A DNA stretch of 63,749 bases from a virus. The DNA is taken from positions 1 to 63,749 of IMG/VR virus record IMGVR_UViG_3300030390_001703; one strand, given 5' to 3'. Below the pieces are notes generated by a model, which saw nothing but the letters and a program-made list of their open reading frames with translations, ran no database searches and was not told where the DNA came from. The translations under genes and the position numbers were made by a program. Positions within the stretch are counted from its first letter, which is position 1. Each line of letters starts with the position of its first letter. Below are positions 1 through 63,749 of the stretch, in pieces.

Positions 1-141
1 TCCATATCCAGGTTCTTTCGAGTGTGCGCTCTCGGATATGCTGCCGAGTCATCATCCATCACCTTACACAAATACTCCTGTGCGAAAGCTAAGTCACCCA
101 TAGCTCCTTTCTGTTCCATGATGAAGGCCAAGCTCCTTTGC
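1..141. repeat. Left copy of 141-bp terminal overlap
   Basis: Bases 1-141 match 63609-63749 except at six positions between about 77 and 99. Both copies lie inside the terminase gene, and all six differences are silent at the protein level. This is the overlap expected when a circular or circularly permuted genome is written linearly. The mismatches suggest that the two ends come from different members of one virus population rather than one molecule. Confidence 0.95.
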
Positions 142-839
142 TCCGGCCAAAGAACTTGTCGTTTTACCTCACCAGCACTTGCTCGCCACTCATCCCAATT
201 AGGGATAGCTGACCACGTTCCGCTTTTCCAGGCATCATTCGATAGCATCTCCGTGTGGTACAGATCAACAGCACTCATCGGCGTTCCGACGCAGTACAAG
301 CTCGTCCCAGGGCTTAACATAGGCGTTACAACCTTCTGCAACCAAAGCCTTACCGAATCCATAGGTGTGTCGCCCATGTCCGTTAGCACGTCGTCAAGAG
401 CAATACAGGCTGGATGCTCACCACGCATAGCAGCACCCATACCTGTTGCCTTGATCCACGCACCATTCGTAAGCCTAAGCTCGAACTTTCCTCCCCGCTT
501 ATCGTCAATGAACTTCCGCAATTCGGGGTGTCTTGTCAAATCCTCTCGAATCTCACTAAGTCGATTGCTCGCAGTATCTTTGCTCGCTGAAAAAAGCCAA
601 CAGGTGAACGGTTTGTCCCTCCACTTAGCGAACAACGCCTCATGAAGCAGCTTGATTCTCAATGTCGTGGACTTGCTATGATCTCTGGGTGCAATAATGC
701 AAACCCTGTGAACTTGAGCTTTCTTACGATCCGAATACAGTTCAAGCCACTCATCAATATGCTCTCCACGATTATACCCAAGCCACTCATAGAAGTAGCC
801 TACGTCACCTCTGGAACGCTCAAGAGAGAAACCTTTCAT
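1..839 (-). CDS. terL: Terminase large subunit, N-terminal ATPase part (cut by window edge)
   Basis: The gene starts at 839 on the minus strand and runs off the left edge. It continues at 63608 on the circular map, giving about 495 residues, a normal TerL length. Residues 50-58 read APRDHSKST, a terminase-style variant Walker A loop, and residues 145-150 read CIALDD, a Walker B. By family knowledge TerL pumps DNA into the prohead and cuts concatemers. The start overlaps the stop of the upstream small gene (ATGA at 836-839), implying coupled translation. The nuclease half is at 62960-63749. Confidence 0.92.
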   Translation of the reverse strand, partial: MKGFSLERSRGDVGYFYEWLGYNRGEHIDEWLELYSDRKKAQVHRVCIIAPRDHSKSTTLRIKLLHEALFAKWRDKPFTCWLFSASKDTASNRLSEIREDLTRHPELRKFIDDKRGGKFELRLTNGAWIKATGMGAAMRGEHPACIALDDVLTDMGDTPMDSVRLWLQKVVTPMLSPGTSLYCVGTPMSAVDLYHTEMLSNDAWKSGTWSAIPNWDEWRASAGEVKRQVLWPEQRSLAFIMEQKGAMGDLAFAQEYLCKVMDDDSAAYPRAHTRKNLDM

Positions 840-1024
840 ACTGTCGAACTCCTAACAGCACATTCAATCTCAACACCACATTGGTTGCAGTAAAGAATAA
901 CAGTTCTGTATTGCTCATTTACTTGAGCAATTTCCCATCGGTGAGAGTTCCATGCGTTTCCACATTCCATAGCCTCACTACGTCGAATCCGATAAATCAA
1001 GGTTCGCACTACTTCATTCGCCAT
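836..1024 (-). CDS. Small CxxC protein upstream of terL
   Basis: 62 residues, family not recognised. The C-terminal part has a CNQC pair (about residues 46-49) and a further Cys near the end, so one half of a zinc knuckle is present. It is basic at the N-terminus (VRTLIYRIRRSE). Its stop overlaps the terL start by four bases, and it sits in the same minus-strand chain as two other small zinc proteins. Its position just before terL would suit a packaging accessory factor or a terminase partner, but that is only inference. Confidence 0.6.
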   Translation of the reverse strand: MANEVVRTLIYRIRRSEAMECGNAWNSHRWEIAQVNEQYRTVILYCNQCGVEIECAVRSSTV

Positions 1025-1083
1025 CGGTTATAGGAAGCAACCCGCCTCACCAACAAGTGTATGAAGTTCCGCCAGAAACTCAT
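1009..1083 (-). CDS. Possible 24-residue micro-gene
   Basis: A 24-codon frame begins with an ATG that overlaps the TGA of the 1080-1313 gene (ATGA) and overlaps the start of the next gene by 16 bases. It has one hydrophobic stretch (FIHLLV) and is otherwise basic. The support is the overlap architecture shared with its neighbours; nothing else speaks for it, so it may be chance. Confidence 0.25.
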   Translation of the reverse strand: MSFWRNFIHLLVRRVASYNRWRMK

Positions 1084-1313
1084 TCTTCAGCCTCGGTCAT
1101 TCGCACATCAGCTCCGCATCCAGAGCAAACAAGAATAGTCACCATACCTTCGCCGTCTAAGCCAAAGTCTTGTTTTTCAAAGTCGTTTTGCCAAATTAGC
1201 TTGTGACCACACCACCAACAGGTAGCAAAGCTCCTTGTATCGACAAAACCTTCATCGGGATCATTCTGGGGCCATTCATCGGTCACAATTGTATCGGATT
1301 TATTCTTAGTCAC
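1080..1313 (-). CDS. Small zinc-ribbon protein
   Basis: 77 residues. Two CxxC pairs, CWWC near residue 33 and CSGC near residue 64, are about 30 residues apart, as in a rubredoxin-like zinc ribbon that binds one zinc ion. The N-terminus is acidic and polar. It lies two bases from the next upstream gene (1316-1522) in the terL chain. Such ribbons often touch nucleic acid or other proteins, but no specific role can be read from the sequence. Confidence 0.7.
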   Translation of the reverse strand: MTKNKSDTIVTDEWPQNDPDEGFVDTRSFATCWWCGHKLIWQNDFEKQDFGLDGEGMVTILVCSGCGADVRMTEAEE

Positions 1314-1315
1314 TA

Positions 1316-1522
1316 TTATTCCTCCTTCCTTACAGAGTCAAACCAAACAGATGCCCAAGACTGATAACATGATCGACAAAATTGATGAATACCTGCTTCT
1401 GGATCGACGTTATTCCCGCACTTATGGTTGTTAATGCAAGGGTGTGGTTCGTATATCCACCCATCATCCATAATCACTGTTTCCAATTCCTCGTTAATTT
1501 GATGTGCTGTCTTTTCTGTCAT
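1316..1522 (-). CDS. Small Cys/His zinc-binding protein, first gene of terL operon
   Basis: 68 residues with CINNHKC around 29-35 and CRSC around 49-52, plus His residues between them: a probable zinc finger. It begins the minus-strand packaging operon. The leader carries AAGGTGAGAGT just before the ATG at 1522, a good archaeal ribosome binding site. The divergent promoter region lies at 1523-1561. Function unknown. Confidence 0.7.
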   Translation of the reverse strand: MTEKTAHQINEELETVIMDDGWIYEPHPCINNHKCGNNVDPEAGIHQFCRSCYQSWASVWFDSVRKEE

Positions 1523-1561
1523 ACTCTCACCTTAAAATATCACAGCCGCCTACATACCAAC
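1523..1561. promoter_or_regulatory. Divergent promoter between packaging and virion operons
   Basis: The 39-base gap between two divergent start codons contains TTAAAATAT at 1532-1540 (plus strand), readable as a TATA box in either direction. For the plus strand its centre is about 25 bases before the ATG at 1562, so the mRNA would be leaderless. For the minus strand the same element (ATATTTTAAGG) resembles the 3' half of the replication-gene promoter repeated at 32, 36, 44, 47 and 51 kb, and a GGTGA ribosome site is present. Confidence 0.55.
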
Positions 1562-1771
1562 ATGGCCGATGACGCTATCCTCATGATCCTCTCGAATCAC
1601 GGCGACAGACTCACCAGCATTGAAAGCGACGTGCATGATATACGCACAGGGATTCAGCAAATAAAGGATGGCCCTATGTACGCCCTCGACAGGCAAATTA
1701 AGCGTAAAGTAGCACAAACAGGTGGACTTCTCGGACTTCTTCTCTTAGCCTTCACAGCCCTTATTCAATAA
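1562..1771 (+). CDS. Small tail-anchored membrane protein (XhlA-like layout)
   Basis: 69 residues. The first ~45 are polar with heptad-like spacing (ILSNHGDRLTSIESDVHDI), predicting a short coiled coil. The last ~18 (GGLLGLLLLAFTALIQ) form one membrane segment. This coiled coil plus C-terminal anchor layout is that of the XhlA haemolysin/holin-accessory family, so a role in release is possible. The ATG at 1562 is preferred to longer forms because a TATA-like box lies 25 bases upstream and the longer frames run through it. Confidence 0.6.
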   Translation: MADDAILMILSNHGDRLTSIESDVHDIRTGIQQIKDGPMYALDRQIKRKVAQTGGLLGLLLLAFTALIQ

Positions 1772-1776
1772 ACACA

Positions 1777-3204
1777 TTGAAGAATCGCACACTCCCTCAA
1801 ACAATCATGGGCCTACGGCAACGTATCGTACAAGCAGTCACAGGTCGTGGCTCCAACCCACCTCCTATTGCTCCAAGCATCTCAACGAAGCAAAGTCATG
1901 GCTTCGCCGCTATTGCTGGTTTAGCTGACATTATGGAGGACACCAACAAGCTCCGGCTGGACTCGAACTACGACAATGACTTCGACATTTACGACGCTAT
2001 GGTTGAACTTGATCCAGAACTTAACGGAGCTGTTCGGTCTGTATCACTATCAGCCAACCACTATCGAGTTGAATACAAGAAAGCAAAGAACGCAACAATT
2101 CGCAAGGTCATCAAAGAACTCGTTGAAGAACGCCTGGACTTCGACGATCTTCTTGTCGCAACCATGCGTGACCTCATGGTGTATGGGAACAGCATCAACA
2201 AGCTGATAGGTCGTGCAGGTGAAGGTATCACCAGGGTTCAATCCCTCCCAATTAAGCAAATCACCATCACCGACGACAGAGAACCAATGGCTGTCGGCTA
2301 TTCTGGTGTTTATGCGACAAAGGACAACCCAATCATGGAAGCTCGCTACTACCGCTTCCGAGAACAGCAAATTGATATGCAAACATTCCCTGCTGATGAG
2401 ATACTTCACTTCCGCCTCGATGCACGTTCTAATTGGTATCAAGACTACTTGGGGCGTTGGACTTACGGAGTATGGGGTGCATCCCGCTTTACCTCCCTCA
2501 AGCAAGCAATCCGAGCTAAATACAACACCATTAACAACAGACTCGCCCTACAAGACGCTCTCACCCGTCAATACATCAAGATCGGCAAAGAAGCGATTGA
2601 AGGCATCCCAGACCCCGACGAAGCAAGAGAACGCCTAACCTACATCATGGATCAAGTAGGTTCGTTAATGGAAGGTCTTCGTGCAGACCAAATCCCAATT
2701 CTCCCACACTACGTTGAGATGCACCATGTCGATTTGTCGAACAGCATTCCAGACGACACTAAGTTCCTCGATAGCATCAACGCCGACATTTCAGCCGTTC
2801 TCAATGTTCCAAGAGTAGCAGCAGGTCAAGAATCCGGTTCAACCTTCGCAGCCACCTACAACGCTAATATGTGGTCGGTTATGGCTATTGAACGCCTACA
2901 AACAATCGTAGCAGAAAAAATACAACACTTGTTTTCCGATCACCTTGAACTCATGGGTATTGCTCACAAGCGTTCCGATTTGCCACCACTCGTCTTTGAG
3001 CCTGTGGATCAAGAATCACCACTACACAAGATGCAAAGAGCCAAGCTCGGTATTGATGCTGGAATCCTTACTCGAAACGAGGCAAGAGAGATGAACGATC
3101 TAAACGCAACCCTTGACGGGAATGTTGTAGCTCCACCGTCCACTTCTGGCCCAACAGGGGAACTTCCCCGACCTGGTGAAGTAGTGCATGATGTGAAGCC
3201 ATGA
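1777..3204 (+). CDS. Portal protein
   Basis: 475 residues, usual portal length. Features typical of the family are the DELDPELNGAVRSVS-like N-terminal segment, the GNSINKLIGR strand, a PADEILHFR motif around residue 210 and an internal helix-rich region with SGSTFAATYNANMWSV (residues ~349-364). The portal forms the dodecameric ring at the capsid vertex where terminase docks and the tail attaches. The first in-frame start is TTG at 1777; an ATG at 1807 is an alternative, and neither has a strong ribosome site. It is followed by protease/scaffold and capsid, the standard order. Confidence 0.85.
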   Translation: MKNRTLPQTIMGLRQRIVQAVTGRGSNPPPIAPSISTKQSHGFAAIAGLADIMEDTNKLRLDSNYDNDFDIYDAMVELDPELNGAVRSVSLSANHYRVEYKKAKNATIRKVIKELVEERLDFDDLLVATMRDLMVYGNSINKLIGRAGEGITRVQSLPIKQITITDDREPMAVGYSGVYATKDNPIMEARYYRFREQQIDMQTFPADEILHFRLDARSNWYQDYLGRWTYGVWGASRFTSLKQAIRAKYNTINNRLALQDALTRQYIKIGKEAIEGIPDPDEARERLTYIMDQVGSLMEGLRADQIPILPHYVEMHHVDLSNSIPDDTKFLDSINADISAVLNVPRVAAGQESGSTFAATYNANMWSVMAIERLQTIVAEKIQHLFSDHLELMGIAHKRSDLPPLVFEPVDQESPLHKMQRAKLGIDAGILTRNEAREMNDLNATLDGNVVAPPSTSGPTGELPRPGEVVHDVKP

Positions 3205-3275
3205 TGAAAACGGTGAAGGATAGATGGGTTCAAATGAAAAAATTGCTACGTGCGCTAATAATCCGCCGTGTCTAA
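3201..3275 (+). CDS. Possible 24-residue basic micro-gene
   Basis: A 24-codon frame starts with an ATG overlapping the portal stop (ATGA at 3201-3204). The product would be strongly basic (Lys/Arg rich, ending LIIRRV). Overlap with the upstream stop is the only support. Confidence 0.25.
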   Translation: MMKTVKDRWVQMKKLLRALIIRRV

Positions 3276-3280
3276 TAACC

Positions 3281-3352
3281 ATGACAACAATATCAACCAT
3301 GTGCCTTTACTGCAAAATCCAACAAGCAAAGAATTGGAACAAACCATATTGA
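3281..3352 (+). CDS. Possible 23-residue CxxC micro-gene
   Basis: A 23-codon frame plus stop in the 157-base gap after the portal gene, with one CLYC pair. It would lie directly before the GAGGTGAAAT ribosome site of the next gene. Weak support; it may simply be spacer. Confidence 0.2.
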   Translation: MTTISTMCLYCKIQQAKNWNKPY

Positions 3353-3361
3353 GGTGAAATA

Positions 3362-3796
3362 ATGTCAAAAAAAGAGAACTCATTCAATGACCGCATGGTG
3401 TCAAGAACCGTCTTACCTACAATTTACCTATGGCTTCTTGCTGCTGGCGCAGTAGTGTTTATGGGTATATGGAAGCCAGATGTGGTTCTCACCAACCTTG
3501 ACGGCTTTATCGCACTTATCGCTATCATCAGCGGTGTCGCAGCCCCAGCATTAGCTACTATCCTTCGTATGTGGGAATCCGAGCAAACAATTGAAATCGA
3601 CAACATAGGCGTTCAATTAGAAAATGAGCGCACACTTGACTCTCTTCGTAAGGATCACATCATTGAGATGGAAAAAGCTCAAATGGTTCACGCTCACGCT
3701 TTAGCCTCATCAGCTCAAGAGCATGAGCAAATCGTTGAGAAGCATAAAGAAACCATAGTGAAGCTAAATCCAATACACAAAATGAGTGATGAGTGA
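3362..3796 (+). CDS. Two-pass membrane protein with coiled-coil tail
   Basis: 144 residues. Hydrophobic segments at about 17-36 (TVLPTIYLWLLAAGAVVFMG) and 48-68 (FIALIAIISGVAAPALATIL) are followed by a charged helical C-terminus rich in Glu, Lys and His. Two membrane spans plus a cytoplasmic charged tail is a holin-like topology, but this is not diagnostic. Strong ribosome site GAGGTGAAATA before the ATG. Its neighbours are another membrane protein and the portal. Confidence 0.65.
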   Translation: MSKKENSFNDRMVSRTVLPTIYLWLLAAGAVVFMGIWKPDVVLTNLDGFIALIAIISGVAAPALATILRMWESEQTIEIDNIGVQLENERTLDSLRKDHIIEMEKAQMVHAHALASSAQEHEQIVEKHKETIVKLNPIHKMSDE

Positions 3797-3801
3797 TTAT
3801 A

Positions 3802-5265
3802 ATGTCAAAAGCTGATGATGAACTCGTAGCGAGAGCAAAAGTGTTAGCAGAGGCAACAGGCAGGGACTTTGAAGATGTTATCGCTGATCTGGCTGACGAC
3901 GGCGTTCTTAATCAGTCGAATAAAGAAAATGACGCAGACCTCATCACACAACTCAAAGAAGCTGCGGAACTAATGAGCGCAGTTCAAAGCATCAACAAAG
4001 AAGTGTCCGAGAACACCGTATTGAACGGTGGTGACAACAAAACCGAAGTTAATGTTGACACAACCCTCGAAGGCGACGTTGTGGATCGAGCGATAGCCAG
4101 CGTCAATCGTAAAGTCGTGGAGCTAAAGAAAATAGCAATTGTCGTCATTCCTGTCATACTTTTAATCACAGGAGGAACTATGTCAAGCATGGATATATTC
4201 TCATCAAGTGACACCGATGACGAACCCTTTGAACCTATCATGGTTGAGTATTGGGGCTGCACCGATTGGAGTGCTATGAACTACGACGAATACGCTAACA
4301 TGGATGATGGTTCATGTGAGTATCATATTTATGGATGCACCAATGATGCAGCACCTAACTACGATTCTATGGCTACAATGGATGATGGTTCATGCGAACC
4401 AGAACCCGAACCTGTTTATGGTTGCATGGATAATGAAGCAGAGAACTATGATCCAGAAGCAGAAGAGGATGATGGCTCTTGCTACTATCCCCCAGACCCA
4501 ATCAAGGGCTGCACAGACCCAGAAGCCGACAATTATGACGATGAGGCAGAAGAAGACGATGGATCATGCGAATACCCACCCGAACCAAGCCTTGAAGACT
4601 GCTTCGTAAGCATTGAGAATCATTACAGAGGACACCTCAACAATGACCCAAGCTCCGATACTATGGTTGTCGGATTCAAAGTAGTGCCGACTGACTGCGA
4701 CGACTTCACCATTGACGTATCAATTCATCTCTTTCAACAAGGTGAACCACCAGCCTACATTGAACACTATTCACTTGCAGGTGATACCGACCATGATGTA
4801 AGCCACACCTTTGATGATATGCCCGAAGGCACTTGGACTCCTAAGATTCGAGCAGTCGTTGAAGGACAAGAAAAATCAGAGATTAACTTTTGGGCTTTAG
4901 ATATTGAAGATCAGAATCCACCATGCGAAGGTTCAGCATCGTTTTACAACAGCTCATACTCCGTAGCCTACAACAATACCAACAACTCATCGTTAGCCAA
5001 CATAACCGTATTCTGGGATGCTGATTGGTCTTGCCAAGAACAACAATATGTCGAGATTGACATATTCGTTAAGTTCAATGACAGCATTATTCACTACTTA
5101 ACCATAAGTTACACACTCAACGGTCAATCACCTACTATTGCTAACTACACCATAGCCGATCTTGAAACTGCAAAGACCTACGAAGTATGTCTTGTCGTAT
5201 GGGTTGAGCGTGATGACTCTTGGATTCAAGACGACGAAGATAACCAAACTGTAACTATTTCATGA
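3802..5265 (+). CDS. Membrane-anchored surface-type protein with four GCTD...DDGSC repeats
   Basis: 487 residues. It has an acidic coiled N-terminal region (1-110), one membrane segment at about 112-130 (KIAIVVIPVILLITGG), then four tandem repeats at about 152-270. Each runs GC(T/M)(D/N)..A.NY.......DDGSC and is separated from the next by Pro/Glu-rich spacers. After them come two beta-rich domains. Each repeat carries two Cys and several Asp, suggesting a disulfide-closed, cation-binding module. Similar repeats are common in secreted proteins of marine Bacteroidetes and archaea. It could be a virion surface protein or a protein shown on the infected cell. ATG 3802 is preferred; GTG 3793 is the alternative. 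Confidence 0.7.
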   Translation: MSKADDELVARAKVLAEATGRDFEDVIADLADDGVLNQSNKENDADLITQLKEAAELMSAVQSINKEVSENTVLNGGDNKTEVNVDTTLEGDVVDRAIASVNRKVVELKKIAIVVIPVILLITGGTMSSMDIFSSSDTDDEPFEPIMVEYWGCTDWSAMNYDEYANMDDGSCEYHIYGCTNDAAPNYDSMATMDDGSCEPEPEPVYGCMDNEAENYDPEAEEDDGSCYYPPDPIKGCTDPEADNYDDEAEEDDGSCEYPPEPSLEDCFVSIENHYRGHLNNDPSSDTMVVGFKVVPTDCDDFTIDVSIHLFQQGEPPAYIEHYSLAGDTDHDVSHTFDDMPEGTWTPKIRAVVEGQEKSEINFWALDIEDQNPPCEGSASFYNSSYSVAYNNTNNSSLANITVFWDADWSCQEQQYVEIDIFVKFNDSIIHYLTISYTLNGQSPTIANYTIADLETAKTYEVCLVVWVERDDSWIQDDEDNQTVTIS

Positions 5266-5274
5266 GATGATATT

Positions 5275-6357
5275 ATGCCAGAACCTACACCTAACGAAAG
5301 TCGCAAATCATTCATGGTACGTTGCATGGATGATGATAAAATGAAAACACAGTTCCCTAAATCCGACCAACGCTTTGCCGTATGCAACTCATACGCTGAC
5401 GAATCGGATGAATATGCTCTTGATCCCAAAAAGGGTGATATACCCCTTGAAGATATGGTCGGTTCGTCGGAGATGATCGGTGAGGCCGATGGCTATTTGG
5501 GTATGGCCGATGACACCTCACAAACGAACACCCACTTCGACGCTATCGTTGAAGCATCTAAGCTCGGCACAGTCGTTCTTGACTTTGAAACAATTGAAGC
5601 TGTTCAATACGGCAAACCAGGTAAGAATGATCCACGAAAGACTCCTGCTAAACCCGATGAGCGAAAGAAAGGCTCTAAGAAAAACAAGCCTGGATCAGCT
5701 AAGAAGCCTAACTCAAAGATTGTCGTTTCACCGGCAACTCGTAAAACAATCGAGAATAAGATGAAGGAGCATAACAAGAAGGGCAAAGGCTCGAAAGCAT
5801 CTATGGGCGCACTCCTTACAGTGTTCCGTCGTGGTGCTGGAGCTTTTAGCACAAGCCACGCCCCTAACATGAGTCGTAACGGATGGGGAGTCGCAAGAGT
5901 CAACGCATTTCTTTACCTCTTACGCAACGGCAAACCGTCGAACCCCAACTACAAGCAAGACAATGACCTACTTCCTAAGTCCCACCCAAGAGCAAAGAAA
6001 GCATCAGCAGACTGTGGTTGCGAAGGAGTTCCTATCGAAGCAGCGGAGTATGAGGGTCGAACAGTCACGCTTAACAAACCGTTTCGTATGCCTAAAGGCA
6101 ACTCAAAGAAGTTCGGAGTCTATGCGATCAATGACAAAGGCAACGTAGTTCTTGTTCGCTTTGGCGACCCGAACATGGAAATCCGTCGTGATGATCCAGA
6201 AGCTCGAAAGAATTATCGTAAGCGTATGGGTTGCGATACACCCAGGGTTGGCCCTAAATGGAAAGCGAATTACTGGTCTTGCTGGCAGTGGCGAAGTGGT
6301 TCAAAAGTCAAAGGCAACCTTGAAGAATCGCAAGGGGAGTCGATTAACCATGAGTGA
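5275..6357 (+). CDS. Virion-associated protein between portal and protease
   Basis: 360 residues. The N-terminus has the pattern ESRKSFMVRCMDDDKM...FP..DQRFAVCNS, found in many tailed-virus proteins encoded near the portal. A Lys-rich low-complexity stretch covers about 105-150. The C-terminal domain contains a short pattern also frequent in virion genes, FGDPNMEIRRDDPEARKNYR, followed by MGCDTP, with a WSCWQW end. No enzyme motif is visible. Position suggests a head morphogenesis or internal head protein. It ends eight bases inside the next gene. Confidence 0.6.
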   Translation: MPEPTPNESRKSFMVRCMDDDKMKTQFPKSDQRFAVCNSYADESDEYALDPKKGDIPLEDMVGSSEMIGEADGYLGMADDTSQTNTHFDAIVEASKLGTVVLDFETIEAVQYGKPGKNDPRKTPAKPDERKKGSKKNKPGSAKKPNSKIVVSPATRKTIENKMKEHNKKGKGSKASMGALLTVFRRGAGAFSTSHAPNMSRNGWGVARVNAFLYLLRNGKPSNPNYKQDNDLLPKSHPRAKKASADCGCEGVPIEAAEYEGRTVTLNKPFRMPKGNSKKFGVYAINDKGNVVLVRFGDPNMEIRRDDPEARKNYRKRMGCDTPRVGPKWKANYWSCWQWRSGSKVKGNLEESQGESINHE

Positions 6358-7780
6358 TTGCTGCGACGACTGCGGAAATGTTCAAGCCGCCGAGCAAGAT
6401 GTGTTCAAGACACCTCAAGAAGCTATGAAGCGAGCAAGAGAGCTTGGTTGCGACACAGTTCATACTCACCGACATGAAGGCGAAACCCTGTTCATGCCCT
6501 GCTCATCTATGAAGCAGTATCAAGAAAAGACAGAGGAAAAAGAAGCATACATCAAAGAAGAAGACCTCGAAGGTATGTATGACGACGAGGATGAAGAAGA
6601 GGAAAACAAAAAAGCATCCTGTGATGATTCTTGCCCTCCTGGTTTTGAATCCGTAGCAGGTGAATGTGTTGCTGTAACCTGTGAGCTTGAGATTGATTCT
6701 TTTGAAGCTATACTTTCAGCAAGCACTGGAACAAACGCTATCCGAATGACAGGAGTTGCATTTACTTCTGGCTACAATAAGAACGGCTGGCAAATCACTT
6801 CTTCTGGCGCAAAATCTCTTGCCAAGAAAATGATTGGATCAGACATAACTCTCAACCACCCACACACTAAGAGAGGTCGTTTTACTCGAAACATGGATGG
6901 TGGAGTCGATGAAGCCGTAGTAGGAATCGTCACTGAAGCTGAATATGAAGAAGATGAAAAGGGCTACAAGGTTAAGTTCGCTGGTGAAGTGTACCGTGAA
7001 GAACTCTTTGCTTCTCTTGAGTCTGGTCTATGGCTACGTCAAGGCTACGGTGTTTCAATCGGAGGAACAGGCATTCCTATCGCAACCGAAGAGGATGAGA
7101 AGGGTCGTATGATGATGACGTTTGAATCCGACTTTGAGTTCGATCACCTCGCTATCGTACACAAACCCGCTTACGCAGACGCTAAAATAGAAACTGTTGA
7201 ACGGATCAGCAAAGAAATTGAAGCCTCGGAAGAAACCTCACCATTGATATACCGCAACGGTGATAGAACGAATCAACCAACCAATACGGAGGCAACACAA
7301 ATGCAAACCGAAGATGAATTAACAATCCAGGCCAGCGAAGAATCAATCGCTCTCAAAGAATCTCTTGTTTTGGCAGAAGCTAAAATCGCAGCCTTTGAAG
7401 CAGCAGAAAAAGAATCTCAAGAAGAAGCTCGTTTGAGCCTCGTCACCAAAGCATCCGACATGGGGCTTTCTGGCGTTGAAGACTTTTCAAGTGAAATGCT
7501 AACACGTGTTATCGCAAGCTGGGAAGAATCCCGACCTGCGGTGAAAGAGATGATCCCTGCAACCCCAGCAGCTCAAGAAAAGGTCATTGAAGCAACAGAA
7601 GCACCTCGCCGTGAAGTTGTGGCTAACTACCTCAACGGCGAACTTGTCGAATCCGACAAAGTGACATACGGTAAAGCCTGGAACGCATGGGCTTCCGCAT
7701 GGAACGGCAACCTTTCAACCATTGAGAACGGAGAAGGTCTTCGTGCGCCAATGTTTGATGACATTAAGGAGATGATTTGA
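6350..7780 (+). CDS. Prohead protease fused to scaffold
   Basis: 476 residues. Start at ATG 6350, overlapping the previous stop by eight bases. The N-terminal ~100 residues hold Cys-rich (CCDDCG) and Glu-rich segments. The central part (about 120-300) has the layout of an HK97-type prohead protease, with a conserved His in TLNHPHTKR and the FDHLAIVHKPAYADA block typical of the family's C-terminal part. Residues ~318-476 are a Glu/Ala-rich coiled coil, the scaffold or delta region. By family knowledge the protease matures the capsid and destroys the scaffold. A strong internal start at 7301 can yield scaffold alone. Confidence 0.8.
   Translation: MSDCCDDCGNVQAAEQDVFKTPQEAMKRARELGCDTVHTHRHEGETLFMPCSSMKQYQEKTEEKEAYIKEEDLEGMYDDEDEEEENKKASCDDSCPPGFESVAGECVAVTCELEIDSFEAILSASTGTNAIRMTGVAFTSGYNKNGWQITSSGAKSLAKKMIGSDITLNHPHTKRGRFTRNMDGGVDEAVVGIVTEAEYEEDEKGYKVKFAGEVYREELFASLESGLWLRQGYGVSIGGTGIPIATEEDEKGRMMMTFESDFEFDHLAIVHKPAYADAKIETVERISKEIEASEETSPLIYRNGDRTNQPTNTEATQMQTEDELTIQASEESIALKESLVLAEAKIAAFEAAEKESQEEARLSLVTKASDMGLSGVEDFSSEMLTRVIASWEESRPAVKEMIPATPAAQEKVIEATEAPRREVVANYLNGELVESDKVTYGKAWNAWASAWNGNLSTIENGEGLRAPMFDDIKEMI
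7301..7780 (+). CDS. Nested in-frame scaffold protein (internal start)
   Basis: An ATG at 7301 inside the protease gene is preceded by GGAGG at 7288-7292 with an 8-base spacer, a stronger ribosome site than most real starts in this genome. It would yield a 159-residue protein made of the coiled-coil scaffold half alone (ESIALKESLVLAEAKIAAF and following). This mirrors lambda Nu3 inside gene C, where extra scaffold is made from an internal start. The site is seen; use in vivo is inferred. Confidence 0.6.
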   Translation: MQTEDELTIQASEESIALKESLVLAEAKIAAFEAAEKESQEEARLSLVTKASDMGLSGVEDFSSEMLTRVIASWEESRPAVKEMIPATPAAQEKVIEATEAPRREVVANYLNGELVESDKVTYGKAWNAWASAWNGNLSTIENGEGLRAPMFDDIKEMI

Positions 7781-8187
7781 TGGCAGACTTCCCAAGCAAC
7801 TACCGCAGCATGATTGTAAAAGACGGAGTTCTTCCGAAAGCAGGGAATCTGCTCAACTACGACGCAACCTCTGGTGCTGGAACTGTTGATCTTACTGCAA
7901 ACGGAGATGCTTGCTTCTTTATCGCACTTGACGAATCTTCCAGAGATGCAGACCAAGCTCTTGTGACTGCTGGAGCTACTATCACAGCACTTCCTGTTGG
8001 TGGAATGGCGTATGTTCTCATTACTGCCAGCGAAGCAATTGTGGCTGGACAAGTTCTTTACGTCGCCGCAAATGGATTAGCAACTAAGGTTGCTGGTTCA
8101 AACAAAATCCTCGGACATTACTTAGGATCAGCACTCACTACTGCTGCTGACACCTTGTATGCCGTGAATACCAAGCAAACCAACTGA
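7780..8187 (+). CDS. Capsid decoration protein (DUF2190-like)
   Basis: 135 residues. ATG 7780 shares its A with the previous stop (TGATG). It is mostly beta structure, rich in Ala, Gly and Thr, with the segment ASEAIVAGQVLYV near residues 85-97, typical of DUF2190/lambda gpD-like head decoration proteins that sit on the capsid lattice and stabilise it. Location directly before the major capsid gene agrees. Family assignment is by pattern, not by search. Confidence 0.65.
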   Translation: MADFPSNYRSMIVKDGVLPKAGNLLNYDATSGAGTVDLTANGDACFFIALDESSRDADQALVTAGATITALPVGGMAYVLITASEAIVAGQVLYVAANGLATKVAGSNKILGHYLGSALTTAADTLYAVNTKQTN

Positions 8188-8205
8188 TAACAGGAGATGA
8201 ATAAG

Positions 8206-9135
8206 ATGGCAACAATGAACCTTAACCAAATACTCGGACAAAACCTACAAGCTGATGCGGCAGTCGCACCAGCAGACGGGCCTTTCACCAAGCAAGACTC
8301 TGTTCTTCAACAGACTCTCCGTGACTTCATCCAGCTCCAATCCACCACTATTTCAGTGGGAACAAAAGTAGTCGGACTACGAACCGTTCCCTGGATGACC
8401 TACAAGTGGTTCACAGGCGCACAAGGCAGCTTTACCTTCCCTCTGGATGATAACGCAGTCGTTGATCCTACAAACATTGGAACTGCGAACTACACCGTTT
8501 CACTCGAAAAGGGTCAAGGTCGAACTGTCTTCCTCGATTCAGTCCGTCTTCGTGGAGAACGCTTTGAAACTCTTGATCGCCAGCAACTTGCTATCGTTCA
8601 AGCTCGCGCTTCAACCATTGACAACCACATTCTTTCAACTGTTTATGCAGGTGCAGGACAAACTCAAGCTGTCACAGCAGGTGCTTGGACAGGAGCTACC
8701 AACGACGCAGAGCGTGACACACTTCTTGCTATGGATAAAATCTTCCAGAACGCTCGAACCTCTGGCGACGAACCTTTGGCTATGGTGCTACCAGCAACTT
8801 GCCGAAGCACTTTGCTCAACACCACTCTTTACGGAAACGTCATCGAATCTCTTGAAACCCACTTGGGCCGTATCGCCCGCTTGTCGGTTCTTTACACACG
8901 TGACACCGCTGCTATGGGTGGCAACGACGGACTTCTCTTAATCCCAGGTGCAGAAACCGCAGAGTTCTTCCAGTACAACGGCCCAGGCTACATGGAAACC
9001 GAGATCACCCGCATGGAAGGTGTCGGATTCTCTTACCTCTTGACCTCTTACATGGGAACAATTGTTCACCAACAACAAGACGGCGCAGCAGCTGGCGACT
9101 CAAACAGAATCGCTAAGATCACAGGCGTTATTTGA
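8206..9135 (+). CDS. Major capsid protein, HK97 fold
   Basis: 309 residues from ATG 8206. This start is chosen over ATG 8197 because AGGAG at 8192-8196 sits nine bases before it and would abut the earlier ATG. The gene follows protease-scaffold and decoration protein. The sequence shows the expected order: a polar N-terminal arm, then a spine helix region (DRQQLAIVQARASTIDNHIL, about 126-145), and strands ending in the P-domain. A closing segment reads GVGFSYLLTSYMGTIVHQQQ. It forms the icosahedral shell. Confidence 0.85.
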   Translation: MATMNLNQILGQNLQADAAVAPADGPFTKQDSVLQQTLRDFIQLQSTTISVGTKVVGLRTVPWMTYKWFTGAQGSFTFPLDDNAVVDPTNIGTANYTVSLEKGQGRTVFLDSVRLRGERFETLDRQQLAIVQARASTIDNHILSTVYAGAGQTQAVTAGAWTGATNDAERDTLLAMDKIFQNARTSGDEPLAMVLPATCRSTLLNTTLYGNVIESLETHLGRIARLSVLYTRDTAAMGGNDGLLLIPGAETAEFFQYNGPGYMETEITRMEGVGFSYLLTSYMGTIVHQQQDGAAAGDSNRIAKITGVI

Positions 9136-9154
9136 TATTGGTTGGTGACAACCG

Positions 9155-9403
9155 ATGGTACGCAAAGGATTCACAAAAGACAGACGGGGCCGTTTGGTTC
9201 GTACTGTCGAAGAAGTTCCAGAGCCTATCGCTGAACCCGTTGTTGAAGTCGTGGATCAAACCACTGACCTTGACTCACTTACATTCAATGAGCTTCGAGC
9301 TCTCTGCAAAGAGCGTGGTCTTGATGCAAAGGGAAAGAAGGCAGAATTGATAGCCAAGTTAAGTGATAGTGGAGATGGCGAAAGTGGCGAGGAAAGCGAA
9401 TAA
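9155..9403 (+). CDS. SAP-domain protein downstream of capsid gene
   Basis: 82 residues. Residues ~41-71 (DSLTFNELRALCKERGLDAK, then KKAELIAKL) match the SAP helix-extension-helix DNA-binding motif. The N-terminus is basic, and the middle is a Pro/Glu/Val linker. SAP-type modules are often found just after the capsid gene in tailed viruses and may touch packaged DNA or head completion proteins. GGTGA lies before the ATG at 9155. It overlaps the next gene by 29 bases. Confidence 0.7.
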   Translation: MVRKGFTKDRRGRLVRTVEEVPEPIAEPVVEVVDQTTDLDSLTFNELRALCKERGLDAKGKKAELIAKLSDSGDGESGEESE

Positions 9404-9710
9404 AGCAGCATTGGTAAAGGAACTCCGAGATAAGGAAATCCCAATACCGAAGAACCCTACAATTGAAAACCTAACCAAGCGTTTGTCTTGGCTTGGAGGC
9501 AAAGGATTTGTTTTTAGACGATTCAAAGTTCACCCAGACCCTCTTCACCCTTGCATGAAACTTGAACAAAATGTTCTAACATACGTTCCTAATTCTAAGT
9601 TCGCTGAAAACATTATGAAATCAAAGAGGGTTATGATCGTGGCAAGAACACCTATGCCCTGGGATGGACTCGCTATTGTTGATCCACCTGTGGAGGATGA
9701 GGAAGAATGA
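9375..9710 (+). CDS. Hypothetical head protein with SAP-like N-terminus
   Basis: 111 residues from ATG 9375 (GTG 9363 is possible). The first ~40 residues (AALVKELRDKEIPIPKNPTI, then NLTKRL) again look like a short helix-extension-helix, so it may be a diverged relative of the SAP neighbour. The rest is beta-rich, with an acidic tail. It overlaps both neighbours, supporting coupled expression. No defined function. Confidence 0.55.
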   Translation: MAKVARKANKAALVKELRDKEIPIPKNPTIENLTKRLSWLGGKGFVFRRFKVHPDPLHPCMKLEQNVLTYVPNSKFAENIMKSKRVMIVARTPMPWDGLAIVDPPVEDEEE

Positions 9711-10093
9711 CTGTCACATCAAGTCAAATCCGTGACCTACTCAATCGACCCCCTAACTTGGTCGATGGAACAATCACCGAATACATCAGCATGAGAACTG
9801 TTGAAGCTAACAAAATCGTTAGGACTCAACAATACGGCATAGCAACTGCAAACGCTGTCACAGAAGCACAAAAAGAAGAGTTCATCAAAGCAGCAGTATG
9901 CGCTGATGTTCTCGTAGTTCTTGTCAATACTCTTCCTCACCACACAATGCCAGACGCAAGAGAAGGAACAGATGATCGGTTTAGGCGACAGCTTGAACAG
10001 TTCCAAATGCGAGCTAAGGAATTGAAGGCTATGATTGCCGAGCCTAACGCCGCAGCATTCTCTGTTGATAAGTCGGCAACAAGGCAAGAGTGA
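9707..10093 (+). CDS. Small head-completion type protein
   Basis: 128 residues, mostly helical. It begins in an ATGA overlap with the previous gene. The pattern (short N-terminal DNA-facing segment, a central helix pair with AAVCADVLVVLVNTLPHHT, charged C-terminal helix) is compatible with a connector or adaptor subunit, but no family is recognised. Position after the capsid and before the fibre gene supports a head or neck role. Confidence 0.55.
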   Translation: MTVTSSQIRDLLNRPPNLVDGTITEYISMRTVEANKIVRTQQYGIATANAVTEAQKEEFIKAAVCADVLVVLVNTLPHHTMPDAREGTDDRFRRQLEQFQMRAKELKAMIAEPNAAAFSVDKSATRQE

Positions 10094-10099
10094 TCCACA

Positions 10100-12235
10100 A
10101 TGACGGATTATTATTGGATAGGGGCATTGAACTCATTAGCCTCGAAGCCCGACAATTGGAGCTTGTCAAGCGGTGGGTCTTCTCAAGGTGGATCATGGTC
10201 TTCTCCCCCTTCAGCCACAGACAACTTCTTTTTCAATTCACGTGCAAATATCGCCTGTACTTGGGAGTCAAGCATCGTTTCTATGGCGACAGTCCAGAGC
10301 ATTCAACAGTCCCTTAGTGAACCATACACAGGCATTCTAACAATGAGTATCAATACAGCCATGCAGGGTTTGATTCTCAATGCTGAACTTAAAGGCTCTG
10401 CTATCATCACCTTAGCAGGAGCTAATCTTGCCGCACTTAACGATGCTTCAAGTCGTAAGAGATACGTTCTCAACGGACAAAAAGCCAAGATTGATTCTTT
10501 TACAGGATCATACAAAATAGAAGCAGCACAAACCGCAACATACCTTGACAACGGCCCATATCCTGCTCTAACCCTTGCTACAAACACATTAACGCTTGCT
10601 TACAACGTGCCTACGGCTACAACTCACGATCATGCCGACAATGCTACTATCCACATCAAAGGTGCATTCGTAGTAACTTCTGCTTCTGGATTTGTTAGAG
10701 ATGGCGCACCAAACGCAGCTCTTGACACCGAAGTAAAAATTAAGTTCGACAACGCCACTTTTACTTATCCTGCAACAGTCCTTGACTTCAATATGGCTAC
10801 TGCTTCATTTAGAGGGGTTGAACTACCCGTCACAGCAACAACAACTTATGGATCAAGTGCTGGATTTACTGCCAAACACTACGGAATCGTAGTCTTTGCA
10901 GCAACCAACGGAGAACTATGTACGATTAGAAACGGTGTTCAGTTAGATGCTTATTCTCTTGAGATAAAAGCTGGTGCAAGACTTCGAGTTAATTCTAATA
11001 CTGCAAATCCAGCGGTCATAAAAACTCAAACAGAGCCAAAAATTGCAGGTGTTTGGTCTTTCGAGTCGTTAAGTTCTCACACCTTCAGCTCCCCAAGAAA
11101 CAACCCTGTTACCTCTGTTGCTAACGGAGGTACAGGATTAACTGACGTTCCCCCTAACAACCTCTTAATGGGTAGCGCAACTTCTGGTATGTCGGCATTG
11201 ACAAAGATAACTCCTGGTGTAAATGGTCAAGTTCTAACCCTTACGGGTGGAGTTCCAGGTTGGGCTGCATCGGGTGGTGGTGGTGGTTCTGGTACAGTCA
11301 CTTCTGTTGCTACTACTGCACCGATCACAGGAGGCACAATCACAACAACAGGAACAATCGGTATCAGTGCGGCTACGACAAGTGCGGCTGGTTCTATGTC
11401 TGGTGCTGACAAAACAAAGCTCGATACTGTCGAAACAAACGCAGACGTGACCGATGCAACGAATGTGACTGCGGCGGGTGCGCTTATGGATAGTGAAGTG
11501 ACCAACCTCGCTCAAGTCAAAGCATTTGACGAATCCGATTATGCTACTGCGGCTCAAGGATCAAAGGCTGACAGCGCACAACAACCTCCATCCGAAGGAG
11601 CATTCGTCAACGGTGACAAAACCAAGTTGGACGGGATTGAGGCAAACGCAGATGTGACAGACACAGCAAATGTTGTCGCCTCATTGACCGCAGGAACAAA
11701 CATAACCATAGCGGCTAATGGAACCATAGCGGCTTCTGGTGGAGGAACTACTCTTCAACACCTAAGACTCTTTATGAAAAATAAAAGTGGGAACCCAGCC
11801 ACCTATTCGGTAGGTAGTTCCTATGTGATTATGGACATAGCCAACACAACAAATTGGGGAGAATCGACTACCGGAACCCACAATGATATAACGGTGACAA
11901 ACGCTTCCAGTGACCACATAGTTCTCGGTGCGGGTGGACTTTATCACATTATTGTGACTATTGAGTTCTTCCCAGCAAGTTCAACCAATCGTGATATGTG
12001 GTTGGTTGTTAGCACTGACACATCAAGCACAGGGCAGTTAGGTACAGCGCGAGCGCAAAATGGTCTTGCCAACTTCAAAATGCAACACACCGTCTATCAT
12101 GAAGTTGCTTCGGGGGGTAGTGACGACGAGATTTACTTTTCCGTTCGCTCTAATGGAAACAACAGCAACCTTATCGCATTTAGTGACAACCGAAGTACCA
12201 TCACAATCACCCGTGTAGGAGATTCAACAGTATGA
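10100..12235 (+). CDS. Tail-fibre-like receptor-binding protein
   Basis: 711 residues. The N-terminal ~300 residues are beta-rich and start with YYWIGALNSLASKPDNWS..., resembling secreted beta-helix/lectin-like proteins. Residues ~335-390 have the tail-fibre pattern VANGGTGLTDVPPNNLLMGS. Two repeats follow, SGADKTKLDTVETNADVTDA and NGDKTKLDGIEANADVTDT, typical of trimeric phage fibres. The last ~150 residues end in an AGGLYHIIVTIEF...STITITRV fold resembling C1q/TNF-like trimer heads. It probably binds the host surface. The ribosome site is GTGATCC, matching the extended 16S tail. Unusually, it sits between head-tail connector genes. Confidence 0.7.
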   Translation: MTDYYWIGALNSLASKPDNWSLSSGGSSQGGSWSSPPSATDNFFFNSRANIACTWESSIVSMATVQSIQQSLSEPYTGILTMSINTAMQGLILNAELKGSAIITLAGANLAALNDASSRKRYVLNGQKAKIDSFTGSYKIEAAQTATYLDNGPYPALTLATNTLTLAYNVPTATTHDHADNATIHIKGAFVVTSASGFVRDGAPNAALDTEVKIKFDNATFTYPATVLDFNMATASFRGVELPVTATTTYGSSAGFTAKHYGIVVFAATNGELCTIRNGVQLDAYSLEIKAGARLRVNSNTANPAVIKTQTEPKIAGVWSFESLSSHTFSSPRNNPVTSVANGGTGLTDVPPNNLLMGSATSGMSALTKITPGVNGQVLTLTGGVPGWAASGGGGGSGTVTSVATTAPITGGTITTTGTIGISAATTSAAGSMSGADKTKLDTVETNADVTDATNVTAAGALMDSEVTNLAQVKAFDESDYATAAQGSKADSAQQPPSEGAFVNGDKTKLDGIEANADVTDTANVVASLTAGTNITIAANGTIAASGGGTTLQHLRLFMKNKSGNPATYSVGSSYVIMDIANTTNWGESTTGTHNDITVTNASSDHIVLGAGGLYHIIVTIEFFPASSTNRDMWLVVSTDTSSTGQLGTARAQNGLANFKMQHTVYHEVASGGSDDEIYFSVRSNGNNSNLIAFSDNRSTITITRVGDSTV

Positions 12236-12405
12236 CGCTACAAGCAAAATTAGAAACAAGATTTCCCGACCACGATTGGTCGCACATGGTCGAAGACTCA
12301 TGCTTTATTGTAAGCAAAGGGGTGTACTGGATCAAGCAAAGTGCTTGGTATGCTGACCTCCCCCAATGGACTTCGGATGAAATCAAAACATTTGTGGAGA
12401 GTTAA
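12232..12405 (+). CDS. Small hypothetical protein
   Basis: 57 residues, starting in an ATGA overlap with the fibre gene. It is Trp-rich (5 Trp) and compact: MTLQAKLETRFPDHDWSHMV at the start, with WIKQSAWYADLPQW later. No family recognised. Tight overlap and its place directly before another small gene suggest that it is real, perhaps a fibre accessory. Confidence 0.55.
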   Translation: MTLQAKLETRFPDHDWSHMVEDSCFIVSKGVYWIKQSAWYADLPQWTSDEIKTFVES

Positions 12406-12407
12406 TT

Positions 12408-12587
12408 ATGGCAAGAAAAGTAGGTAAGATCGTATATGCTCCACCAGAGCGTTGCTTGAATCACATTGAGATTGAAGAAACCCCGCATGGCTACAAATTG
12501 TACCAGAAGGGCGAAGAACGGCCATTTAAGGTGATACCTTTTAGTGTCGTGAGGGAAGTGTCCTTTACAGGGGGAAATAAGAAATGA
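12408..12587 (+). CDS. Small hypothetical protein
   Basis: 59 residues, two bases after the previous stop and overlapping the next start by ATGA (12584-12587). It has basic ends and a central HIEIEETPHGYKLYQKGEER segment, probably beta. No recognised family. Confidence 0.55.
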   Translation: MARKVGKIVYAPPERCLNHIEIEETPHGYKLYQKGEERPFKVIPFSVVREVSFTGGNKK

Positions 12588-12793
12588 ACCTAACTATCGA
12601 AAATGTGGAACTTTGGCTGGCTGCGCTTGCAGCCGTCGCTGGTCTTGGTGTGTGGGGCTACAAGAAGTGGCTCTCCATCAAAGAAGGCGGTATCTCACTT
12701 GGAGAAGTTTTGGATGCAGTCGAAGAGGCAGCAGACAAGGCAGAAGAAGTGAAAGAACAAGTTGAAGAAGCCATTGAAGAAACCAAAGAGTGA
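12584..12793 (+). CDS. Single-pass membrane protein with acidic coiled coil
   Basis: 69 residues. One hydrophobic segment at about 8-26 (VELWLAALAAVAGLGVWGY) is followed by a Glu-rich amphipathic helix (AVEEAADKAEEVKEQVEEAI). N-out or N-in topology cannot be fixed. Small proteins of this shape act as holins or holin regulators in some tailed viruses; here that is a guess. GGGGGAAATAAGAA precedes the ATG. Confidence 0.6.
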   Translation: MNLTIENVELWLAALAAVAGLGVWGYKKWLSIKEGGISLGEVLDAVEEAADKAEEVKEQVEEAIEETKE

Positions 12794-12798
12794 TCCAC

Positions 12799-13326
12799 AT
12801 GACTTACTACTGCACAACTGACGAAGTAGCTTTGCGACTTGGTTTTGATTCGGCCCAAAAGGTTCGAGCGCAGACCAGGCTTACATCGAGTATTCGTCGT
12901 GCAACAGTGGTTATTGATTCGGTGTATCGTGACTATGGACGACCAACTCCAAGCCGTGAAATCGCTACGACTACTCTCAACGGATCAGTAGCGGCAGGGG
13001 CAACTACAATCACACTTACCTCTGCGTCCACCTTTTCAGCAGCAGGTAACGGCAACATTGACGGCGATTCATTCGCTTGGTCTGGTAAATCATCCAACGA
13101 TCTCACAGGCGTTAGTGGTATTTCAGCCGATCATGCGACAGGAGTAACCGTCGAAGAAGGTGAGATGGCCGAAGCACTACGTCAAATATGTGCTGACTAC
13201 GCCGCAGGGCTTTATCTTCAAGACGATGCGGCTTTGTCGGATCAAGAATCACTGCGTTCCCCAATGCTAATCGAACGTGCGAATGAGCTACTGTTCCGTT
13301 ATGCTAAATTGGGGAGTGTTGATTGA
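12799..13326 (+). CDS. Head-tail connector with inserted beta module
   Basis: 175 residues from ATG 12799, preceded by GTGATCC, complementary to the extended 16S 3' end. The N-terminal (CTTDEVALRLGFDS...) and C-terminal (EMAEALRQICADYAAGLYL...) helices are those of gp6/gp15-type head-tail adaptors. Residues ~58-117 are an extra beta module (GSVAAGATTITLTSASTF, and later WSGKSSNDLTGVSGI). This resembles modules repeated in the 2726-residue tail protein. It would sit between portal and tail. Confidence 0.65.
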   Translation: MTYYCTTDEVALRLGFDSAQKVRAQTRLTSSIRRATVVIDSVYRDYGRPTPSREIATTTLNGSVAAGATTITLTSASTFSAAGNGNIDGDSFAWSGKSSNDLTGVSGISADHATGVTVEEGEMAEALRQICADYAAGLYLQDDAALSDQESLRSPMLIERANELLFRYAKLGSVD

Positions 13327-14027
13327 TGGCGTATAAGGCATCCAAGTCCTATGGCGCAGGTGGTGAACGCCGTGGTCTTATCAATTTTCGAGTTCATGTT
13401 GATGACAAAGAGTTCATGAATAAAATGAAATCTCTTGGATCAGAAGGTCAAGACGAGCTTCGCAAGCTCATCAATAAGATGATGCAAGAGGCAAGGCATG
13501 AATCTCAAGAGTTCTTGTTAGATCAAAAGATACACAATAGAGGCCAGCAAGGACAAACAGCCAGGGCCGTTCAAAATGTCATGACTCCTAACGGAGATAA
13601 GAACGTGTACGTTCAAATCGCTGAAAGTCTAAAAGTGTCCGACGACGCTTTATTCGTGCGTTTATTCTCCGCACCTTATCCTTCTGGCTACCTCTCCCAA
13701 GCAACAGGTAGCAGAGGTGGCGCAAAGGTCGCTTTGATCCACGCTGGCGGTGCAGGTGCTTTCAACTACGCCAAGAACCTACCAGGCATTATACAGAACT
13801 CCGTTTATTGGTATCTCAAGACAGGTAAGAAGAGAGGCTACACCAGAAAACCAAAGCGAGGTTCAGCAACAAAAGGTGACGTTTCGTTTTGGCCTAAGTC
13901 TGGCGATATGCGAGATAAGCAACACCCTGGTTTCAAGAAGGTGGATTTCATAGAACCTGCCCAACAATACATGGAAAAGAACTTCGAGAAAGAAGCTGAA
14001 CAATTGATTCAGCGATTGGTAGGGTGA
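13326..14027 (+). CDS. HK97 gp10-like neck / head-closure protein
   Basis: 233 residues, with the ATG at 13326 sharing a base with the previous stop. It is mixed alpha/beta, with a first helix pair (ELRKLINKMMQEARHESQEF) and a C-terminal signature HPGFKKVDFIEPA..YMEKNF. This signature is typical of the HK97 gp10 family (minor tail/neck proteins), whose members end in a HPG...PFI-PA helix. Genes before and after are connector and tail terminator, which fits. Confidence 0.65.
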   Translation: MAYKASKSYGAGGERRGLINFRVHVDDKEFMNKMKSLGSEGQDELRKLINKMMQEARHESQEFLLDQKIHNRGQQGQTARAVQNVMTPNGDKNVYVQIAESLKVSDDALFVRLFSAPYPSGYLSQATGSRGGAKVALIHAGGAGAFNYAKNLPGIIQNSVYWYLKTGKKRGYTRKPKRGSATKGDVSFWPKSGDMRDKQHPGFKKVDFIEPAQQYMEKNFEKEAEQLIQRLVG

Positions 14028-14031
14028 GAAT

Positions 14032-15132
14032 ATGACAGTATCGAAAACAACGGACTTTTGGACTTCAAGGATGGATGGTAACAACCCCACAGTCCCAACA
14101 GGAACGCATAACCAAGCCTTTGCAGGAACAGCAGGTGCGGCTGATGGTCTTAATTGGAAAATCAACGCAAGTAGTAGCCTCGGATATTATAGCTTAGGTG
14201 GCGACCCACTATCCACTGACTGCACAGTATGGCTTGGGTTATCTTACACTGATAGCACAAACATACCGACAGACGGAACAATTCTCGCTTCCATTGAAAA
14301 CGGATCATTCAAAGTCGAGCTTCAAGCTGATGGAACAGCGGGTGGTTTGAAGGTAGTTGGTGCAACAACAGTCGCATTCTCTGGACTTGATTTAATCATG
14401 GCTGATCTTGACGCTATACCCACGGTCATGCGTTTGACTTTGAGCAAGACAACAGGAGAGGTTAATGCGTATCTCTTTGACATTATTGAGAATGATGTTG
14501 GAGATGTGTTAAGCAAAACCTTGACAGGAACGACTGTCGGATTAGGTACGCCAGGAATTAACTTTGGAAATAACTCTGGAGAGGTGACTTGGTACTCTGT
14601 ATATATCACCACAATGGGAGCATTCACCCCAGACGAGATGGTGACAAGCAACTACTCCAATGTGACTTTGGTTCAAACCGCATTCGGTATCATTGACGTT
14701 CTCAAGACCGCCAGCTCCTACAACCTCAAGAATGTGGTGCAACCAGATGCTATTCGCTACGGTTATGACATATCCTCAAACATGGCTGTCAAATACACGC
14801 CAGCAGTTCACGTTCTCATCCGTCGAATCGACAGCCCCGATATGTACGCTCTCGCTGGATCAGCGGCAGAATACTTCTTCCAAGTCGAAGTCTATGTCGT
14901 GACAAAGGGAACAGACTACAAGAACTGCTATCGTCAAGGTATGGCTATCGTAGGAGAGTGTTTAGATGAGCTGTATTCTAAGACTGGACTCAAGGGCAGC
15001 ACTGATTCTCTGATCGGTCATGACGCTCGTTTAGACGCTCGGCTTGATCCAGATGACCAAGTATGTTGTCATGTTTTGAACCTCCGATACATGAGAAGAG
15101 TCGATTTATCACGCAGGGCTTCAACCTCATAA
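14032..15132 (+). CDS. Lectin-like domain fused to tail-terminator domain
   Basis: 366 residues in two parts. Residues ~1-205 are beta-rich with features of a LamG/concanavalin fold (TVWLGLSYTDS, GSFKVELQADG, WYSVYITTMGAFTPDEM near the end). Residues ~215-366 look like a tail-completion/terminator protein (LKTASSYNLKNVVQPDAIRY, then EYFFQVEVYVV, a helix with GMAIVGECLDELY). Terminators normally have ~130-200 residues and cap the tail tube at the neck, so the N-terminal domain is an addition that would be displayed at the neck. Confidence 0.6.
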   Translation: MTVSKTTDFWTSRMDGNNPTVPTGTHNQAFAGTAGAADGLNWKINASSSLGYYSLGGDPLSTDCTVWLGLSYTDSTNIPTDGTILASIENGSFKVELQADGTAGGLKVVGATTVAFSGLDLIMADLDAIPTVMRLTLSKTTGEVNAYLFDIIENDVGDVLSKTLTGTTVGLGTPGINFGNNSGEVTWYSVYITTMGAFTPDEMVTSNYSNVTLVQTAFGIIDVLKTASSYNLKNVVQPDAIRYGYDISSNMAVKYTPAVHVLIRRIDSPDMYALAGSAAEYFFQVEVYVVTKGTDYKNCYRQGMAIVGECLDELYSKTGLKGSTDSLIGHDARLDARLDPDDQVCCHVLNLRYMRRVDLSRRASTS

Positions 15133-15178
15133 TTGATATAACGCACGACTCATAGAACAACTACCGAGAGGTTTCCTT
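15133..15178 (+). promoter_or_regulatory. Possible internal promoter before tail tube gene
   Basis: The 46-base gap contains TTGATATAAC at about 15134-15143, similar to the TATA part (CTTGATATAG) of the small-gene promoters at 55, 56 and 58 kb, and GAGAGGT before the ATG. The tail tube is needed in high copy, so an internal promoter is plausible but unproven. Confidence 0.3.
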
Positions 15179-16240
15179 ATGACCGCACTTAGCAACCGAT
15201 ATGTCACGTTACAAAAAGAAGGCCCAAGCGACTATGGATCAGAACCCGTAGCAGCAACAGCTAAGTTGTTTCTTGGAGAAGTGGATGATGAGTCCTTTTC
15301 CCAGAACTTCGATCTTCTCACACGCACCGATATTTCACGATACGGCGCATCCAAGTCTGTTCAAGGCTTGACTTACTCCGAGGGTGATGTGAACCTACCT
15401 CTTCAACTTGACGACTTCAACTCTTTCTGCCTGTTCGCAGCATTCGGTGTTGATACTTTCGATGCTTCAGCAACCCCAGACACCCACACCTTGACTGAAA
15501 CTCTTGATGATGCTAACTTTCCTTCATTCTGTATTCGAGTAGGTATGGAAGACAAAGAACACACCTACTGCGGTATGGTCTTGAACAGCCTATCCCTTTC
15601 AGCAAATATCAATGAATACGTTATGATGACCTATTCCTTCGTTGGATGCGGAGAATCAGCAGTCGGGACACTTGTAGTTCCTGGTGCTGGGACTTCAACA
15701 AGCCCACCAGCATTCTCAACCGTTGATGCTTTGCACTTCGCTAAGGCTTATGTCCGATTCGAGAACGTGGCTTCTTCAACCAACTTCTCAACGCTGGTTA
15801 AGTCGATCTCTCTTGAAATTAACATGAATCGAGATCAAGACAACGCAAGCTCTCTGGGCAAGGCAACTTACGCAGTCGCACCTCCACCTCAACTCCGTGA
15901 AATCACAGGATCAATCGAGCTCAATACAAACGGTGAAGCATCGGTTGGTAACTCACCAACCTACGATGAACTACGAGGATTCCTTCTTCACAACGGAACA
16001 AACGCACTACCAGCACTTATGATTCGTCTTGAAGATGGTGCAGCAACACCGAACTACTTTGAGATTAAGTTCCCAAAGGTCGTTTATGAAGCTCCAGAGA
16101 TGAGCCTTTCTGGTCGTGACACCTCAACCCTTTCAATGAACTTCGTGGTTCTCTTTGATGAAACCGCAGGGTACATGGCTAAGGCAGTCATTGGTATGGG
16201 TGGCATCGCCTCTGGCGCAGCCATGACAAACGCTGCTTGA
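15179..16240 (+). CDS. Major tail tube protein
   Basis: 353 residues, the usual size for siphoviral tube proteins with an extra domain. The N-terminus (NRYVTLQKEGPSDYGSEPVA) has the tube-protein pattern of a strand followed by 'K.E..YG'. Beta content dominates, and near the end come the segments FPKVVYEAPEMSLSGRDTST and MNFVVLFDETAG. It polymerises around the tape measure to form the tail shaft. It is placed after the terminator and before the tail chaperones, the standard order. Confidence 0.75.
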   Translation: MTALSNRYVTLQKEGPSDYGSEPVAATAKLFLGEVDDESFSQNFDLLTRTDISRYGASKSVQGLTYSEGDVNLPLQLDDFNSFCLFAAFGVDTFDASATPDTHTLTETLDDANFPSFCIRVGMEDKEHTYCGMVLNSLSLSANINEYVMMTYSFVGCGESAVGTLVVPGAGTSTSPPAFSTVDALHFAKAYVRFENVASSTNFSTLVKSISLEINMNRDQDNASSLGKATYAVAPPPQLREITGSIELNTNGEASVGNSPTYDELRGFLLHNGTNALPALMIRLEDGAATPNYFEIKFPKVVYEAPEMSLSGRDTSTLSMNFVVLFDETAGYMAKAVIGMGGIASGAAMTNAA

Positions 16241-16251
16241 GGTGATTAAAA

Positions 16252-16443
16252 ATGGCATCACCAATCCAAAACCCTGCAAAGGTAAGAGTAGTTACTCTTG
16301 AAGGAATGAATATCACTATCGGGGGGTTGGTTCAAACGCAGCTCCAAAACCTTGATGCTAACACCGCCGTTTATTCAATTGAATACATTAGAGCAAACAA
16401 TAGTCAAGGTGTTACGTGTATTATAACATTTGAACTACCTTGA
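16252..16443 (+). CDS. Small hypothetical tail-region protein
   Basis: 63 residues, beta-rich (VRVVTLEGMNITIGGLVQTQ). Strong ribosome site GAGGTGATTAAAA before the ATG at 16252. It lies between tail tube and tail chaperones. No family recognised. Confidence 0.6.
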   Translation: MASPIQNPAKVRVVTLEGMNITIGGLVQTQLQNLDANTAVYSIEYIRANNSQGVTCIITFELP

Positions 16444-16481
16444 AGTTAAGTTACCAGTTAAGTTAAGAGAAGTGAAGTAAA

Positions 16482-16829
16482 ATGCCCGTATTGAAAAAAG
16501 AAATAGAGCTAAACGACGGAACGAAGGTTTGGGTTCGCCAAGCCTCCGGTCTTGATAAATTAAAAATTGAAGCTAAACAGGGTCGAGCCATGCGTAAGTG
16601 TCGATCATTCGGCCCAGACCCTTCAACATGGACTGACGAACAGATGGAAGAGTTCTTGGACTTGTGCGATAAAGAAGGCGCAGGTTTCACAGATCAAGTC
16701 GAAGCATGGCTTCCAACCTGTCTTCTCGACAAAGAAATCGACCCCGATTCACTTACTTCCGAAGAGCTTGTCGCTATTTTGAACGTGATTCGAGGTGACG
16801 ATAATGAAGGCGCAGTCCCTTTGGTCTAA
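16482..16829 (+). CDS. Tail assembly chaperone, short form (gpG-like)
   Basis: 115 residues, starting MPVLKKEIELNDGTKVWVRQ, with acidic helices afterwards (TWTDEQMEEFLDLCDKEGAG, LTSEELVAILNVI). Size, acidity and position before the tape-measure gene fit the lambda gpG family, which keeps the tape measure soluble during tail assembly. A -1 slippery heptamer six bases before its stop allows extension into the next frame. Confidence 0.75.
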   Translation: MPVLKKEIELNDGTKVWVRQASGLDKLKIEAKQGRAMRKCRSFGPDPSTWTDEQMEEFLDLCDKEGAGFTDQVEAWLPTCLLDKEIDPDSLTSEELVAILNVIRGDDNEGAVPLV

Positions 16830-17128
16830 TTTACAGGGCATCCCCGATCCTCTGTTCGACTTTCAAGGGGTTGCTTCCGAGCGACTTGTTCGAGAAGTAC
16901 AATCAGCCTGGCGGTCAATGGAAGTTAGAGTTGGACTTGCTCGTAGCAAACGAGATAGCCGAACAACTCAACGAATCAGTTCAAAAGGATTCCAAAGGTC
17001 GTAAGAAAAAGAATGCCAACAAAGCAATTGCTCGAAGGGATCAGAAGAGAAAATTGCATACACCAGCCGAAACCGCTAAACAACTCAACGCTTTAATTGA
17101 TAACAAGGGGGTGAAGAAAGATGGTTAG
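16808..17128 (+). CDS. Tail assembly chaperone extension (gpT-like, made by -1 frameshift)
   Basis: This frame is open from 16808 to 17128 in the -1 phase relative to the short chaperone and has no good start of its own (only TTG 16871, without a ribosome site). Its product is helical and becomes Lys-rich (RKKKNANKAIARRDQKRK), as gpT domains often are. The likely product is the G-T fusion, about 217 residues from 16482. It overlaps the tape-measure start by eight bases. Confidence 0.7.
   Translation, partial: RRSPFGLIYRASPILCSTFKGLLPSDLFEKYNQPGGQWKLELDLLVANEIAEQLNESVQKDSKGRKKKNANKAIARRDQKRKLHTPAETAKQLNALIDNKGVKKDG
16817..16823 (+). promoter_or_regulatory. Programmed -1 frameshift site CCCTTTG
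   Basis: The zero-frame reading is gtC CCT TTG gtc taa, which fits X XXY YYZ with X=C and Y=T. Tandem slippage moves CCT-TTG to CCC-TTT in the -1 frame. It lies six bases before the zero-frame stop, and the -1 frame is open exactly across this point. Tail chaperone genes of most long-tailed viruses use such a site. Confidence 0.7.
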
Positions 17129-19952
17129 ACAGGGTGGCAGCCGAGTTTTCTTCGACGTTGTAGGGCAGATGCAAGCGTCAAGGCTTATTTCCGATGCTTC
17201 GGAGATGGCTACTGTTGTTCAAGCAATCGTGCTTGACGCATTCGACGGTATCAAAGGTTCTCTCGACGGTATATTCTCAAGCGTCGGAACTGCAATTGAA
17301 GCAGTTCGTGAACCAGCTTTGGCTCTTGGTGAGTCCCAAATCTATTTTCGTAAGTTCTTTGACTTTGACGGCGTGGCTCAATATGAATCAGCAATCATTG
17401 ATCTTGGTGTAGCATTCGGGTTCACAGGAACAGAGGCACTTGAAGCAGGTGCAAGAATGGCTCAATTGGGCGGTCTATTCGGTTCTGGAGAGTCTATTGT
17501 AGCAGGAACAGAAGTCGGTATGGCCTTCGGTATGATCGGTGGTATGGAAACAGAAGACGCTCAACAGCGTCTAATCTCCCTCGCTCAACAAACAGGCTTC
17601 ATGTACGAAGGCGTAGGTAAGAAAGCCTTCTTTGCTATGGGAGCTGAAGAACAGCGACAAGTCGTACTTCGCAACTCTCTTTATGTTCTGGATCAACTAA
17701 ACACAGTCGAAAACAACTCCGTCGCTACGATGGAGCAACTTAGCACAGTGATGAATCAATTCTCTGCATCAGCTTCTATTGCCAACATGAGTATCGCTGA
17801 ACAGGCTGCATTATCAGCCACCCTGGTTGAATCCGGTGAGTCTGCGTCTAAGGCTGGCCGTGGTCTAAGGCAGATGCTACTACGAGTCGCCAGCGACACA
17901 GGAGGGGCTGCTACTGCACTTCACGAATACGGAGTAGCAACTCAAGACGTGAACGGCGACTTGGTAGGCTTGACTCGGATCATGCAGCAACTCAAGGACA
18001 ATGGGTTCGATGAGTTGGATTCAGCCCAACAAATGCAACTTGCTACGTCTGTTGCTGGTGCTAATCACGCTACTCGATTCATCAAGCTCATGGTGAACAT
18101 GGATCGTGTGACCACGCTTACGGCTGATGCTATCAGTCGAGAGTCCACAGCCCTTAGTGAAATGAACACCATAATGCAAACGGCAACATTCCAGGCAAAC
18201 CAAATGGCTGCTGCCCAAGAAACATTATCCGCTGCTATCGGCCAAGAACTTCTTCCAGCCATGACAAGGGCCGAAGGTGTTTCATTCTCTATGAAGCAGT
18301 CGTTCCTTGAGATGATGCAAACAAATCCAGACAACACAGGGTTGAATGCCTCCCTCGACAATACCGTTTCATTCCTCACAACAGGTGCTTCAAATGGTAT
18401 GATTATGGCTAATGCCATGTATGAGTTAGGTGGCGGTGCATTTGAGGCGTTCATGAACGTGCAATCTCTAATCATTTCAGTTCGAGTCTATCGAGTGATT
18501 ATGAAGCAGAATCTTGAGATTCAAAGAATGATGACTCAAGGTTTGCTTGGTCAAAAAGTGGCTATGCAGCAAATGTCGAACTTAGAGAACATAAAAATAT
18601 CTCAATCGGGAATACTAAAACAAAGTGAGTATTTCAAAAATCAATTGTTAAAAGACGGTCTTATGATCCAGAAGGAGTCGATTAGCTTTGGAAATATCAA
18701 GAATAGGCAATTAGCAGTCGAAAAACAGATAGCAACAGAAATCCTCGGATCAAAGAAAGCAAGCAACCATGCCGAACAAGAACTTGCTCGCTTGAAAGGT
18801 ATGACGGCAGCTATGACGCTTTCCCAAGCTGAAACAGTGTTAGCGGCCAACAACACAGAGATACTTGCACTTCAAGCCAAAGCAGGTAAAATACAGTCAA
18901 TTATTGCTCTCAAAGGCGAAGAACACATGATCGACGGTGTGACTGCCATAGAAACACAGAACTCTTTGACATTAGAAATTAACGCTCTCAACAATAAGAG
19001 AACTGTGATTCAGCAAGTAGTAGCGGGCCACACTCAATTAGCAAATGTCGAAGGTCGTGAAATGGGAGTCATGACCCAAAACACCAATGCTCGAATACAG
19101 GCGATAGCAAAGAAAAGAGAAGAGTTCCTTCAAACTCTCATGCTTCTTCGTGCTTCTGGTCATTTGACAAAGGCTGAACACGCGCAAATCTTGGCAACAA
19201 TGAATGCTACAAAGGCTAACGTTCAATACGCAAGCTCGGCACAGCGAATGCTTGGCGTTATGCTACGAATCCCACCCCAGGCTATGAGCGCAACTGCGGC
19301 TATGAACAGACTTGGTGGGGCTGCTGGTTTAGCAAGTATGTCACTTATGTTCATGGGTGACAGTGAGGATGCTATGCAAGCCTCTATGATCCTCATGGTT
19401 GCTTCAATGATTCCTGCTATCTTCTCGATGAGTGCTATGGGTGCGGCTACTGACAAAGCTACATTTTCAATGGTAGCATTCCAAGCAGTATCAACGGGCG
19501 GTCTTGCCCTTATTGCTATCGGAGCTTCTTTGCTTTTAGCAAGAAAGTTGATGAAAAATCACACAGAAGACTTAGTGGATAGTACGGTGAGCATAGCCGA
19601 AGGCTTCGACTTTGCCCAAAACTCAGCAAGCAACTTTGCGTTTGAACTTGACAAGCCAGGAGGCGCAACCGATCTTATGCTCGACTTTGGAAGTACAACC
19701 GAAGAATCTATGGATAAAGCCGAGAAGTCCATTCAAGACTTCATGAGCGCACGTGAAGAACTGTTCTTTGGATTCTCTGCAAGTCGAATGAACCAGACTC
19801 TATTCGATCAACTTGTCAATCAAGGTGTGGGCGAACTGTACTATCGAACAGAAGTCAATGTGAACAATCAATTCTTTGGTTTGACAACTGATGAAATGGT
19901 TAATCAAATCAGTTCTCAAGTTGAAGAACGAATCGTAGCGAGGGCTGGTTGA
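17121..19952 (+). CDS. Tail tape measure protein
   Basis: 943 residues. The TP901-type core is visible: the N-terminal half has IYFRKFFDFDGVAQYESAII, many Ala/Met/Gln helices, and a GLRQMLLRVA...TALHEYG segment around 250-275 that is typical of the family. Long coiled-coil stretches follow. Hydrophobic segments lie around 745-775 and 785-815 (GGLALIAIGASLLLARKLM), probably membrane-active during DNA entry. The protein sets tail length; about 940 residues would predict a tail of the order of 140 nm by the usual ~1.5 Å per residue rule. Confidence 0.85.
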   Translation: MVRQGGSRVFFDVVGQMQASRLISDASEMATVVQAIVLDAFDGIKGSLDGIFSSVGTAIEAVREPALALGESQIYFRKFFDFDGVAQYESAIIDLGVAFGFTGTEALEAGARMAQLGGLFGSGESIVAGTEVGMAFGMIGGMETEDAQQRLISLAQQTGFMYEGVGKKAFFAMGAEEQRQVVLRNSLYVLDQLNTVENNSVATMEQLSTVMNQFSASASIANMSIAEQAALSATLVESGESASKAGRGLRQMLLRVASDTGGAATALHEYGVATQDVNGDLVGLTRIMQQLKDNGFDELDSAQQMQLATSVAGANHATRFIKLMVNMDRVTTLTADAISRESTALSEMNTIMQTATFQANQMAAAQETLSAAIGQELLPAMTRAEGVSFSMKQSFLEMMQTNPDNTGLNASLDNTVSFLTTGASNGMIMANAMYELGGGAFEAFMNVQSLIISVRVYRVIMKQNLEIQRMMTQGLLGQKVAMQQMSNLENIKISQSGILKQSEYFKNQLLKDGLMIQKESISFGNIKNRQLAVEKQIATEILGSKKASNHAEQELARLKGMTAAMTLSQAETVLAANNTEILALQAKAGKIQSIIALKGEEHMIDGVTAIETQNSLTLEINALNNKRTVIQQVVAGHTQLANVEGREMGVMTQNTNARIQAIAKKREEFLQTLMLLRASGHLTKAEHAQILATMNATKANVQYASSAQRMLGVMLRIPPQAMSATAAMNRLGGAAGLASMSLMFMGDSEDAMQASMILMVASMIPAIFSMSAMGAATDKATFSMVAFQAVSTGGLALIAIGASLLLARKLMKNHTEDLVDSTVSIAEGFDFAQNSASNFAFELDKPGGATDLMLDFGSTTEESMDKAEKSIQDFMSAREELFFGFSASRMNQTLFDQLVNQGVGELYYRTEVNVNNQFFGLTTDEMVNQISSQVEERIVARAG

Positions 19953-19953
19953 G

Positions 19954-22900
19954 ATGAAAGACGTTTCAAACAGATTCACAGTCTGGCTTGCTGGTTTCTA
20001 TGAAGACTTCCAATCAATGCGAGTGATCTCCGAAGGAGAGGACTACGCCAGCACTGACTTCTTCACCAATCGAAGGGACTCTCACGCTGGCAACACTATG
20101 GCTTCACAGGCGTTAAACAACCCACGCTTTGCCTTTGACTACCTAACCAGGTCATTTACCTCAAAGAACCCACCTTCTCTTATTGGATCAGCGGCCTCGT
20201 CGGAAGCAGCATCTCTTCACAATGAAGGGCCGTCACAATGGCTCACCTACGACTCGAACCGTATTGGTGCGGCATTCTATGAGGGTCGAGCCTCACTCAC
20301 ATATCCAGACACTATCGGTGACGCTGCCTCCCTACGGACTTTCAATATAGCTCGAAGGGCTGACTTCTCACGTTTTGCTTCTGGATGGGGTACACAAAAC
20401 GAGTATTGGGTTCGTCAAGGAGATACCGATGCGACCTACGAAAGAAGCGGATTCACTGTCAACGCTACGCATGGCTATCCATTCGGCACTGCTTCAACAA
20501 GAGGCTATGGCAAGTTCGACATAGCATCACTACAACCTGCTGACACATCGGGAGTGCCACAACAGCGAGGGTCGATAGGATTTGACATCTCTAATTATCG
20601 TAAGCATAAGGTCATGCACAGCTCCAGCTTGTGCGGTGTCTATCTTGGTGAAACAGGCCAAGTCGCTGTCACTTCTTCTGGTATAGGCTTGCCCTACGCA
20701 TACCTTTACCCTATCAAATCCCCATCGGGCAAACCTTTCTTCCGCCACACCATGTCAAGAAGAGTGGCAGATTATTTGTCAAGTCAAGTGAGTCAAAATG
20801 GCTCGACCAACAAGTATAACTTCGCAGGACCACTAATTATCAAGAACTTCCCAGACGAAGGCGCACTTGGGGCTGACGATCAATGGTTCGCATTAAGCAC
20901 TACGACTGAATCAGTAGTGGCAACGGGCTTGTCATTTCCCTCTGGAGCAACAAGTATCACCCTACCACACACCCTTCCCTCTCCCCCATCAACAACCAAC
21001 ATTCTTAATCCATCCAATAACAGGCATTTACCTAACAAATCAAGCGGGACTCCAACTCAAACTTTACAGATCGGAGTTGCGACTTATACCTATTCTGGAT
21101 TAAGCGTTAGTGGTAGCGGAGATGTGACATTCTCTGGACTAAGCCCAGCCTTACCAAGCACACAAATACAGCCAACGGTTATCTTTTCTAAATGGACTAA
21201 TCAAGCGGCTGCTGACACTTCTTTAACGATATACAACATCACCACAGCAGGAACACCTGATCCTACAAGTATCGTCTTTCAAAACAGGCAAGATACCAGC
21301 GACGGCTTAGGTAGGCCACAACTTAATTTTAGGGATAATGCAGGGAACGTAGTTCAAACATCAGCAAGAACTCAAAATGGATCTGTTACCCAAGACACAC
21401 CCAGGTTCACTGTTAGTTCCAACACAGCGAAAGGCTACACGTATTATGTTGTGACTTTGACTTTAGAAAACCCAGACGGATTCGTGACAAATCCAGATTA
21501 TCAATTCTGCCGTGATCCGTTCTTCTCGTCTTTTGGAAATGTGTATGGTCGCCTGGGATTGGGTGACTACCTCACGCGAGAAAATCAAAGTCTTCCAGAG
21601 AAAATAACCGTCGTAAATAATGATGGTTCATACATGACTGATGGGGCTTGGCTTGGAGCTGTTGCTACTGTCAATGTTCGTCAAGCAACTTATGGATCAT
21701 ACACTGCTAACAACGGGCGACCTTTAGATGGTATGTTTGGATTCCAGCCTGTGATCGTCGGTGACACCGAGCTCAACGCTCAAACAGACGGCGAGCGATT
21801 CACCATTCGACTTGCGAATCAATCATTCAACAACGCTCAATCGGCATCTCCAGGGGAAGTTGATGCTTCGTATATGCTCTCTGTTGGATATTGTCAAACA
21901 CAAACAGGATTCTCTTTGAACGAAAGAGGCAATATGGCCGGTTCTAAAGCTGCTATCACGCACTTGTTTAGACCCGTCACAGGTCAAGGTCTTGCTGCAC
22001 CTCGCCAAACATTATTCAAAATGTTCACCGAAGGTACTACGGGCAAGACGAACTACACTTTGGATCAACTGTGGTATGACCTCGATATTGTCATGGACTT
22101 CACCTCACAGGGCTACGTGGTGTTTCATGATGGTGCAGCCGTTGGTGGTCTTACGAACTTCAACGCTAAACATGACGGTTCAGCTTGGACTGCGGCTGAC
22201 TTCTATGGTTGGTCGTTAGGTGTTCAACTTCAAACCGTTGTTGATGAAACAGACACTACGAGTTGGAATAACATCGTCACTATGATTGATCGTGCTGCCT
22301 ATATCTATGCTCTTGATGGTCGAATTGACACAGGAGGGGCTATTCCAACCTCGCCAAGTGAAGATTTCATCGTGGATAAGTTCAAGATCGTCAAGCAGGT
22401 CGATGGTATCAGTCAAATGGAATTGAATGTCATTGACGATACAGATTTATTGAATCTCCCTCAACTGTATTCTGGTCGGCCAAATTGGAAAGTTCTCCTG
22501 TTCCGAGATAACGACTATCGACCTATTCATTCTGCTATCGTAGCAAATGTCAATTGGAAGCAGAACGCCCAAAAGAAAACAAAGGAACTTGCTTTGAAAA
22601 GCAAAGACTCGATGGGTGAACTTGACTTCCAATTCCCCTACTTTGACGTAGGACAAAAAGATGGTGCGCCAAGTCTGGTTGCTGCATACCGTCGATACGA
22701 AGTTACGAACTATGCAAACATATTCCACTTTGGAGCTACTTCACTACTCAATCTCAACATGGTTCTTGGACTCGATGAAGACAGCAAAGGATCAACAGGA
22801 GAATACTTGCCTCGTTATGACCAACGAATGCGATTGTTTTCTGGTCATCCTATCCAAATGTACTCGAATGAAGAAGTCAACGGTCCGAACTATGTCGAAG

Positions 22901-25900
22901 ATGCTTGGGAAGTAAGTCGTCGCATAGATCACTTCATGCCAGACGCTAATGATGCTACAAAGACCAGAGCTGTATTTACATCGGACGCTATCAAGTGGTC
23001 GGAAGACCAAATACCAGCAGGTGTCAAAATAGCAATCAAAGGCAATTGGCGAAACGCTGGATCAAGTGTAGGAGGAAATAGTAGCATTAAGTCGTTGCCG
23101 GAGTTCGCTGAAAAAGGCTTCTTGACTTCACATTCTGGCTCAACAAACCCACAAACAACTCCCCAAAACGTATATCGTGGCGAATGGACTTCGGAACAAG
23201 CTCAAAGCGTTGTCACTTTCAATGCTATTGCTGCTGCAACGTCATTAGTCGTTGCTGACACCTCATTATTCCCTGCTTCTGGAACTGTAAAGGTCGGAGG
23301 TACGGGAGCATCGGCGTTTGGGGCTACACAAGTGACCTACACATCGAAGAACTCGACAACACTGTTCCTTTCTGGGGCAATAGGTCAAGACTTTGCCACA
23401 GGGACAGTAGTGAGGGAAACAACGAGTACAAATTATGTCATTATAGACCAAGCCTGGCAACGATCAATGGTCATCACCGACCTTCGAAATGACGGAACAG
23501 GCAAGTTACAAATGACAATAGCCACCGATCCTACTTCTTACGCTGGAATTAGCTACGAATTAGGAGGTGGAACAGGTTATGCGAATCCCGATTCTGCCCT
23601 GGCTAAGAATGATTTGATGACTCCTACGTTAGTACCAAGCGATCAGCAGTTCCGTATTTACATGAAACCTAACTCCGCTGGAACAGGTCATAACTCCAAT
23701 GTGGCTGACCTACCAAGCCAAGTGTTTGAAACGGTTTCGGTATCGGCAAATGGAAGCAGTCAAGCAACCTTTGTCACCACTACAAATGTTGCCTCACTGT
23801 CGGCAGGTCTTCAAGGAGCTTTACCTCTCACATTAGCGGCATCTTCTGGTGGTCTTGCTGACGGCTTAGAAGCTGACTTAGCCTACATGACATTCCCTAA
23901 ACAAAGACAAAAAGCGTTCTCTCTTCGCAACGTAGGTTCTTCTTATGCTCATCGAGATACTCACGCACGTTGGATTCGTGACATTCCTCAATCCCTATGG
24001 TTCCAAAAGACATTCGGCATTATGTCCGAATACCCATACGGAGCTACGGGTTGGTCGGGTTCTGCCTACACCAACGCAGCGACTCAAGACCTCGCAAGCA
24101 ATTTTAATTCTGGAGTCGATACGACAATTGCCCTTGCTGATACCTCAAAGTTCCCCTTCGCTGGTGTTTGTGAGATATGGTCTAACGATCCTTCTCCAAG
24201 AGCATTAAACAGTAGCAACGCAGTTATGCTTACCTCGTTTGCATATTCGGGCAAGACCTCGACTACGCTAACCAACGTTATGTTTGCCGACGCTAACAAA
24301 GGCGTTATCCCTATCAGTGGTGGGGCTGGATCAACAAGAGTTATCGCTCGAAACATTAGTGGTGACTACAAGCACTGTTTCATTCTCTGGGCCGATATGC
24401 GAAACGATGGATCAGCAGACGCAGATGGTGGGCGAAGAAAAGAAGACTTCGGGTTGATTCACCCTGTTCAACAGAACTACAAAATCAGCGTAGTGTGGGC
24501 TGAAACTGGAAAAGCATTTGTCGATCTCAAGCTCGGCCAAGACTGTGATATTTGGTCTTTAGATGCTAAGAATGACCCTGCGGCTACTGCTATTGCTGGT
24601 GGTTCAAAGAAAGCCTGGTCGGACGATCCTTCAGCAATCATGCTTGATTATGCTTCTCCGCCAACTCTTGTAGGTGGAAGAAGTGACGATACAGAATTAT
24701 TGGACTACTACAAAGATTGGCAAGACACCGCAGGTGCGTTTATTGTAGTCGATTTGTCGAAGTTCTTCAACGTCAACACAGAAGCTAACAATGGTCGTCT
24801 GGCTCAATCGTCTGGAGGCAACAAGCCTCTCGGAGAATATCTTGTTGAGGGTGCAGGTACACCTACGCTTATTGATTCGTATTGGTATCACGCAGCAGCA
24901 ACATTCCAAAACGCCGAGGAACCTATTCTCCAACACCAAAACTCTTACCGATGGGTCGATGCTGAAACAATCATAACGGCGGATCAAGTGTCATCGACCA
25001 CAGGAACTTTGTCGAATCTTGAAAGTACAGCAGACTTCCCCGCCAGGTTAGGTCTTACTTCTTTCGCAGGACAAAGCACCGCAGGTTTGATTGAATCAAA
25101 AACATTTGACGCAAACGGCAACGAGTCCGATATTCAATATGTGTTCACCTATACAGGGAAGAACGGCACGACTGAACTTACAGGCTTCAAATATCGTGAA
25201 GTGCGACAAACAGAAACCGTTGATGTAGCGGCTGGTTTGCTTTGGTCTGGCGATGCTTTCACTGTCGTTGGTGTTCCAGCCATGCAAGCAGAAGGAACAG
25301 TGATTCGTGCTTCGCTTGGATCAGCATTCCCTATGGGCTTCATGCTCAAGGTTGAGGGCAAAGTCAAATCTCCAAGCGGAGGTAACTACTTTGAGAATGA
25401 CAAGATTCGTATTTATCAAAAATCAGCTCTTTACAGCGATTGGTTTAAGCAAATCACTCTCCCTGCTCTATCGGACATTAACAACGTGCCTATGCTTGAA
25501 GACTTCAACGTGAGTGGCAACACTGCTGGTGCAGGTACGGTTGAGTCATTCGGTAGCGTTACAGAGGGGCAGAACAAGTCCATATTCCAAGTTATGAGAA
25601 CTCTCGGACAAAGCGCAGGTGTCGGTGACGGAGGATCACTTATCACCCTTAACTTCCAAATGGGGCGAGATAACCGCATGGAGTTCCGACCAACATACAA
25701 TTGTGGACTTTCACTAACAAGGGATAATCTCAAGGTGTCGAATCTCAAGACGAGTAAGGCTGCTTCTTTCAGTCACATTCGAGTCCTTTTCAACGGTGGA
25801 GAATCTTCGGTTACATTCCCTACTCTTGAATACAAAACGAATGTTCGGTTCAAGTACGTTAATGCTACTGATGTGTCTTCATTTGAGCAAGCTCTTGTTA

Positions 25901-28134
25901 TCGCTAAACAAGAATACCAAAAGAAAAAGGAACCTTCATTCAGTGTTGAGGCAGAAGTTATTCGAGATGCAAACGAAACACAGCGCGTAGGACCAATGCT
26001 GTCTAACGCTCGCTACGGATATATCGCTGATCCAGCCGTTCAATTAACGGGTCGAAACGGTGGATATTGGACTGCTGGCCGAGGTGGTATGCACTTTGGA
26101 GGACAAAACAACCCACTTCACGGCGGCATAGGTGGCTACGGACAATTGAACTTACTAACCTACCAATTTAACACAGCACTTGGTATTGGTATTGGTGGCT
26201 ATGCTGGAGCTGATGACTACACTACGACATACGGCAACGGTTTGGCCCACTACCCAACAAACGACCTTTACAATCAATTCCCCTGGACTCAAATGTACTA
26301 TTGGTACGGATCAAAGTCGGTGTCGTATGCAGTTCAAATCGTACACATTCCAAAGTCGATGCCAACAGTTAGTGAAACGACGGGTGAAGAACTTCGTATT
26401 TTCATATCGGATGCAGTAGCCTCAATCCCTGCCGGTGATCGTGTTGACAACTTGACAGCCACTAAGAAGTTCAGCATCCACTTTGCAGACTACGACTTCG
26501 ATGAGGTGCAGTCTGGAGGTCATGTGCCTAAGCTCCAAGCAACACAGCATGGTATTGAAACAATCACTACACTCGGTTCTGGCTACTTTGAAGTGCCTAT
26601 CCCTGCGTCGTATTGGGCAGCAGGTAACGCTGCTGGATTCAAGATGGTCGTTTCAGTCAATGGAGAGTACCTTAACGCAGTGGCTCGACAAAAGACTGCT
26701 GATAAGTTCGGAGGCAACGCTGCAACAGGTCAAACAGGCGTTGTTGCTGCTGGCGGTCAAACCTTACCGACCTTTACCAATGTCAATGAGTTCTCCATAT
26801 TCCCTCTTGGGATTAGAGAATACCCCGAACTTGGATCATCAGCCGTTGAACGTGCGCCATACTACGCACCACGAGTCCACGTCACCGACGATATGAACTT
26901 CATACCAGGCACATACGCCCAATACACTGATTCGTTCATTGACATTGATGAGATAATGTACGTCACAAAGGTTGAGTACGAATACTCTTCAAAGGGTCTT
27001 AGCAAAACAAAGCTCCATCTTGAGCGTGAGTCTGGTCGAATGCCAGAAGGAATTGAGTCTTACCTTGCCAGCAATCCGTTCAATGATACGGGCGCAAGCG
27101 GTGGAGGTACAGGTGGTGGTGGTGCTGGTGGTAACGGAGGCAACACAGGAGGGCGTGAAGGCACACCCACAGGGCCGGTTGGCCCATACATACCTCCTAC
27201 TACCGATAACTTCCCATTCGCTTATGCAGGGGGGCAGGAGGGTACTTCGCCCGCAGAAACAACACCTCCTTTGTTGGGTGGAATCGCTGCCGATCTTGGG
27301 ACTGTGGCTACTCCTTCTCTTGGGGGAAGAAACTACCTTCGTTTGAACACCGATACCGGAGTTCAGCAAATGGGTCAAAGTGGCGATTTGAATACGAGAG
27401 AAATAAACTCGAACAATTTGAACGATGGAGTTATTGCTCGGATCAACAACAAGATGAGCTTAGACAACGTATTGCCTTCTGGCATTCAAGGAATACCTGG
27501 ACAACCTAAACCTTCTAAATTGCCACCGAAGGTTCGTGCTATCGAAGGTGTCGATACCAAGTTCGTTTCAGCAAGAGGACAGGCTGCTGTGACAAGCGGA
27601 GGCTGGGTGCTACCTGGTGCCTCTCAATTAGATGATGCAGAAGCGATAACTAACCCTGTTCATACGCTTGAGCTTAGTGCTACAACCCCAATGGATGCAG
27701 CACACCCCGTTCTTGGCATGAACGCTATCGTATCGTGTGAAGTGTTAGCTGATACGACCTTCTCTTTGACAACGACGATCACTTGCCCAGATACAGGCGA
27801 AACAATCTCTCACACCTACACAGAAGCACTAACAGCATCAGCAAACGGTATCAGTCGTAAGACTATCCCATTGATCCCACAGCAGTTCTTCGCCGCAGCA
27901 AATGTCGAAGGTCGAAACCTAAATGTCGTTATCTCTCGAAGTCCAAATCAAGGAAGCGACAATGCAATCTATTCAAGCGTTGTAGTTCATGGTGTTCAAA
28001 TGCAAAATGTAGTGCATAACAATCAAGGGACACCAGCGACAGACTCGTTATCGGCTTTCGCTGGCACTGAAAAGGACACAAGCGATACGACAGGTCACAG
28101 TATCAACGTGAACAGCAATACGAACCCTCTATGA
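19954..28134 (+). CDS. Giant tail-tip / host-recognition protein
   Basis: 2726 residues, about 13% of the genome. The first ~750 residues are beta-rich and include LamG-like segments (MDFTSQGYVVFHDGA). The middle (about 840-900) has a Tal/Dit-like region (NWKVLLFRDNDYRPIHSAIV, NWKQNAQKKTKELALKSKDS). At least four similar beta modules occur near residues 323-407, 1086-1155, 1379-1469 and 1677-1761. A Gly-rich linker lies around 2380-2395, then a variable C-terminus. It probably forms the baseplate hub and receptor-binding tip. It ends convergently with the 28129-28839 gene, overlapping by six bases. Confidence 0.75.
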   Translation: MKDVSNRFTVWLAGFYEDFQSMRVISEGEDYASTDFFTNRRDSHAGNTMASQALNNPRFAFDYLTRSFTSKNPPSLIGSAASSEAASLHNEGPSQWLTYDSNRIGAAFYEGRASLTYPDTIGDAASLRTFNIARRADFSRFASGWGTQNEYWVRQGDTDATYERSGFTVNATHGYPFGTASTRGYGKFDIASLQPADTSGVPQQRGSIGFDISNYRKHKVMHSSSLCGVYLGETGQVAVTSSGIGLPYAYLYPIKSPSGKPFFRHTMSRRVADYLSSQVSQNGSTNKYNFAGPLIIKNFPDEGALGADDQWFALSTTTESVVATGLSFPSGATSITLPHTLPSPPSTTNILNPSNNRHLPNKSSGTPTQTLQIGVATYTYSGLSVSGSGDVTFSGLSPALPSTQIQPTVIFSKWTNQAAADTSLTIYNITTAGTPDPTSIVFQNRQDTSDGLGRPQLNFRDNAGNVVQTSARTQNGSVTQDTPRFTVSSNTAKGYTYYVVTLTLENPDGFVTNPDYQFCRDPFFSSFGNVYGRLGLGDYLTRENQSLPEKITVVNNDGSYMTDGAWLGAVATVNVRQATYGSYTANNGRPLDGMFGFQPVIVGDTELNAQTDGERFTIRLANQSFNNAQSASPGEVDASYMLSVGYCQTQTGFSLNERGNMAGSKAAITHLFRPVTGQGLAAPRQTLFKMFTEGTTGKTNYTLDQLWYDLDIVMDFTSQGYVVFHDGAAVGGLTNFNAKHDGSAWTAADFYGWSLGVQLQTVVDETDTTSWNNIVTMIDRAAYIYALDGRIDTGGAIPTSPSEDFIVDKFKIVKQVDGISQMELNVIDDTDLLNLPQLYSGRPNWKVLLFRDNDYRPIHSAIVANVNWKQNAQKKTKELALKSKDSMGELDFQFPYFDVGQKDGAPSLVAAYRRYEVTNYANIFHFGATSLLNLNMVLGLDEDSKGSTGEYLPRYDQRMRLFSGHPIQMYSNEEVNGPNYVEDAWEVSRRIDHFMPDANDATKTRAVFTSDAIKWSEDQIPAGVKIAIKGNWRNAGSSVGGNSSIKSLPEFAEKGFLTSHSGSTNPQTTPQNVYRGEWTSEQAQSVVTFNAIAAATSLVVADTSLFPASGTVKVGGTGASAFGATQVTYTSKNSTTLFLSGAIGQDFATGTVVRETTSTNYVIIDQAWQRSMVITDLRNDGTGKLQMTIATDPTSYAGISYELGGGTGYANPDSALAKNDLMTPTLVPSDQQFRIYMKPNSAGTGHNSNVADLPSQVFETVSVSANGSSQATFVTTTNVASLSAGLQGALPLTLAASSGGLADGLEADLAYMTFPKQRQKAFSLRNVGSSYAHRDTHARWIRDIPQSLWFQKTFGIMSEYPYGATGWSGSAYTNAATQDLASNFNSGVDTTIALADTSKFPFAGVCEIWSNDPSPRALNSSNAVMLTSFAYSGKTSTTLTNVMFADANKGVIPISGGAGSTRVIARNISGDYKHCFILWADMRNDGSADADGGRRKEDFGLIHPVQQNYKISVVWAETGKAFVDLKLGQDCDIWSLDAKNDPAATAIAGGSKKAWSDDPSAIMLDYASPPTLVGGRSDDTELLDYYKDWQDTAGAFIVVDLSKFFNVNTEANNGRLAQSSGGNKPLGEYLVEGAGTPTLIDSYWYHAAATFQNAEEPILQHQNSYRWVDAETIITADQVSSTTGTLSNLESTADFPARLGLTSFAGQSTAGLIESKTFDANGNESDIQYVFTYTGKNGTTELTGFKYREVRQTETVDVAAGLLWSGDAFTVVGVPAMQAEGTVIRASLGSAFPMGFMLKVEGKVKSPSGGNYFENDKIRIYQKSALYSDWFKQITLPALSDINNVPMLEDFNVSGNTAGAGTVESFGSVTEGQNKSIFQVMRTLGQSAGVGDGGSLITLNFQMGRDNRMEFRPTYNCGLSLTRDNLKVSNLKTSKAASFSHIRVLFNGGESSVTFPTLEYKTNVRFKYVNATDVSSFEQALVIAKQEYQKKKEPSFSVEAEVIRDANETQRVGPMLSNARYGYIADPAVQLTGRNGGYWTAGRGGMHFGGQNNPLHGGIGGYGQLNLLTYQFNTALGIGIGGYAGADDYTTTYGNGLAHYPTNDLYNQFPWTQMYYWYGSKSVSYAVQIVHIPKSMPTVSETTGEELRIFISDAVASIPAGDRVDNLTATKKFSIHFADYDFDEVQSGGHVPKLQATQHGIETITTLGSGYFEVPIPASYWAAGNAAGFKMVVSVNGEYLNAVARQKTADKFGGNAATGQTGVVAAGGQTLPTFTNVNEFSIFPLGIREYPELGSSAVERAPYYAPRVHVTDDMNFIPGTYAQYTDSFIDIDEIMYVTKVEYEYSSKGLSKTKLHLERESGRMPEGIESYLASNPFNDTGASGGGTGGGGAGGNGGNTGGREGTPTGPVGPYIPPTTDNFPFAYAGGQEGTSPAETTPPLLGGIAADLGTVATPSLGGRNYLRLNTDTGVQQMGQSGDLNTREINSNNLNDGVIARINNKMSLDNVLPSGIQGIPGQPKPSKLPPKVRAIEGVDTKFVSARGQAAVTSGGWVLPGASQLDDAEAITNPVHTLELSATTPMDAAHPVLGMNAIVSCEVLADTTFSLTTTITCPDTGETISHTYTEALTASANGISRKTIPLIPQQFFAAANVEGRNLNVVISRSPNQGSDNAIYSSVVVHGVQMQNVVHNNQGTPATDSLSAFAGTEKDTSDTTGHSINVNSNTNPL

Positions 28135-28839
28135 TTCGTATAGATCACGCAACGATAGGATGGTTTGAGCCTTCTTTCTGCCTATACCGTCAATCTCCAT
28201 GAGCGAGGCTTGGCTTGTCTTAGATCGTAGGAGCTTGGGAATACTACCGAACTTCTCAAGAATAGCTTCGGCGTGAATAACAGTCAAACCTGGAATGGCA
28301 GCAAGACAAGCGACTCTTGGATCAAGACCAGATGGTATCTTGGCTATGGGTGCTGGCATAGCTAACCTTTGGCCTATGGCTTGAAGATGATGCACCTTAG
28401 CGATATACTCCACAAAGTCGTCCATCGTATTGACTTGCATGAACTGAACCTTTGGAAAGCGGTGATAAAGCTCCTGTTTGAACGACTTAATCACGTTATG
28501 CGCCCTTGCATGAACTTGCCTAACATTCTGTCGAGGCGCACCAGGCCGTTGATATACCTTGATTTGAGTTCCATAAACGACAAGCATAGGGCGTTCAAAC
28601 GCTTCGCACAGGTCGGACAATTGAGCATAGATAGTTCGAGAGCGACCAATGCCGAGGATGCTCTGCCACAGGTCGTTGATTTCCTTAGCCTCGATGCCTA
28701 TGTCACCGATGATGTAGTCTGCTGCTTTGAGTCGTTTGACTTGGGCTTGACCTGCTGGGTTATGCTTACGATCCCCGAATGCAACGAGCATCTTGTTAAT
28801 CACTTTGGGATTCTCTCTGTCGTCAATGACAACAACCAT
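28129..28839 (-). CDS. XPF/Hef-type structure-specific nuclease
   Basis: 236 residues. An ERCC4 nuclease domain is seen at 1-130: VVVIDDRE at 2-9, then DYIIGDIGIEAKEIND near 41-56. The second motif corresponds to the family ERKxxxD signature, with Ala in place of Arg, an unusual change. Two helix-hairpin-helix motifs follow at the C-terminus (AAIPGLTVIHAEAILEKFG, MEIDGIGRKKAQTIL). Archaeal Hef/XPF enzymes cut branched or flapped DNA during replication and repair. It is the last gene of the replication operon, and its stop overlaps the tail-tip stop. Confidence 0.8.
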   Translation of the reverse strand: MVVVIDDRENPKVINKMLVAFGDRKHNPAGQAQVKRLKAADYIIGDIGIEAKEINDLWQSILGIGRSRTIYAQLSDLCEAFERPMLVVYGTQIKVYQRPGAPRQNVRQVHARAHNVIKSFKQELYHRFPKVQFMQVNTMDDFVEYIAKVHHLQAIGQRLAMPAPIAKIPSGLDPRVACLAAIPGLTVIHAEAILEKFGSIPKLLRSKTSQASLMEIDGIGRKKAQTILSLRDLYES

Positions 28840-28875
28840 GTTACGCCATCGAGATTCGTCACTTTAACCTACGCA

Positions 28876-29676
28876 CTACAACCATTCTGGTTCTTCGCTT
28901 TCAACGAAGCAAAGACATTCCCAACCCGTATCATAAGCAAACTCTTCTCCGCCCTCGATTCTGTTCCTAAATGTCTTGAGAGTCATTGGTTTTGTAGTGC
29001 CTCCCCGCCTATCTCGAAGGATGCTCACGTCTTTACCTATCATTTCTCGGAACTCTTCTTCTTTTTCTTCATGGTGAGCGTAGCGTTCTGGAAGAACTTT
29101 GAGTAGGTGAGCAAACTGACCCAACCCTGCTTTGACACAAAAACCGCCGCAGTTATTGTGCGAGAAGCCAAGATCATACAATTTGGGCCTATCAACACCT
29201 ATTTCTTTGAGAGCTTTGCTAATGTGAGATTTCATAACAATAGGTTCTTCGAGCAAAGGAAACCATGTCTTGTAGGGCAATTGATTCTTCGCTGCTCTCT
29301 TTGTCCTGTTGCAGTCTTCTATTCCATCCATACCTAACACCACTACTGCATCGTCTGGGTTAGGATATTCAGCTTTTAGCTTCCTTGCCAACGGTTGTCG
29401 TTTCAAATGGTGAGAGCATGGATCAAGGCGAGAATTGCCAATTATCTTCCGCCGTGTAAAAATATCCCACACCGTTTCACCGTCGTTGTCAAGCACTTCT
29501 ATTGGGTGTTCAAGGATGCGCTCAACGTCACGATTGAATCGGTATAGGTCTTCATCTTCGGTGTTAGTGTCACTAAACCAAATACGCACGTTGTCGTGAC
29601 CGTGAGCCTCAATTGCCCTGCGAGCTGCTTCGTAAGAGGTTAGACCTCCAGAAAACATAACGATGTAGTCCGTCAT
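28876..29676 (-). CDS. PP-loop ATPase, PAPS-reductase-like
   Basis: 266 residues from ATG 29676 (a GTG at 29682 is possible). FSGGLTSYEAARRA near residues 8-21 is the PP-loop (SGGxxS) of the adenine nucleotide alpha-hydrolase family, which adenylates a substrate. Further family features are CSHHLKRQPL around 88-97 and a NNCGGFCVKAGLGQF segment near 175-190. Virus members are usually annotated as PAPS reductase. Some relatives act in DNA or RNA thiolation (DndC-like), so a DNA modification role is an open alternative. The start overlaps a 30-residue micro-gene by ATGA. Confidence 0.75.
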   Translation of the reverse strand: MTDYIVMFSGGLTSYEAARRAIEAHGHDNVRIWFSDTNTEDEDLYRFNRDVERILEHPIEVLDNDGETVWDIFTRRKIIGNSRLDPCSHHLKRQPLARKLKAEYPNPDDAVVVLGMDGIEDCNRTKRAAKNQLPYKTWFPLLEEPIVMKSHISKALKEIGVDRPKLYDLGFSHNNCGGFCVKAGLGQFAHLLKVLPERYAHHEEKEEEFREMIGKDVSILRDRRGGTTKPMTLKTFRNRIEGGEEFAYDTGWECLCFVESEEPEWL

Positions 29677-29765
29677 AAGCACTCAACCTGGTTTTGGTGA
29701 GAGGGTGGAATCCATTGATTGTCACTGTCGTTACCAAAATCAAGTTCAAGACATTCTTCTGTCAT
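29673..29765 (-). CDS. 30-residue micro-gene between primase and PP-loop gene
   Basis: 30 codons plus stop. Its ATG (29765-29763) overlaps the primase stop as ATGA, and its own stop overlaps the PP-loop ATG as ATGA. Both ends fit the operon's coupling rule exactly, so it is probably translated. The product is acidic with two Cys (MTEECLELDFGNDSDNQWIP at the start). It may be a peptide regulator, or may simply carry ribosomes across the gap. Confidence 0.55.
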   Translation of the reverse strand: MTEECLELDFGNDSDNQWIPPSHQNQVECL

Positions 29766-30754
29766 AGGCTCACTGTTCCATCATATCGCCAACATTTACC
29801 TTTGCACATACCTTTGCCTACAAACCAGCGACAAGATTGTGAACCTTCCATATCGACAATTGAGGCGAGGTGCTTCCGACTTATGGACTCTTTGAAGTCC
29901 CTCCAACCAAGAGGTTTGATGAACTCAACGGCTTCATCGACACACTTCTGTTTCTGATCCATCGTTAATGTGCTTGGGTGAGCGAAGTTCTTGAGGTTTT
30001 CAAGCAAATGCTGGCCCAGAGCTACTCGAACATGATGAGTTGGGTTTGAAGTATGAATTGATTCAAGGCAGGGCATAATAGGAATTGTATCAGCTCCCAC
30101 AATATCACCAAACGATGTATTGTATTCGATGTTGATTTGTTCTGGAGGGTTGTTATGTACCCACTTAAGGAGGCTAAAGGTGCTTGTATGCTTGCCAAAG
30201 GGGTCAAGATGGGTCATGGAGAGTTGAGGTCGCTTGGGTATCTCGTAGCCATGCGGATCGGCAGCGAACTTCTTTGCGTCTATGATGACACAGAACCGCT
30301 TACGCTTGGTGTTGATAGTGCCTGGGATTCGACACAGCCTATCCACAGTCCCTATGCAGTCAAGAGTCGGCAAATCCTTAGCCATCTCACGCTCGTAACG
30401 AATGAGTTCTGTCGGCCAACGATCTTCACGAACAGGTTCTTTGAATACCTGGTGAATGTGAAAGCCTCTGCCTGTGGCAACGGCTAAGACTGTGCCTTCA
30501 AGCCTGTTAATGAGGGTCGCTGCGTCTGTTTTGACCTGTGGATCATCCATACCGTCAAAGTCCCACCAGGCTCGGTCAATTATGGCTGATTGGTAGTCGA
30601 AAACCTGCTTGTAGCCATTCCATTTCATTGATCCGAATGCGTATAAGCTGGTGTAGCATGACGTCTTATCCCACATCTTAGTGACATAACGCCTAAAATC
30701 AGCCTGTGTAGGGCATTGACTACGCTTTAGTCCCATCTCACGTGGAAATAGCAT
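29762..30754 (-). CDS. Archaeo-eukaryotic primase (PriS-like)
   Basis: 330 residues from ATG 30754, which shares a base with the previous stop (TGATG). The catalytic core shows WWDFDG near 64-69 (the metal-binding DxD), ATGRGFHIHQVF near 93-104 (the conserved sG.G.H block) and CRIPGTINTKRKRF near 142-155. A Cys/His-rich C-terminus (CRWFVGKGMCKGKCW) may hold a zinc or Fe-S site as in PriL or other AEP proteins. It makes primers for viral DNA synthesis by PolB. Confidence 0.82.
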   Translation of the reverse strand: MLFPREMGLKRSQCPTQADFRRYVTKMWDKTSCYTSLYAFGSMKWNGYKQVFDYQSAIIDRAWWDFDGMDDPQVKTDAATLINRLEGTVLAVATGRGFHIHQVFKEPVREDRWPTELIRYEREMAKDLPTLDCIGTVDRLCRIPGTINTKRKRFCVIIDAKKFAADPHGYEIPKRPQLSMTHLDPFGKHTSTFSLLKWVHNNPPEQINIEYNTSFGDIVGADTIPIMPCLESIHTSNPTHHVRVALGQHLLENLKNFAHPSTLTMDQKQKCVDEAVEFIKPLGWRDFKESISRKHLASIVDMEGSQSCRWFVGKGMCKGKCWRYDGTVSL

Positions 30755-30879
30755 CAAACCTCACCTTCATGGCCGCAGACGTGGCATTTATACTCCGCTT
30801 TAGGGAGCTTACCCGCCTCGCCCATGAGGACAAGTCGTTTTGGGTCGGGTAATTCAGCATCACATTCTGGGCAAATCAT
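30754..30879 (-). CDS. 41-residue zinc-ribbon protein
   Basis: 41 codons plus stop, linked by ATGA to the nuclease gene upstream and by TGATG to the primase downstream. CPEC at residues 3-6 and CHVC at 32-35 form a minimal zinc ribbon. Being wedged between the Cas4-like nuclease and primase genes suggests a replication accessory, perhaps a primase cofactor; that is inference. Confidence 0.7.
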   Translation of the reverse strand: MICPECDAELPDPKRLVLMGEAGKLPKAEYKCHVCGHEGEV

Positions 30880-31730
30880 TGATCCACCACCGATGGGCCA
30901 CCTGTGAGTTCTGTTTCACAGGACATATGATAATCGCACCATTCGACGCAGAAGTAGTCGTTCCACTTCATCGGCCATTCGTGATCTTTGATGCCCTGCA
31001 CACCTTCTGTGAGGTTCTTTGCCATGCCGTTAAGTGAGCGAGCAGTCACAGGCTCGACAATGATGACTCCCTCGGTGTTGCCGAGGTAAATATCACGCTT
31101 TTGTCGCTTCTGGTTGAGCATTGAGGTTATCATCTTCTCGTCTTGACAATCTGGTGCAATAATGCAGTAGTGAGTGATTTCCTCGGCTGGGAACCGCTTA
31201 GAAAGTGTGAGAACTCGATGATAGAAAGCTAATTCTTTACGATACCTGGACATTTTGGAACTTGTTAGGTTGCCTGTCTTCAGCTCCACTATCATAACGC
31301 CCCCATCTGGGTGTCGGAACAGTCCGTCAATCATGCCGACCAGGGTACAGTCGTTCTCTTCGTCGTATGTCACTATCTTTTCTTCAAGAGAGATAATGTT
31401 GAGAACTCCATGATCGTCACTCATCATTTGTAGCAAGTCGGACAGGTTTTGAACTCCAGAGTCGTGAGCGTACTCTGTCTTTGCTGCTTCTTCTGCAATA
31501 GCAAGTGGGATTGGTCTTGGATCAAAGCTCGGAGTCAAAGCATCTTCCATCACTTGATGAATAGCTGAACCACGAATCATTTGAGGGCTTGCTGGTGTCC
31601 TAATGTCGTAAAGCACACAGTATTGAAACCAGAACTTACGAGGACAACCTAAGTATTGCATAAACGAAGACTTCGATACTCGAAGTGTGCCTTTAGTTCG
31701 TGGATCATACGGAGAGATACCGTCAGTCAT
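30876..31730 (-). CDS. Cas4-like PD-(D/E)XK exonuclease with Fe-S cysteines
   Basis: 284 residues. The RecB/Cas4 nuclease order is present: SKSSFMQYLGCPRKFWFQYC (19-38) with the first cluster Cys, RGSAIHQVME near 53-62, LVGMIDGLFRHPDG then VMIVELKTGN (motifs II and III) and the QxxxY-like block KELAFYHRVL. The C-terminal CVEWCDYHMSC supplies the other three cysteines for a 4Fe-4S cluster. There is no CRISPR array or other cas gene, so a replication or recombination role, as in other archaeal viruses, is more likely than adaptation. Confidence 0.8.
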   Translation of the reverse strand: MTDGISPYDPRTKGTLRVSKSSFMQYLGCPRKFWFQYCVLYDIRTPASPQMIRGSAIHQVMEDALTPSFDPRPIPLAIAEEAAKTEYAHDSGVQNLSDLLQMMSDDHGVLNIISLEEKIVTYDEENDCTLVGMIDGLFRHPDGGVMIVELKTGNLTSSKMSRYRKELAFYHRVLTLSKRFPAEEITHYCIIAPDCQDEKMITSMLNQKRQKRDIYLGNTEGVIIVEPVTARSLNGMAKNLTEGVQGIKDHEWPMKWNDYFCVEWCDYHMSCETELTGGPSVVDQ

Positions 31731-31968
31731 CCTTCTTCGCCGCCTTTGTTGGTTTCTTCGCAGGTTTTAGTGGGAGTTCGACTACTTCATCAAACTCGCC
31801 CCAAGCCTTTGCTTCTTTCAACGTTAGGTCAGCGGAGAGGACACGACTCTCAAGACCCTGTGGGTATCGAGGTAGTCCCTTTCCATAGAACCACGCCTTA
31901 GCATCTGGATTTGCTGCAACCCACTCTCGGATGAGAGCCAGGTCGTCGCACAGTACAAGGGTGTTCAT
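31723..31968 (-). CDS. Small hypothetical protein with basic tail
   Basis: 81 residues. A compact alpha/beta start (LVLCDDLALIREWVAANPDA) leads to a Lys/Ala/Pro-rich basic C-terminus (PLKPAKKPTKAAKKDD). The tail could bind nucleic acid. It overlaps the nuclease start by eight bases. No family recognised. Confidence 0.55.
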   Translation of the reverse strand: MNTLVLCDDLALIREWVAANPDAKAWFYGKGLPRYPQGLESRVLSADLTLKEAKAWGEFDEVVELPLKPAKKPTKAAKKDD

Positions 31969-31969
31969 A

Positions 31970-32209
31970 TTAGTCCGACTCCCCTATTGACTCATCAACC
32001 TTTTCATCTGTGGGTAGTGGGTGATCCACAAACTCAACACCTGTTGATTCGCATAAAGACTTCAAAATGTCATCGTGGCGCATAATGTCGTTTCGGGCAG
32101 AATTAGCTATGAGATTCATAAATTGCTGCATCTCGCCCATAGCAAGCTCAAGGTGTTCAATGCGTTCGGTTAGTTGTGCTACTGTCGGTTTCTTACTTTG
32201 GCGGGCCAT
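31970..32209 (-). CDS. Small coiled-coil protein, first gene after a replication promoter
   Basis: 79 residues. Residues ~10-50 form an amphipathic helix (VAQLTERIEHLELAMGEMQQ) and the C-terminus is acidic. The start lies 25-26 bases from the TATA centre of the promoter at 32229-32252, so the transcript should be leaderless. It heads the nuclease-primase segment. Function unknown. Confidence 0.6.
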   Translation of the reverse strand: MARQSKKPTVAQLTERIEHLELAMGEMQQFMNLIANSARNDIMRHDDILKSLCESTGVEFVDHPLPTDEKVDESIGESD

Positions 32210-32228
32210 ACCTTGACGAGCAAGCGTT

Positions 32229-32252
32229 CCCTTATAATGCTATTTACAAATC
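32229..32252 (-). promoter_or_regulatory. Replication-class promoter, copy 1
   Basis: On the minus strand this reads GTAAATAGCATTATAAGGG preceded by GATTT. It aligns without gaps to four other 24-base sites at 36, 44, 47 and 51 kb. The TATA centre is about 25 bases before the ATG at 32209, the standard archaeal TATA-to-start distance. It overlaps the 3' end of groEL. Confidence 0.75.
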
Positions 32253-33764
32253 AGCAACGAGGACTTCGGTTAAGATAACCATAGATGCAATCGAAACGGC
32301 TGATCGTAGCGAAGATTTCAAGACGCTGGCCGCATCAAGAACACCTTGTTCTCGAAGGTTGCCGAACTGCCTGGTCTTAGCATTGAATCCGTAGTCACCT
32401 ACTTGACCCAATAAGTTGTCGAGAAGACCTTGTGGATCAACACCAGCGTTACTACCAAGCTGAAGAACCGGCGCGTGTAGTGCAGCCACAAGAACTTCTT
32501 GTGCAGCAACGCCAGCACCCTTCATAGGGTACTCATCAATCAATCTCGATACTTTGAGGAAAGTCATACCTCCACCAATCACCACACCTTCTTTGATTGC
32601 TGCTTTCGTGGTATTCAAAGCGTCATCGACACGTGCTTTCGTTTCTTTGAGTTCTGTTGCGCTTGAAGCACCGACTCGAATAACACCAACACCGCCTGTG
32701 AGCTTAGATTTGCGTTCATAAATTGCATCAGCAAGGTTTCGTTCCCCTTCAAGATCGGCTTTGGTGATTTGTTCTGTTAAGATAGCACAACGCTCTGTCA
32801 CGTCACCCTTAGCACCAATTATCCTGGTGTAGTTCTTGCCAACAACAATCTTACCAACAAGGTTAGATTCACCGATAAGAGCCTCAAGGTCTTGCATGAC
32901 CTCATCGAAGTGGAATGCTGGGGCAACAACGCCACACCCTCGAATAACACCTTTCTGGACATTGACGATGAGTGTTTGTAGTGCTTCTCCCTCAATTCCT
33001 TTGGCGATAACAAACAAAGCCTTCTGATCCTTCAAAGCGGCTTCCATAGCAGGGATGAGTTGGTCGTTCTGCGTGATAATGTCGCTGGATAAGTGAACAT
33101 AAGCACTGTCAAGAGAGCATTCAAAGCTACCAGGCTCGGTGATAAAGTAAGGGCTTGCATACCCTACATCAAGCTCCATACCCTCGACAATATCGAATGA
33201 GTGGCTGTTGCTGTGACTTTCTTCGACGGTGATGATCCCTTCGTAGTTCGTCTGTTGTAGCGCATCAGCTATCAAAGCACCGATTTGTGAATCATTGTTG
33301 GCTGCAATAGTCGCAACCTCGAATATCTGTTGTTGCTTCTCTTCTTCGTCGTCACAGTCGATAACCAAGTCATCAATAATGTCACAAGCAACATTCGTAA
33401 GCACATCAAAGGCTATCTTCATGTCGAGAGGGTTGAATCCGTTGTCGAGCAGCGTTAGTCCTTCCCTGCATAGTTCACGTGCGAGAAGTGTTGCTGTCGT
33501 AGTCCCATCGCCGCCGCTATCTTGAGCGTTAGATGCAACTTCTTGGATCAAACGAATACCCATTGTCTTGTATGGGTCGGTTGATTCAATGTCCTTCGTT
33601 ATGGTTACGCCATCATTGATGACCAGGGGAGAACCGTATGGTCGCTCAAGCATGACATACCTTGCTGATGGCCCAAGTGTGCATTTGACTGCATCTGCCA
33701 CCATGTTGATGCCCTGCATGAGCTTGTTTCGTGCTTCTTCTCCTTCAATTGCTTTCTTCGTCAT
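32244..33764 (-). CDS. groEL: Group I (GroEL-type) chaperonin
   Basis: 506 residues. It aligns by eye with bacterial GroEL, not with the archaeal thermosome: VADAVKCTLGPSARYVML (23-40), GDGTTTATLLA (84-94), the EGMELDVGYASPYFI block near 188, the EGEALQTLIVN block near 257, and ARVDDALNTTKAAIKEGVV near 375 with the catalytic Asp. It lacks the usual C-terminal Gly-Gly-Met tail and is ~40 residues shorter than E. coli GroEL. It is preceded by a GroES-like gene that overlaps its start by 20 bases. It probably folds viral proteins. Confidence 0.9.
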   Translation of the reverse strand: MTKKAIEGEEARNKLMQGINMVADAVKCTLGPSARYVMLERPYGSPLVINDGVTITKDIESTDPYKTMGIRLIQEVASNAQDSGGDGTTTATLLARELCREGLTLLDNGFNPLDMKIAFDVLTNVACDIIDDLVIDCDDEEEKQQQIFEVATIAANNDSQIGALIADALQQTNYEGIITVEESHSNSHSFDIVEGMELDVGYASPYFITEPGSFECSLDSAYVHLSSDIITQNDQLIPAMEAALKDQKALFVIAKGIEGEALQTLIVNVQKGVIRGCGVVAPAFHFDEVMQDLEALIGESNLVGKIVVGKNYTRIIGAKGDVTERCAILTEQITKADLEGERNLADAIYERKSKLTGGVGVIRVGASSATELKETKARVDDALNTTKAAIKEGVVIGGGMTFLKVSRLIDEYPMKGAGVAAQEVLVAALHAPVLQLGSNAGVDPQGLLDNLLGQVGDYGFNAKTRQFGNLREQGVLDAASVLKSSLRSAVSIASMVILTEVLVADL

Positions 33765-34020
33765 AAGTTATCACCGCTATAATTTGTTCCACATCTATGA
33801 TGTACTGCCCTTTAACGGGTGTTTCAACGTGCTTTCCAACATAAATGATAGTATCAAAGTCTGCTAATGCGAAACCAGACTCCACTAAATGATCCGATAT
33901 TGAAACAATCTCTGCTGTAAAGACGGTTTGATCCTGTGTTCTTATCACAATAGCACTGTCACTTTTAGCTAAATCAATCTGGTTAATCACTATGCTCGTT
34001 CCTACGGGTTTAATTCTCAT
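33745..34020 (-). CDS. groES: GroES-like co-chaperonin
   Basis: 91 residues from ATG 34020, which overlaps the methyltransferase stop (ATGA); AGAGGG lies seven bases upstream. RIKPVGTSIVINQI at the start and YIIDVEQIIAVIT at the end match the first and last strands of cpn10 (compare IRPL.DRV.V and V....ILA.V). The central part, including the mobile loop region, is diverged and short. Its place directly before groEL repeats the bacterial groESL order. Confidence 0.7.
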   Translation of the reverse strand: MRIKPVGTSIVINQIDLAKSDSAIVIRTQDQTVFTAEIVSISDHLVESGFALADFDTIIYVGKHVETPVKGQYIIDVEQIIAVITYDEESN

Positions 34021-35144
34021 ATCCATTCCCTCTTGTCTTCAAGGACTTCTTTCTGTATCTGTGATATGCTCTCAATCCTCGAAGGAATTAAAGCTGCGTA
34101 CTCTTCATTGAGTTCGCATAGGATGGCCTTACGACCATGTTTGATAGCAACGCCAGCAGTAGTTCCAGAGCCTCCGAACGGATCAAGAACAGTACCCCCA
34201 TGAGGGCATCCAGCAAGGATGCAGGGTTCGATTAAGTCTGGTGGGAATACTGCGAAGTGTGCGCCCTTGTACGGCTTGGGGTTCACAGTCCATACGCTGC
34301 GCTTGTTACGTCCTTTGGGATTAACGAATCGCTTACCCATCTTGGCGGTATGAATACCCTCTCCATGAAACCCTGTGCTTGGGTGGTCGCTATCCCAAGA
34401 GTTCTGCGCTCTCTTTAGCGATTCTTCTTTGACGGGTTCTTTGATTGCCTCATGATCGTAAAAATACTTCTCTTGCTTAGTGAGTAGGAATATGTATTCA
34501 TGGTTCTTGGTGCATCGGTCTTTCACAGGTTCGGGCATACAGTTTGGTTTAGCCCAAATTATGTCTTGTCGGAGATACCAACCAGCTTCTTGTAGTGCAA
34601 ATGCTACTCTCCAGGGAACGCCCATGAGGTCTTTACGCTTGAGTGTCGGCTCTTTACGGCCTGGATATTTAGGCTGTCCTTCTTTCAAACCACCTTTAGC
34701 GTAGTCGCCACCTGCCCCGCCTGATCCATTATACGAATCACCGAGGTTCAGCCATAGTGTACCGTGAGGCTTGAGTATTCGACGGACTTCTTCAAAGACC
34801 ATCACCATGTTATCTATGTAGCCACCTAACGTAGCCTCAAGCCCTAATTGATTATCGACTCGTTTAGCTCCACACTTACCACATATACCCTTAAACGGTT
34901 CTCGGAGTTCGCCTTGCTTGTCCGAATTAAGAGGTGCTTTTCCTGTGTATCTCTCATTAAACCCAACTTGCATTTTAACAGGCTTACCTAAATGATCGCA
35001 ATTCTTATCGCCACCACTCCATGTGGCTGTTCCATAATCTCGAAGTCCATAGTAAGGGGGGCTGGTGACGCACATATCCACCGATTCAGCGGGTAACTTC
35101 TTCATTGATTCTATACAATCACCAAGCAATACTTCGTATGACAT
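34017..35144 (-). CDS. DNA methyltransferase (SPPY type, probably N4-cytosine)
   Basis: 375 residues. Circularly permuted beta-class order: catalytic SPPYYGLRDYG near 28-38 first, SAM-binding DPFGGSGTTAG near 324-334 last. An SPPY catalytic motif is commoner in N4-cytosine enzymes, though adenine is possible. A Cys-rich insert (CGKCGAKR near 88-95) may bind zinc within the target recognition region. No partner restriction gene is seen, so it likely protects virus DNA. Its end (KREWI then stop) belongs to the gene-junction cassette described in the findings. Confidence 0.85.
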   Translation of the reverse strand: MSYEVLLGDCIESMKKLPAESVDMCVTSPPYYGLRDYGTATWSGGDKNCDHLGKPVKMQVGFNERYTGKAPLNSDKQGELREPFKGICGKCGAKRVDNQLGLEATLGGYIDNMVMVFEEVRRILKPHGTLWLNLGDSYNGSGGAGGDYAKGGLKEGQPKYPGRKEPTLKRKDLMGVPWRVAFALQEAGWYLRQDIIWAKPNCMPEPVKDRCTKNHEYIFLLTKQEKYFYDHEAIKEPVKEESLKRAQNSWDSDHPSTGFHGEGIHTAKMGKRFVNPKGRNKRSVWTVNPKPYKGAHFAVFPPDLIEPCILAGCPHGGTVLDPFGGSGTTAGVAIKHGRKAILCELNEEYAALIPSRIESISQIQKEVLEDKREWI

Positions 35145-35145
35145 T

Positions 35146-36744
35146 CTATAACCATCCTAATTCTTCTTGTTGTGGAGCTTCAGTTCGTGGAATACGATTG
35201 ACAAGCTCGATACCTTCACCGATCCAGCGCATGACAGGAACGGCCATCGAGTTGCCCATAGCCTTGAATCGTGGCCCATCTGGACAACGCTCAACAGGCT
35301 TATTCTTCCAGGGTATTCGAGTCCAACCATCGGGGAATCCTTGAAGTCTTTCACATTCGACAGGAGTTAGTCTGCGTACTGCAAGAGCAGTCGTTACTGC
35401 GGTTTGTATCTTGGTTTCGTTGTGACCTACCCAAGTGTTCAGCGTGGGTTGTGTTGATGTTTCTTCCCATCGTGTGTCATCTTGTGCCGAAGCTGGATTC
35501 TTGGCTTGGTGGAAGGGTATTTGGGTGACTGCTGGTGAAGTAGGAACAGCTCCGTTCACCTTGAGAGTCGGTGATACATTGTCGTAAAGGCCGTAGTTCT
35601 GTCCGAATGTGTGATCGAAGCAAACATTCTCACCATCGACAGGTTGGACAGCAAGTGCGGTGAAGTCGGTGACTCTGCTTTGGTGATCCCCAACGATTGT
35701 GTTTGTCACATCACCTTCTCCGTTTCCTCTCGCATCGAATGTCATAACTGCTGGTGCGCCATGACCTTGAGCAGTTCGCAGAGGAACATGAACGTCACCT
35801 GTTTCTTCCTGGTTGAATAGGTCAACACCAATAGGTATCATGTTGCCATTGTCAATCTTACCGCCTGGAGGTGTGTCGGCCCCTTTAGCCCACTTAGCAG
35901 TGACCGTTGGTGCTACTTCATCGGGGTGTTGAGTTGGGATCAAGAAACCAGACTGTGCGGCCTGTGTGCTTAACTTAGTGTTGAGTTCTGTGTCGAGTGT
36001 TCCTACTACTTCGGGAACGACTACGCCGTGAAACCTGCCTTTGTCGGGCATTCGGTCATCGTCACCTTTGGCGGTCAAGGTGTTGGTTATTCCTCTTCCG
36101 TTCCAATACTCGCCACGCGCCTTAACGCTTGATCCAGAGTTGGTGGTAGCTTCTTGCCTCTTCTTTCGGCTCGGCGGATTATTCCCCGACAAGCTCTCTG
36201 GCTCAAATAAAACCGCTGCGGCACGTCGCCAATCTCCATCAATATGTCCGACAACAAACACCCTTCTGCGTCTTTGTGGAACTCCGAAGTGTTGAGCGTC
36301 AAGAACCCTGTAAGCGCACCCATACCCGATGTTCTCCACTTCACGCAAGAAGGCTGCAAAGTCCCGTCCGTCGTCCGATGACAGGAGGCCAGGGACATTC
36401 TCGAAGATGAACCATGTGGGTTTAATGTCGTCAATAATTCGTAGGTAGTGGAGGGCAAGGTTGCCACGCGGATCATCCAATCCAAGTCGTTTTCCTGCAA
36501 CCGAGAATGATTGACAGGGTGAGCCGCCAACAATAAGTTCGATTTGTCCTTTGTATTGTTTCCATTCATGTTTCGTCACATCTCCTACATTTGGTACATG
36601 GGGGAACTGATGCTTGAGAACTGCGCTTGGGAAAGCGTCGAACTCTGCAAACACCTTTGGAATCCAATTATCCATGTGATGCCATGCAACAGAACAGGCT
36701 TCAACCCCAGAAAAGAGGCTAATATACCGCATCTGTTCGCCCAT
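35146..36744 (-). CDS. C5-cytosine DNA methyltransferase
   Basis: 532 residues from ATG 36744 (GGTGA upstream; TTG 36756 and ATG 36732 are alternatives). Canonical motifs: I, ISLFSGVEACSVAW near the start; IV, GGSPCQSFSVAG with the catalytic Cys; VI, FENV; VIII, QRRRRVFVVGH; X, AMGNSMAVPVMRWIG at the end. Between VIII and IX lies a long ~270-residue variable region with several TLTAK/TVTAK-like segments, as in many viral enzymes. It methylates cytosine in virus DNA, presumably against host restriction. Confidence 0.9.
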   Translation of the reverse strand: MGEQMRYISLFSGVEACSVAWHHMDNWIPKVFAEFDAFPSAVLKHQFPHVPNVGDVTKHEWKQYKGQIELIVGGSPCQSFSVAGKRLGLDDPRGNLALHYLRIIDDIKPTWFIFENVPGLLSSDDGRDFAAFLREVENIGYGCAYRVLDAQHFGVPQRRRRVFVVGHIDGDWRRAAAVLFEPESLSGNNPPSRKKRQEATTNSGSSVKARGEYWNGRGITNTLTAKGDDDRMPDKGRFHGVVVPEVVGTLDTELNTKLSTQAAQSGFLIPTQHPDEVAPTVTAKWAKGADTPPGGKIDNGNMIPIGVDLFNQEETGDVHVPLRTAQGHGAPAVMTFDARGNGEGDVTNTIVGDHQSRVTDFTALAVQPVDGENVCFDHTFGQNYGLYDNVSPTLKVNGAVPTSPAVTQIPFHQAKNPASAQDDTRWEETSTQPTLNTWVGHNETKIQTAVTTALAVRRLTPVECERLQGFPDGWTRIPWKNKPVERCPDGPRFKAMGNSMAVPVMRWIGEGIELVNRIPRTEAPQQEELGWL

Positions 36745-36764
36745 GCTCTCACCCAATCAAACCA

Positions 36765-36788
36765 CCCATATAAACAGTCTTACAAATC
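36765..36788 (-). promoter_or_regulatory. Replication-class promoter, copy 2
   Basis: Minus-strand TTTGTAAGACTGTTTATATG fits the repeated promoter. The TATA centre is about 28 bases before ATG 36744 of the C5 methyltransferase, suggesting a very short leader or none. It overlaps the end of the adenine methyltransferase gene by two bases. Confidence 0.65.
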
Positions 36789-37908
36789 AAAGCCATTCAG
36801 CTTTAGGTTTGTCTATGATCTTAATCTCTCCATCATCAAACGACAAATCAGCATTCGACCAATGGGCTATTCGAGTAGCGGCGAGCTCAATGTATTCTGG
36901 TGTCATCTCAATTCCAATGAACTTGAAACCAAGACGTGATGCAGCAATACCTGTGGTTCCAGAACCCATGAATGGATCAAGAACAGTTCCTTCTGGTTGA
37001 GTGACAAGTCGGCATAGATACTCCATGAGAGCAATTGGTTTCACTGTCGGATGAAAGTTATTCTTCTCGTTGCTTCGCTCGTTGCCCGAACCTGTAAGCA
37101 TCTTGCCTCCATCAAGGGAGCTTTGGTTTCGCCCCATATCTTGAGGTTCAATCTCTTCGCATCCCGCATCTCTTTCAGCTTTACTGGCTTTAGCACAGTA
37201 AAAAAATCGGGAGGCTGAACCTTCATCACCGAATGTGTTGAGCGTTCTGTTAGCATAGTTCTTACCAGACATTGATTGACTTTGTGATTCTCTGGTTACA
37301 TGATGAGGCTTACCTTCACCACTCTTAGTATGCGGGAATCTTTCAAGAACTTCTTCTGACCCATCATGTATGATGTTAGCAGGGAAACGACCTTCTGGTT
37401 GCTTATATTCGTCGGTGCTGATACGGCAACCATCAATGTTCAAGCCGCCTGTGCCATGCTCAAGCACATTCTCAACGATAGTGCCGATGAGGGGCTTACG
37501 GGCGACCACGATAGGCTCATGTGCAGGTTTCAGTTGAGTTCCCCAACCATCCCATTGTTGGGCTTTGATAGGTTCAACACCTGCGGCCTTGTCTATTGCC
37601 TTGCTGACATTGTGTGATTTTGGGAAGCCAGAACCATAGAGCCACATGATTTGGTCACGGATTTCAAACCCTGCGTCCTCAATGTTCACCGCCATACGAT
37701 GATAGGTACGAGAGCCAGCGAATGCAAGCAGGTGTCCTCCTGGTTTGAGGACTCTCAAAGCCTCACGCCAAATAGCTACTGAAGGCACATCGTAGTCCCA
37801 CTTCTTACCCATGAATGCAAGTCCATACGGAGGATCAGTGACAATCGAATCAACCGAGTCAGCGGGTAACTTCTTCATTTCACCTAAGCAATTTCCTTCT
37901 AATATCAT
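36787..37908 (-). CDS. DNA methyltransferase (DPPY type, probably N6-adenine)
   Basis: 373 residues from ATG 37908, which overlaps the DNA polymerase stop (ATGA). Beta-class order: catalytic TDPPYGLAFMGKKWDYD near 24-40, then a long recognition region, and DPFMGSGTTGIAASRLG near 332-348 for SAM binding. DPPY indicates amino-methylation of adenine (or N4-cytosine). It is the third methyltransferase in a row; orphan status suggests self-protection. It ends KAEWL. Confidence 0.85.
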   Translation of the reverse strand: MILEGNCLGEMKKLPADSVDSIVTDPPYGLAFMGKKWDYDVPSVAIWREALRVLKPGGHLLAFAGSRTYHRMAVNIEDAGFEIRDQIMWLYGSGFPKSHNVSKAIDKAAGVEPIKAQQWDGWGTQLKPAHEPIVVARKPLIGTIVENVLEHGTGGLNIDGCRISTDEYKQPEGRFPANIIHDGSEEVLERFPHTKSGEGKPHHVTRESQSQSMSGKNYANRTLNTFGDEGSASRFFYCAKASKAERDAGCEEIEPQDMGRNQSSLDGGKMLTGSGNERSNEKNNFHPTVKPIALMEYLCRLVTQPEGTVLDPFMGSGTTGIAASRLGFKFIGIEMTPEYIELAATRIAHWSNADLSFDDGEIKIIDKPKAEWL

Positions 37909-40142
37909 AACCATTCTGTTCCACCTACTCCGTTCATTGAATTGATAATTTGTTGAGGCGACCAATTCACCACCTCATATAGCGACATGACTTTCTTCAC
38001 GATGAAGCGTTCAACCATGATGCGATAACCGATCTTAGTGATACCTTCAATGTCGGACACATCATCGAAAGCGATATACTGTCCTTGCTCATTGATTGCT
38101 ACGTTAAAATAATCGCCCGACTTGTAGCCCTTGCCGAGATGCTTGTTAGCCCATGCTGCACCTGCGGCTGGTCCAGAAAGTGTGTCGTATTTGTCCAGGT
38201 TCTTCTTGAGCTTGCCTCGCATGAAAAGCTGGTCGCCATCCATACGCCCTGCTAAGGTATCGTTAATGACTGTGATAAGGTACTCATCGACATAGTGTTG
38301 ATCCTTCTGCATGAGCATAGCATCAAGTGTGAACTTCATAGCGTCCTTCATCACCATAGGCATTCGAGCCTGTATCAGCTCCAAGCCCTTGAGGTATGTC
38401 TGTGGCTCATGATAACCACCATCAGTCCATGATACCCTGCAAGCGTAGCGATTCTTAGCCTTGATGAAGAACGACGAACACCACTTCTCGAACTCTGTGA
38501 CGATAGGGAACATACGCTCGTTGATCTTAACGATGAGAGCCTCACCTATTTCTGGTGTGTCAATATCCACGAACACCGAATCAGTATGACCATATCTGCA
38601 CGTGTGACCGTATTCCTCGCATATATCCCGTAGTTCAAACAGGGTTTGACGTGAAGTGTATGTGATAGCTGAAGCTATTTCTGGGTGATACATACCGAAC
38701 TTAGAGTCACCACATATCCCGTACAGGCTGGCGACGAGGGACTTCATAGCGTGTTGCATAGCGTCCCAAGTAGCCTTGTTTTCTGTATCAGTCTTCATGA
38801 GAACTTTGTATTCGTTCCTTGCTTCTGTCAACTTATCCATCGTGCGAACAAGTAGTCCCTTGCTTTCCTGTGTGAAGCATGATCCGTTGCCACAGTCCAC
38901 ACCGTTCTCATCTAAGGTGTCCCACGATATGTTAGCCTTCTCTGCGTTGCTGTGGTACATGGCCTTAACGTCCATGATGCCGACATTAGGATAGATGCCA
39001 GGCACAGGCTCTTGAATATCCGCACCAGGGTATTCCACTTTTCCGAACTGTGGTTTGCTTGGTATCTGTCGATCAAAGTCCTTATCCATGATGAACAGAC
39101 TTGTAGCGAGCTTGGTGACGAGGGGGGTGTCACGAAAGCGGATTTGACAAGCATGAGCAAGTGAGATGTAGTGTTCGCTCACGTTAAGCAAGGCATCAAG
39201 CCGAGGCATGAGTTCCACATCGAGTAAGTTGTAGTCGAGATATGTTCCTACATCTGTATAGAAGGTGTCGTGGCCGTCTGGAAGCTCCAACTTGCGCTCT
39301 TTCAAAGCCTCCCACGCTACATTATCCAGCTTCTTTGAGGCTAATTGTCCGTGTTTTAGAACCCATAACTTCTCGAAGGCAGTCATCAAATCCATGCAGA
39401 CTACACCAGGGATGGGTTGATCCCAATCCATGTACTCGAAGCGGTGCTTCTTGTACGGAGATAAGTCACCTGGGTTTAGACCACAGGCTTTCATTCGCTG
39501 CGCTATCTGCTTAATATCAGCCCATTGTAAAGCCCAACCGATAATCATGTCTGGATCAAGACGACGAAGATGTTTAGCGAAGTGTTCGAGTAAGTCACGC
39601 TCACTGTTGAAAGCTATGAGGTGAGTCTTGTAGTCAATGTGAGTCTTGCCTTCGGGATGATTCTTACAGTCGATACGCTGGTGTGTCCCTGCTGCTATCT
39701 CATCTGGCTTCTGCACCCATTGGTACATTCGACCTGTGTAGTTGTCGTACAGAGCGAGGATAGTGATTTCACCAGACTCGATCTTCCATTCGCCATCAAG
39801 GTACACCTTGCGCCACTTGTACTGCGGGATAGGTGTTGGTCGGTCAGCAAGGACTCTGTTAGGGAATGGTATGTTAGCCTCCCACGTCTTGATTCGGTTG
39901 TCTTTGACGAACTGCCTCATGTCGTATGGGTCGCCAAAGGTGATCTTGACAAGTTCCTCGCCGTAAAGTCCTGTGAATCCAGGCTGTGCGTCAATCCATT
40001 GTTTAGGGATGCGTTGAGAATCTTCGACTGCGATGAAGCAATAAGGGATTATGTCTTTGACCTTCTCGTTGATGCGTTGATTTGTCTTAGGATCACGGTA
40101 GCGAAGTCCTACGGTTCTCCCTCTCAATTGGTCGGCCAGCAT
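37905..40142 (-). CDS. polB: Family B DNA polymerase
   Basis: 745 residues. Proofreading exonuclease domain: LDGEW near 114-118 (ExoI DxE), an ExoII region near 205-220 (IIGWALQWADIKQI), and YNLLDVEL (ExoIII). Polymerase motifs: A, MDVKAMYHSN near 388; B, KSLVASLYG near 467; C, YGHTDS near 517. A KAKNRYACRV block follows. All catalytic acids of the polymerase site are present. It replicates the virus genome with the primase, clamp and loader encoded nearby. The end, ...GTEWL, overlaps the next ATG. Confidence 0.93.
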   Translation of the reverse strand: MLADQLRGRTVGLRYRDPKTNQRINEKVKDIIPYCFIAVEDSQRIPKQWIDAQPGFTGLYGEELVKITFGDPYDMRQFVKDNRIKTWEANIPFPNRVLADRPTPIPQYKWRKVYLDGEWKIESGEITILALYDNYTGRMYQWVQKPDEIAAGTHQRIDCKNHPEGKTHIDYKTHLIAFNSERDLLEHFAKHLRRLDPDMIIGWALQWADIKQIAQRMKACGLNPGDLSPYKKHRFEYMDWDQPIPGVVCMDLMTAFEKLWVLKHGQLASKKLDNVAWEALKERKLELPDGHDTFYTDVGTYLDYNLLDVELMPRLDALLNVSEHYISLAHACQIRFRDTPLVTKLATSLFIMDKDFDRQIPSKPQFGKVEYPGADIQEPVPGIYPNVGIMDVKAMYHSNAEKANISWDTLDENGVDCGNGSCFTQESKGLLVRTMDKLTEARNEYKVLMKTDTENKATWDAMQHAMKSLVASLYGICGDSKFGMYHPEIASAITYTSRQTLFELRDICEEYGHTCRYGHTDSVFVDIDTPEIGEALIVKINERMFPIVTEFEKWCSSFFIKAKNRYACRVSWTDGGYHEPQTYLKGLELIQARMPMVMKDAMKFTLDAMLMQKDQHYVDEYLITVINDTLAGRMDGDQLFMRGKLKKNLDKYDTLSGPAAGAAWANKHLGKGYKSGDYFNVAINEQGQYIAFDDVSDIEGITKIGYRIMVERFIVKKVMSLYEVVNWSPQQIINSMNGVGGTEWL

Positions 40143-40154
40143 AATACAACCGAC

Positions 40155-40175
40155 CTACTACGACAATATAAGGGT
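40155..40175 (-). promoter_or_regulatory. Possible polB promoter
   Basis: On the minus strand CCCTTATATTGTCG lies about 20-30 bases before the polB ATG, so the TATA-like CTTATATT could drive a transcript with little or no leader. It is not a clear member of the 24-base promoter family. Confidence 0.4.
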
Positions 40176-40180
40176 GTTTA

Positions 40181-40492
40181 TCAGCCCTGCTTTCTGCCTC
40201 TTGATCGTGCGGGTATGTTGTGCTGTCGAAGCCAATACTGAATCGTCATGGAGCTAACCCCACATTGGCTTGCTATGTCAGCAAGAGTTCGAGATTGAGA
40301 AACATAAGCACTGAATAACCACTCTGGGTCTTGGTACAGTGCTTCGACAGGTTGTATGCCGTATTTAGCTACCAAGAATACATCAGCTTGACAGTTCGTG
40401 CATGATTGTACGATTCTTGATTCGCTCATTGGGATTTCTAATTGCTTGTCGAACTCAACGTGGTTCCCGCAGCTCGGACATGATACTCGCAT
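40181..40492 (-). CDS. Zinc-ribbon plus HTH regulator
   Basis: 103 residues from ATG 40492 (ATG 40504 also possible). N-terminal zinc ribbon: CPSC at 5-8 and CTNC near 31-34. The C-terminal part (TLADIASQCGVSSMTIQYWL near 68-87) is a clear helix-turn-helix, followed by a basic tail (ARSRGRKQG). CCTTATAAT on the minus strand about 25 bases upstream can act as TATA box. It is a likely DNA-binding regulator, or a DNA-binding adaptor, next to polB. Confidence 0.75.
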   Translation of the reverse strand: MRVSCPSCGNHVEFDKQLEIPMSESRIVQSCTNCQADVFLVAKYGIQPVEALYQDPEWLFSAYVSQSRTLADIASQCGVSSMTIQYWLRQHNIPARSRGRKQG

Positions 40493-40530
40493 ATTAAACC
40501 CCATTAGAATGAACATTATAAGGTGTCGCA

Positions 40531-40692
40531 CTAACGCATTGATTTCTTTTTGTTCATGCCCTGGTTATCTCGCTCACAATCAATACAAATCATACGACCT
40601 GTACCTTCTTCGTGAAACAGAAGCGGTGTACGCGCACCACACTTAGCGCATTTGTCAGTATCACGATCTGCCGTGAAAGCGTTTTGTGGCAT
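40531..40692 (-). CDS. 53-residue zinc-ribbon protein
   Basis: 53 codons plus stop, following the clamp gene, with GGGGAGCTA before the ATG. CAKC (15-18) and CIDC (36-39) give a compact ribbon with a Lys-rich tail (NKKKSMR). It resembles several other mini-ribbons in this genome in layout but not in sequence. Confidence 0.7.
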   Translation of the reverse strand: MPQNAFTADRDTDKCAKCGARTPLLFHEEGTGRMICIDCERDNQGMNKKKSMR

Positions 40693-40701
40693 TAGCTCCC
40701 C

Positions 40702-41508
40702 TCACATGAGGATAGAAGCCTGGAACACATATCCGTCGCCCCAAGCGTCAAGGATCAGGCGAATGCCTTGTCCTTCTGCTCGGAAGTCGATGAAGTGTAG
40801 CCGAATCTCACCGTCAAGGTTCTTCAGCACGTTCTCAAGACCACCCTCGAAAGTAGCGACCCATGCTTCAACAGGTTCTCCTGGTGTGACTTCAAACGTA
40901 GTGTTTGTTTGTCCCTTGAGTTCGTCGCCTGTGGCAACCGTGAGAACATTGTTGTCGTATGAGAGGTTGTAGCGGTTGAGCTTCTGTCCGTTCATGTTGT
41001 CGCAGCGGAACGCTTCAAAGAGTTCTGTGCTGTTGATGGCCCAAGTCATGAATGCCTTGCGTTCTGTCCCATCACGGAGCTTGTAAGCACCGTTCTGGTC
41101 AATCTGTGCGGCAAGTCCCAGGCTCTTATCGTGCCACTCGCCAATTGTTTCTGTTGAGTGGGGGAAAGCCAAACCGCCTTTGTCGCTGATGATTGTCGTT
41201 TGCTTTGAGCCAGACTTGATGCGGAGCTTTGATCCATCGACGGAGAGGGTTAGGTCTGCGCTGTGGAACTTGAGAACTCCAAGCAGTCGGTCAATGTCTG
41301 GAACTGCAATCTGTCCTGTTCCCTCGGCAGAGATGCCGAAGTGGGAAAGGGAAGTCTTGCCGTCACGAACCAAGCTGGTTGTAGTGCAGCGTTGTTCTTT
41401 GAAGTCAAGAATACAAGCAGCAACTTGAGATTGTGGCTTACCTGCTACAACCTGTGGGCGTTTCGTTAGTTCGAGAAGTCGGGCTAATCCTGTGTTTGAT
41501 ACTGTCAT
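40702..41508 (-). CDS. PCNA-like sliding clamp
   Basis: 268 residues from ATG 41508, the normal size of a PCNA subunit. The two-domain pattern is visible: QIAVPDIDRLLGVLKFHSAD, then LTLSVDGSKLRIKSGSK in the first half, and LSYDNNVLTVATGD with a beta-rich C-terminus in the second. It is diverged, so the call rests on length, this pattern, and the presence of RFC and PolB in the same operon. As a ring it would tether PolB to DNA. GGTGATG precedes the start. Confidence 0.7.
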   Translation of the reverse strand: MTVSNTGLARLLELTKRPQVVAGKPQSQVAACILDFKEQRCTTTSLVRDGKTSLSHFGISAEGTGQIAVPDIDRLLGVLKFHSADLTLSVDGSKLRIKSGSKQTTIISDKGGLAFPHSTETIGEWHDKSLGLAAQIDQNGAYKLRDGTERKAFMTWAINSTELFEAFRCDNMNGQKLNRYNLSYDNNVLTVATGDELKGQTNTTFEVTPGEPVEAWVATFEGGLENVLKNLDGEIRLHFIDFRAEGQGIRLILDAWGDGYVFQASILM

Positions 41509-41520
41509 TGTCAATTTTCA

Positions 41521-41709
41521 TCACCTGTTTTTTATTTTTAAGCAAGCCTTACAATCGGGCTTGGAGTCTGTAAAGGATAACTTGCTGCCAGAAGTGGGAG
41601 AAAACCCACGACATAACACCAAGTATTGATTGCCGAGTTTTTGGATTCGGTGTATTTTGCCTCGCTGTTTGACTGTTGCAGCAAGATAACGAGCTTGTGG
41701 GGGGATCAA
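41521..41709 (-). CDS. Small basic Cys-containing protein
   Basis: About 62 residues if it starts at the TTG that overlaps the upstream stop (TTGA at 41709-41706); a longer TTG start at 41727 is possible. The product is basic, with a beta-like core (GKIHRIQKLGNQYLVLCRG) and CKAC near the end. Without an ATG the start is uncertain, but open length, overlap and correct spacing to the clamp gene support it. Confidence 0.5.
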   Translation of the reverse strand: MIPPQARYLAATVKQRGKIHRIQKLGNQYLVLCRGFSPTSGSKLSFTDSKPDCKACLKIKNR

Positions 41710-41891
41710 GAGAGCCACCACCAATCGGCAAGAGGTTCATTGTGGAAAGTAGCAAGACGTTGTGCTATGTGTTCGACTGCTCGCTTCATGCTCAAAGCCT
41801 TAGCAACCTCTCCCATGAGTTCTTGTACTTCGGATTCAAGTTGGTCGATTTGCTTCTGGAGGTCTTCGACGGTCGGGATTTCATCATCCAT
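41706..41891 (-). CDS. Small coiled-coil protein
   Basis: 61 residues, mainly one amphipathic helix (VEDLQKQIDQLESEVQELMG) followed by a second helix and a Trp-rich end (DWWWLS). Four bases separate it from the RecA-like ATPase gene. It may be an oligomerisation partner in the recombination or replication complex. Family not recognised. Confidence 0.55.
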   Translation of the reverse strand: MDDEIPTVEDLQKQIDQLESEVQELMGEVAKALSMKRAVEHIAQRLATFHNEPLADWWWLS

Positions 41892-41895
41892 AGAA

Positions 41896-42867
41896 TCACC
41901 ACCTTAGTTCGGGTATTCCAGACCAAACAACTTCGCCGTTCTTGACGGTGAGGATCGTGCGTTCTTGTCCGATTAAATCCATTCCTTGACCCTTGACTTC
42001 TTCGATGCGGGCTTTGATAGCGAACTCGCCATCATTGAGAGTCTTGTCAGCATAGACACCAGCGGAGCTGTCTGCTCGCTTTTGGTATCGACCCATGAAC
42101 AATTGCTGGCTCATGATTCGCTGTGTTCCTTCGACCCAATCTGGCTTCTCTCCAACCTTCATCAATCCTTTAGCTCCGTTGCCGAGGTCAGCGAATTGCT
42201 TGTTGTCCTTGAGATGGAAGGTGAAGTACACCTTGTCGATTGGTAGTCCGTGAACTCTGGTGATTGTGTCACGGAACAATTTGTTGCGTGTGCGCCATTC
42301 AGCTTGGTTGAACCTGTCACCGTCTTCGACGTTGATTGGGTTCTTTGAGCGATTCATCAAGAACCATGTCATAGCGTTCTCGCACCACTTCATGTATGTT
42401 GATCCACCATCAAAGATAACGGCTGCAAAGTCGCCTGGGTTTTCTTGGATTTCTTGAGCCATGAGATTGACAAAGGCATTTGTCTTGTCGATCAATGCGG
42501 GCCACTTCACGGACATATCTTCGTTGAAGATGGAGTCGTCTGTCAAGTCCAAGAGAGGTAGGATCAGAATGTTCTCGTCACCAGGGTAGGTGTGATTGAC
42601 AGTTTCGGATGCCGAGTTGTCGAAGTCGAAGATAACGACTTTCTTACCCTGCTTGATCTGTTCATCACTTCGAGATAGGTAAAGAGCAAGACCCGTCTTG
42701 GCCGTGTTCTCTTTGCCTACAAGAGCCATGCGTTGTTGAGGAACCGCTGCCTTCTTCTTGTTGAAGAGGTTACGGTAGTAGTCCACTCCGTAGTCGTTGG
42801 TAGCTTCTGGAGCTTTACCTTCTCCTGCTGTGGCTGCTTTACCACCGTCGCCGCCCCAAGCCGCCAT
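41896..42867 (-). CDS. RecA/Sak4-like ATPase
   Basis: 323 residues; ATG 42867 shares a base with the previous stop. GKENTAKTG near 51-59 is a Walker A-type loop (Ala replaces the usual last Gly). KKVVIFDFDNSAS near 75-87 and FAAVIFDGGSTY near 145-156 (Walker B-like) follow in RecA-fold order. Size and layout fit the single-domain Sak4/RadA-like recombinases encoded by many viruses, which load on ssDNA together with an SSB; the neighbouring gene is an RPA-like protein. Confidence 0.7.
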   Translation of the reverse strand: MAAWGGDGGKAATAGEGKAPEATNDYGVDYYRNLFNKKKAAVPQQRMALVGKENTAKTGLALYLSRSDEQIKQGKKVVIFDFDNSASETVNHTYPGDENILILPLLDLTDDSIFNEDMSVKWPALIDKTNAFVNLMAQEIQENPGDFAAVIFDGGSTYMKWCENAMTWFLMNRSKNPINVEDGDRFNQAEWRTRNKLFRDTITRVHGLPIDKVYFTFHLKDNKQFADLGNGAKGLMKVGEKPDWVEGTQRIMSQQLFMGRYQKRADSSAGVYADKTLNDGEFAIKARIEEVKGQGMDLIGQERTILTVKNGEVVWSGIPELRW

Positions 42868-44108
42868 CAAGCATCCCATCCTGTTGAGGTGGATTCATCA
42901 GCTTCTTCCGGTGCTGGTGCAGCAGAGGCGATTGAGTCACAGACCCACCATGCGGTTGAGTCCATTCGGCATTCGTCATCACGGCTGATCCATGCTCGAC
43001 CAACGACTGCAATTTCCGAGCCAACGCCGAAGTCCATACGGAACTCATGCTCTGCTGGAACATAGACGTCGATTGAAGGTGCAGTTGAGGTTATGTCAAG
43101 GTCGCCAACGGTGACGATGTAGCCGCCCTTCTCGCGTGGGTCGATGTGAACGACTTCGCCGTGAACAGCACAGAGCTTGTCCCACTTCTGGTCGGTGTCA
43201 GCCCACTTGGTAACGTGTTCTGGAAGCAAGTCGAAGGAAGGAAGGAAGTCGCCTTGAGGCCAAACACCATCAACGAGATCAACGATGAGGCCATTTGCTC
43301 CTTCTGCGCTAACAGCGAAAGGAGGTGCAGCGAAGACAGTTGCGAGGGATTCGTCAATGACGAACTTGGTGACACCAGGCTTTGCGTAGCCCACACCGTT
43401 GCGACCCATGCGAACAGGCAAGCGACCTGGTACGAAGGTTGGTTGGTTCTCAAGAGCAAGGTCGTTCTCGAACTTAATCGTGATGAGTTCCACATCAGCA
43501 GAACCACGCTTGCCGAGGAACAGGCACTCACGAACAGGTTCGGACAGCTTGCGAGCGCGACCATATCGAGGGTTTGCATCTCCGCTTTGGAAAGTTGGCA
43601 TGGTGTTGTTCTCAATGATCTGGAACCATGTGGAAGCGTCGAGTTCTTGCACGTGCTTTGGCAAGGAGTGGATCACGATTTCACTTGTTTCTTCTTCAAG
43701 AGAAGAGAGTTTGAAAGTCGGGTTGACGGTGTGAGTGAACGAGCCATCAAGGTTGTCTTCAATCAAAGTGATTCGACCTTGAGCGACGAGTGCAGTTCTG
43801 GCAACTTCGTCAAGAGTACCAAGTGTGTTCTTCATCTTGGCATATCCAGACTTGGAGAAGTCCTTGTATCGAGGAGCTGAAACGAACATTCCTGTAAGAA
43901 CTTCTGCGCCACTGCGAGAGAGTCGTTGAGCTTCTGCTTTGAGTTGACGACCTGCAACCCGAATCGCAAGGATCGAGCATTCGTCTTCAGTCTTGTTGGC
44001 AGCAGTCCAAGCCGATTTGTTCTCGACCAGCACTTCTGTAATTCGGGCGTTCAAGGTATCAAGTGTGACACCGACATTCTTTGCTACTGTTTCTTTAAGT
44101 TCCGACAT
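42867..44108 (-). CDS. RPA-like single-stranded DNA-binding protein
   Basis: 413 residues. The N-terminal ~70 residues are helical; the rest is beta-rich, with a closing OB-like segment (YVPAEHEFRMDFGVGSEIAV, then VGRAWISRDD). The last ~20 residues are acidic (APAPEEADESTSTGWDA), as in SSB/RPA tails that recruit partners. It is directly upstream of a RecA-like gene and downstream of a strong replication promoter. The assignment rests on fold pattern and context, not on a clear motif. Confidence 0.55.
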   Translation of the reverse strand: MSELKETVAKNVGVTLDTLNARITEVLVENKSAWTAANKTEDECSILAIRVAGRQLKAEAQRLSRSGAEVLTGMFVSAPRYKDFSKSGYAKMKNTLGTLDEVARTALVAQGRITLIEDNLDGSFTHTVNPTFKLSSLEEETSEIVIHSLPKHVQELDASTWFQIIENNTMPTFQSGDANPRYGRARKLSEPVRECLFLGKRGSADVELITIKFENDLALENQPTFVPGRLPVRMGRNGVGYAKPGVTKFVIDESLATVFAAPPFAVSAEGANGLIVDLVDGVWPQGDFLPSFDLLPEHVTKWADTDQKWDKLCAVHGEVVHIDPREKGGYIVTVGDLDITSTAPSIDVYVPAEHEFRMDFGVGSEIAVVGRAWISRDDECRMDSTAWWVCDSIASAAPAPEEADESTSTGWDA

Positions 44109-44146
44109 TGTTAATCAATCCGTTGTATTCCTGCCGACAGAGAACA

Positions 44147-44170
44147 CCCTTATAATGATTCTTGTAAAAC
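44147..44170 (-). promoter_or_regulatory. Replication-class promoter, copy 3
   Basis: Minus-strand ACAAGAATCATTATAAGGG, preceded by GTTTT, lies in the 66-base gap before the RPA-like gene. The TATA centre is about 44 bases before ATG 44108, predicting a leader of roughly 19 bases. Confidence 0.75.
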
Positions 44171-44174
44171 AAGG

Positions 44175-44438
44175 TCATTCTTTAAAGTCTGGGTGCTTAA
44201 AATCATCACCGAACTCATCTAATTCTTGCATGATGTGAGTTGCGACGTGAGCTTGAGATGCGTTATGAACAAGAGAAGTAGGACCAAGACAAGCCCAATC
44301 GCACAGATCGCAGGTTCCTTTCACGATGAACTCATTGAATAGGACTATGCCGTTGATCCTAAGCACAGGTATTGTATCTCCGACTTCATACCTGGTGCCG
44401 TCTGGGTGTAGCCAATAATCTTCGGGTCCAGCAATCAT
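44175..44438 (-). CDS. Small C2H2-type zinc-finger protein
   Basis: 87 residues from ATG 44438, which overlaps the dpdA-like stop (ATGA); AGGAGG is eight bases upstream, inside the end of that gene. CDLCDWACLG near 43-52 plus HNASQAHVATH makes a plausible C2H2 finger. The N-terminus is beta-like. It may assist the adjacent transglycosylase, or be independent. Confidence 0.6.
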   Translation of the reverse strand: MIAGPEDYWLHPDGTRYEVGDTIPVLRINGIVLFNEFIVKGTCDLCDWACLGPTSLVHNASQAHVATHIMQELDEFGDDFKHPDFKE

Positions 44439-45223
44439 AACCATTCCCTCCTGTCTAATGTTCCTAAAGGAGAACTAACAACCTTCTCTCTCCATGCTAA
44501 TGCAAACCCAAGACAATTAGCGCACGACTTTCTCTTGGATAGGTTGTTGGATTTGCACCAATCGCACCTCTCACCAACACCCATTCGTGCTGCGTAAGAC
44601 CAGGCCATCGAATCTGCCGACTGTAAGTATTGTCCGTACTTGGATAAGCCGCTTGTCTTGACCCCAAATCCGTGAATGTTATCAAGCCCAAGCTCGTAAA
44701 GCTGGCTCATAATAGCTTCAATCTCATACGTTGCTTGTCTTCGACATACTGATCCTACACCGACTGTGGATTCCTTAGTCAAATCAATACCTGCTTCTTT
44801 GTATTGCTCGAAACAATTTGAGTAGTCACGCATAGTCCATCCCTGGAGTACAGGAACAAAAGGCAAGTCTGGAGCTGTGTCACGAAGATAAAGAAAGTTC
44901 TCAACGGTTAGGTCTTGGTGATCTTGAACTGTAAGTCCTGTCTTCTCTGTCATGTGTGGTTCAACCATCCAATCTTGAGGTGCAGCCCAATTCAAACCGC
45001 CCCAATCCATGTAGCGACCAACATCTGCTATGTATTCATCTGGAGTTATGATCCACTTCCCATGTTTAGCTATCTCGCTAAACCCGCCAGAATCTAACGA
45101 CCATTCACAGGTCGGTTGTCGATTTATCTTAGGTTGTCGTAGCAGTCGTTTGTAACTTATGAAAAGAGGAACTTCGGTTTTCTCAAGCATAGGAGGTTCG
45201 TGAACGCCGAGATAGAACTTCAT
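44435..45223 (-). CDS. dpdA: DpdA-like DNA 7-deazaguanine transglycosylase (TGT superfamily)
   Basis: 262 residues from ATG 45223 (ATGA overlap with rfcS). The TGT-like barrel pattern is visible: LDSGGFSEIAKHGKW near 43-57, NWAAPQDWMVEP near 78-89, LPFVPVLQGWTMRDY near 119-133, TVGVGSVCRRQ near 152-162, HGFGVKTSGL and SADSMAWSYAAR. The C-terminal CDWC...CANC cluster would bind zinc. This compact family in viruses is associated with inserting 7-deazaguanine bases into DNA. No preQ0 synthesis genes (folE, queD, queE, queC) are visible here, so the precursor would have to come from the host. Confidence 0.78.
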   Translation of the reverse strand: MKFYLGVHEPPMLEKTEVPLFISYKRLLRQPKINRQPTCEWSLDSGGFSEIAKHGKWIITPDEYIADVGRYMDWGGLNWAAPQDWMVEPHMTEKTGLTVQDHQDLTVENFLYLRDTAPDLPFVPVLQGWTMRDYSNCFEQYKEAGIDLTKESTVGVGSVCRRQATYEIEAIMSQLYELGLDNIHGFGVKTSGLSKYGQYLQSADSMAWSYAARMGVGERCDWCKSNNLSKRKSCANCLGFALAWREKVVSSPLGTLDRREWL

Positions 45224-46128
45224 TCGCACAGCAACCTGCAAAAGTTATGAGCAACAATCAATGGATCAACACCCATCAATATATCACGCTCGCTTTGAAT
45301 TGCAGCATCTAAGACCTTTACTTTGTTTGATTGACTTGCTGGTGAGTCCATAGCATAGAGGAATACTTCTCTCACACGTTCTCTGGTAAGTGCTGGCCTG
45401 TTTTCAATAAGGGCTGTGACTGATTTCTGGACTACCTTCTCGCTCATACATAGACGAAGAACAAGGTCGGCATCGAATCCAGACGACTCAAGTTCTGCTA
45501 TGAACTTACGAAGTGACTTTGGTTCAAGGTACGCTGCCTTCTGTAAAGCTCCGATACTGTTCCTTAGATCGCCACGATGCTTCTTTGCTATCACTTTGAT
45601 AGCATGAGCATCAACCTCAACGCCTTCATACGCTGCGACGGTAGCCAAGCGTTGCTCAACAAGTTCAGCAGAGATAGGCTCGAAGGTTCGGACTTGGCAT
45701 CGTGATTGTAGCCAGGGCGATACCTTGCTAAGATCGTTGCACGTGAGAATGAAGTAGCCTTGAGCATCTTCGATGACTCCCTTCAAAGCATCTTGAGCTT
45801 GAGGTGTGAGGCGGTCTGCCTCATCTAAGAAAAAGACTGTTTCCCATTGACCGATTCTCGACATAGGAATGATGTACTCTTCAATGAACTCAATGCCTCT
45901 GGTTTTCTTCGAGGATGCGTTGAACTTGTGGAGCTGCCAGCCGAGGACTTCAGCGACGATGTAAGCAAGTGTTGTCTTGCCCGTTCCAGGCTCGGATGAA
46001 TTGAATAGAAAATGTTGCATAGGTGCTTTGCCTTCAAGGATCAGACGAACCTCTTCGACTATGCTCTCTTGACCCATGAATCCGTCAAGGGTCTTTGGTC
46101 TGTGCTTCTCCCACCATATCTCTTTCAT
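45220..46128 (-). CDS. rfcS: Clamp loader small subunit (RFC-S)
   Basis: 302 residues. KHRPKTLDGFMGQ at the start, Walker A NSSEPGTGKTT near 43-53, Walker B FFLDEADR near 98-105, sensor LTCND near 127 and the SRC motif (WLQSRCQVRTF near 137-147) define an archaeal RFC small subunit. The C-terminal helical collar follows. It loads the PCNA-like clamp. No RFC large subunit is obvious; the host's or the unassigned 47826-48509 gene might supply one. Confidence 0.9.
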   Translation of the reverse strand: MKEIWWEKHRPKTLDGFMGQESIVEEVRLILEGKAPMQHFLFNSSEPGTGKTTLAYIVAEVLGWQLHKFNASSKKTRGIEFIEEYIIPMSRIGQWETVFFLDEADRLTPQAQDALKGVIEDAQGYFILTCNDLSKVSPWLQSRCQVRTFEPISAELVEQRLATVAAYEGVEVDAHAIKVIAKKHRGDLRNSIGALQKAAYLEPKSLRKFIAELESSGFDADLVLRLCMSEKVVQKSVTALIENRPALTRERVREVFLYAMDSPASQSNKVKVLDAAIQSERDILMGVDPLIVAHNFCRLLCE

Positions 46129-46397
46129 ATCTCATCACCTTCTATTTGGTATCTGGTTCTCTCGGACTGTTCAGCTTGCGTGATCCACTTGCCTTTGCAT
46201 TCTTCACCGTCTTTATTCATGTAGCAATACTCACCAAAGCATCTGCGAATCTGGTAAATGTGTCCGTTATGGTTGTATGCTATGAATCCCCAGGAGTCCG
46301 AATCCCAACAGGTTGTGCAAGCAAAGGTTAGTGCAGCGTAAATCTTTCCGTCACCGTCTGGTTTCGATACAGGAACGTTGCGAGGGAGGCGAGGCAT
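46125..46397 (-). CDS. Small Cys-rich protein
   Basis: 90 residues from ATG 46397, with GGTGATT upstream. CTTC, then C..YC and a further C (CFGEYCYMNKDGEEC) suggest a zinc site within a beta-rich domain (WGFIAYNHNGHIYQIRR). Its stop overlaps rfcS by ATGA. Unknown role, co-expressed with the clamp loader. Confidence 0.6.
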   Translation of the reverse strand: MPRLPRNVPVSKPDGDGKIYAALTFACTTCWDSDSWGFIAYNHNGHIYQIRRCFGEYCYMNKDGEECKGKWITQAEQSERTRYQIEGDEI

Positions 46398-46401
46398 ACA
46401 A

Positions 46402-46737
46402 TCACCACTCTTCGTCGTAGTCTGGTTCACGGTCTGCTTGAGCGTCACGGATCATGTCTTGCTCTCGCTCCCAATCATGCTCTGCTCTCATGTCCCAACC
46501 AATGTGTTCATCAGCTTTGGTCTTGTCACATACTTCGACAATATAAGCGAGTAGTTTGTATGGTGCATAGCGTTGAATGACTACGAACTTATCCTCTTCA
46601 ATCTTCAATACTCTCATACCACTTCGAGTAAAGCTATGAACAATTGCATAGTTCTCTTGGTTTTCTTGTAAATCAACAAACCATTGAGGCAGATTGTCTG
46701 TTGGTATCTGTTCCTTAAATCCTATCTTTGGTATCAT
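46402..46737 (-). CDS. Hypothetical acidic protein
   Basis: 111 residues from ATG 46737 (GGTGA six bases upstream). A mixed alpha/beta N-terminal domain (WFVDLQENQENYAIVHSFTR) leads to a very acidic C-terminus (DAQADREPDYDEEW). No family seen. Confidence 0.55.
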   Translation of the reverse strand: MIPKIGFKEQIPTDNLPQWFVDLQENQENYAIVHSFTRSGMRVLKIEEDKFVVIQRYAPYKLLAYIVEVCDKTKADEHIGWDMRAEHDWEREQDMIRDAQADREPDYDEEW

Positions 46738-46738
46738 A

Positions 46739-47092
46739 TCATTCACCGTAAAGCATCCACATTCGAGCGTGGTGTTCATGAGCATAGCCCATGACTTCAT
46801 GTTCGCAACCGTAGCAAGTCATCTTACCGCCGAGTCTGTTCGTGGTTGGGTCATCGCATAGGTGGCATCGAGTTTGGTATGGCTGTGGTTGGGGGCGCAT
46901 CCTTGATCCACCGCACGAAGGGCAACCGTCACCACAACACTTCTGCTGAATTGTACTGTTGCAGAAACCACAAGCCAGGACAAAGTTAGCGGGGTTGCCT
47001 TCGTCATCTCTGGTAGTAGCATTCTTGTGTGTGTCATGATTCGTTCTCCACTTGTTACAGTCGAGGCACTTACCTACCCATTCCACAGCCAT
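46739..47092 (-). CDS. Protein with multiple zinc knuckles
   Basis: 117 residues from ATG 47092, chosen because the TATA centre of promoter copy 4 is 25 bases upstream, so the mRNA would be leaderless. Five Cys pairs or clusters are seen: CLDC (9-12), CGFC, CCGDGCPSCGG, CHLC and CYGC. This is the densest zinc-binding pattern in the replication half and suggests a nucleic-acid-binding or scaffold protein. Confidence 0.65.
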   Translation of the reverse strand: MAVEWVGKCLDCNKWRTNHDTHKNATTRDDEGNPANFVLACGFCNSTIQQKCCGDGCPSCGGSRMRPQPQPYQTRCHLCDDPTTNRLGGKMTCYGCEHEVMGYAHEHHARMWMLYGE

Positions 47093-47111
47093 AACAAGGC
47101 GTATGCGCCAG

Positions 47112-47135
47112 CCCTTATAATGATTCTTACAAACG
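47112..47135 (-). promoter_or_regulatory. Replication-class promoter, copy 4
   Basis: Minus-strand GTAAGAATCATTATAAGGG is identical to the family consensus. It lies 25 bases (centre to start) from ATG 47092 and overlaps the last codons of the 47127-47522 gene. Confidence 0.8.
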
Positions 47136-47522
47136 CTGACAGAACAAGCAGGTTTGCTCACCGTCTTCGATCAAACGAATGAGCTTGCATTCAGTACAAC
47201 GCCTGGTTTGCTCTTTCAATCGAGGTGATAAATGAGAGTAGGGGGTAGTGTTCTCGACGTCTTGTAGTACGATGATGACTTGTCGGTTCACGTCGTAAAG
47301 CGTTTGATGTTCCCATCCGTTGTGCTTTTGCACCTTCGTAGTGCCGACAGCTTCGACTTGCATTGTTCTTGAAAGCAAAGCTGTGATCCGCTGTTGGGAA
47401 GGTACAACTCGAACTCCACTTGACCCATGCAACTTATCTCGAAGCTCGTCAATTGTCATCGGTCCGTCATGGAATAGAAGGTCAATAGCAGCCGAGCGAA
47501 TCCTGGTATTGTTTGACCCCAT
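47127..47522 (-). CDS. Winged-helix regulator with C-terminal zinc ribbon
   Basis: 131 residues. Residues 7-60 (IRSAAIDLLFHDGPMTIDEL, then QQRITALLSRTMQVEAVG) form a winged helix-turn-helix, and the C-terminus has CTEC...CLFC. Such fusions are typical of archaeal transcription factors. A diverged promoter-like stretch (TTTACTGTTTAACATAG on the minus strand at about 47533-47550) lies before its start. It is a candidate switch for early or late expression. Confidence 0.7.
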   Translation of the reverse strand: MGSNNTRIRSAAIDLLFHDGPMTIDELRDKLHGSSGVRVVPSQQRITALLSRTMQVEAVGTTKVQKHNGWEHQTLYDVNRQVIIVLQDVENTTPYSHLSPRLKEQTRRCTECKLIRLIEDGEQTCLFCQRL

Positions 47523-47565
47523 TCAAGTAAGGCTATGTTAAACAGTAAATCAACCCTCGGTCTAT

Positions 47566-47835
47566 TTATGGATTGCCCATACTCATTCCAACTGCCATAG
47601 GGTCTGGCGAAGCAGAAGATTGTGTTACCTTCACTGTCGATCCTTCGATTTGAACAGTATGTTCGCTGTCTTGCATGGCTTTGCGAATAGGTCTTACTAT
47701 CTCAACTTCCATCTTGATTGAGGCAGCAATAGGAAACCAAAGGCAAGAAATGATGAGAAAGAATCCCATGTCGCCGGTTAGAAGAGAACCTCCGAGAACA
47801 AAAGCAGTGACATGATTCATCGTGATTATAGCCAT
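47566..47835 (-). CDS. Small membrane protein
   Basis: 89 residues (ATG 47820 would give 84). One or two hydrophobic segments occur: VTAFVLGGSLLTG and MGFFLIISCLWFPIAAS. A polar C-terminal tail follows. The start lies inside the end of the upstream gene (GGATGGCTATAA). Function unknown. Confidence 0.55.
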   Translation of the reverse strand: MAIITMNHVTAFVLGGSLLTGDMGFFLIISCLWFPIAASIKMEVEIVRPIRKAMQDSEHTVQIEGSTVKVTQSSASPDPMAVGMSMGNP

Positions 47836-48509
47836 CCTAACACCGCCTGTTTTGTTTTCTTAACGCCCTTTGGGAGAGCCACAGGATCAATGGTACGAAT
47901 CTTGTTAGCTACATCTGGTGCTAAACGAATCAAGTCTTCTGTATATAGATCGGACAACCGAAAGCCATGAGGCACTTCGTAGTCCTCTTTCTTTGGCTTG
48001 AGTCTTCGAGCAGGTTTGTTTGGATTGATGGAGTATGTGAACACCGCATGAGCGTATTCGTCTGGGAGTGTGAACGAAACAAGGGCCAGCCTTCGAGCAG
48101 TGTCTATGTCTTCTGGATGAGCGTTGCGCCATACCGCCAGAGCAAGAGGGACAGGTAAGGACTTGACTACTTGGTGGGCTGCATCTCTGTTCCTCCATTT
48201 CATCATAGCACTGATACCTGGCCCGATAGGATCAGACTTAGCCTTGAGAGAATCATGCACCACTACGAAGTCCTCCGACTTCTTGGTGAGCTTAGGCTTC
48301 TTGTCGAGGATGATGACAAGACGATACGATACTATGTGCGCCCAATCCATAATGTCGTCTTCTGTGAACTTCTTAGTGTGAAGAATGTACGTCGTGCCTG
48401 GAGCTGAAGGAATGCACGTCATTTCACGGTGCATAACGATGTAGTCACCCACCTTGAAGTCGGCATCGTCACCAGCAAGGATCACGATACCCACGAAGCA
48501 AGCCCCCAT
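47826..48509 (-). CDS. Unassigned replication-region protein
   Basis: 227 residues (a GTG at 48485, overlapping the previous stop, is an alternative start). An N-terminal beta segment (DADFKVGDYIVMHREM) leads to alternating strands (YRLVIILDKKPKL), a helical middle (HQVVKSLPVPLALAVWRNAH) and a basic C-terminus. The 'LAVWRN' helix bundle faintly recalls clamp-loader collar domains, so a loader partner for rfcS is one possibility, but no ATPase motif is present. Unknown. Confidence 0.55.
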   Translation of the reverse strand: MGACFVGIVILAGDDADFKVGDYIVMHREMTCIPSAPGTTYILHTKKFTEDDIMDWAHIVSYRLVIILDKKPKLTKKSEDFVVVHDSLKAKSDPIGPGISAMMKWRNRDAAHQVVKSLPVPLALAVWRNAHPEDIDTARRLALVSFTLPDEYAHAVFTYSINPNKPARRLKPKKEDYEVPHGFRLSDLYTEDLIRLAPDVANKIRTIDPVALPKGVKKTKQAVLGWL

Positions 48510-48751
48510 GTCTTAACCCAATAGTAGCAGGGCGCAGGTAAGTATTCTTCACCACATTCCTCGAACTCCACCATCTTGCCGAGTATGTTGTTGAGTCTTC
48601 CAGAAGTGCAACCGTAACGCAACTTAGATCGTGAGTAGTCGTTAAGGAACTCAAGAATGTTTGGTGTTGATGCAACGACTTCTTGTTTGAGATAACGAAC
48701 GATTGCAGAAGTAGTTCTTGTCTTGCGATTTGTAAGAACTTTAGTTGGCAT
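48482..48751 (-). CDS. Small helical protein, possible winged helix
   Basis: 89 residues from ATG 48751 (GGGGAAAGAAG upstream, overlap with previous stop). TSAIVRYLKQEVVASTPNIL, then GRLNNILGKMVEF, resembles a winged-helix DNA-binding fold. Basic overall. Possibly a regulator. Confidence 0.55.
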   Translation of the reverse strand: MPTKVLTNRKTRTTSAIVRYLKQEVVASTPNILEFLNDYSRSKLRYGCTSGRLNNILGKMVEFEECGEEYLPAPCYYWVKTWGLASWVS

Positions 48752-49004
48752 CTTCTTTCCCCCAGGGGTCTTCGACATAGATGTGGTTTCGCAACCTGTT
48801 ATATTGATGTGCTGATAGGTTCCAGACTTCACGAATCACTTTAGCTTGAACTGTGTAAGCCCCATGAGTCCAATGCAAACCGTCAAACGTTATGATACAA
48901 AACAATCCATCCTCATTCATGGCTTTGATTAAGCGAGGCCATTCTGTTTCTTTGATAGGTCGGTTAGCCAACACTTGCTTTGATCCACTACGCCATCCCT
49001 TCAT
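48741..49004 (-). CDS. Hypothetical protein
   Basis: 87 residues from ATG 49004 (GGTGA six bases upstream). Basic start (MKGWRSGSKQVLANRPIKET), central beta (GLFCIITFDGLHWTHGAYTV), helical end. No family recognised. Confidence 0.55.
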   Translation of the reverse strand: MKGWRSGSKQVLANRPIKETEWPRLIKAMNEDGLFCIITFDGLHWTHGAYTVQAKVIREVWNLSAHQYNRLRNHIYVEDPWGKEDAN

Positions 49005-49005
49005 C

Positions 49006-49539
49006 TTAGTCACCCAATTCAATGATGTGTGTTGGGGTCTTCAAGGTTGACATTTGCATCTCCACTTGATCGAGAAGGTGTGGTTGAGAACCTAAGACAT
49101 TGACGAGGATGCGAGCCATAGCAGCCTCTCGTTGGTCTGCTAAGAATAATTGTGAGTCTGTACCTATCTCTTTCTTGAGCGTACCAACCAGCTTCAAGGA
49201 CTTGTTACACTCACTCACCAGACGGGTTGCGTTCTGCACCCACTCCGTAGTGATGCCTTCTATATCTTTCTGGTCTTCAAGCTCGTCAAGCCAACCCATC
49301 ATTCGGACAAGAAGTGATTCGGCAGTGTTGAGCGTGTCAATCGACTCGACTCGAAGTGACTCAATATGAGATGCTTCTTCTGGCGTGTAGTCCAAGTGCT
49401 GATCCATGTGTTCGGCTACTGTGCCGACAGGCCACCCTTGCTTTGTTTCAACATACGTGTGAGTTATCTCTGTTCGGTGCAACCTCATCTCAAGGCTACG
49501 CTTCAGTCGATCTTCAAGTTCACAAAAGGGGCAGGTCAT
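49006..49539 (-). CDS. Zinc/HTH helical protein, possible small terminase
   Basis: 177 residues. It starts MTCPFCELEDRLKRSLEMRL, then an HTH-like segment (GWPVGTVAEHMDQHL near 35-49), followed by a long helical region with coiled coil (LNTAESLLVRMMGWLDELED). A Cys pair, then HTH with 'H..H', then oligomerising helices is a layout known from some small terminase subunits. If so, it lies far from terL, which is unusual. Another DNA-binding function is equally possible. Confidence 0.5.
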   Translation of the reverse strand: MTCPFCELEDRLKRSLEMRLHRTEITHTYVETKQGWPVGTVAEHMDQHLDYTPEEASHIESLRVESIDTLNTAESLLVRMMGWLDELEDQKDIEGITTEWVQNATRLVSECNKSLKLVGTLKKEIGTDSQLFLADQREAAMARILVNVLGSQPHLLDQVEMQMSTLKTPTHIIELGD

Positions 49540-49760
49540 TATTCAAACACTCCATGTAGTATCACGCAAGGAACAGGATAGTTCTTGCTGGATTGTAGCA
49601 GGATCGAGCGTTCTATATTTCTTGAATTGAGGTACTCATCAAGAAGCTGAAGCATAGAGCCTAACTTAGACTTGGTATCGGGGAAGAATTGTATTGTAAG
49701 TCCTAACTCACTTGCAGTAGGATGAACCACTATTCGACCGTATTTAGTAAAGTCAATCAT
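49539..49760 (-). CDS. Hypothetical protein next to helicase
   Basis: 73 residues from ATG 49760. The ribosome site GAGGTGA is encoded in the last codons of the helicase gene, and its stop overlaps the next gene by one base. Alpha/beta (FTKYGRIVVHPTASELGLTI). Unknown. Confidence 0.55.
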   Translation of the reverse strand: MIDFTKYGRIVVHPTASELGLTIQFFPDTKSKLGSMLQLLDEYLNSRNIERSILLQSSKNYPVPCVILHGVFE

Positions 49761-51075
49761 CGTACTCACCTCCCCAGGGCAAAGGTTGGCGTTCTTCGCC
49801 CACCTTGAATGCGCCTATACGACAAGTGATTCCTCTTCGGCCACGACCTGTCTTCTCTGGTTTGTATTCCATGTACCAATCTTGAGGATCAAGATTCTCT
49901 TCAACCCAACGCTTCGCTGCTTGATAGTCACCGTTAGTTATCATGCGTGAAATCTCTTTGAGCAGGTCGGACTTGGTGAGGTCTTGACCCCAATAGGTGT
50001 CTTTGATGAGTCGAAGGTTTGCGTCCATGACGTCACGCCTCATGCGTAGCGAGTCGTTAAGAAGACGCTCAAGACCTTTCGACCAATTCACCATAAGAAC
50101 CCCACCGACCCATTGAGGCTGCATCATAGCAAACCCAATAGCAAGACGACGGAACAGATCGCTCTCGAAGTTGCGAACGGCAGGTTGCTCAATCCATTCA
50201 GCCAGCCTGTCATCAAATATGACTCCGCTAATTGGCTTCTCCATCACATCTTTCTGTCGAATGATTAACCACTCTTTGATTGCCATAGCACGACGAGCAA
50301 GATCGGCTCGCTCATCGGATTTCATTCTGGCTTGCGCTGCCTGGGATTTCTTGTATAGTAGCTCCTTGTGCTTACTCATAGCAATTTGAATAATGAAGAA
50401 TCGTCGGTCAAGACCGGACTCAAGCTCAAGTCGAGCTGGTTGAGTCCCTCCCCATACAGTGTATCGGGTGGTGTACCTTACCCATCCGTTTCTCATGGCC
50501 TTGTTGACCCTACCACTGTCTGTCGAGGTAAGAAGTCCGTTTGTCATGTCGGTGCTGTGGTCTTTACGACCGCTGATCCATAGCGAACTCATCTCTTCAA
50601 AAGCTAAGAAACCACCACACATTTCCCTGGCGAGAGGTCGCCCTACAATGTTACCGTCTTCATCGACAGAGCCGAACATACCGGCTTCTGTGATCGAGTT
50701 AGGTCCGAGCATGGTGTTGAATCCAATGCCTTTGTGAGCATCGTTCGAGTGAAGAAGTCCTGTGCCTTCTGCCAAGAACAGGTCAATGAGAGCATTCTTT
50801 CCAGAACCCTTCTCACCCTCCATGAGTATGTGAATGCGAGTGTCTGGTATGTGTGACATAGGCGTATAGAACGGCATACGGTTGTGGCGAAGGGGGCATA
50901 GGTCGATGGTGAACTCTGCCATTGGGTCAGCAGGATCGAAGTCGCATCGTGAGCAGCGGTTCGATGTATTGAACAAGTGTGCGCCTATCGAGCAGATGAA
51001 GATAGGTATTTTATCCTCAACATCGACGTAGTGATTGTCAAGTGCGAACTCTGTAATGGCGTTGAATATGTTCAT
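49753..51075 (-). CDS. MCM-like AAA+ replicative helicase
   Basis: 440 residues. Near residues 27-60 a Cys cluster (CSRCDFDP) suggests zinc. AAA+ core: Walker A MEGEKGSGKNALIDLF near 84-99, Walker B GGFLAFEEMSSLW near 155-167, the hairpin-type block GRVNKAMRNGWVRYTTRYT and the sensor/finger region WGGTQPARLELESGLDRRFF near 210-229. The C-terminus is helical, winged-helix-like. It is the only candidate replicative helicase. Promoter copy 5 and GGAGGC precede the ATG. The non-coding segment upstream may be the origin it acts on. Confidence 0.72.
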   Translation of the reverse strand: MNIFNAITEFALDNHYVDVEDKIPIFICSIGAHLFNTSNRCSRCDFDPADPMAEFTIDLCPLRHNRMPFYTPMSHIPDTRIHILMEGEKGSGKNALIDLFLAEGTGLLHSNDAHKGIGFNTMLGPNSITEAGMFGSVDEDGNIVGRPLAREMCGGFLAFEEMSSLWISGRKDHSTDMTNGLLTSTDSGRVNKAMRNGWVRYTTRYTVWGGTQPARLELESGLDRRFFIIQIAMSKHKELLYKKSQAAQARMKSDERADLARRAMAIKEWLIIRQKDVMEKPISGVIFDDRLAEWIEQPAVRNFESDLFRRLAIGFAMMQPQWVGGVLMVNWSKGLERLLNDSLRMRRDVMDANLRLIKDTYWGQDLTKSDLLKEISRMITNGDYQAAKRWVEENLDPQDWYMEYKPEKTGRGRRGITCRIGAFKVGEERQPLPWGGEYDD

Positions 51076-51108
51076 GGTCGGTTGCCTCCGTCTGTCCGAG
51101 TGAAGACT

Positions 51109-51132
51109 CCTTGATAAGCATTCTTACAATTG
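51109..51132 (-). promoter_or_regulatory. Replication-class promoter, copy 5
   Basis: Minus-strand TTGTAAGAATGCTTATCAAG matches the family, with a weaker TATA part (CTTATCAA). It is about 40 bases before the helicase ATG, so a leader of about 15 bases with GGAGGC is predicted. Confidence 0.65.
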
Positions 51133-51217
51133 TCCTTACTTTTGTTAGCATTGATATATCGCAGCCGTGTATGCAGGTATGGATCAAGTGTTGACCCACC
51201 CAAATTATTTCTTTTTG

Positions 51218-51241
51218 TTCTTTCAGTGTTTCCAGAAAGAA
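51218..51241. repeat. Hairpin A (TTCTTTC/GAAAGAA)
   Basis: A perfect 7-bp inverted repeat, TTCTTTC at 51218-51224 and GAAAGAA at 51235-51241, with a 10-base loop containing TGTTTCC. It shares its arms with hairpin B. Confidence 0.7.
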
Positions 51242-51411
51242 TAAATCGAGGCGACGTAGCTCGGTTTTGTTGAATTGTTTTATTTCGTGTATAAGTGTAA
51301 ATGAGTATAATAGTAAGAGATAGATAAGGGAGAGAGAGGTATGTATCAACCTCAATATCTCTTTGAAGGAATAAAAGAATTAGTCGATCCATAGCGCAGC
51401 ACCTCGGTTTT

Positions 51412-51437
51412 ATTCTTTCAGTTGGAGCTGAAAGAAT
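51412..51437. repeat. Hairpin B (ATTCTTTCAG/CTGAAAGAAT)
   Basis: A perfect 10-bp inverted repeat at 51412-51421 and 51428-51437 with a TTGGAG loop. It lies directly after the 51447-52226 gene's stop in the direction of minus-strand transcription, so it could also terminate that operon. Confidence 0.8.
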
Positions 51438-51446
51438 TAGAAACAA

Positions 51447-52226
51447 TTAGTCTTGATGTCCTCGCATGAACAACTCGAACTCTTTCATCATGCTCTCGGA
51501 ACTTCGCATTGTGCGATCCTCGGCCTTAGAAGGTGGGTATAAGCGACCTTCTGCCTTCTTGGTAGCGAGTAGGTGCTTGTCAATAACAGAGGCCAAACCA
51601 GCGGGCCAACCGACTCCTTTTCTTACGGTGTCTGCGGGGAGAGGTCGCACGTTGTTACCATGCTCATTCTTGAATACTGCACCGACAACTAACTGTGTGC
51701 CGAGATCGTGTATGTGTATGCAACCATTGATGAGAACACAAGGAACTTCGTGCTTGCCTTGACTATCTCGCCAATTCCCAGGGATAACTAAGCCGTTGTA
51801 TCGGTCAGCGATAGCTACACAGTCTGGAGCTTTGAGTCCACTGTTCGCCGTGATAATCACCGCACCAGGCTTTTCCCAAACCCCATCAACTGTTGAGAAA
51901 GGATCAGCAACTTCACCAAGCATGATTGAGATGTAGGGTGTGTTCGACTCATCAAAGAATGAGTTCAAGTCGTGGAGGAACTCATGAGGTTCAGCCTGTA
52001 AAAAATTGTTCACAGGAGTTCGAGGGAGAGGATCGTTCGGGAACAGTGCATCAAGCAAAGACCAGAACATTTTACGTCCATTGACCATGACCTCAAGCTC
52101 ACCGATCATCAATCGGAGGTATGGTTCTTGCACCCTGTTTTTGTATTGGTTGAGCTGGGTGGGGTTGATCCTTTCGCATGATAATTTACCTGGCTCGATA
52201 TGCAGCCAATCTCCAACCTCAATCAT
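51447..52226 (-). CDS. Unassigned 259-residue protein
   Basis: 259 residues. The ATG overlaps the stop of the Cys-rich gene upstream (ATGA). It has helical N-terminal and C-terminal parts and a beta-rich middle (GAVIITANSGLKAPDCVAIA, HEVPCVLINGCIHIHDLGTQ). No catalytic pattern is recognised. It lies directly beside the candidate origin as the last gene of its operon. It could be an origin-binding or packaging-related protein, but that is a guess. Confidence 0.6.
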   Translation of the reverse strand: MIEVGDWLHIEPGKLSCERINPTQLNQYKNRVQEPYLRLMIGELEVMVNGRKMFWSLLDALFPNDPLPRTPVNNFLQAEPHEFLHDLNSFFDESNTPYISIMLGEVADPFSTVDGVWEKPGAVIITANSGLKAPDCVAIADRYNGLVIPGNWRDSQGKHEVPCVLINGCIHIHDLGTQLVVGAVFKNEHGNNVRPLPADTVRKGVGWPAGLASVIDKHLLATKKAEGRLYPPSKAEDRTMRSSESMMKEFELFMRGHQD

Positions 52227-52432
52227 GAGGCATCACCATTTGAGGGGCAGTCGCAACCACAAGACCAGCATTGACCGCATGATCCAGAGCAAGTATCGCA
52301 GGGAAAGTTCATCACAGAACAAGCCTTGCAGCGTTCACTTTTAACTGTATAGTGTGGGTCGTCATCCATGTCTGGATAGCCACAGTTCGGGCAGTAGGTA
52401 TCACCACAGGCGCACCTATCATCTTTTATCAT
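52223..52432 (-). CDS. Very Cys-rich zinc protein
   Basis: 69 residues with 15 cysteines, including CACGDTYCPNCG, CKACSV, CDTCSGSCGQCWSCGCDCP. Probably several zinc ions in tandem knuckles, in a style similar to the other mini-zinc proteins. The ribosome site AAGGAGG lies inside the end of the previous gene. Function unknown. Confidence 0.65.
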   Translation of the reverse strand: MIKDDRCACGDTYCPNCGYPDMDDDPHYTVKSERCKACSVMNFPCDTCSGSCGQCWSCGCDCPSNGDAS

Positions 52433-52536
52433 TGAGAGTCCTCCTTACATTCGGGGCATTCTTCACATTGAAGATAGGACAGAGGGTGACTGTCCCAAGC
52501 ACAATACTCACAAACAAATGGTATAATTTCTGTCAT
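52429..52536 (-). CDS. 35-residue zinc-knuckle protein
   Basis: 35 codons plus stop, with ATGA overlaps on both sides and GGAGGAATT before the ATG. CEYC (9-12) and CEECPEC (24-30) give a zinc knuckle. The codons for KEDS near its end also encode the ribosome site of the next gene. Confidence 0.7.
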   Translation of the reverse strand: MTEIIPFVCEYCAWDSHPLSYLQCEECPECKEDSQ

Positions 52537-52748
52537 TCCAATTCCTCCAGATGTTTCTTCACGCTATCGCTTATCCGAATCATGTCGGGGATCATCACGA
52601 AGCGAGCATAGATGTGACCGCAGGTGATACTCGGCCCGATGATTTTGTTCCCGTTTGGCAGGAACATTTCAATGACTTCATCCCATACGAGAACGTCTTC
52701 AATCGTGATTTGAACTTCTGATCCAATGTCTTTTTCTGTGTATGTCAT
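52533..52748 (-). CDS. Hypothetical beta-rich protein
   Basis: 71 residues, with overlaps on both sides (ATGA). Starts MTYTEKDIGSEVQITIEDVL. Mostly beta, ending in a charged helix (DSVKKHLEELE). No family recognised. Confidence 0.55.
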   Translation of the reverse strand: MTYTEKDIGSEVQITIEDVLVWDEVIEMFLPNGNKIIGPSITCGHIYARFVMIPDMIRISDSVKKHLEELE

Positions 52749-53104
52749 TCTTGTTCAACCTCCTGTAAGAGAGCAAGAAGCACAGCAATTTTCTGGTGCT
52801 TCGGTAAGTCTTCCATCTGTGCATACGCAGCCATTTGAACATAGTTAATGCACGTATCTGGCTCGACACATGAGGAGCAAGGTGGGGGAGGGTCGGAAAG
52901 CAACCCGACCAAAGGAGAAACGACCCCCGCCCCGTTTGACTGTTGAGATTCCTCTTTATCAAGGAATGCTCTGCGTAGCTTTTTAAGCTGATAACTTATG
53001 ACTTGTCTGCTTACATCAAGATAGAATGCTATGTCCCCTTGCTGAAGCCCATGACTTCGCAAGTATCGAACTGCCAGAAGCTGCGTTGAAGTGAGCTTGG
53101 TCAT
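52745..53104 (-). CDS. HTH regulator with Cys motif
   Basis: 119 residues. Residues 5-45 (STQLLAVRYLRSHGLQQGDI, then DVSRQVISYQLKKLRRAFL) are a clear LuxR/sigma4-type helix-turn-helix. A Pro-rich linker with CSSC...C follows, then a helical end. It is a probable transcription regulator near the head of the small-gene operon. Confidence 0.72.
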   Translation of the reverse strand: MTKLTSTQLLAVRYLRSHGLQQGDIAFYLDVSRQVISYQLKKLRRAFLDKEESQQSNGAGVVSPLVGLLSDPPPPCSSCVEPDTCINYVQMAAYAQMEDLPKHQKIAVLLALLQEVEQE

Positions 53105-53283
53105 TGTTTCACCACCATAAACCAGGCATTGAAGCGGTCTTGATCCAGCCAGCGAGTTGCCAGGTATGCATCAAGAACAACATATTTGAATCGTTGAATA
53201 CCACCTTCACGCTTGATAGCTGTTAGCTTCACGTGAACATCTGGCATGACCCGATAGGCGAATGTTGATCCTATCAAGCTCAT
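53101..53283 (-). CDS. Small basic protein
   Basis: 60 residues, ATGA overlaps both ends. Alpha/beta, basic (VHVKLTAIKREGGIQRFKYV). Unknown. Confidence 0.5.
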   Translation of the reverse strand: MSLIGSTFAYRVMPDVHVKLTAIKREGGIQRFKYVVLDAYLATRWLDQDRFNAWFMVVKQ

Positions 53284-53480
53284 TGGACTCCCTCATCAAA
53301 GCATGGCAAGTGACCATGAGTATCTTCTTTGCGCTGCCTATGCACTTCTGCAACATCAGCGAATAATTCCGGTCGGTCATGTATGAACAGACCTCTTATT
53401 CGAGCGTCTTCCAGAAGGCAAATCATGTCACGAAGCCTTCGGATTTCCTCATGTGCTTTGTGTAGTGTTGCTGGCATCAT
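53280..53480 (-). CDS. Small helical protein
   Basis: 66 residues, ATGA overlaps both ends. The N-terminal helix (ATLHKAHEEIRRLRDMICLL) may form a coiled coil. Unknown. Confidence 0.5.
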   Translation of the reverse strand: MMPATLHKAHEEIRRLRDMICLLEDARIRGLFIHDRPELFADVAEVHRQRKEDTHGHLPCFDEGVQ

Positions 53481-53773
53481 TCGTCCATCACCTTGTTGAG
53501 AAGTTCTGTTTGGGTCTTTGCTCTTTCACGGTGAAGCTCCAGACTTGCTGCCTCATCAATCAAGAAGTTAAGCTTCGCTCGCTTGGTGTCGTCAATGCTG
53601 CACCAGAACTTGAACGGTGAAGCACCGAACTCACGGAACTTACCCATGACATATTCGTGGCCGTGTTCCATGAAGTCAAGATCACGCTTGAACTTTTCAA
53701 AGTTCATGCCGTTATATAACAAACGAATACCTTTGAAGACTTCATCAGCAGAGAAGTAAAGAGTATCAGTCAT
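53477..53773 (-). CDS. Small helical protein
   Basis: 98 residues, ATGA overlaps both ends. Helical, with aromatic clusters (YNGMNFEKFKRDLDFMEHGH) and a helical C-terminus (LELHRERAKTQTELLNKVMD). GAGGTGATTGA precedes the ATG, encoded in the end of the previous micro-gene. Unknown. Confidence 0.55.
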   Translation of the reverse strand: MTDTLYFSADEVFKGIRLLYNGMNFEKFKRDLDFMEHGHEYVMGKFREFGASPFKFWCSIDDTKRAKLNFLIDEAASLELHRERAKTQTELLNKVMDE

Positions 53774-53856
53774 TCAATCACCTCGTTGATCCATGCCATA
53801 AGCACAGGGAAGCCAATCATATACACCAGGAACAAAGCGAAGTATGCGACGTTCAT
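53770..53856 (-). CDS. 28-residue single-pass membrane micro-protein
   Basis: 28 codons plus stop between two ATGA overlaps. Almost the whole peptide is one membrane segment (YFALFLVYMIGFPVLMAW), ending INEVIE. Those last codons also encode GAGGTGATTGA, the next gene's ribosome site. Small viral membrane peptides often disturb or regulate the host membrane. Position in a strictly overlapping chain supports translation. Confidence 0.6.
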   Translation of the reverse strand: MNVAYFALFLVYMIGFPVLMAWINEVIE

Positions 53857-53987
53857 TGGGATGCCTCCTTTGCTTGAAGGGTTTTCTGCCACAGAGCCAA
53901 GTTCATTTGAGGCTTGCCGTCTGTGTATTCCCAGAAGATGTGCGTTTCGGTTTCATCAACAAAAACCAATTCGTAGTCCTTGCTCAT
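53853..53987 (-). CDS. 44-residue protein
   Basis: 44 codons plus stop, ATGA overlaps both ends. Alpha/beta (MSKDYELVFVDETETHIFWE, later LALWQKTLQAKEASQ). AAAGGAGGCATCCC inside its end forms the next ribosome site. Unknown. Confidence 0.55.
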   Translation of the reverse strand: MSKDYELVFVDETETHIFWEYTDGKPQMNLALWQKTLQAKEASQ

Positions 53988-54124
53988 AGGTGTTCACCTC
54001 TCATTCGTGCAGGTAATACTCTCGTCATATTGCATTTATCGCAAGCATATCCACCTTGACACAGGGTATGCCCCGTTGCTTCAAATGTCCCTTGACATAA
54101 CTTGCACTTGTATGAAGAACTCAT
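53984..54124 (-). CDS. 46-residue zinc-ribbon protein
   Basis: 46 codons plus stop, ATGA overlaps both ends. CKLC (7-10), C (22) and CDKC (28-31) form a ribbon; the tail encodes the next AGAGGTGAACA ribosome site. Unknown. Confidence 0.65.
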   Translation of the reverse strand: MSSSYKCKLCQGTFEATGHTLCQGGYACDKCNMTRVLPARMRGEHL

Positions 54125-54330
54125 GCAATCAGCTCCTTAGCGAAGGCGATAGATGCCGAGAAGTCAAACGGATGATTGTTATACATCTCCAGAGTCTTGA
54201 TGATGGTTCGCACATGGTCGAAGTTGTATTGATCCTCATCGGTTTCTCCATCAGCAAGGCTTTGAACCTGGTCTAATTGAAGGCGTTGAAGGGCTTTAAC
54301 GACAATTATAAGGTCATCCAAGCCAATCAT
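54121..54330 (-). CDS. Small helical protein
   Basis: 69 residues, ATGA overlaps both ends. Helical repeats (LDDLIIVVKALQRLQLDQVQ) and an acidic centre. Unknown. Confidence 0.5.
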   Translation of the reverse strand: MIGLDDLIIVVKALQRLQLDQVQSLADGETDEDQYNFDHVRTIIKTLEMYNNHPFDFSASIAFAKELIA

Positions 54331-55001
54331 TCTTCTTCACGCTCCTCTTTTCCGGTGAGTAGTGAGCGCATGAGTTCTGGATCGCATTGAGCTTCACGCT
54401 CTGCACCCATGATAACCTCGCAGTCAATGTCGAGGTCGCCTTCGGTGAAGCCAGCAGCCTTGAGAGCGTCACGAACCTTCTTGACTACCCTTTGAACCCA
54501 CACGTCAATTTGGTGGCTTGCTACGTCGTCTTTGCGCTGGCCTTCAATTTTAAGAGTCAAGAGTCTGGAAGAACGGTTAAGTTCAACCGTAGCATCAGCT
54601 CCATTTACCTTGAGTTGTAAGTCGCTCCACATGGTTGATCCATCGGCAGCAGTTCCATGTGAGAAGCGGATAGGAACGCCCATGTAAGGCACATCTGGAA
54701 CGGCTGATTGTTCTTTTTCAACGATGCCAACTTCAAGACCATGCTTTTCAGCCAGGGCAAGAATCCAATCGGCTTCAGCTGTCGTGAGTCCAGAAGGTAA
54801 CTCTTCACCTTCAACAAAGTTCGTCGTCGCTTTGAATGTCAGTTCTTCAAGGTTGTTTGTTTTACCTGTCAAGTCCCACATGATACCATGTTCGGCCATG
54901 ATTTTCTTAGCGTTAGGATCATGGGTTCCTTGTAGCAGCCCTCTTACTGTGACTGTCTTTCTGGCGTATCGGCTCGTTTCAATTTCTTTTTGGTCGGACA
55001 T
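54327..55001 (-). CDS. Unassigned 224-residue protein behind a small-gene promoter
   Basis: 224 residues, the largest in its operon. It has an alpha/beta N-terminal part (TVTVRGLLQGTHDPNAKKIM), a beta-rich middle and a C-terminal helical domain with DVWVQRVVKKVRDALKAAGF and an acidic end. It sits directly behind the promoter at 55034-55056 with AAGGAGAG before the ATG, so it should be strongly expressed. No family recognised. Candidate for a key host-interaction protein. Confidence 0.6.
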   Translation of the reverse strand: MSDQKEIETSRYARKTVTVRGLLQGTHDPNAKKIMAEHGIMWDLTGKTNNLEELTFKATTNFVEGEELPSGLTTAEADWILALAEKHGLEVGIVEKEQSAVPDVPYMGVPIRFSHGTAADGSTMWSDLQLKVNGADATVELNRSSRLLTLKIEGQRKDDVASHQIDVWVQRVVKKVRDALKAAGFTEGDLDIDCEVIMGAEREAQCDPELMRSLLTGKEEREEE

Positions 55002-55002
55002 T

Positions 55003-55227
55003 TTAGTTCTCTCCTTTTGGGGTGTGGTTAGTGCTTACACTATCTTCTATATCAAGAGTGCTGTTGAATAGGTGCTGATTTTCAGCTATTTGTTCGTCGG
55101 TCATGATCTCGAAAGCTGTCGAAAGCTGCGCCTCAAGCTCATGGATTCGTTGCTTCAGAGTAGCTATTTTAGCATATCGAAGTTCAAGCCTGGATTTCCA
55201 GAACTCGTTTCCTAATTGAACGCTCAT
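55003..55227 (-). CDS. Small coiled-coil protein
   Basis: 74 residues. A heptad helix (IATLKQRIHELEAQLSTAFE) fills the middle. Its 3' end contains the promoter at 55034-55056. It is one base away from the next gene's start. Unknown. Confidence 0.5.
   Translation of the reverse strand: MSVQLGNEFWKSRLELRYAKIATLKQRIHELEAQLSTAFEIMTDEQIAENQHLFNSTLDIEDSVSTNHTPKGEN
55034..55056 (-). promoter_or_regulatory. Small-gene-class promoter, copy 1
   Basis: Minus-strand CTTGATATAGAAGATAGTG, then TAAG. The TATA centre is about 50 bases before ATG 55001, so the predicted leader is about 25 bases and carries AAGGAGAG. Two near-copies occur at 56 and 58 kb in the same position relative to genes. Confidence 0.75.
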
Positions 55228-55463
55228 TCAAACACCACCTGTTCAAGAAAGAACTCGCCTTCATTGGTTTCAAAATTGGTGATGCAATTGCTCGCCAAGA
55301 ACTCCTTGATTGAATCGTAGTATGTTTGATCTTTGAGGTATGTTTTGATTTTCCCTCGCAGGTATTTTTCTGCATCAGCGAATCGCTTGAAGAACGTCAA
55401 AGGAGGTGAGCATTTTTGAGAATAGCCAGAGCCAGCCGTTTCAATAACAATCCAACGCTTCAT
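55224..55463 (-). CDS. Hypothetical protein
   Basis: 79 residues from ATG 55463, which overlaps the previous -VSA stop (GCATGA). Alpha/beta (RWIVIETAGSGYSQKCSPPL, ending FFLEQVVFE). Part of the chain of -VSA cassettes. Unknown. Confidence 0.55.
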   Translation of the reverse strand: MKRWIVIETAGSGYSQKCSPPLTFFKRFADAEKYLRGKIKTYLKDQTYYDSIKEFLASNCITNFETNEGEFFLEQVVFE

Positions 55464-55792
55464 GCGCTCACCTCGTTGTTTCGGTCGTTGACGCACCAGG
55501 AACAAACATACCACTCGACATTCATTTTGTCGATGGTTTCTTTTTCTGGACACTTTTGATATTCTTTTGGATCGTGAACTTCGTACATCATCACGTAGGG
55601 TTGGGGTTCCTCGCAGCAGTCGCAGAAGCTCCCGCCACCATGACCAAAGGCAAGCTCTTTGAGAAGCCAAAGCTGGCGAGGTGTAAAATCAGCTTTTTCA
55701 TTGAAGTCGTGTGTGGAAAGGGCGAGAATATCAATCAATTCATCATAGAGTGTGGTGCGCTCTTCAGCTCCGGTCAAATCCCAGAGAGTCAT
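55460..55792 (-). CDS. Zinc protein ending in -VSA cassette
   Basis: 110 residues. CDCCEEP near 57-63 and C..C...C (CPEK..CSWC) form a zinc site; the rest is helical. It ends NEVSA, whose codons contain the GAGGTGAGC ribosome site and overlap the next ATG. Unknown. Confidence 0.6.
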   Translation of the reverse strand: MTLWDLTGAEERTTLYDELIDILALSTHDFNEKADFTPRQLWLLKELAFGHGGGSFCDCCEEPQPYVMMYEVHDPKEYQKCPEKETIDKMNVEWYVCSWCVNDRNNEVSA

Positions 55793-56088
55793 TCAACCAC
55801 CTCCATTTGAAGGATCACAATGACTTGAGATTGGTCGTATGAATCGCTGCGGTATCGAATGTGCATCTCATAATCTGGTGCGAGCATAAGGTCTAATTTA
55901 TGAAGGTCGTTTGAAAGCGAGGTGCTTTGGGTCATATACAATTTGAGGGTATGTCCTGCGTCGAGGATGCTTGTGATCTGCCTCATGTAAGAATTGACAT
56001 TCTTACCGAAGAATGAGAAGTCATTCATACTCATGTGCAATCGTGCTTCTGGGTTCGGGTTTTTTGGGGTCGGGTTGTTTTTAGGCAT
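55789..56088 (-). CDS. Hypothetical protein behind a small-gene promoter
   Basis: 99 residues. Asn/Pro-rich start (MPKNNPTPKNPNPEARLH), then alpha/beta (ISFFGK..YMRQITSILDAG, ending with strands EMHIRYRSDSYDQSQVIVIL). ACAGGAGAG precedes the ATG and the promoter at 56113-56136 lies just upstream. Unknown. Confidence 0.55.
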   Translation of the reverse strand: MPKNNPTPKNPNPEARLHMSMNDFSFFGKNVNSYMRQITSILDAGHTLKLYMTQSTSLSNDLHKLDLMLAPDYEMHIRYRSDSYDQSQVIVILQMEVVE

Positions 56089-56267
56089 TTTTTTTCTCTC
56101 CTGTATTTTAGTCTAAGCACTATTTTCTATAAGAAGCTTTTGTTTGGAAGGGTGTTTAACTGCGCTGGCCTGGAAAAAGCTGAAAAAGCTGTTCTCGAAA
56201 GAAGGATCAAGGAGCTGAAGCAATAGCAAGCTCGATAATTTAGCTAAAAAAGCACGTTGATTGGACG
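56089..56267. other. 179-base non-coding spacer with repeat modules
   Basis: It contains promoter copy 2 and the shared modules TGCGCTGGCC (56161-56170), CTCGAAAGAAGGATCAAGG and GGAGCTGAAG (56211-56220). The downstream part (AAGCACGTTGATT...GACGTC) also recurs, rearranged, near 58505. No gene is seen. Confidence 0.6.
56113..56136 (-). promoter_or_regulatory. Small-gene-class promoter, copy 2
   Basis: Minus-strand CTTCTTATAGAAAATAGTG aligns to the copies at 55 and 58 kb. The TATA centre is about 42 bases before ATG 56088; predicted leader about 17 bases with AGGAGAG. Confidence 0.72.
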
Positions 56268-56546
56268 TCATGCGACCACCCAATAATCGTGAGGATCACC
56301 CTTGACAATCGGACAGAGGCCACAACCTGGCGACCAACTGCACCTATACGGTATGAATAGGATGACCTTTCTCTTCGAGCCTCGCCCACGATAGACGGGA
56401 AACCAAAGCGAGATGCCAGCGTCGGCCATCATCCGAGGGGTGCGTGAAGTCGTGGAGTCCCAAACCGCACCGGCAGCCTTGAGGGTTTGACGGTTCTCTT
56501 TGTGCCTCGCCCAAGCTTGAGGATCAGGGGAATAGGTGCGGCTCAT
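56268..56546 (-). CDS. Basic Cys-containing protein
   Basis: 92 residues from ATG 56546, overlapping the previous -VSA stop; GGTGAGCGC precedes it. Basic, with an aromatic beta-rich end (RKVILFIPYRCSWSPGCGLC) and several Cys. Last gene before a non-coding spacer. Unknown. Confidence 0.5.
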   Translation of the reverse strand: MSRTYSPDPQAWARHKENRQTLKAAGAVWDSTTSRTPRMMADAGISLWFPVYRGRGSKRKVILFIPYRCSWSPGCGLCPIVKGDPHDYWVVA

Positions 56547-56767
56547 GCGCTCACCCTGCGGTCGTGGCCTATGGCAGCGTCCCAGATCGGGGTCATATCG
56601 TCGTCCCAGGGGTCTTTCAATCCCCAAGCCGCTGCCACCTGTTCATTCAAGTGCATATCGTCGTAAGTATCGTCTGGATGAAACCACCCATACCTACTCC
56701 AATGCTTCCAGAAAGCCACCGCTTCTTCAACGGTGGTCGGCGTCATGGTTGCAGGTTCAAAGGTCAT
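56543..56767 (-). CDS. Small acidic helical protein ending in -VSA
   Basis: 74 residues, Trp/Asp-rich (FWKHWSRYGWFHPDDTYDDM, then WDDDMTPIWDAA). Ends RRVSA with the cassette. Preceded by GAGGTGATTGT. Unknown. Confidence 0.5.
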   Translation of the reverse strand: MTFEPATMTPTTVEEAVAFWKHWSRYGWFHPDDTYDDMHLNEQVAAAWGLKDPWDDDMTPIWDAAIGHDRRVSA

Positions 56768-57258
56768 ACAATCACCTCACCATTCGGTTCAAAGCAGAAG
56801 CAAGTAGTCGCATCATCGGGGCAGGTTGCACACACCACCTCTTCACGGATAGCACGCAGGAAAGCGAGGCGACGGGTTTCATTCTTGCCGTGGTCGCTCT
56901 GTTTCCATTCATCAAACCAAGCGAGAGCCTCGGCCTCGGTGTCGAAGTAGTCGGGCCAACATACAATTTGGTTTGAACCGTCTTCACAAATGTATGAGCC
57001 AAAGGAAATGTCTTCATCAAGAGCCTCAAGCATCTCTGTGAAGGTGCGTGGGAGGTCTGTTTCGTCGTCGTTTTCAACTGCCCATGTGATGTTCTCAACG
57101 AATTGGCATTGGGTGGTTTTTACCACTACATCGGGGCGCATTTGACTTGGGTATTGAGTGGAAGGATCAGTGATTTCCCCGCCCATGTCAAACATATACG
57201 GGTTGTTTTTGAGGAAGTCCACCAAGAGAGAACGGAGTGAAATAGCTGATTCACTCAT
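56764..57258 (-). CDS. Acidic protein with Cys C-terminus
   Basis: 164 residues from ATG 57258 (cassette start). Acidic; the central part includes CWPDYFDTEAEALAWFDEWK, a small alpha/beta module similar in pattern to ones in the 58 and 59 kb genes. The end has CATCPDDATTCFCF, a likely zinc site. Unknown. Confidence 0.55.
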   Translation of the reverse strand: MSESAISLRSLLVDFLKNNPYMFDMGGEITDPSTQYPSQMRPDVVVKTTQCQFVENITWAVENDDETDLPRTFTEMLEALDEDISFGSYICEDGSNQIVCWPDYFDTEAEALAWFDEWKQSDHGKNETRRLAFLRAIREEVVCATCPDDATTCFCFEPNGEVIV

Positions 57259-57401
57259 GCGCTCACCTTCTTGCACTTGAGGCATTGAGGGCCATGATCG
57301 GTGAACGAGGGTTCATCAATCCATAGAAGGGAAACGATGCGCCCGCAGTCTTCACAGGTTGGGGCTTTGGGGAGGTCTGTCGGCCATCCTTCGGGGTTCA
57401 T
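57255..57401 (-). CDS. 48-residue zinc-ribbon protein, cassette on both sides
   Basis: 48 codons plus stop. CEDC (16-19) and CLKC (42-45) form a ribbon, and the end is KKVSA. It starts and ends in GAGGTGAGCGCATGA-type junctions. Unknown. Confidence 0.6.
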   Translation of the reverse strand: MNPEGWPTDLPKAPTCEDCGRIVSLLWIDEPSFTDHGPQCLKCKKVSA

Positions 57402-57517
57402 GCGCTCACCTCTTGAGGTTCTTGCTCGTTCTCGGCTTCCCATTCGCTAATATCAAAGCCGTTCGCGTCGCAGAACATAACGAGAGATTGAAACAATTTT
57501 TCAAAATCTCTGTTCAT
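57398..57517 (-). CDS. 39-residue protein, cassette on both sides
   Basis: 39 codons plus stop, starting MNRDFEKLFQSLVMFCDANG and ending EPQEVSA. Acidic helix. Both ends are -VSA cassettes, which is the main evidence that such a short frame is real. Confidence 0.55.
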   Translation of the reverse strand: MNRDFEKLFQSLVMFCDANGFDISEWEAENEQEPQEVSA

Positions 57518-57942
57518 GCGCTCACCTCGTCGGCGTGGTCTGCGCCACAGAAGGGGCAGAGCGTCGAGTGTTGCTCGGAGGTTTCTGCGACAAAGGCGGT
57601 TTGGTTGAGGACGGCAGGGGAAGCCCCTGGACAGGGCGTAAGCACCTTGTTTTCTGTCGCCGCTATGATGGCATCAATAGCGACAGCTGAAGGCCATAGA
57701 GCAACCCCTTCGGACAGCATGAAAAAGAACTCTTCGGGTTCCATGCGGTCGTGGGCCACATCAGCGATAGCCGACAAAGGATCGAACACATTCTCGATGG
57801 GGGAGAATGCATCGTAAGAATCGAGAATCTCTCGAAGCACCCACACAAACGGAGGGGCGTTTTCTTCGCAGGATTCCAGGGCGGCGTTGTGTAGGTCTTG
57901 GTGGTATTCCTCGACTTGAAGTTCAATGTGTTGGGGGTGCAT
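57514..57942 (-). CDS. Acidic helical protein with zinc ribbon end, cassette
   Basis: 142 residues, acidic. Helical centre (FFFMLSEGVALWPSAVAIDA). The C-terminus CPFCGADHADEVSA has a zinc-type Cys pair and the cassette. One base before the next gene's end. Unknown. Confidence 0.55.
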   Translation of the reverse strand: MHPQHIELQVEEYHQDLHNAALESCEENAPPFVWVLREILDSYDAFSPIENVFDPLSAIADVAHDRMEPEEFFFMLSEGVALWPSAVAIDAIIAATENKVLTPCPGASPAVLNQTAFVAETSEQHSTLCPFCGADHADEVSA

Positions 57943-58299
57943 TCAAACCAACCCCGCTTTGAGAACTGCGAGAACTTCACGGCTTCGTCGGCCATCGTCG
58001 CCAGTGACAATATCAACGGCTTCACGGATTTGTGCGAGGGTGAAAGTCTTGGCTGTTTTTGGCTTGGTTGCGCTGGCCTTGTTTTGAGTCGGCGTTGATC
58101 CTTCTTCAAGGATGGTTACGAAGCGGTCGTCCTTTGGGACAGTCCAGACAGTGCCTACGGCGTGGGCCTTGCGACTGCCTCGCACTTCTGTTTGCTCAAT
58201 CTTCAACTTCTTGGGGTTGACCTTAACGATCTTGCCCACTGTTTTTTCTCCATTTGGTCGCCCAAATGAAACGCTCATTCCTATTTTGTATTCTTGCAT
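57943..58299 (-). CDS. SH3/KOW-like basic protein behind a small-gene promoter
   Basis: 118 residues from ATG 58299, chosen over ATG 58308 because AGGAG is nine bases before it. The N-terminal ~60 residues (IGMSVSFGRPNGEKTVGKIV, KVNPKKLKIEQTEVRGSRKA) form a small beta barrel of KOW/SH3 type; then a Lys/Thr/Ala linker and a short helical end (TLAQIREAVDIVTG). Possible RNA or DNA binding. The frame contains one TGCGCTGGCC repeat. Confidence 0.6.
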   Translation of the reverse strand: MQEYKIGMSVSFGRPNGEKTVGKIVKVNPKKLKIEQTEVRGSRKAHAVGTVWTVPKDDRFVTILEEGSTPTQNKASATKPKTAKTFTLAQIREAVDIVTGDDGRRSREVLAVLKAGLV

Positions 58300-58517
58300 T
58301 TTTTTCATCTCCTGTGTTTTTTGGTCGGGTGTTATTCTGTCCTATCACTATGTACTATATCAAGGCTTCTTTTTTATTGGTTCTTTTTTGGTCTGGTTTT
58401 TTGGGGGTTCGGTTCCTGGTCAGCTATTTTTAGCTGAAATTAGCTACGCGAGGGAAGCTCGAAAGAAAGTGCTTCAGCTCCTGGATTTTCCAGGCTTCGA
58501 CGTCGCAAGTACGTTGA
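58300..58517. other. 218-base non-coding spacer with promoter, hairpins and repeat modules
   Basis: It contains promoter copy 3, the hairpin CAGCTATTTTTAGCTG (58421-58436), the palindrome CCTGGATTTTCCAGG (58480-58494) and CTTCAGCTCC (58472-58481, the inverse of GGAGCTGAAG). Near 58507 AAGTACGTTGATT resembles 56252. The hairpins follow the 58518 stop on the minus strand and may terminate that operon. Confidence 0.6.
58342..58364 (-). promoter_or_regulatory. Small-gene-class promoter, copy 3
   Basis: Minus-strand CTTGATATAGTACATAGTG, then ATAG. The TATA centre is about 59 bases before ATG 58299, leaving a leader of about 34 bases with AGGAG. Confidence 0.72.
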
Positions 58518-58892
58518 TTATGCACCCCATGAAATGACGGTGGCAGCGGCGATTTGAACGGCTTGGTCGATCCACTCGACCGCTTCGGCCATGTTCTCAA
58601 AGTGCCAAGTCAATGCACCAGAGCAACCGTTTGAGCCACCAGTGAGGCCGAGAGCCTCCATTGAGGCCACTGCTGCCTCTGGCTCATCGGATGAGAGTTC
58701 ATCAACGAACACCTCAACGAAGTGAGGTTCAAGGGCTTCTGCGGGCGTTCTTGGTGCGCTTGCCCAACCTGCATGGCAGAGGGTGAACTCGACCGTTTCT
58801 GCGTGGGTGTGCTTCGGAACAATCATGCGAGTGATGAACGCCTCAAAGCCTCCACCGATCCGCTCACAGGTCATCCCTGCGGGTGCGTTCAT
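58518..58892 (-). CDS. Acidic alpha/beta-repeat protein
   Basis: 124 residues; the ATG shares a base with the previous stop (TGATG). The module FVDELSSDEPEAAVASMEAL, then GLTG, and the closing WHFENMAEAVEWIDQAVQIA, are alpha/beta units resembling modules in the next gene upstream (58892-59545). Acidic. It may be a duplicated family. Unknown. Confidence 0.55.
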   Translation of the reverse strand: MNAPAGMTCERIGGGFEAFITRMIVPKHTHAETVEFTLCHAGWASAPRTPAEALEPHFVEVFVDELSSDEPEAAVASMEALGLTGGSNGCSGALTWHFENMAEAVEWIDQAVQIAAATVISWGA

Positions 58893-59545
58893 CAATAGCC
58901 CCCCTGCACATAGATTTCAACGGCTACACCGTCAAGGCCCAGAGCCTCGACCGCATCGCTGGCACTGTCGGCCTCGTCTGTGGTGGCATAGTGGGCGTAA
59001 ATGGTGCGGGAGTCACTGCACCCCTCCGCGCCTCCGTCTGTCTGCTCTTGGGTGCTTAGAGCGGCCATGATGAGGCCGTCAACAAAGTCGTGAAGTTCGG
59101 GGTGAAGTTGGGTCGGGTCGTATGTGACTTGAACCAAAGGATCAGCCAGCGGCTCAAGTTCCAACTCATCGGCAAGATTTGAAGCCGCTTGGTTGGCATC
59201 GGTCAAAATTGTTTGAACGCATGGTTCATGAATGAAATACTCATCCATGAGGTTCAAGGATCGAACTTCTTGAACAAATTGGCGGGCGGCTTCGTCGGTG
59301 TCAAATACGAAGGTGCGGGAGAAGTCGCCACTGCCTTCCATGAGAACGCTGAAGACTTGATGAGGTTGGATGGTTGCCGATTCTGCGAGGCTTTGGGCTT
59401 CGCTCGCCATCTGCCAAAAGTCTTCATTTGAAGTGTCCTCTGGAAATACATCTTCGAGAATGCTTTCGTGATAGTCGGGGGCGAGGCTTTCGCCCCATCC
59501 CAAAATACTCAAAGCACCTTGATGAATCAACGCATCTCGATTCAT
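58892..59545 (-). CDS. Acidic alpha/beta-repeat protein
   Basis: 217 residues, strongly acidic. It contains FVFDTDEAARQFVQEVRSLN near 78-97 and a C-terminal module YAHYATTDEADSASDAVEAL then GLDG. The second matches the 58518-58892 protein (…SMEALGLTG). Tandem paralogy suggests duplication. Strong negative charge would also suit a DNA mimic that blocks a host DNA-binding defence; that is speculation. Confidence 0.55.
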   Translation of the reverse strand: MNRDALIHQGALSILGWGESLAPDYHESILEDVFPEDTSNEDFWQMASEAQSLAESATIQPHQVFSVLMEGSGDFSRTFVFDTDEAARQFVQEVRSLNLMDEYFIHEPCVQTILTDANQAASNLADELELEPLADPLVQVTYDPTQLHPELHDFVDGLIMAALSTQEQTDGGAEGCSDSRTIYAHYATTDEADSASDAVEALGLDGVAVEIYVQGGY

Positions 59546-59922
59546 TCAACCACCGCCCAAAAGTCTTCAACTTCGTCGGCATAAATGAAGTCCGAGAATC
59601 CTTCAAGTGATGGGCTTTTCATGGCTTCGGGGTGGGTCACTATGATGAGTTCGGTCGGGTCGTTGTAGGTCAAGAATCCCCTTATTTCTGGCGTTCCGTC
59701 GTCGTCTGTGTGAGGATAGCACCGATACAGTACAGGCACAAAGTCCCGCACTGCTGCGGCTGAAACGGTGAAGGTTGATCCTGCACCCTCGCATTCATCA
59801 GCGGGGCAGTCTGCGAAGTGGTCGCCCTCGGTTGATTCCCAAGCGGCGCAGAAGTCGCCACATTCTGGGCAACGGACGAGAAGCGGGGCTTCTTCAATTG
59901 TGAGCAAATCAAAGGCACTCAT
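59542..59922 (-). CDS. Zinc-ribbon acidic protein
   Basis: 126 residues. CPECGDFC near 18-25 and C.(4)C (CPADEC) give a zinc ribbon; the rest is alpha/beta and acidic (FSDFIYADEVEDFWAVVE at the end). ATGA overlaps. Unknown. Confidence 0.55.
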   Translation of the reverse strand: MSAFDLLTIEEAPLLVRCPECGDFCAAWESTEGDHFADCPADECEGAGSTFTVSAAAVRDFVPVLYRCYPHTDDDGTPEIRGFLTYNDPTELIIVTHPEAMKSPSLEGFSDFIYADEVEDFWAVVE

Positions 59923-60341
59923 TCAAGCCACGCCCCAATTTCTCGGCCTTCTGGAACACCGCATTCAAACCAAATGCCGAACGCTTCTTCAAGGAGATTT
60001 GATGCGCCAAAGTGGAAGGTGTAGGGTTCCGAGCCGAACCAATCGCAATAAAAGAAAGTCCAAGTCTGGCCGTTGTCTTTGGTTTGGAACTCTGCGTGTG
60101 GGCCGCCAGTAGTGACAACGAACTTATGCCCCACTATCACTATAGGAGTGCTCCACTTCTCGCCGTTGCCGTCGTAGTGGATCGGTGCGGTCATGTCATC
60201 AACACACAGGCAGTCCGTGTTTATTGGCAGTTCCTCGGTGGTTCCGTCGCGGTACTCTTGCACCGCTTCTTCAAGCGATTCAAGCACCGCATCAAGGTAA
60301 AGTTCACCGGCTGGCTTCGTGGGTTCGGGTTGTCCGTCCAT
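59919..60341 (-). CDS. Hypothetical acidic protein, first gene after the iteron region
   Basis: 140 residues. N-terminal helix (LDAVLESLEEAVQEYRDGTT), then a beta-rich domain (TPIVIVGHKFVVTTGGPHAE, TWTFFYCDWFGSEPYTFHFG). Ends EIGAWLE. It is the promoter-proximal gene downstream (on the minus strand) of the 60342-61307 non-coding region. Unknown. Confidence 0.55.
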   Translation of the reverse strand: MDGQPEPTKPAGELYLDAVLESLEEAVQEYRDGTTEELPINTDCLCVDDMTAPIHYDGNGEKWSTPIVIVGHKFVVTTGGPHAEFQTKDNGQTWTFFYCDWFGSEPYTFHFGASNLLEEAFGIWFECGVPEGREIGAWLE

Positions 60342-61307
60342 GTACCTCCATTCACTACCTCCCTAATAAGGGGCTATGTAAGGAGAGGCCAAACGCTGCA
60401 CTGCGCCCCTGCCAGAAGGCTAAACGCATGACGTCGAGCCTGTTGATATTGAAAACCAGGGCTAAACGCTGCACTGCAAGCCTGTTGAAAATAAGGGCTA
60501 AATAAGGGACAAAATAAGGGAGTGGTAGGGTATGCACCCAAACAGCTAAACGGCCTTGTAGGGGTGTCCCTGGGTCCAGAAAGGGCAATTTCCTGTAATC
60601 GACGGGAGAGGGTACCCGAAGGTGGTAGGACCACCGACCCCTTCAAATCGCTTGTAGGGGTGTTCTAAGGCTCGGAAACGGCATAGTGCAAAATGCCCTC
60701 ATTGATCCTTTGCGCTGGCCCTTGAAATCTGTTGAAGCACCGCTTGAAATGAGCTTTTTGCTAAATGTCATTTGAAAAGGAATTAAATGAAAATCAAGGA
60801 GCTGAAGAAAACGGATCAAGTGATTTTTTTGCGCCGAGTACCAAATGATTAGTTGGTCACAAAATTAGACCAGGTACCAAAATGAAACCAAGTGAGAACG
60901 TCGCATTAGGTGTACTTTTTGCACCGAATTGAATCTCGAAGGAATCTCGAAGGAAATTGATGAAGGATCATGGTTCGGGGGTTTGGTGATTTTGAAGGGC
61001 TTTTCTTTTTTGGGGCATTTAGCTAAATCATGGCTCTTTTGCTCCTCCCGCGTAGCAGGGCCTGGATTTTCCTGGCGAGCAGGAAAAATCTCGAAGAAAA
61101 AAGCTGATGGCTTCGCCCACTTCAGCTCCGAGATTTCGGGGCTTCACGTCAAGCGGAGGCGGTTTATGGAGGATCAGCGGGCTTACAAATCAACCCCCAG
61201 ATTCCCAGCGAGCGCGAGCAGGGGCAGCAGTGGGGCCAAGATGAAGGCCAAGATTGGAAAGCAGAACGCGGGCATCCTGCAAGAGTAGCCGAAGCAGTGA
61301 ACTTCAA
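60342..61307. other. 966-base non-coding region with iterons, candidate origin or regulatory centre
   Basis: Largest gene-free stretch. It contains repeats of GGCTAAACGC type at 60387, 60418, 60459, 60496 and 60544, AAACGCTGCACTGC twice (60391, 60464), AGCCTGTTGA twice (60437, 60479), CTTGTAGGGGTGT twice (60555, 60651), several TAAGGG words, the hairpin GGTGGTAGGACCACC (60621-60635), and farther right TGCGCTGGCC (60711), GGAGCTGAAG (60798) and CTTCAGCTCC (61120). A plus-strand frame at 60929-61288 has no clear gene character. Confidence 0.6.
60387..60556. repeat. Iteron array
   Basis: Five degenerate copies of a GGCTAAACGC-type unit at 60387 (GGCCAAACGC), 60418, 60459, 60496 (GGCTAAATAA) and 60544 (AGCTAAACGG), spaced about 31-48 bases. 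Two of them extend into AGCCTGTTGA. Direct repeats of this spacing are typical of initiator-binding iterons. Confidence 0.6.
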
Positions 61308-61946
61308 TCATGGGAACACCCACCGCAGGGATGAGCCGACTTCGCAGTGGAAGCAGTCGGCGCGTACTCCGTTGCCCTCACGCTCAAGTTCAACGCGGGT
61401 ACCACAAGCGGGACAATCAAGATCAGCCCAGCCTTCAAGGAGTTCTAAAATTGTGAACCCTTTGTTGTCAATGAGGTGGTGAATGTGGGCGGCGAAGAGT
61501 TCGTTTTCACAATCAAACACACCCTCTCCTTGCACCTCTTCGCCGAAGTTCGGCGCGAAGTTGGAACCACCCTGCCAAGTGGCGCAGGGGTCGCTCTCGG
61601 TCGCTTCGGGTTGGCTGTGCCAATCGCAGCAAGCGTCGGGGTTCTCTTCCCTCATGACGGCCATGACTTCCTCGCCGGTGGGTTGGTAGGATTCGCCAAA
61701 GTGCTTCAAGTGAACCTGCCAATCGTCGAGCATGAGTTCGTCGGTTGAAGGATCAGCGACGCCGAGAAGTTGGGTTTGAACCGTGATGCAATCACGACAG
61801 ACGACGCCGCCGTTGAACGCGTGGTGGTCGTCGAGATCACCAACACAGACCAAGCAGGAGGCAGGGCCAAAGGCGCGGCTGTCGTGGCTGTCCTCGCATC
61901 CGTTCCCGCATGGACAGTCGGGGGTGAAGTTGAACAGGTCGCCCAT
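61308..61946 (-). CDS. Cys-rich acidic protein with several zinc motifs
   Basis: 212 residues from ATG 61946, which shares a base with the previous stop. CPCGNGC near 11-17, CLVC near 31-34, CRDC near 50-53, later CC, and CPAC...CFHC near the C-terminus. Acidic, GC-rich region. At least two ribbons are likely. Unknown. Confidence 0.6.
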   Translation of the reverse strand: MGDLFNFTPDCPCGNGCEDSHDSRAFGPASCLVCVGDLDDHHAFNGGVVCRDCITVQTQLLGVADPSTDELMLDDWQVHLKHFGESYQPTGEEVMAVMREENPDACCDWHSQPEATESDPCATWQGGSNFAPNFGEEVQGEGVFDCENELFAAHIHHLIDNKGFTILELLEGWADLDCPACGTRVELEREGNGVRADCFHCEVGSSLRWVFP

Positions 61947-62329
61947 CAAGCGTCAACTCCGCAGTCGTCGCAGGTTGCGCCTGTGAGGTTGTCCGAGAAG
62001 TTGAGGTGCTGGCATTCAGCCTTGCGTGCTTGGATGCACCAAACGCACTCGTCGGTGGCGTTGTCGATGAAGAGGTAGTTCGTGGCTTCTCCACAGGTAG
62101 CGCAGGCACAGGAACCGCCGAAGCGGAGTTCTTCGCTCATGGCTTGGAGGGCATCAATGCCGTCTTGGCACTCGTCGGCTGTGATGGTTCCTTCTTGGTG
62201 CTGGATCACCACGAAGGCGGCGGCGTGTCGCATGGTGGTGAGGAAGAAGTGGTTCTTGGCTTGGCTGTCACCTCCTGCAATCATGGCGGTCAATGGTCGG
62301 GCTTCGGGTCGGGCGATGTCGTCGGACAT
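61946..62329 (-). CDS. Zinc protein, first gene of right-end operon
   Basis: 127 residues from ATG 62329, with AGGAGGGA before it. Starts MSDDIARPEARPLTAMIAGG. A helical middle, then CACATC, CVWC and C...CDDC near the C-terminus. The upstream 400 bases are gene-free. Unknown. Confidence 0.6.
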   Translation of the reverse strand: MSDDIARPEARPLTAMIAGGDSQAKNHFFLTTMRHAAAFVVIQHQEGTITADECQDGIDALQAMSEELRFGGSCACATCGEATNYLFIDNATDECVWCIQARKAECQHLNFSDNLTGATCDDCGVDA

Positions 62330-62632
62330 ATTCCCTCCTGCACTACTCCACACATAAAGCCGCCGCTGATTAGCCCCCGTGAGAGGGCCATTCCAGAATG
62401 CAGGGAACCGGCGCACTGTGGGCCTGTTGTTGTGCTGGGTGGGCCACCCTGCACACATCACCACCAACGCATAAAAACGTTGTAAAAAGGGCCATTTTTG
62501 AGTGCGCTGGCCCCTCTCAAAACCCAACCGTTCAACCAACTAAGAACGGCTTTTTTGTGGGCCAAAAAGGATCAACATTCAACCTCAAAATCTCCAAGAT
62601 CATGAAGAAATTAAGCAGAATGCCCTGGGGTT

Positions 62633-62647
62633 AAGTATATATAGGGG
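62633..62647. promoter_or_regulatory. Strong TATA-like element
   Basis: TTAAGTATATATAGGGG, the best TATA box in the window by eye, lies far from any start codon: nearly 300 bases before the 62329 start on the minus strand. On the plus strand it would lead into no gene. It may drive a non-coding RNA or a long leader. Confidence 0.45.
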
Positions 62648-62693
62648 AGCTGCGGCCGCTTGACGTGCGCCGCCAAAAACACACGCAAAACCA

Positions 62694-62712
62694 GGTGAGC
62701 TTATCGCTTACC
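62694..62712 (-). terminator. Terminator-like hairpin after terL operon
   Basis: GGTGAGC (62694-62700) and GCTTACC (62706-62712) pair with one G-U wobble and a 5-base loop. On the minus strand the hairpin is followed by TGGTTTTGCGTGTGTTTTTGG. It lies about 27 bases beyond the last stop of the terL operon, so it may mark its end. Confidence 0.5.
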
Positions 62713-62738
62713 CTCTCGCAAAATCTTCAATAATTTTT

Positions 62739-62960
62739 TCAAGGATTTTTTAATTTCCATTTTTTTATCTGCGTTGTACCAGCAGGAGGTGATAATTTTT
62801 GAATCCTTCGATCCTGCTTGAGCATCGTAGTGACTTCCCTAACGCTCGGACAGTCTGTACCTACCCGATCAAACAGAATATCTTTAATGACGCTTGCATG
62901 AAGCGTCCCTCGTTCGTAAAGAATGTCGATGACGTGTTCCTTCCAGGTTTTTCTCGCCAT
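62739..62960 (-). CDS. Small winged-helix-like protein downstream of terL
   Basis: 73 residues; its ATG 62960 shares a base with the terL stop (TGATG). Starts MARKTWKEHVIDILYERGTL; ASVIKDILFDRVG and VREVTTMLKQDRRIQKL resemble a winged helix-turn-helix, and the C-terminus is basic. It is translated with terL and could bind DNA in packaging or regulation. Confidence 0.65.
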   Translation of the reverse strand: MARKTWKEHVIDILYERGTLHASVIKDILFDRVGTDCPSVREVTTMLKQDRRIQKLSPPAGTTQIKKWKLKNP

Positions 62961-63749
62961 CACCAAAGCCCCACGAACTTTCCAGGCTTAGGTCGGCCAT
63001 TCGACCTACCAGCACCCTTAGAACCCCAGCTTGAGCCATCAGCCTTGCCAACGGCCACAGGATTCACTACGGAGTCCCTATGCGAGAAGCAGTCCACAGC
63101 ATGAGCTAATGCCATCACCATGTCGTTGTGCTTTCCAAGATCGACAATATCTCCACCTTTCCAGACGTGCGTTTCCAATTCCTCAAGCATCACGTCTATG
63201 ATCCTCCTGGTGTCATGGCTACCATACGGAAATACAATCTTGCCTTGCTCGAACCAGACCCTAAGCCGATTCAAAAGACCCTGCTTCAAGTGCTTGTTAG
63301 AAACCTTGCTCGGTCGGTAGTCAACCACAGCTCCGGTCTGTGAAATCAAGCTCTCGTACAAATGCTGAAAACCAGCAGATTCAGCCGAAAGTGTAGCATT
63401 CCCGTATATTTTGCATAATTCCACTAATTTTTCTGCTTGCTTCGCAGGTGGAAAATCGTTCCTTCTCCACAGATTTACGACGTGCAAAAAGCCTTGCTCG
63501 TCCTGTCGAACAATCATAGCCACCGAATAATCCTGCCCCAGACCATGTGCAGGGTCGAATCCGATAACATACCTGCCCCCATGATCCTTTGAGTAGGACA
63601 TGACCGCATCCATATCCAGGTTCTTTCGAGTGTGCGCTCTCGGATATGCTGCCGAGTCATCATCCATCACCTTACACAAATACTCTTGAGCAAAGGCCAA
63701 GTCGCCCATAGCTCCTTTCTGTTCCATGATGAAGGCCAAGCTCCTTTGC
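62960..63749 (-). CDS. terL: Terminase large subunit, C-terminal nuclease part (cut by window edge)
   Basis: Continuation of the gene at 1-839 across the circular junction. The RNase H-like nuclease shows VIGFDPAHGLGQDYSVAMIV (first Asp), then TLSAESAG (Glu or Asp site) and KHNDMVMALAHAV (last Asp). After the nuclease comes a Gly/Ser/Lys-rich tail. It cleaves concatemeric DNA during packaging. The overlap of 141 bases with the left edge duplicates part of the gene. Confidence 0.92.
   Translation of the reverse strand, partial: QRSLAFIMEQKGAMGDLAFAQEYLCKVMDDDSAAYPRAHTRKNLDMDAVMSYSKDHGGRYVIGFDPAHGLGQDYSVAMIVRQDEQGFLHVVNLWRRNDFPPAKQAEKLVELCKIYGNATLSAESAGFQHLYESLISQTGAVVDYRPSKVSNKHLKQGLLNRLRVWFEQGKIVFPYGSHDTRRIIDVMLEELETHVWKGGDIVDLGKHNDMVMALAHAVDCFSHRDSVVNPVAVGKADGSSWGSKGAGRSNGRPKPGKFVGLW
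63609..63749. repeat. Right copy of 141-bp terminal overlap
   Basis: Matches 1-141 except for six silent differences. See the left copy. Confidence 0.95.

Follow-up and report, generated by a model that had tools for sequence, protein, structure and literature searches.

Small genes in one operon of an apparently archaeal tailed virus are connected by a recurrent sequence element, the VSA joint, that probably serves as a joint for translational coupling and doubles as a short recombination homology. Gain, loss and movement of genes with breakpoints at such joints are shown by alignment of related genomes, the pairs informative for exchange being only two (the window with contig L127, and G005 with G055). 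The homology that the joint provides may well drive this exchange, and the gene downstream of each joint is presumably translationally coupled to the one before it.

The window, meaning the whole 63,749-base viral record that was analysed, combines tailed-virus genes with archaeal-type replication genes. Among them are a family B polymerase (PolB), a clamp-loader-like AAA protein, a Cpn60/TCP-1 chaperonin, a terminase and a portal protein, and the frame at 40702-41514 is PCNA-like as judged by eye only. Up to 28 kb the plus strand encodes the structural genes; the remainder lies mostly on the minus strand. By its gene content the virus looks like a tailed virus of archaeal type and resembles the magroviruses of marine Poseidoniales, which likewise combine tailed-virus and archaeal-type replication genes. 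The phage collection yielded neither a magrovirus reference genome nor a relative of the window at the DNA level, and TerL gave no host link among 84,980 cellular genomes; further relatives were reached only via genes Q, O and R1.

The VSA joint and the variable island

Three parts make up the joint and together fill the whole element: the ribosome-binding site GAGGTGA, the 4-nt spacer GCGC, which is fixed, and ATGA, in which stop and start codon overlap; the form with the GCGC spacer is GAGGTGAGCGCATGA. On the minus strand, GTGAGCGCATGA has exact copies at 55460-55471, 56543-56554, 57255-57266, 57398-57409 and 57514-57525, and at each of the five, two open frames overlap by ATGA and the upstream protein ends in VSA. 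The earlier note had described five joints uniting Val-Ser-Ala-stop, the ribosome site of the next gene and an ATG overlapping the stop, and exact matches were recovered at each of them, a number well beyond chance: shuffles of the whole window, counted on both strands, give a mean expectation of 0.34 sites with at most one mismatch to GTGAGCGCATGA, and none of them reached 6. The GAG that it placed before the core is present at three of the five joints (55463, 57401 and 57517), the remaining two having AAGGTG (57258) and AGGGTG (56546), and the invariant core is the 13-nt sequence GGTGAGCGCATGA. A sixth exact copy of GTGAGCGCATGA, at 54362 on the plus strand, lies within a conserved gene (54327-55001) in antisense orientation and is not a joint.

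As in the chains of ATGA-linked genes known from the lambda nin region and from Haloferax, the stop and start codons overlap within a run of co-directed genes, and GAGGTGA or GGTGA precedes each ATGA inside the upstream gene. Because GGTGA in this frame forces valine and AGC-GCA encodes Ser-Ala, (E)VSA is the obligatory ending of the upstream protein. The flanking genes appear to be coding, since it is mainly at third codon positions that the window genes differ from their L127 orthologues. Neighbouring joints display the same ribosome site with other spacers (GAGGTGATTGT at 56764, GAGGTGGTTGA at 55789 and GGTGGTGTTTGA at 55224). Of the 8 window joints of this type, 5 have the GCGC spacer, whereas none of the 17 in TerL relatives does (P = 0.001), and a generic need for this spacer is accordingly unsupported.

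All five joints reside in a variable island (Table 1). The genome G053 (L193; IMGVR_UViG_3300000973_000003, 64,792 bases) is collinear with the window at 1-55.2 kb and 62.7-63.7 kb, with about 35-95% protein identity. The window has 38 SD-type overlaps; 5 of the 13 within the island are VSA joints, but none of the 25 elsewhere (P about 0.003). Of the island genes, only A, B, M, O, P and, weakly, N are recognisable in G053, in a partly different order, and the joints of its own island are close variants (GAGGTGAGCGAGTGA, GAGGTGAGCGCGTGA and GAGGTGAGCGAATGA). A synteny test against G053 over all overlaps gave a difference in the expected direction that was not significant (P = 0.14).

Table 1. 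Positions in the window of the variable island, its genes and joints, and candidate recombination genes
Feature	Position	Strand	Remarks
Variable island	55224..62740		flanks collinear with G053; contains all five VSA joints
Gene E	57943..58308	-	first gene of operon; 91% identical in L127; joint E/F kept in L127, not VSA
Gene F	57514..57942	-	142 aa; ends EVSA; L127 orthologue ends EVIE
Gene G	57398..57517	-	39 aa; ends EVSA; no counterpart seen in L127
Gene H	57255..57401	-	48 aa; ends KVSA; contains two CxxC pairs; no counterpart seen in L127
Gene I	56764..57258	-	164 aa; in L127 located between M and N, ending EEVSA
Gene J	56543..56767	-	74 aa; ends RVSA; L127 orthologue ends MGS
Gene K	56268..56546	-	92 aa; in L127 moved upstream of D
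Gene M	55789..56088	-	99 aa; ends EVVE; L127 orthologue ends EVSA
Gene N	55460..55792	-	110 aa; ends EVSA; L127 orthologue ends EVVA
Gene O	55224..55463	-	79 aa; kept in L127 and G053; O/P joint conserved, not VSA
VSA joint N/O	55460..55472	-	GGTGAGCGCATGA
VSA joint J/K	56543..56555	-	GGTGAGCGCATGA
VSA joint H/I	57255..57267	-	GGTGAGCGCATGA
VSA joint G/H	57398..57410	-	GGTGAGCGCATGA
VSA joint F/G	57514..57526	-	GGTGAGCGCATGA
Sak4-like ATPase, candidate annealing recombinase	41896..42879	-	PF13479 E 3e-9; PHROG Sak4-like E 0.002
PD-(D/E)XK exonuclease-like protein	30876..31730	-	possible partner

Gene order and breakpoints in related genomes

The nearest relatives of the island genes are carried by contig IMGVR_UViG_3300035162_004748 (L127, also L191), in which blastn detects the same blocks in a different order. 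The window reads A B C D, E F G H I J K, M N O P, whereas L127 reads A B C X K D, E F Y J Z, M I N W O P. Thus, genes I and K are relocated, and neither G nor H is seen in L127. Its genes X, Y and W are new, as the window has nothing corresponding to them, and Z matches the N-terminal portion of gene C of the window. The exact joint is present in L127 at Y/J, M/I and I/N, with a one-base variant at W/O. Directly beyond the joint, identity at changed ends is at the random level (0.36-0.51; null 0.44, sd 0.05), compared with 0.67-0.85 at most kept ends. Gene order is therefore reshuffled and homology is broken at joints, which is the opposite of a fixed order with diverged junctions.

The exact joint occurs at 8 of 18 changed and 0 of 8 kept adjacencies (P = 0.03), a difference that is only suggestive, with the kept adjacencies counted in both genomes. 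The kept joints O/P and E/F are identical in the window and L127, yet they are not VSA joints. Some of the moves in L127 end at joints that lack the VSA sequence (C'/X, X/K' and J'/Z), and the cassette is thus not required for exchange. Gene I provides a view of a single boundary: its window copy continues from EEV for 18 further residues to end in VIV, and homology with the L127 copy, which stops at EEVSA, ends at an internal GAGGTG that is the first half of a joint. Homologues of gene I were not found beyond L127, nor those of gene Q in TerL-related contigs.

A scan for two joint copies lying 85-115 bases apart returned five viral contigs (L069, L203, L204, L205 and L206) and two places in 257 Gb of cellular genomes. 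Contigs L069, L203 and L204 carry archaeal-type replication genes, to judge by their frames and by a PolB match of L204, whereas L205 and L206 look bacterial. Single copies of the joint are present in many unrelated viral contigs and phages, among the matches listed in a 15-mer scan. L069 (G005) and L204 (G055), apparently both archaeal viruses, were recovered in separate metagenomes and share 92-97% identity across some 38 kb. A 1.25-kb stretch of L204 contains a series of eight related joints, which separate genes of ~34 to 75 codons.

Comparison of these two genomes reveals differences that run from joint to joint. L069 is without one 50-codon gene present in L204 (149 bases) and, separately, without a 755-base block of several genes, and each single joint that it has in their place is chimeric, matching the left outer L204 joint on its left and the right outer joint on its right. 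At 8146 in L069, the upstream side agrees with the left joint at 38 of 40 positions and the downstream side with the right joint at 40 of 40, the respective other sides scoring 16/40 and 8/40; at 8045, the right side agrees at 39 of 40 and the left flank is 98% identical over 50 nt. Exchange must have fallen within GAGGTGAGCGCATGAGCG (18 nt) for one of the two blocks and within (G)TGGAGGTGAGCGCATGA (17-18 nt) for the second. Besides these two differences, G005 and G055 show a replacement bounded by the variant joints GAGGCGAGCGCATGA and GAGGTGACGGCATGA, and two more indels end at other ribosome-site/start sequences. Assembly error seems unlikely as a source of these differences, because the repeat measures 18 bases and the genomes also differ by 3-8% in point changes. 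Breakpoints at the cassette, which the earlier note had proposed to look for, are thus evident in the whole-gene indels and the chimeric joints that they left, and its picture of genes swapped like cartridges is borne out both here and by the reshuffled genes of L127, whose homology ends at joints. A short common sequence stands at the borders of the modules, and breakpoints in gene content, if not all of them, fall on it.

Possible mechanisms of exchange

The joint would primarily be a translational one, uniting stop codon, ribosome site and start codon in one element; coupling at ATGA overlaps has been measured in Haloferax volcanii (PMC6728339). The same bases, recurring between adjoining small genes, would constitute short direct repeats, and recombination or template switching between two copies could remove, insert or move whole genes. 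Since the joint is both repeated and placed exactly between genes, an exchange would yield complete genes and restore a working joint each time, and the outcome would be a variable island of single-gene cartridges within an otherwise collinear genome. The same traces would be expected from replication slippage or template switching. A length of 13-18 nt is short for homologous recombination, which speaks against exchange driven by homology. Conceivably, the Sak4-like ATPase encoded in the window (Table 1), which a six-frame search missed, takes part in the exchange; the Sak4 protein of phage HK620 anneals single strands even when they are diverged by up to 20% (PMC5928155).

The principal alternative is that selection alone accounts for the pattern: GAGGTGA-GCGC-ATGA would be an efficient restart signal that has arisen or been kept repeatedly, and among the products of illegitimate shuffling only breaks at gene ends would survive. 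The element does contain a full ribosome site at a fixed distance, and selection for intact genes would by itself place surviving breakpoints between genes, some of which are located at joints without the VSA sequence. Moreover, among the matches listed, single copies occur in many unrelated viral contigs, and pairs occur in the bacterial-looking L205 and L206; because the joint is found singly in unrelated phages, it may in part be a convergent restart signal. However, the GCGC spacer is not favoured in TerL relatives, the kept joints of the same operons are not VSA joints, and the chimeric joints of G005/G055 share 17-18 exact bases, extending in one instance past the ATGA into the next gene. 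On balance, we consider selection alone an unlikely explanation, if far from a negligible one.

A site-specific cassette system, in which a viral recombinase recognises the joint as the integron integrase recognises attC, is very improbable. The arrays do resemble integron cassettes in that single small genes are gained and lost as units, from joint to joint, and up to eight related joints are arrayed in L204. Nevertheless, a search covering the tyrosine recombinase family (PF00589) detected no member in G000, G053, G005 or G055 while detecting 14 of 14 controls, the four joints tested as single-stranded DNA showed no fold beyond that of shuffles (z -0.7 to 0.3) and hence nothing like a folded attC site, and the copies of the joint vary.

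That -VSA is a functional tag common to small proteins, as the like endings of five unrelated small proteins might suggest, can practically be discarded, because orthologues lack it and DNA identity continues through the stop codon and into the next start codon. The C-terminus [EGD]W[LI] of other proteins offers a contrast, being kept between the window and G053 whatever stop codon follows. The orthologues of F, J, M and N, like the copies of I, terminate differently in L127 (Table 1), which agrees with the claim already made that the ending is a consequence of the junction, and on these alignments the -VSA ending belongs to the joint rather than to protein function. For annotation, a common -VSA C-terminus in this setting says nothing about what a protein does; Pfam and PHROG searches assigned no function to the cartridge proteins.

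It is possible, although doubtful, that apparently archaeal tailed viruses possess a general cartridge system, in which arrays of small accessory genes use the translation joint as their exchange site, the joint is common to distant lineages, and genes are traded by means of a viral annealing protein and arrive correctly wired for expression.

Relation to known phage systems

It is a long-standing question whether mosaic genomes arise through random breaks followed by selection or are guided by short border sequences. Here, a border sequence is visible and recurrent in one operon, a second function explains its presence, and exchange is seen in two genome pairs; together these provide a testable model for the gain and loss of small accessory genes without breakage of the operon.

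In function, the joint most closely resembles the ATGA-linked genes of the lambda nin region and the boundary sequences of lambdoid phages, and in anatomy the start-associated sequences (SAS) of cluster K mycobacteriophages. The nin region is a chain of interlinked genes with ATGA overlaps (Kroger and Hobom 1982, cited in PMC8022706), and like the island it holds tightly packed, mostly non-essential small genes whose content varies between relatives. It belongs to an unrelated virus with a bacterial host, however, and PMC8022706 describes for it the ATGA motif only, with no identical 13-18-nt joint, whereas here one joint is used repeatedly and coincides with breakpoints. Boundary sequences, proposed in lambdoid phages for recombination of modules (Clark et al. 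2001; Susskind and Botstein 1978, both cited in PMC3029335), are similarly short common sequences at gene borders. In the window, by comparison, a single short sequence is repeated from gene to gene along one operon and evidently serves in translation, and the virus has archaeal-type replication genes.

The cluster K SAS is a 13-bp repeat containing a ribosome site, which directly precedes many unrelated genes and sometimes includes the upstream stop codon; a role in translation initiation has been proposed for it, and gene exchange at SAS was not reported (PMC3203893). Its anatomy is similar to that of the window joint, but the sequence is different (GGGATAGGAGCCC had 0 matches with two mismatches allowed), and the window joint is fixed to ATGA overlaps. 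In the cluster I mycobacteriophage Island3, genes 67 and 68 encode similar C-termini, a likeness explained by recombination between repeats that adds or removes a gene (PMC3029335). That case represents one event at a repeat of about 50 bp, whereas several events are seen here at a recurrent joint of 13-18 nt.

C-terminal endings shared by minus-strand proteins

Seven minus-strand proteins of the window, among them PolB, methyltransferase-like proteins and DpdA, share the C-terminal ending [EG]W[LI]. In the 64,792-base relative G053, most of the seven keep an identical ending irrespective of the stop codon. In contrast to VSA, the ending of proteins upstream of the repeated ATGA gene overlaps (VSA joints), [EG]W[LI] looks like a true protein motif, and perhaps serves as a docking tail. 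The DpdA family member hints that the virus may carry DNA modified with 7-deazaguanine.

Coordinates of [EG]W[LI]-ending proteins and promoter-like blocks in the window
Feature	Position	Strand	Match or type
[EG]W[LI] protein	28876-29682	minus	
[EG]W[LI] protein	34017-35144	minus	
[EG]W[LI] protein	35146-36756	minus	
[EG]W[LI] protein	36787-37965	minus	
[EG]W[LI] protein	37905-40142	minus	
[EG]W[LI] protein, DpdA family	44435-45241	minus	PF23859, E 1e-74
[EG]W[LI] protein	47826-48509	minus	
Block before gene E	58339-58389		TTGATATAG...ATAGTG
Block before gene M	56075-56109		TTGATATAG...ATAGTG
Block before gene Q	55031-55081		TTGATATAG...ATAGTG

Organization of the variable island

Repeated promoter-like blocks, a type also present in L127, the contig nearest in island genes, precede three genes and seem to split the island into transcription units. 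Gene C has an N-terminal part that L127 carries as a gene of its own at another place (window 58892-59545; L127 9132-9599 and 12040-12318), a fusion or fission within the island. Three 25-nt near-repeats (GGCYAAACGC...CCTG; 60387-60484), perhaps origin or regulatory repeats, lie inside an extended region, at about 60350-61300, where no clear genes are seen.

Small genes in the window and in other viruses

Several of the smallest joint-linked genes ("cartridges", 35-50 aa) encode Cys-rich, zinc-ribbon-like proteins in different viruses (window 57255-57401; the joint arrays of contigs L204 and L203). Another small gene, R1 (54121-54330), is common to the 96-kb virus contig L094 (2394-2642; about 40-42%), where three VSA joints adjoin its counterpart.
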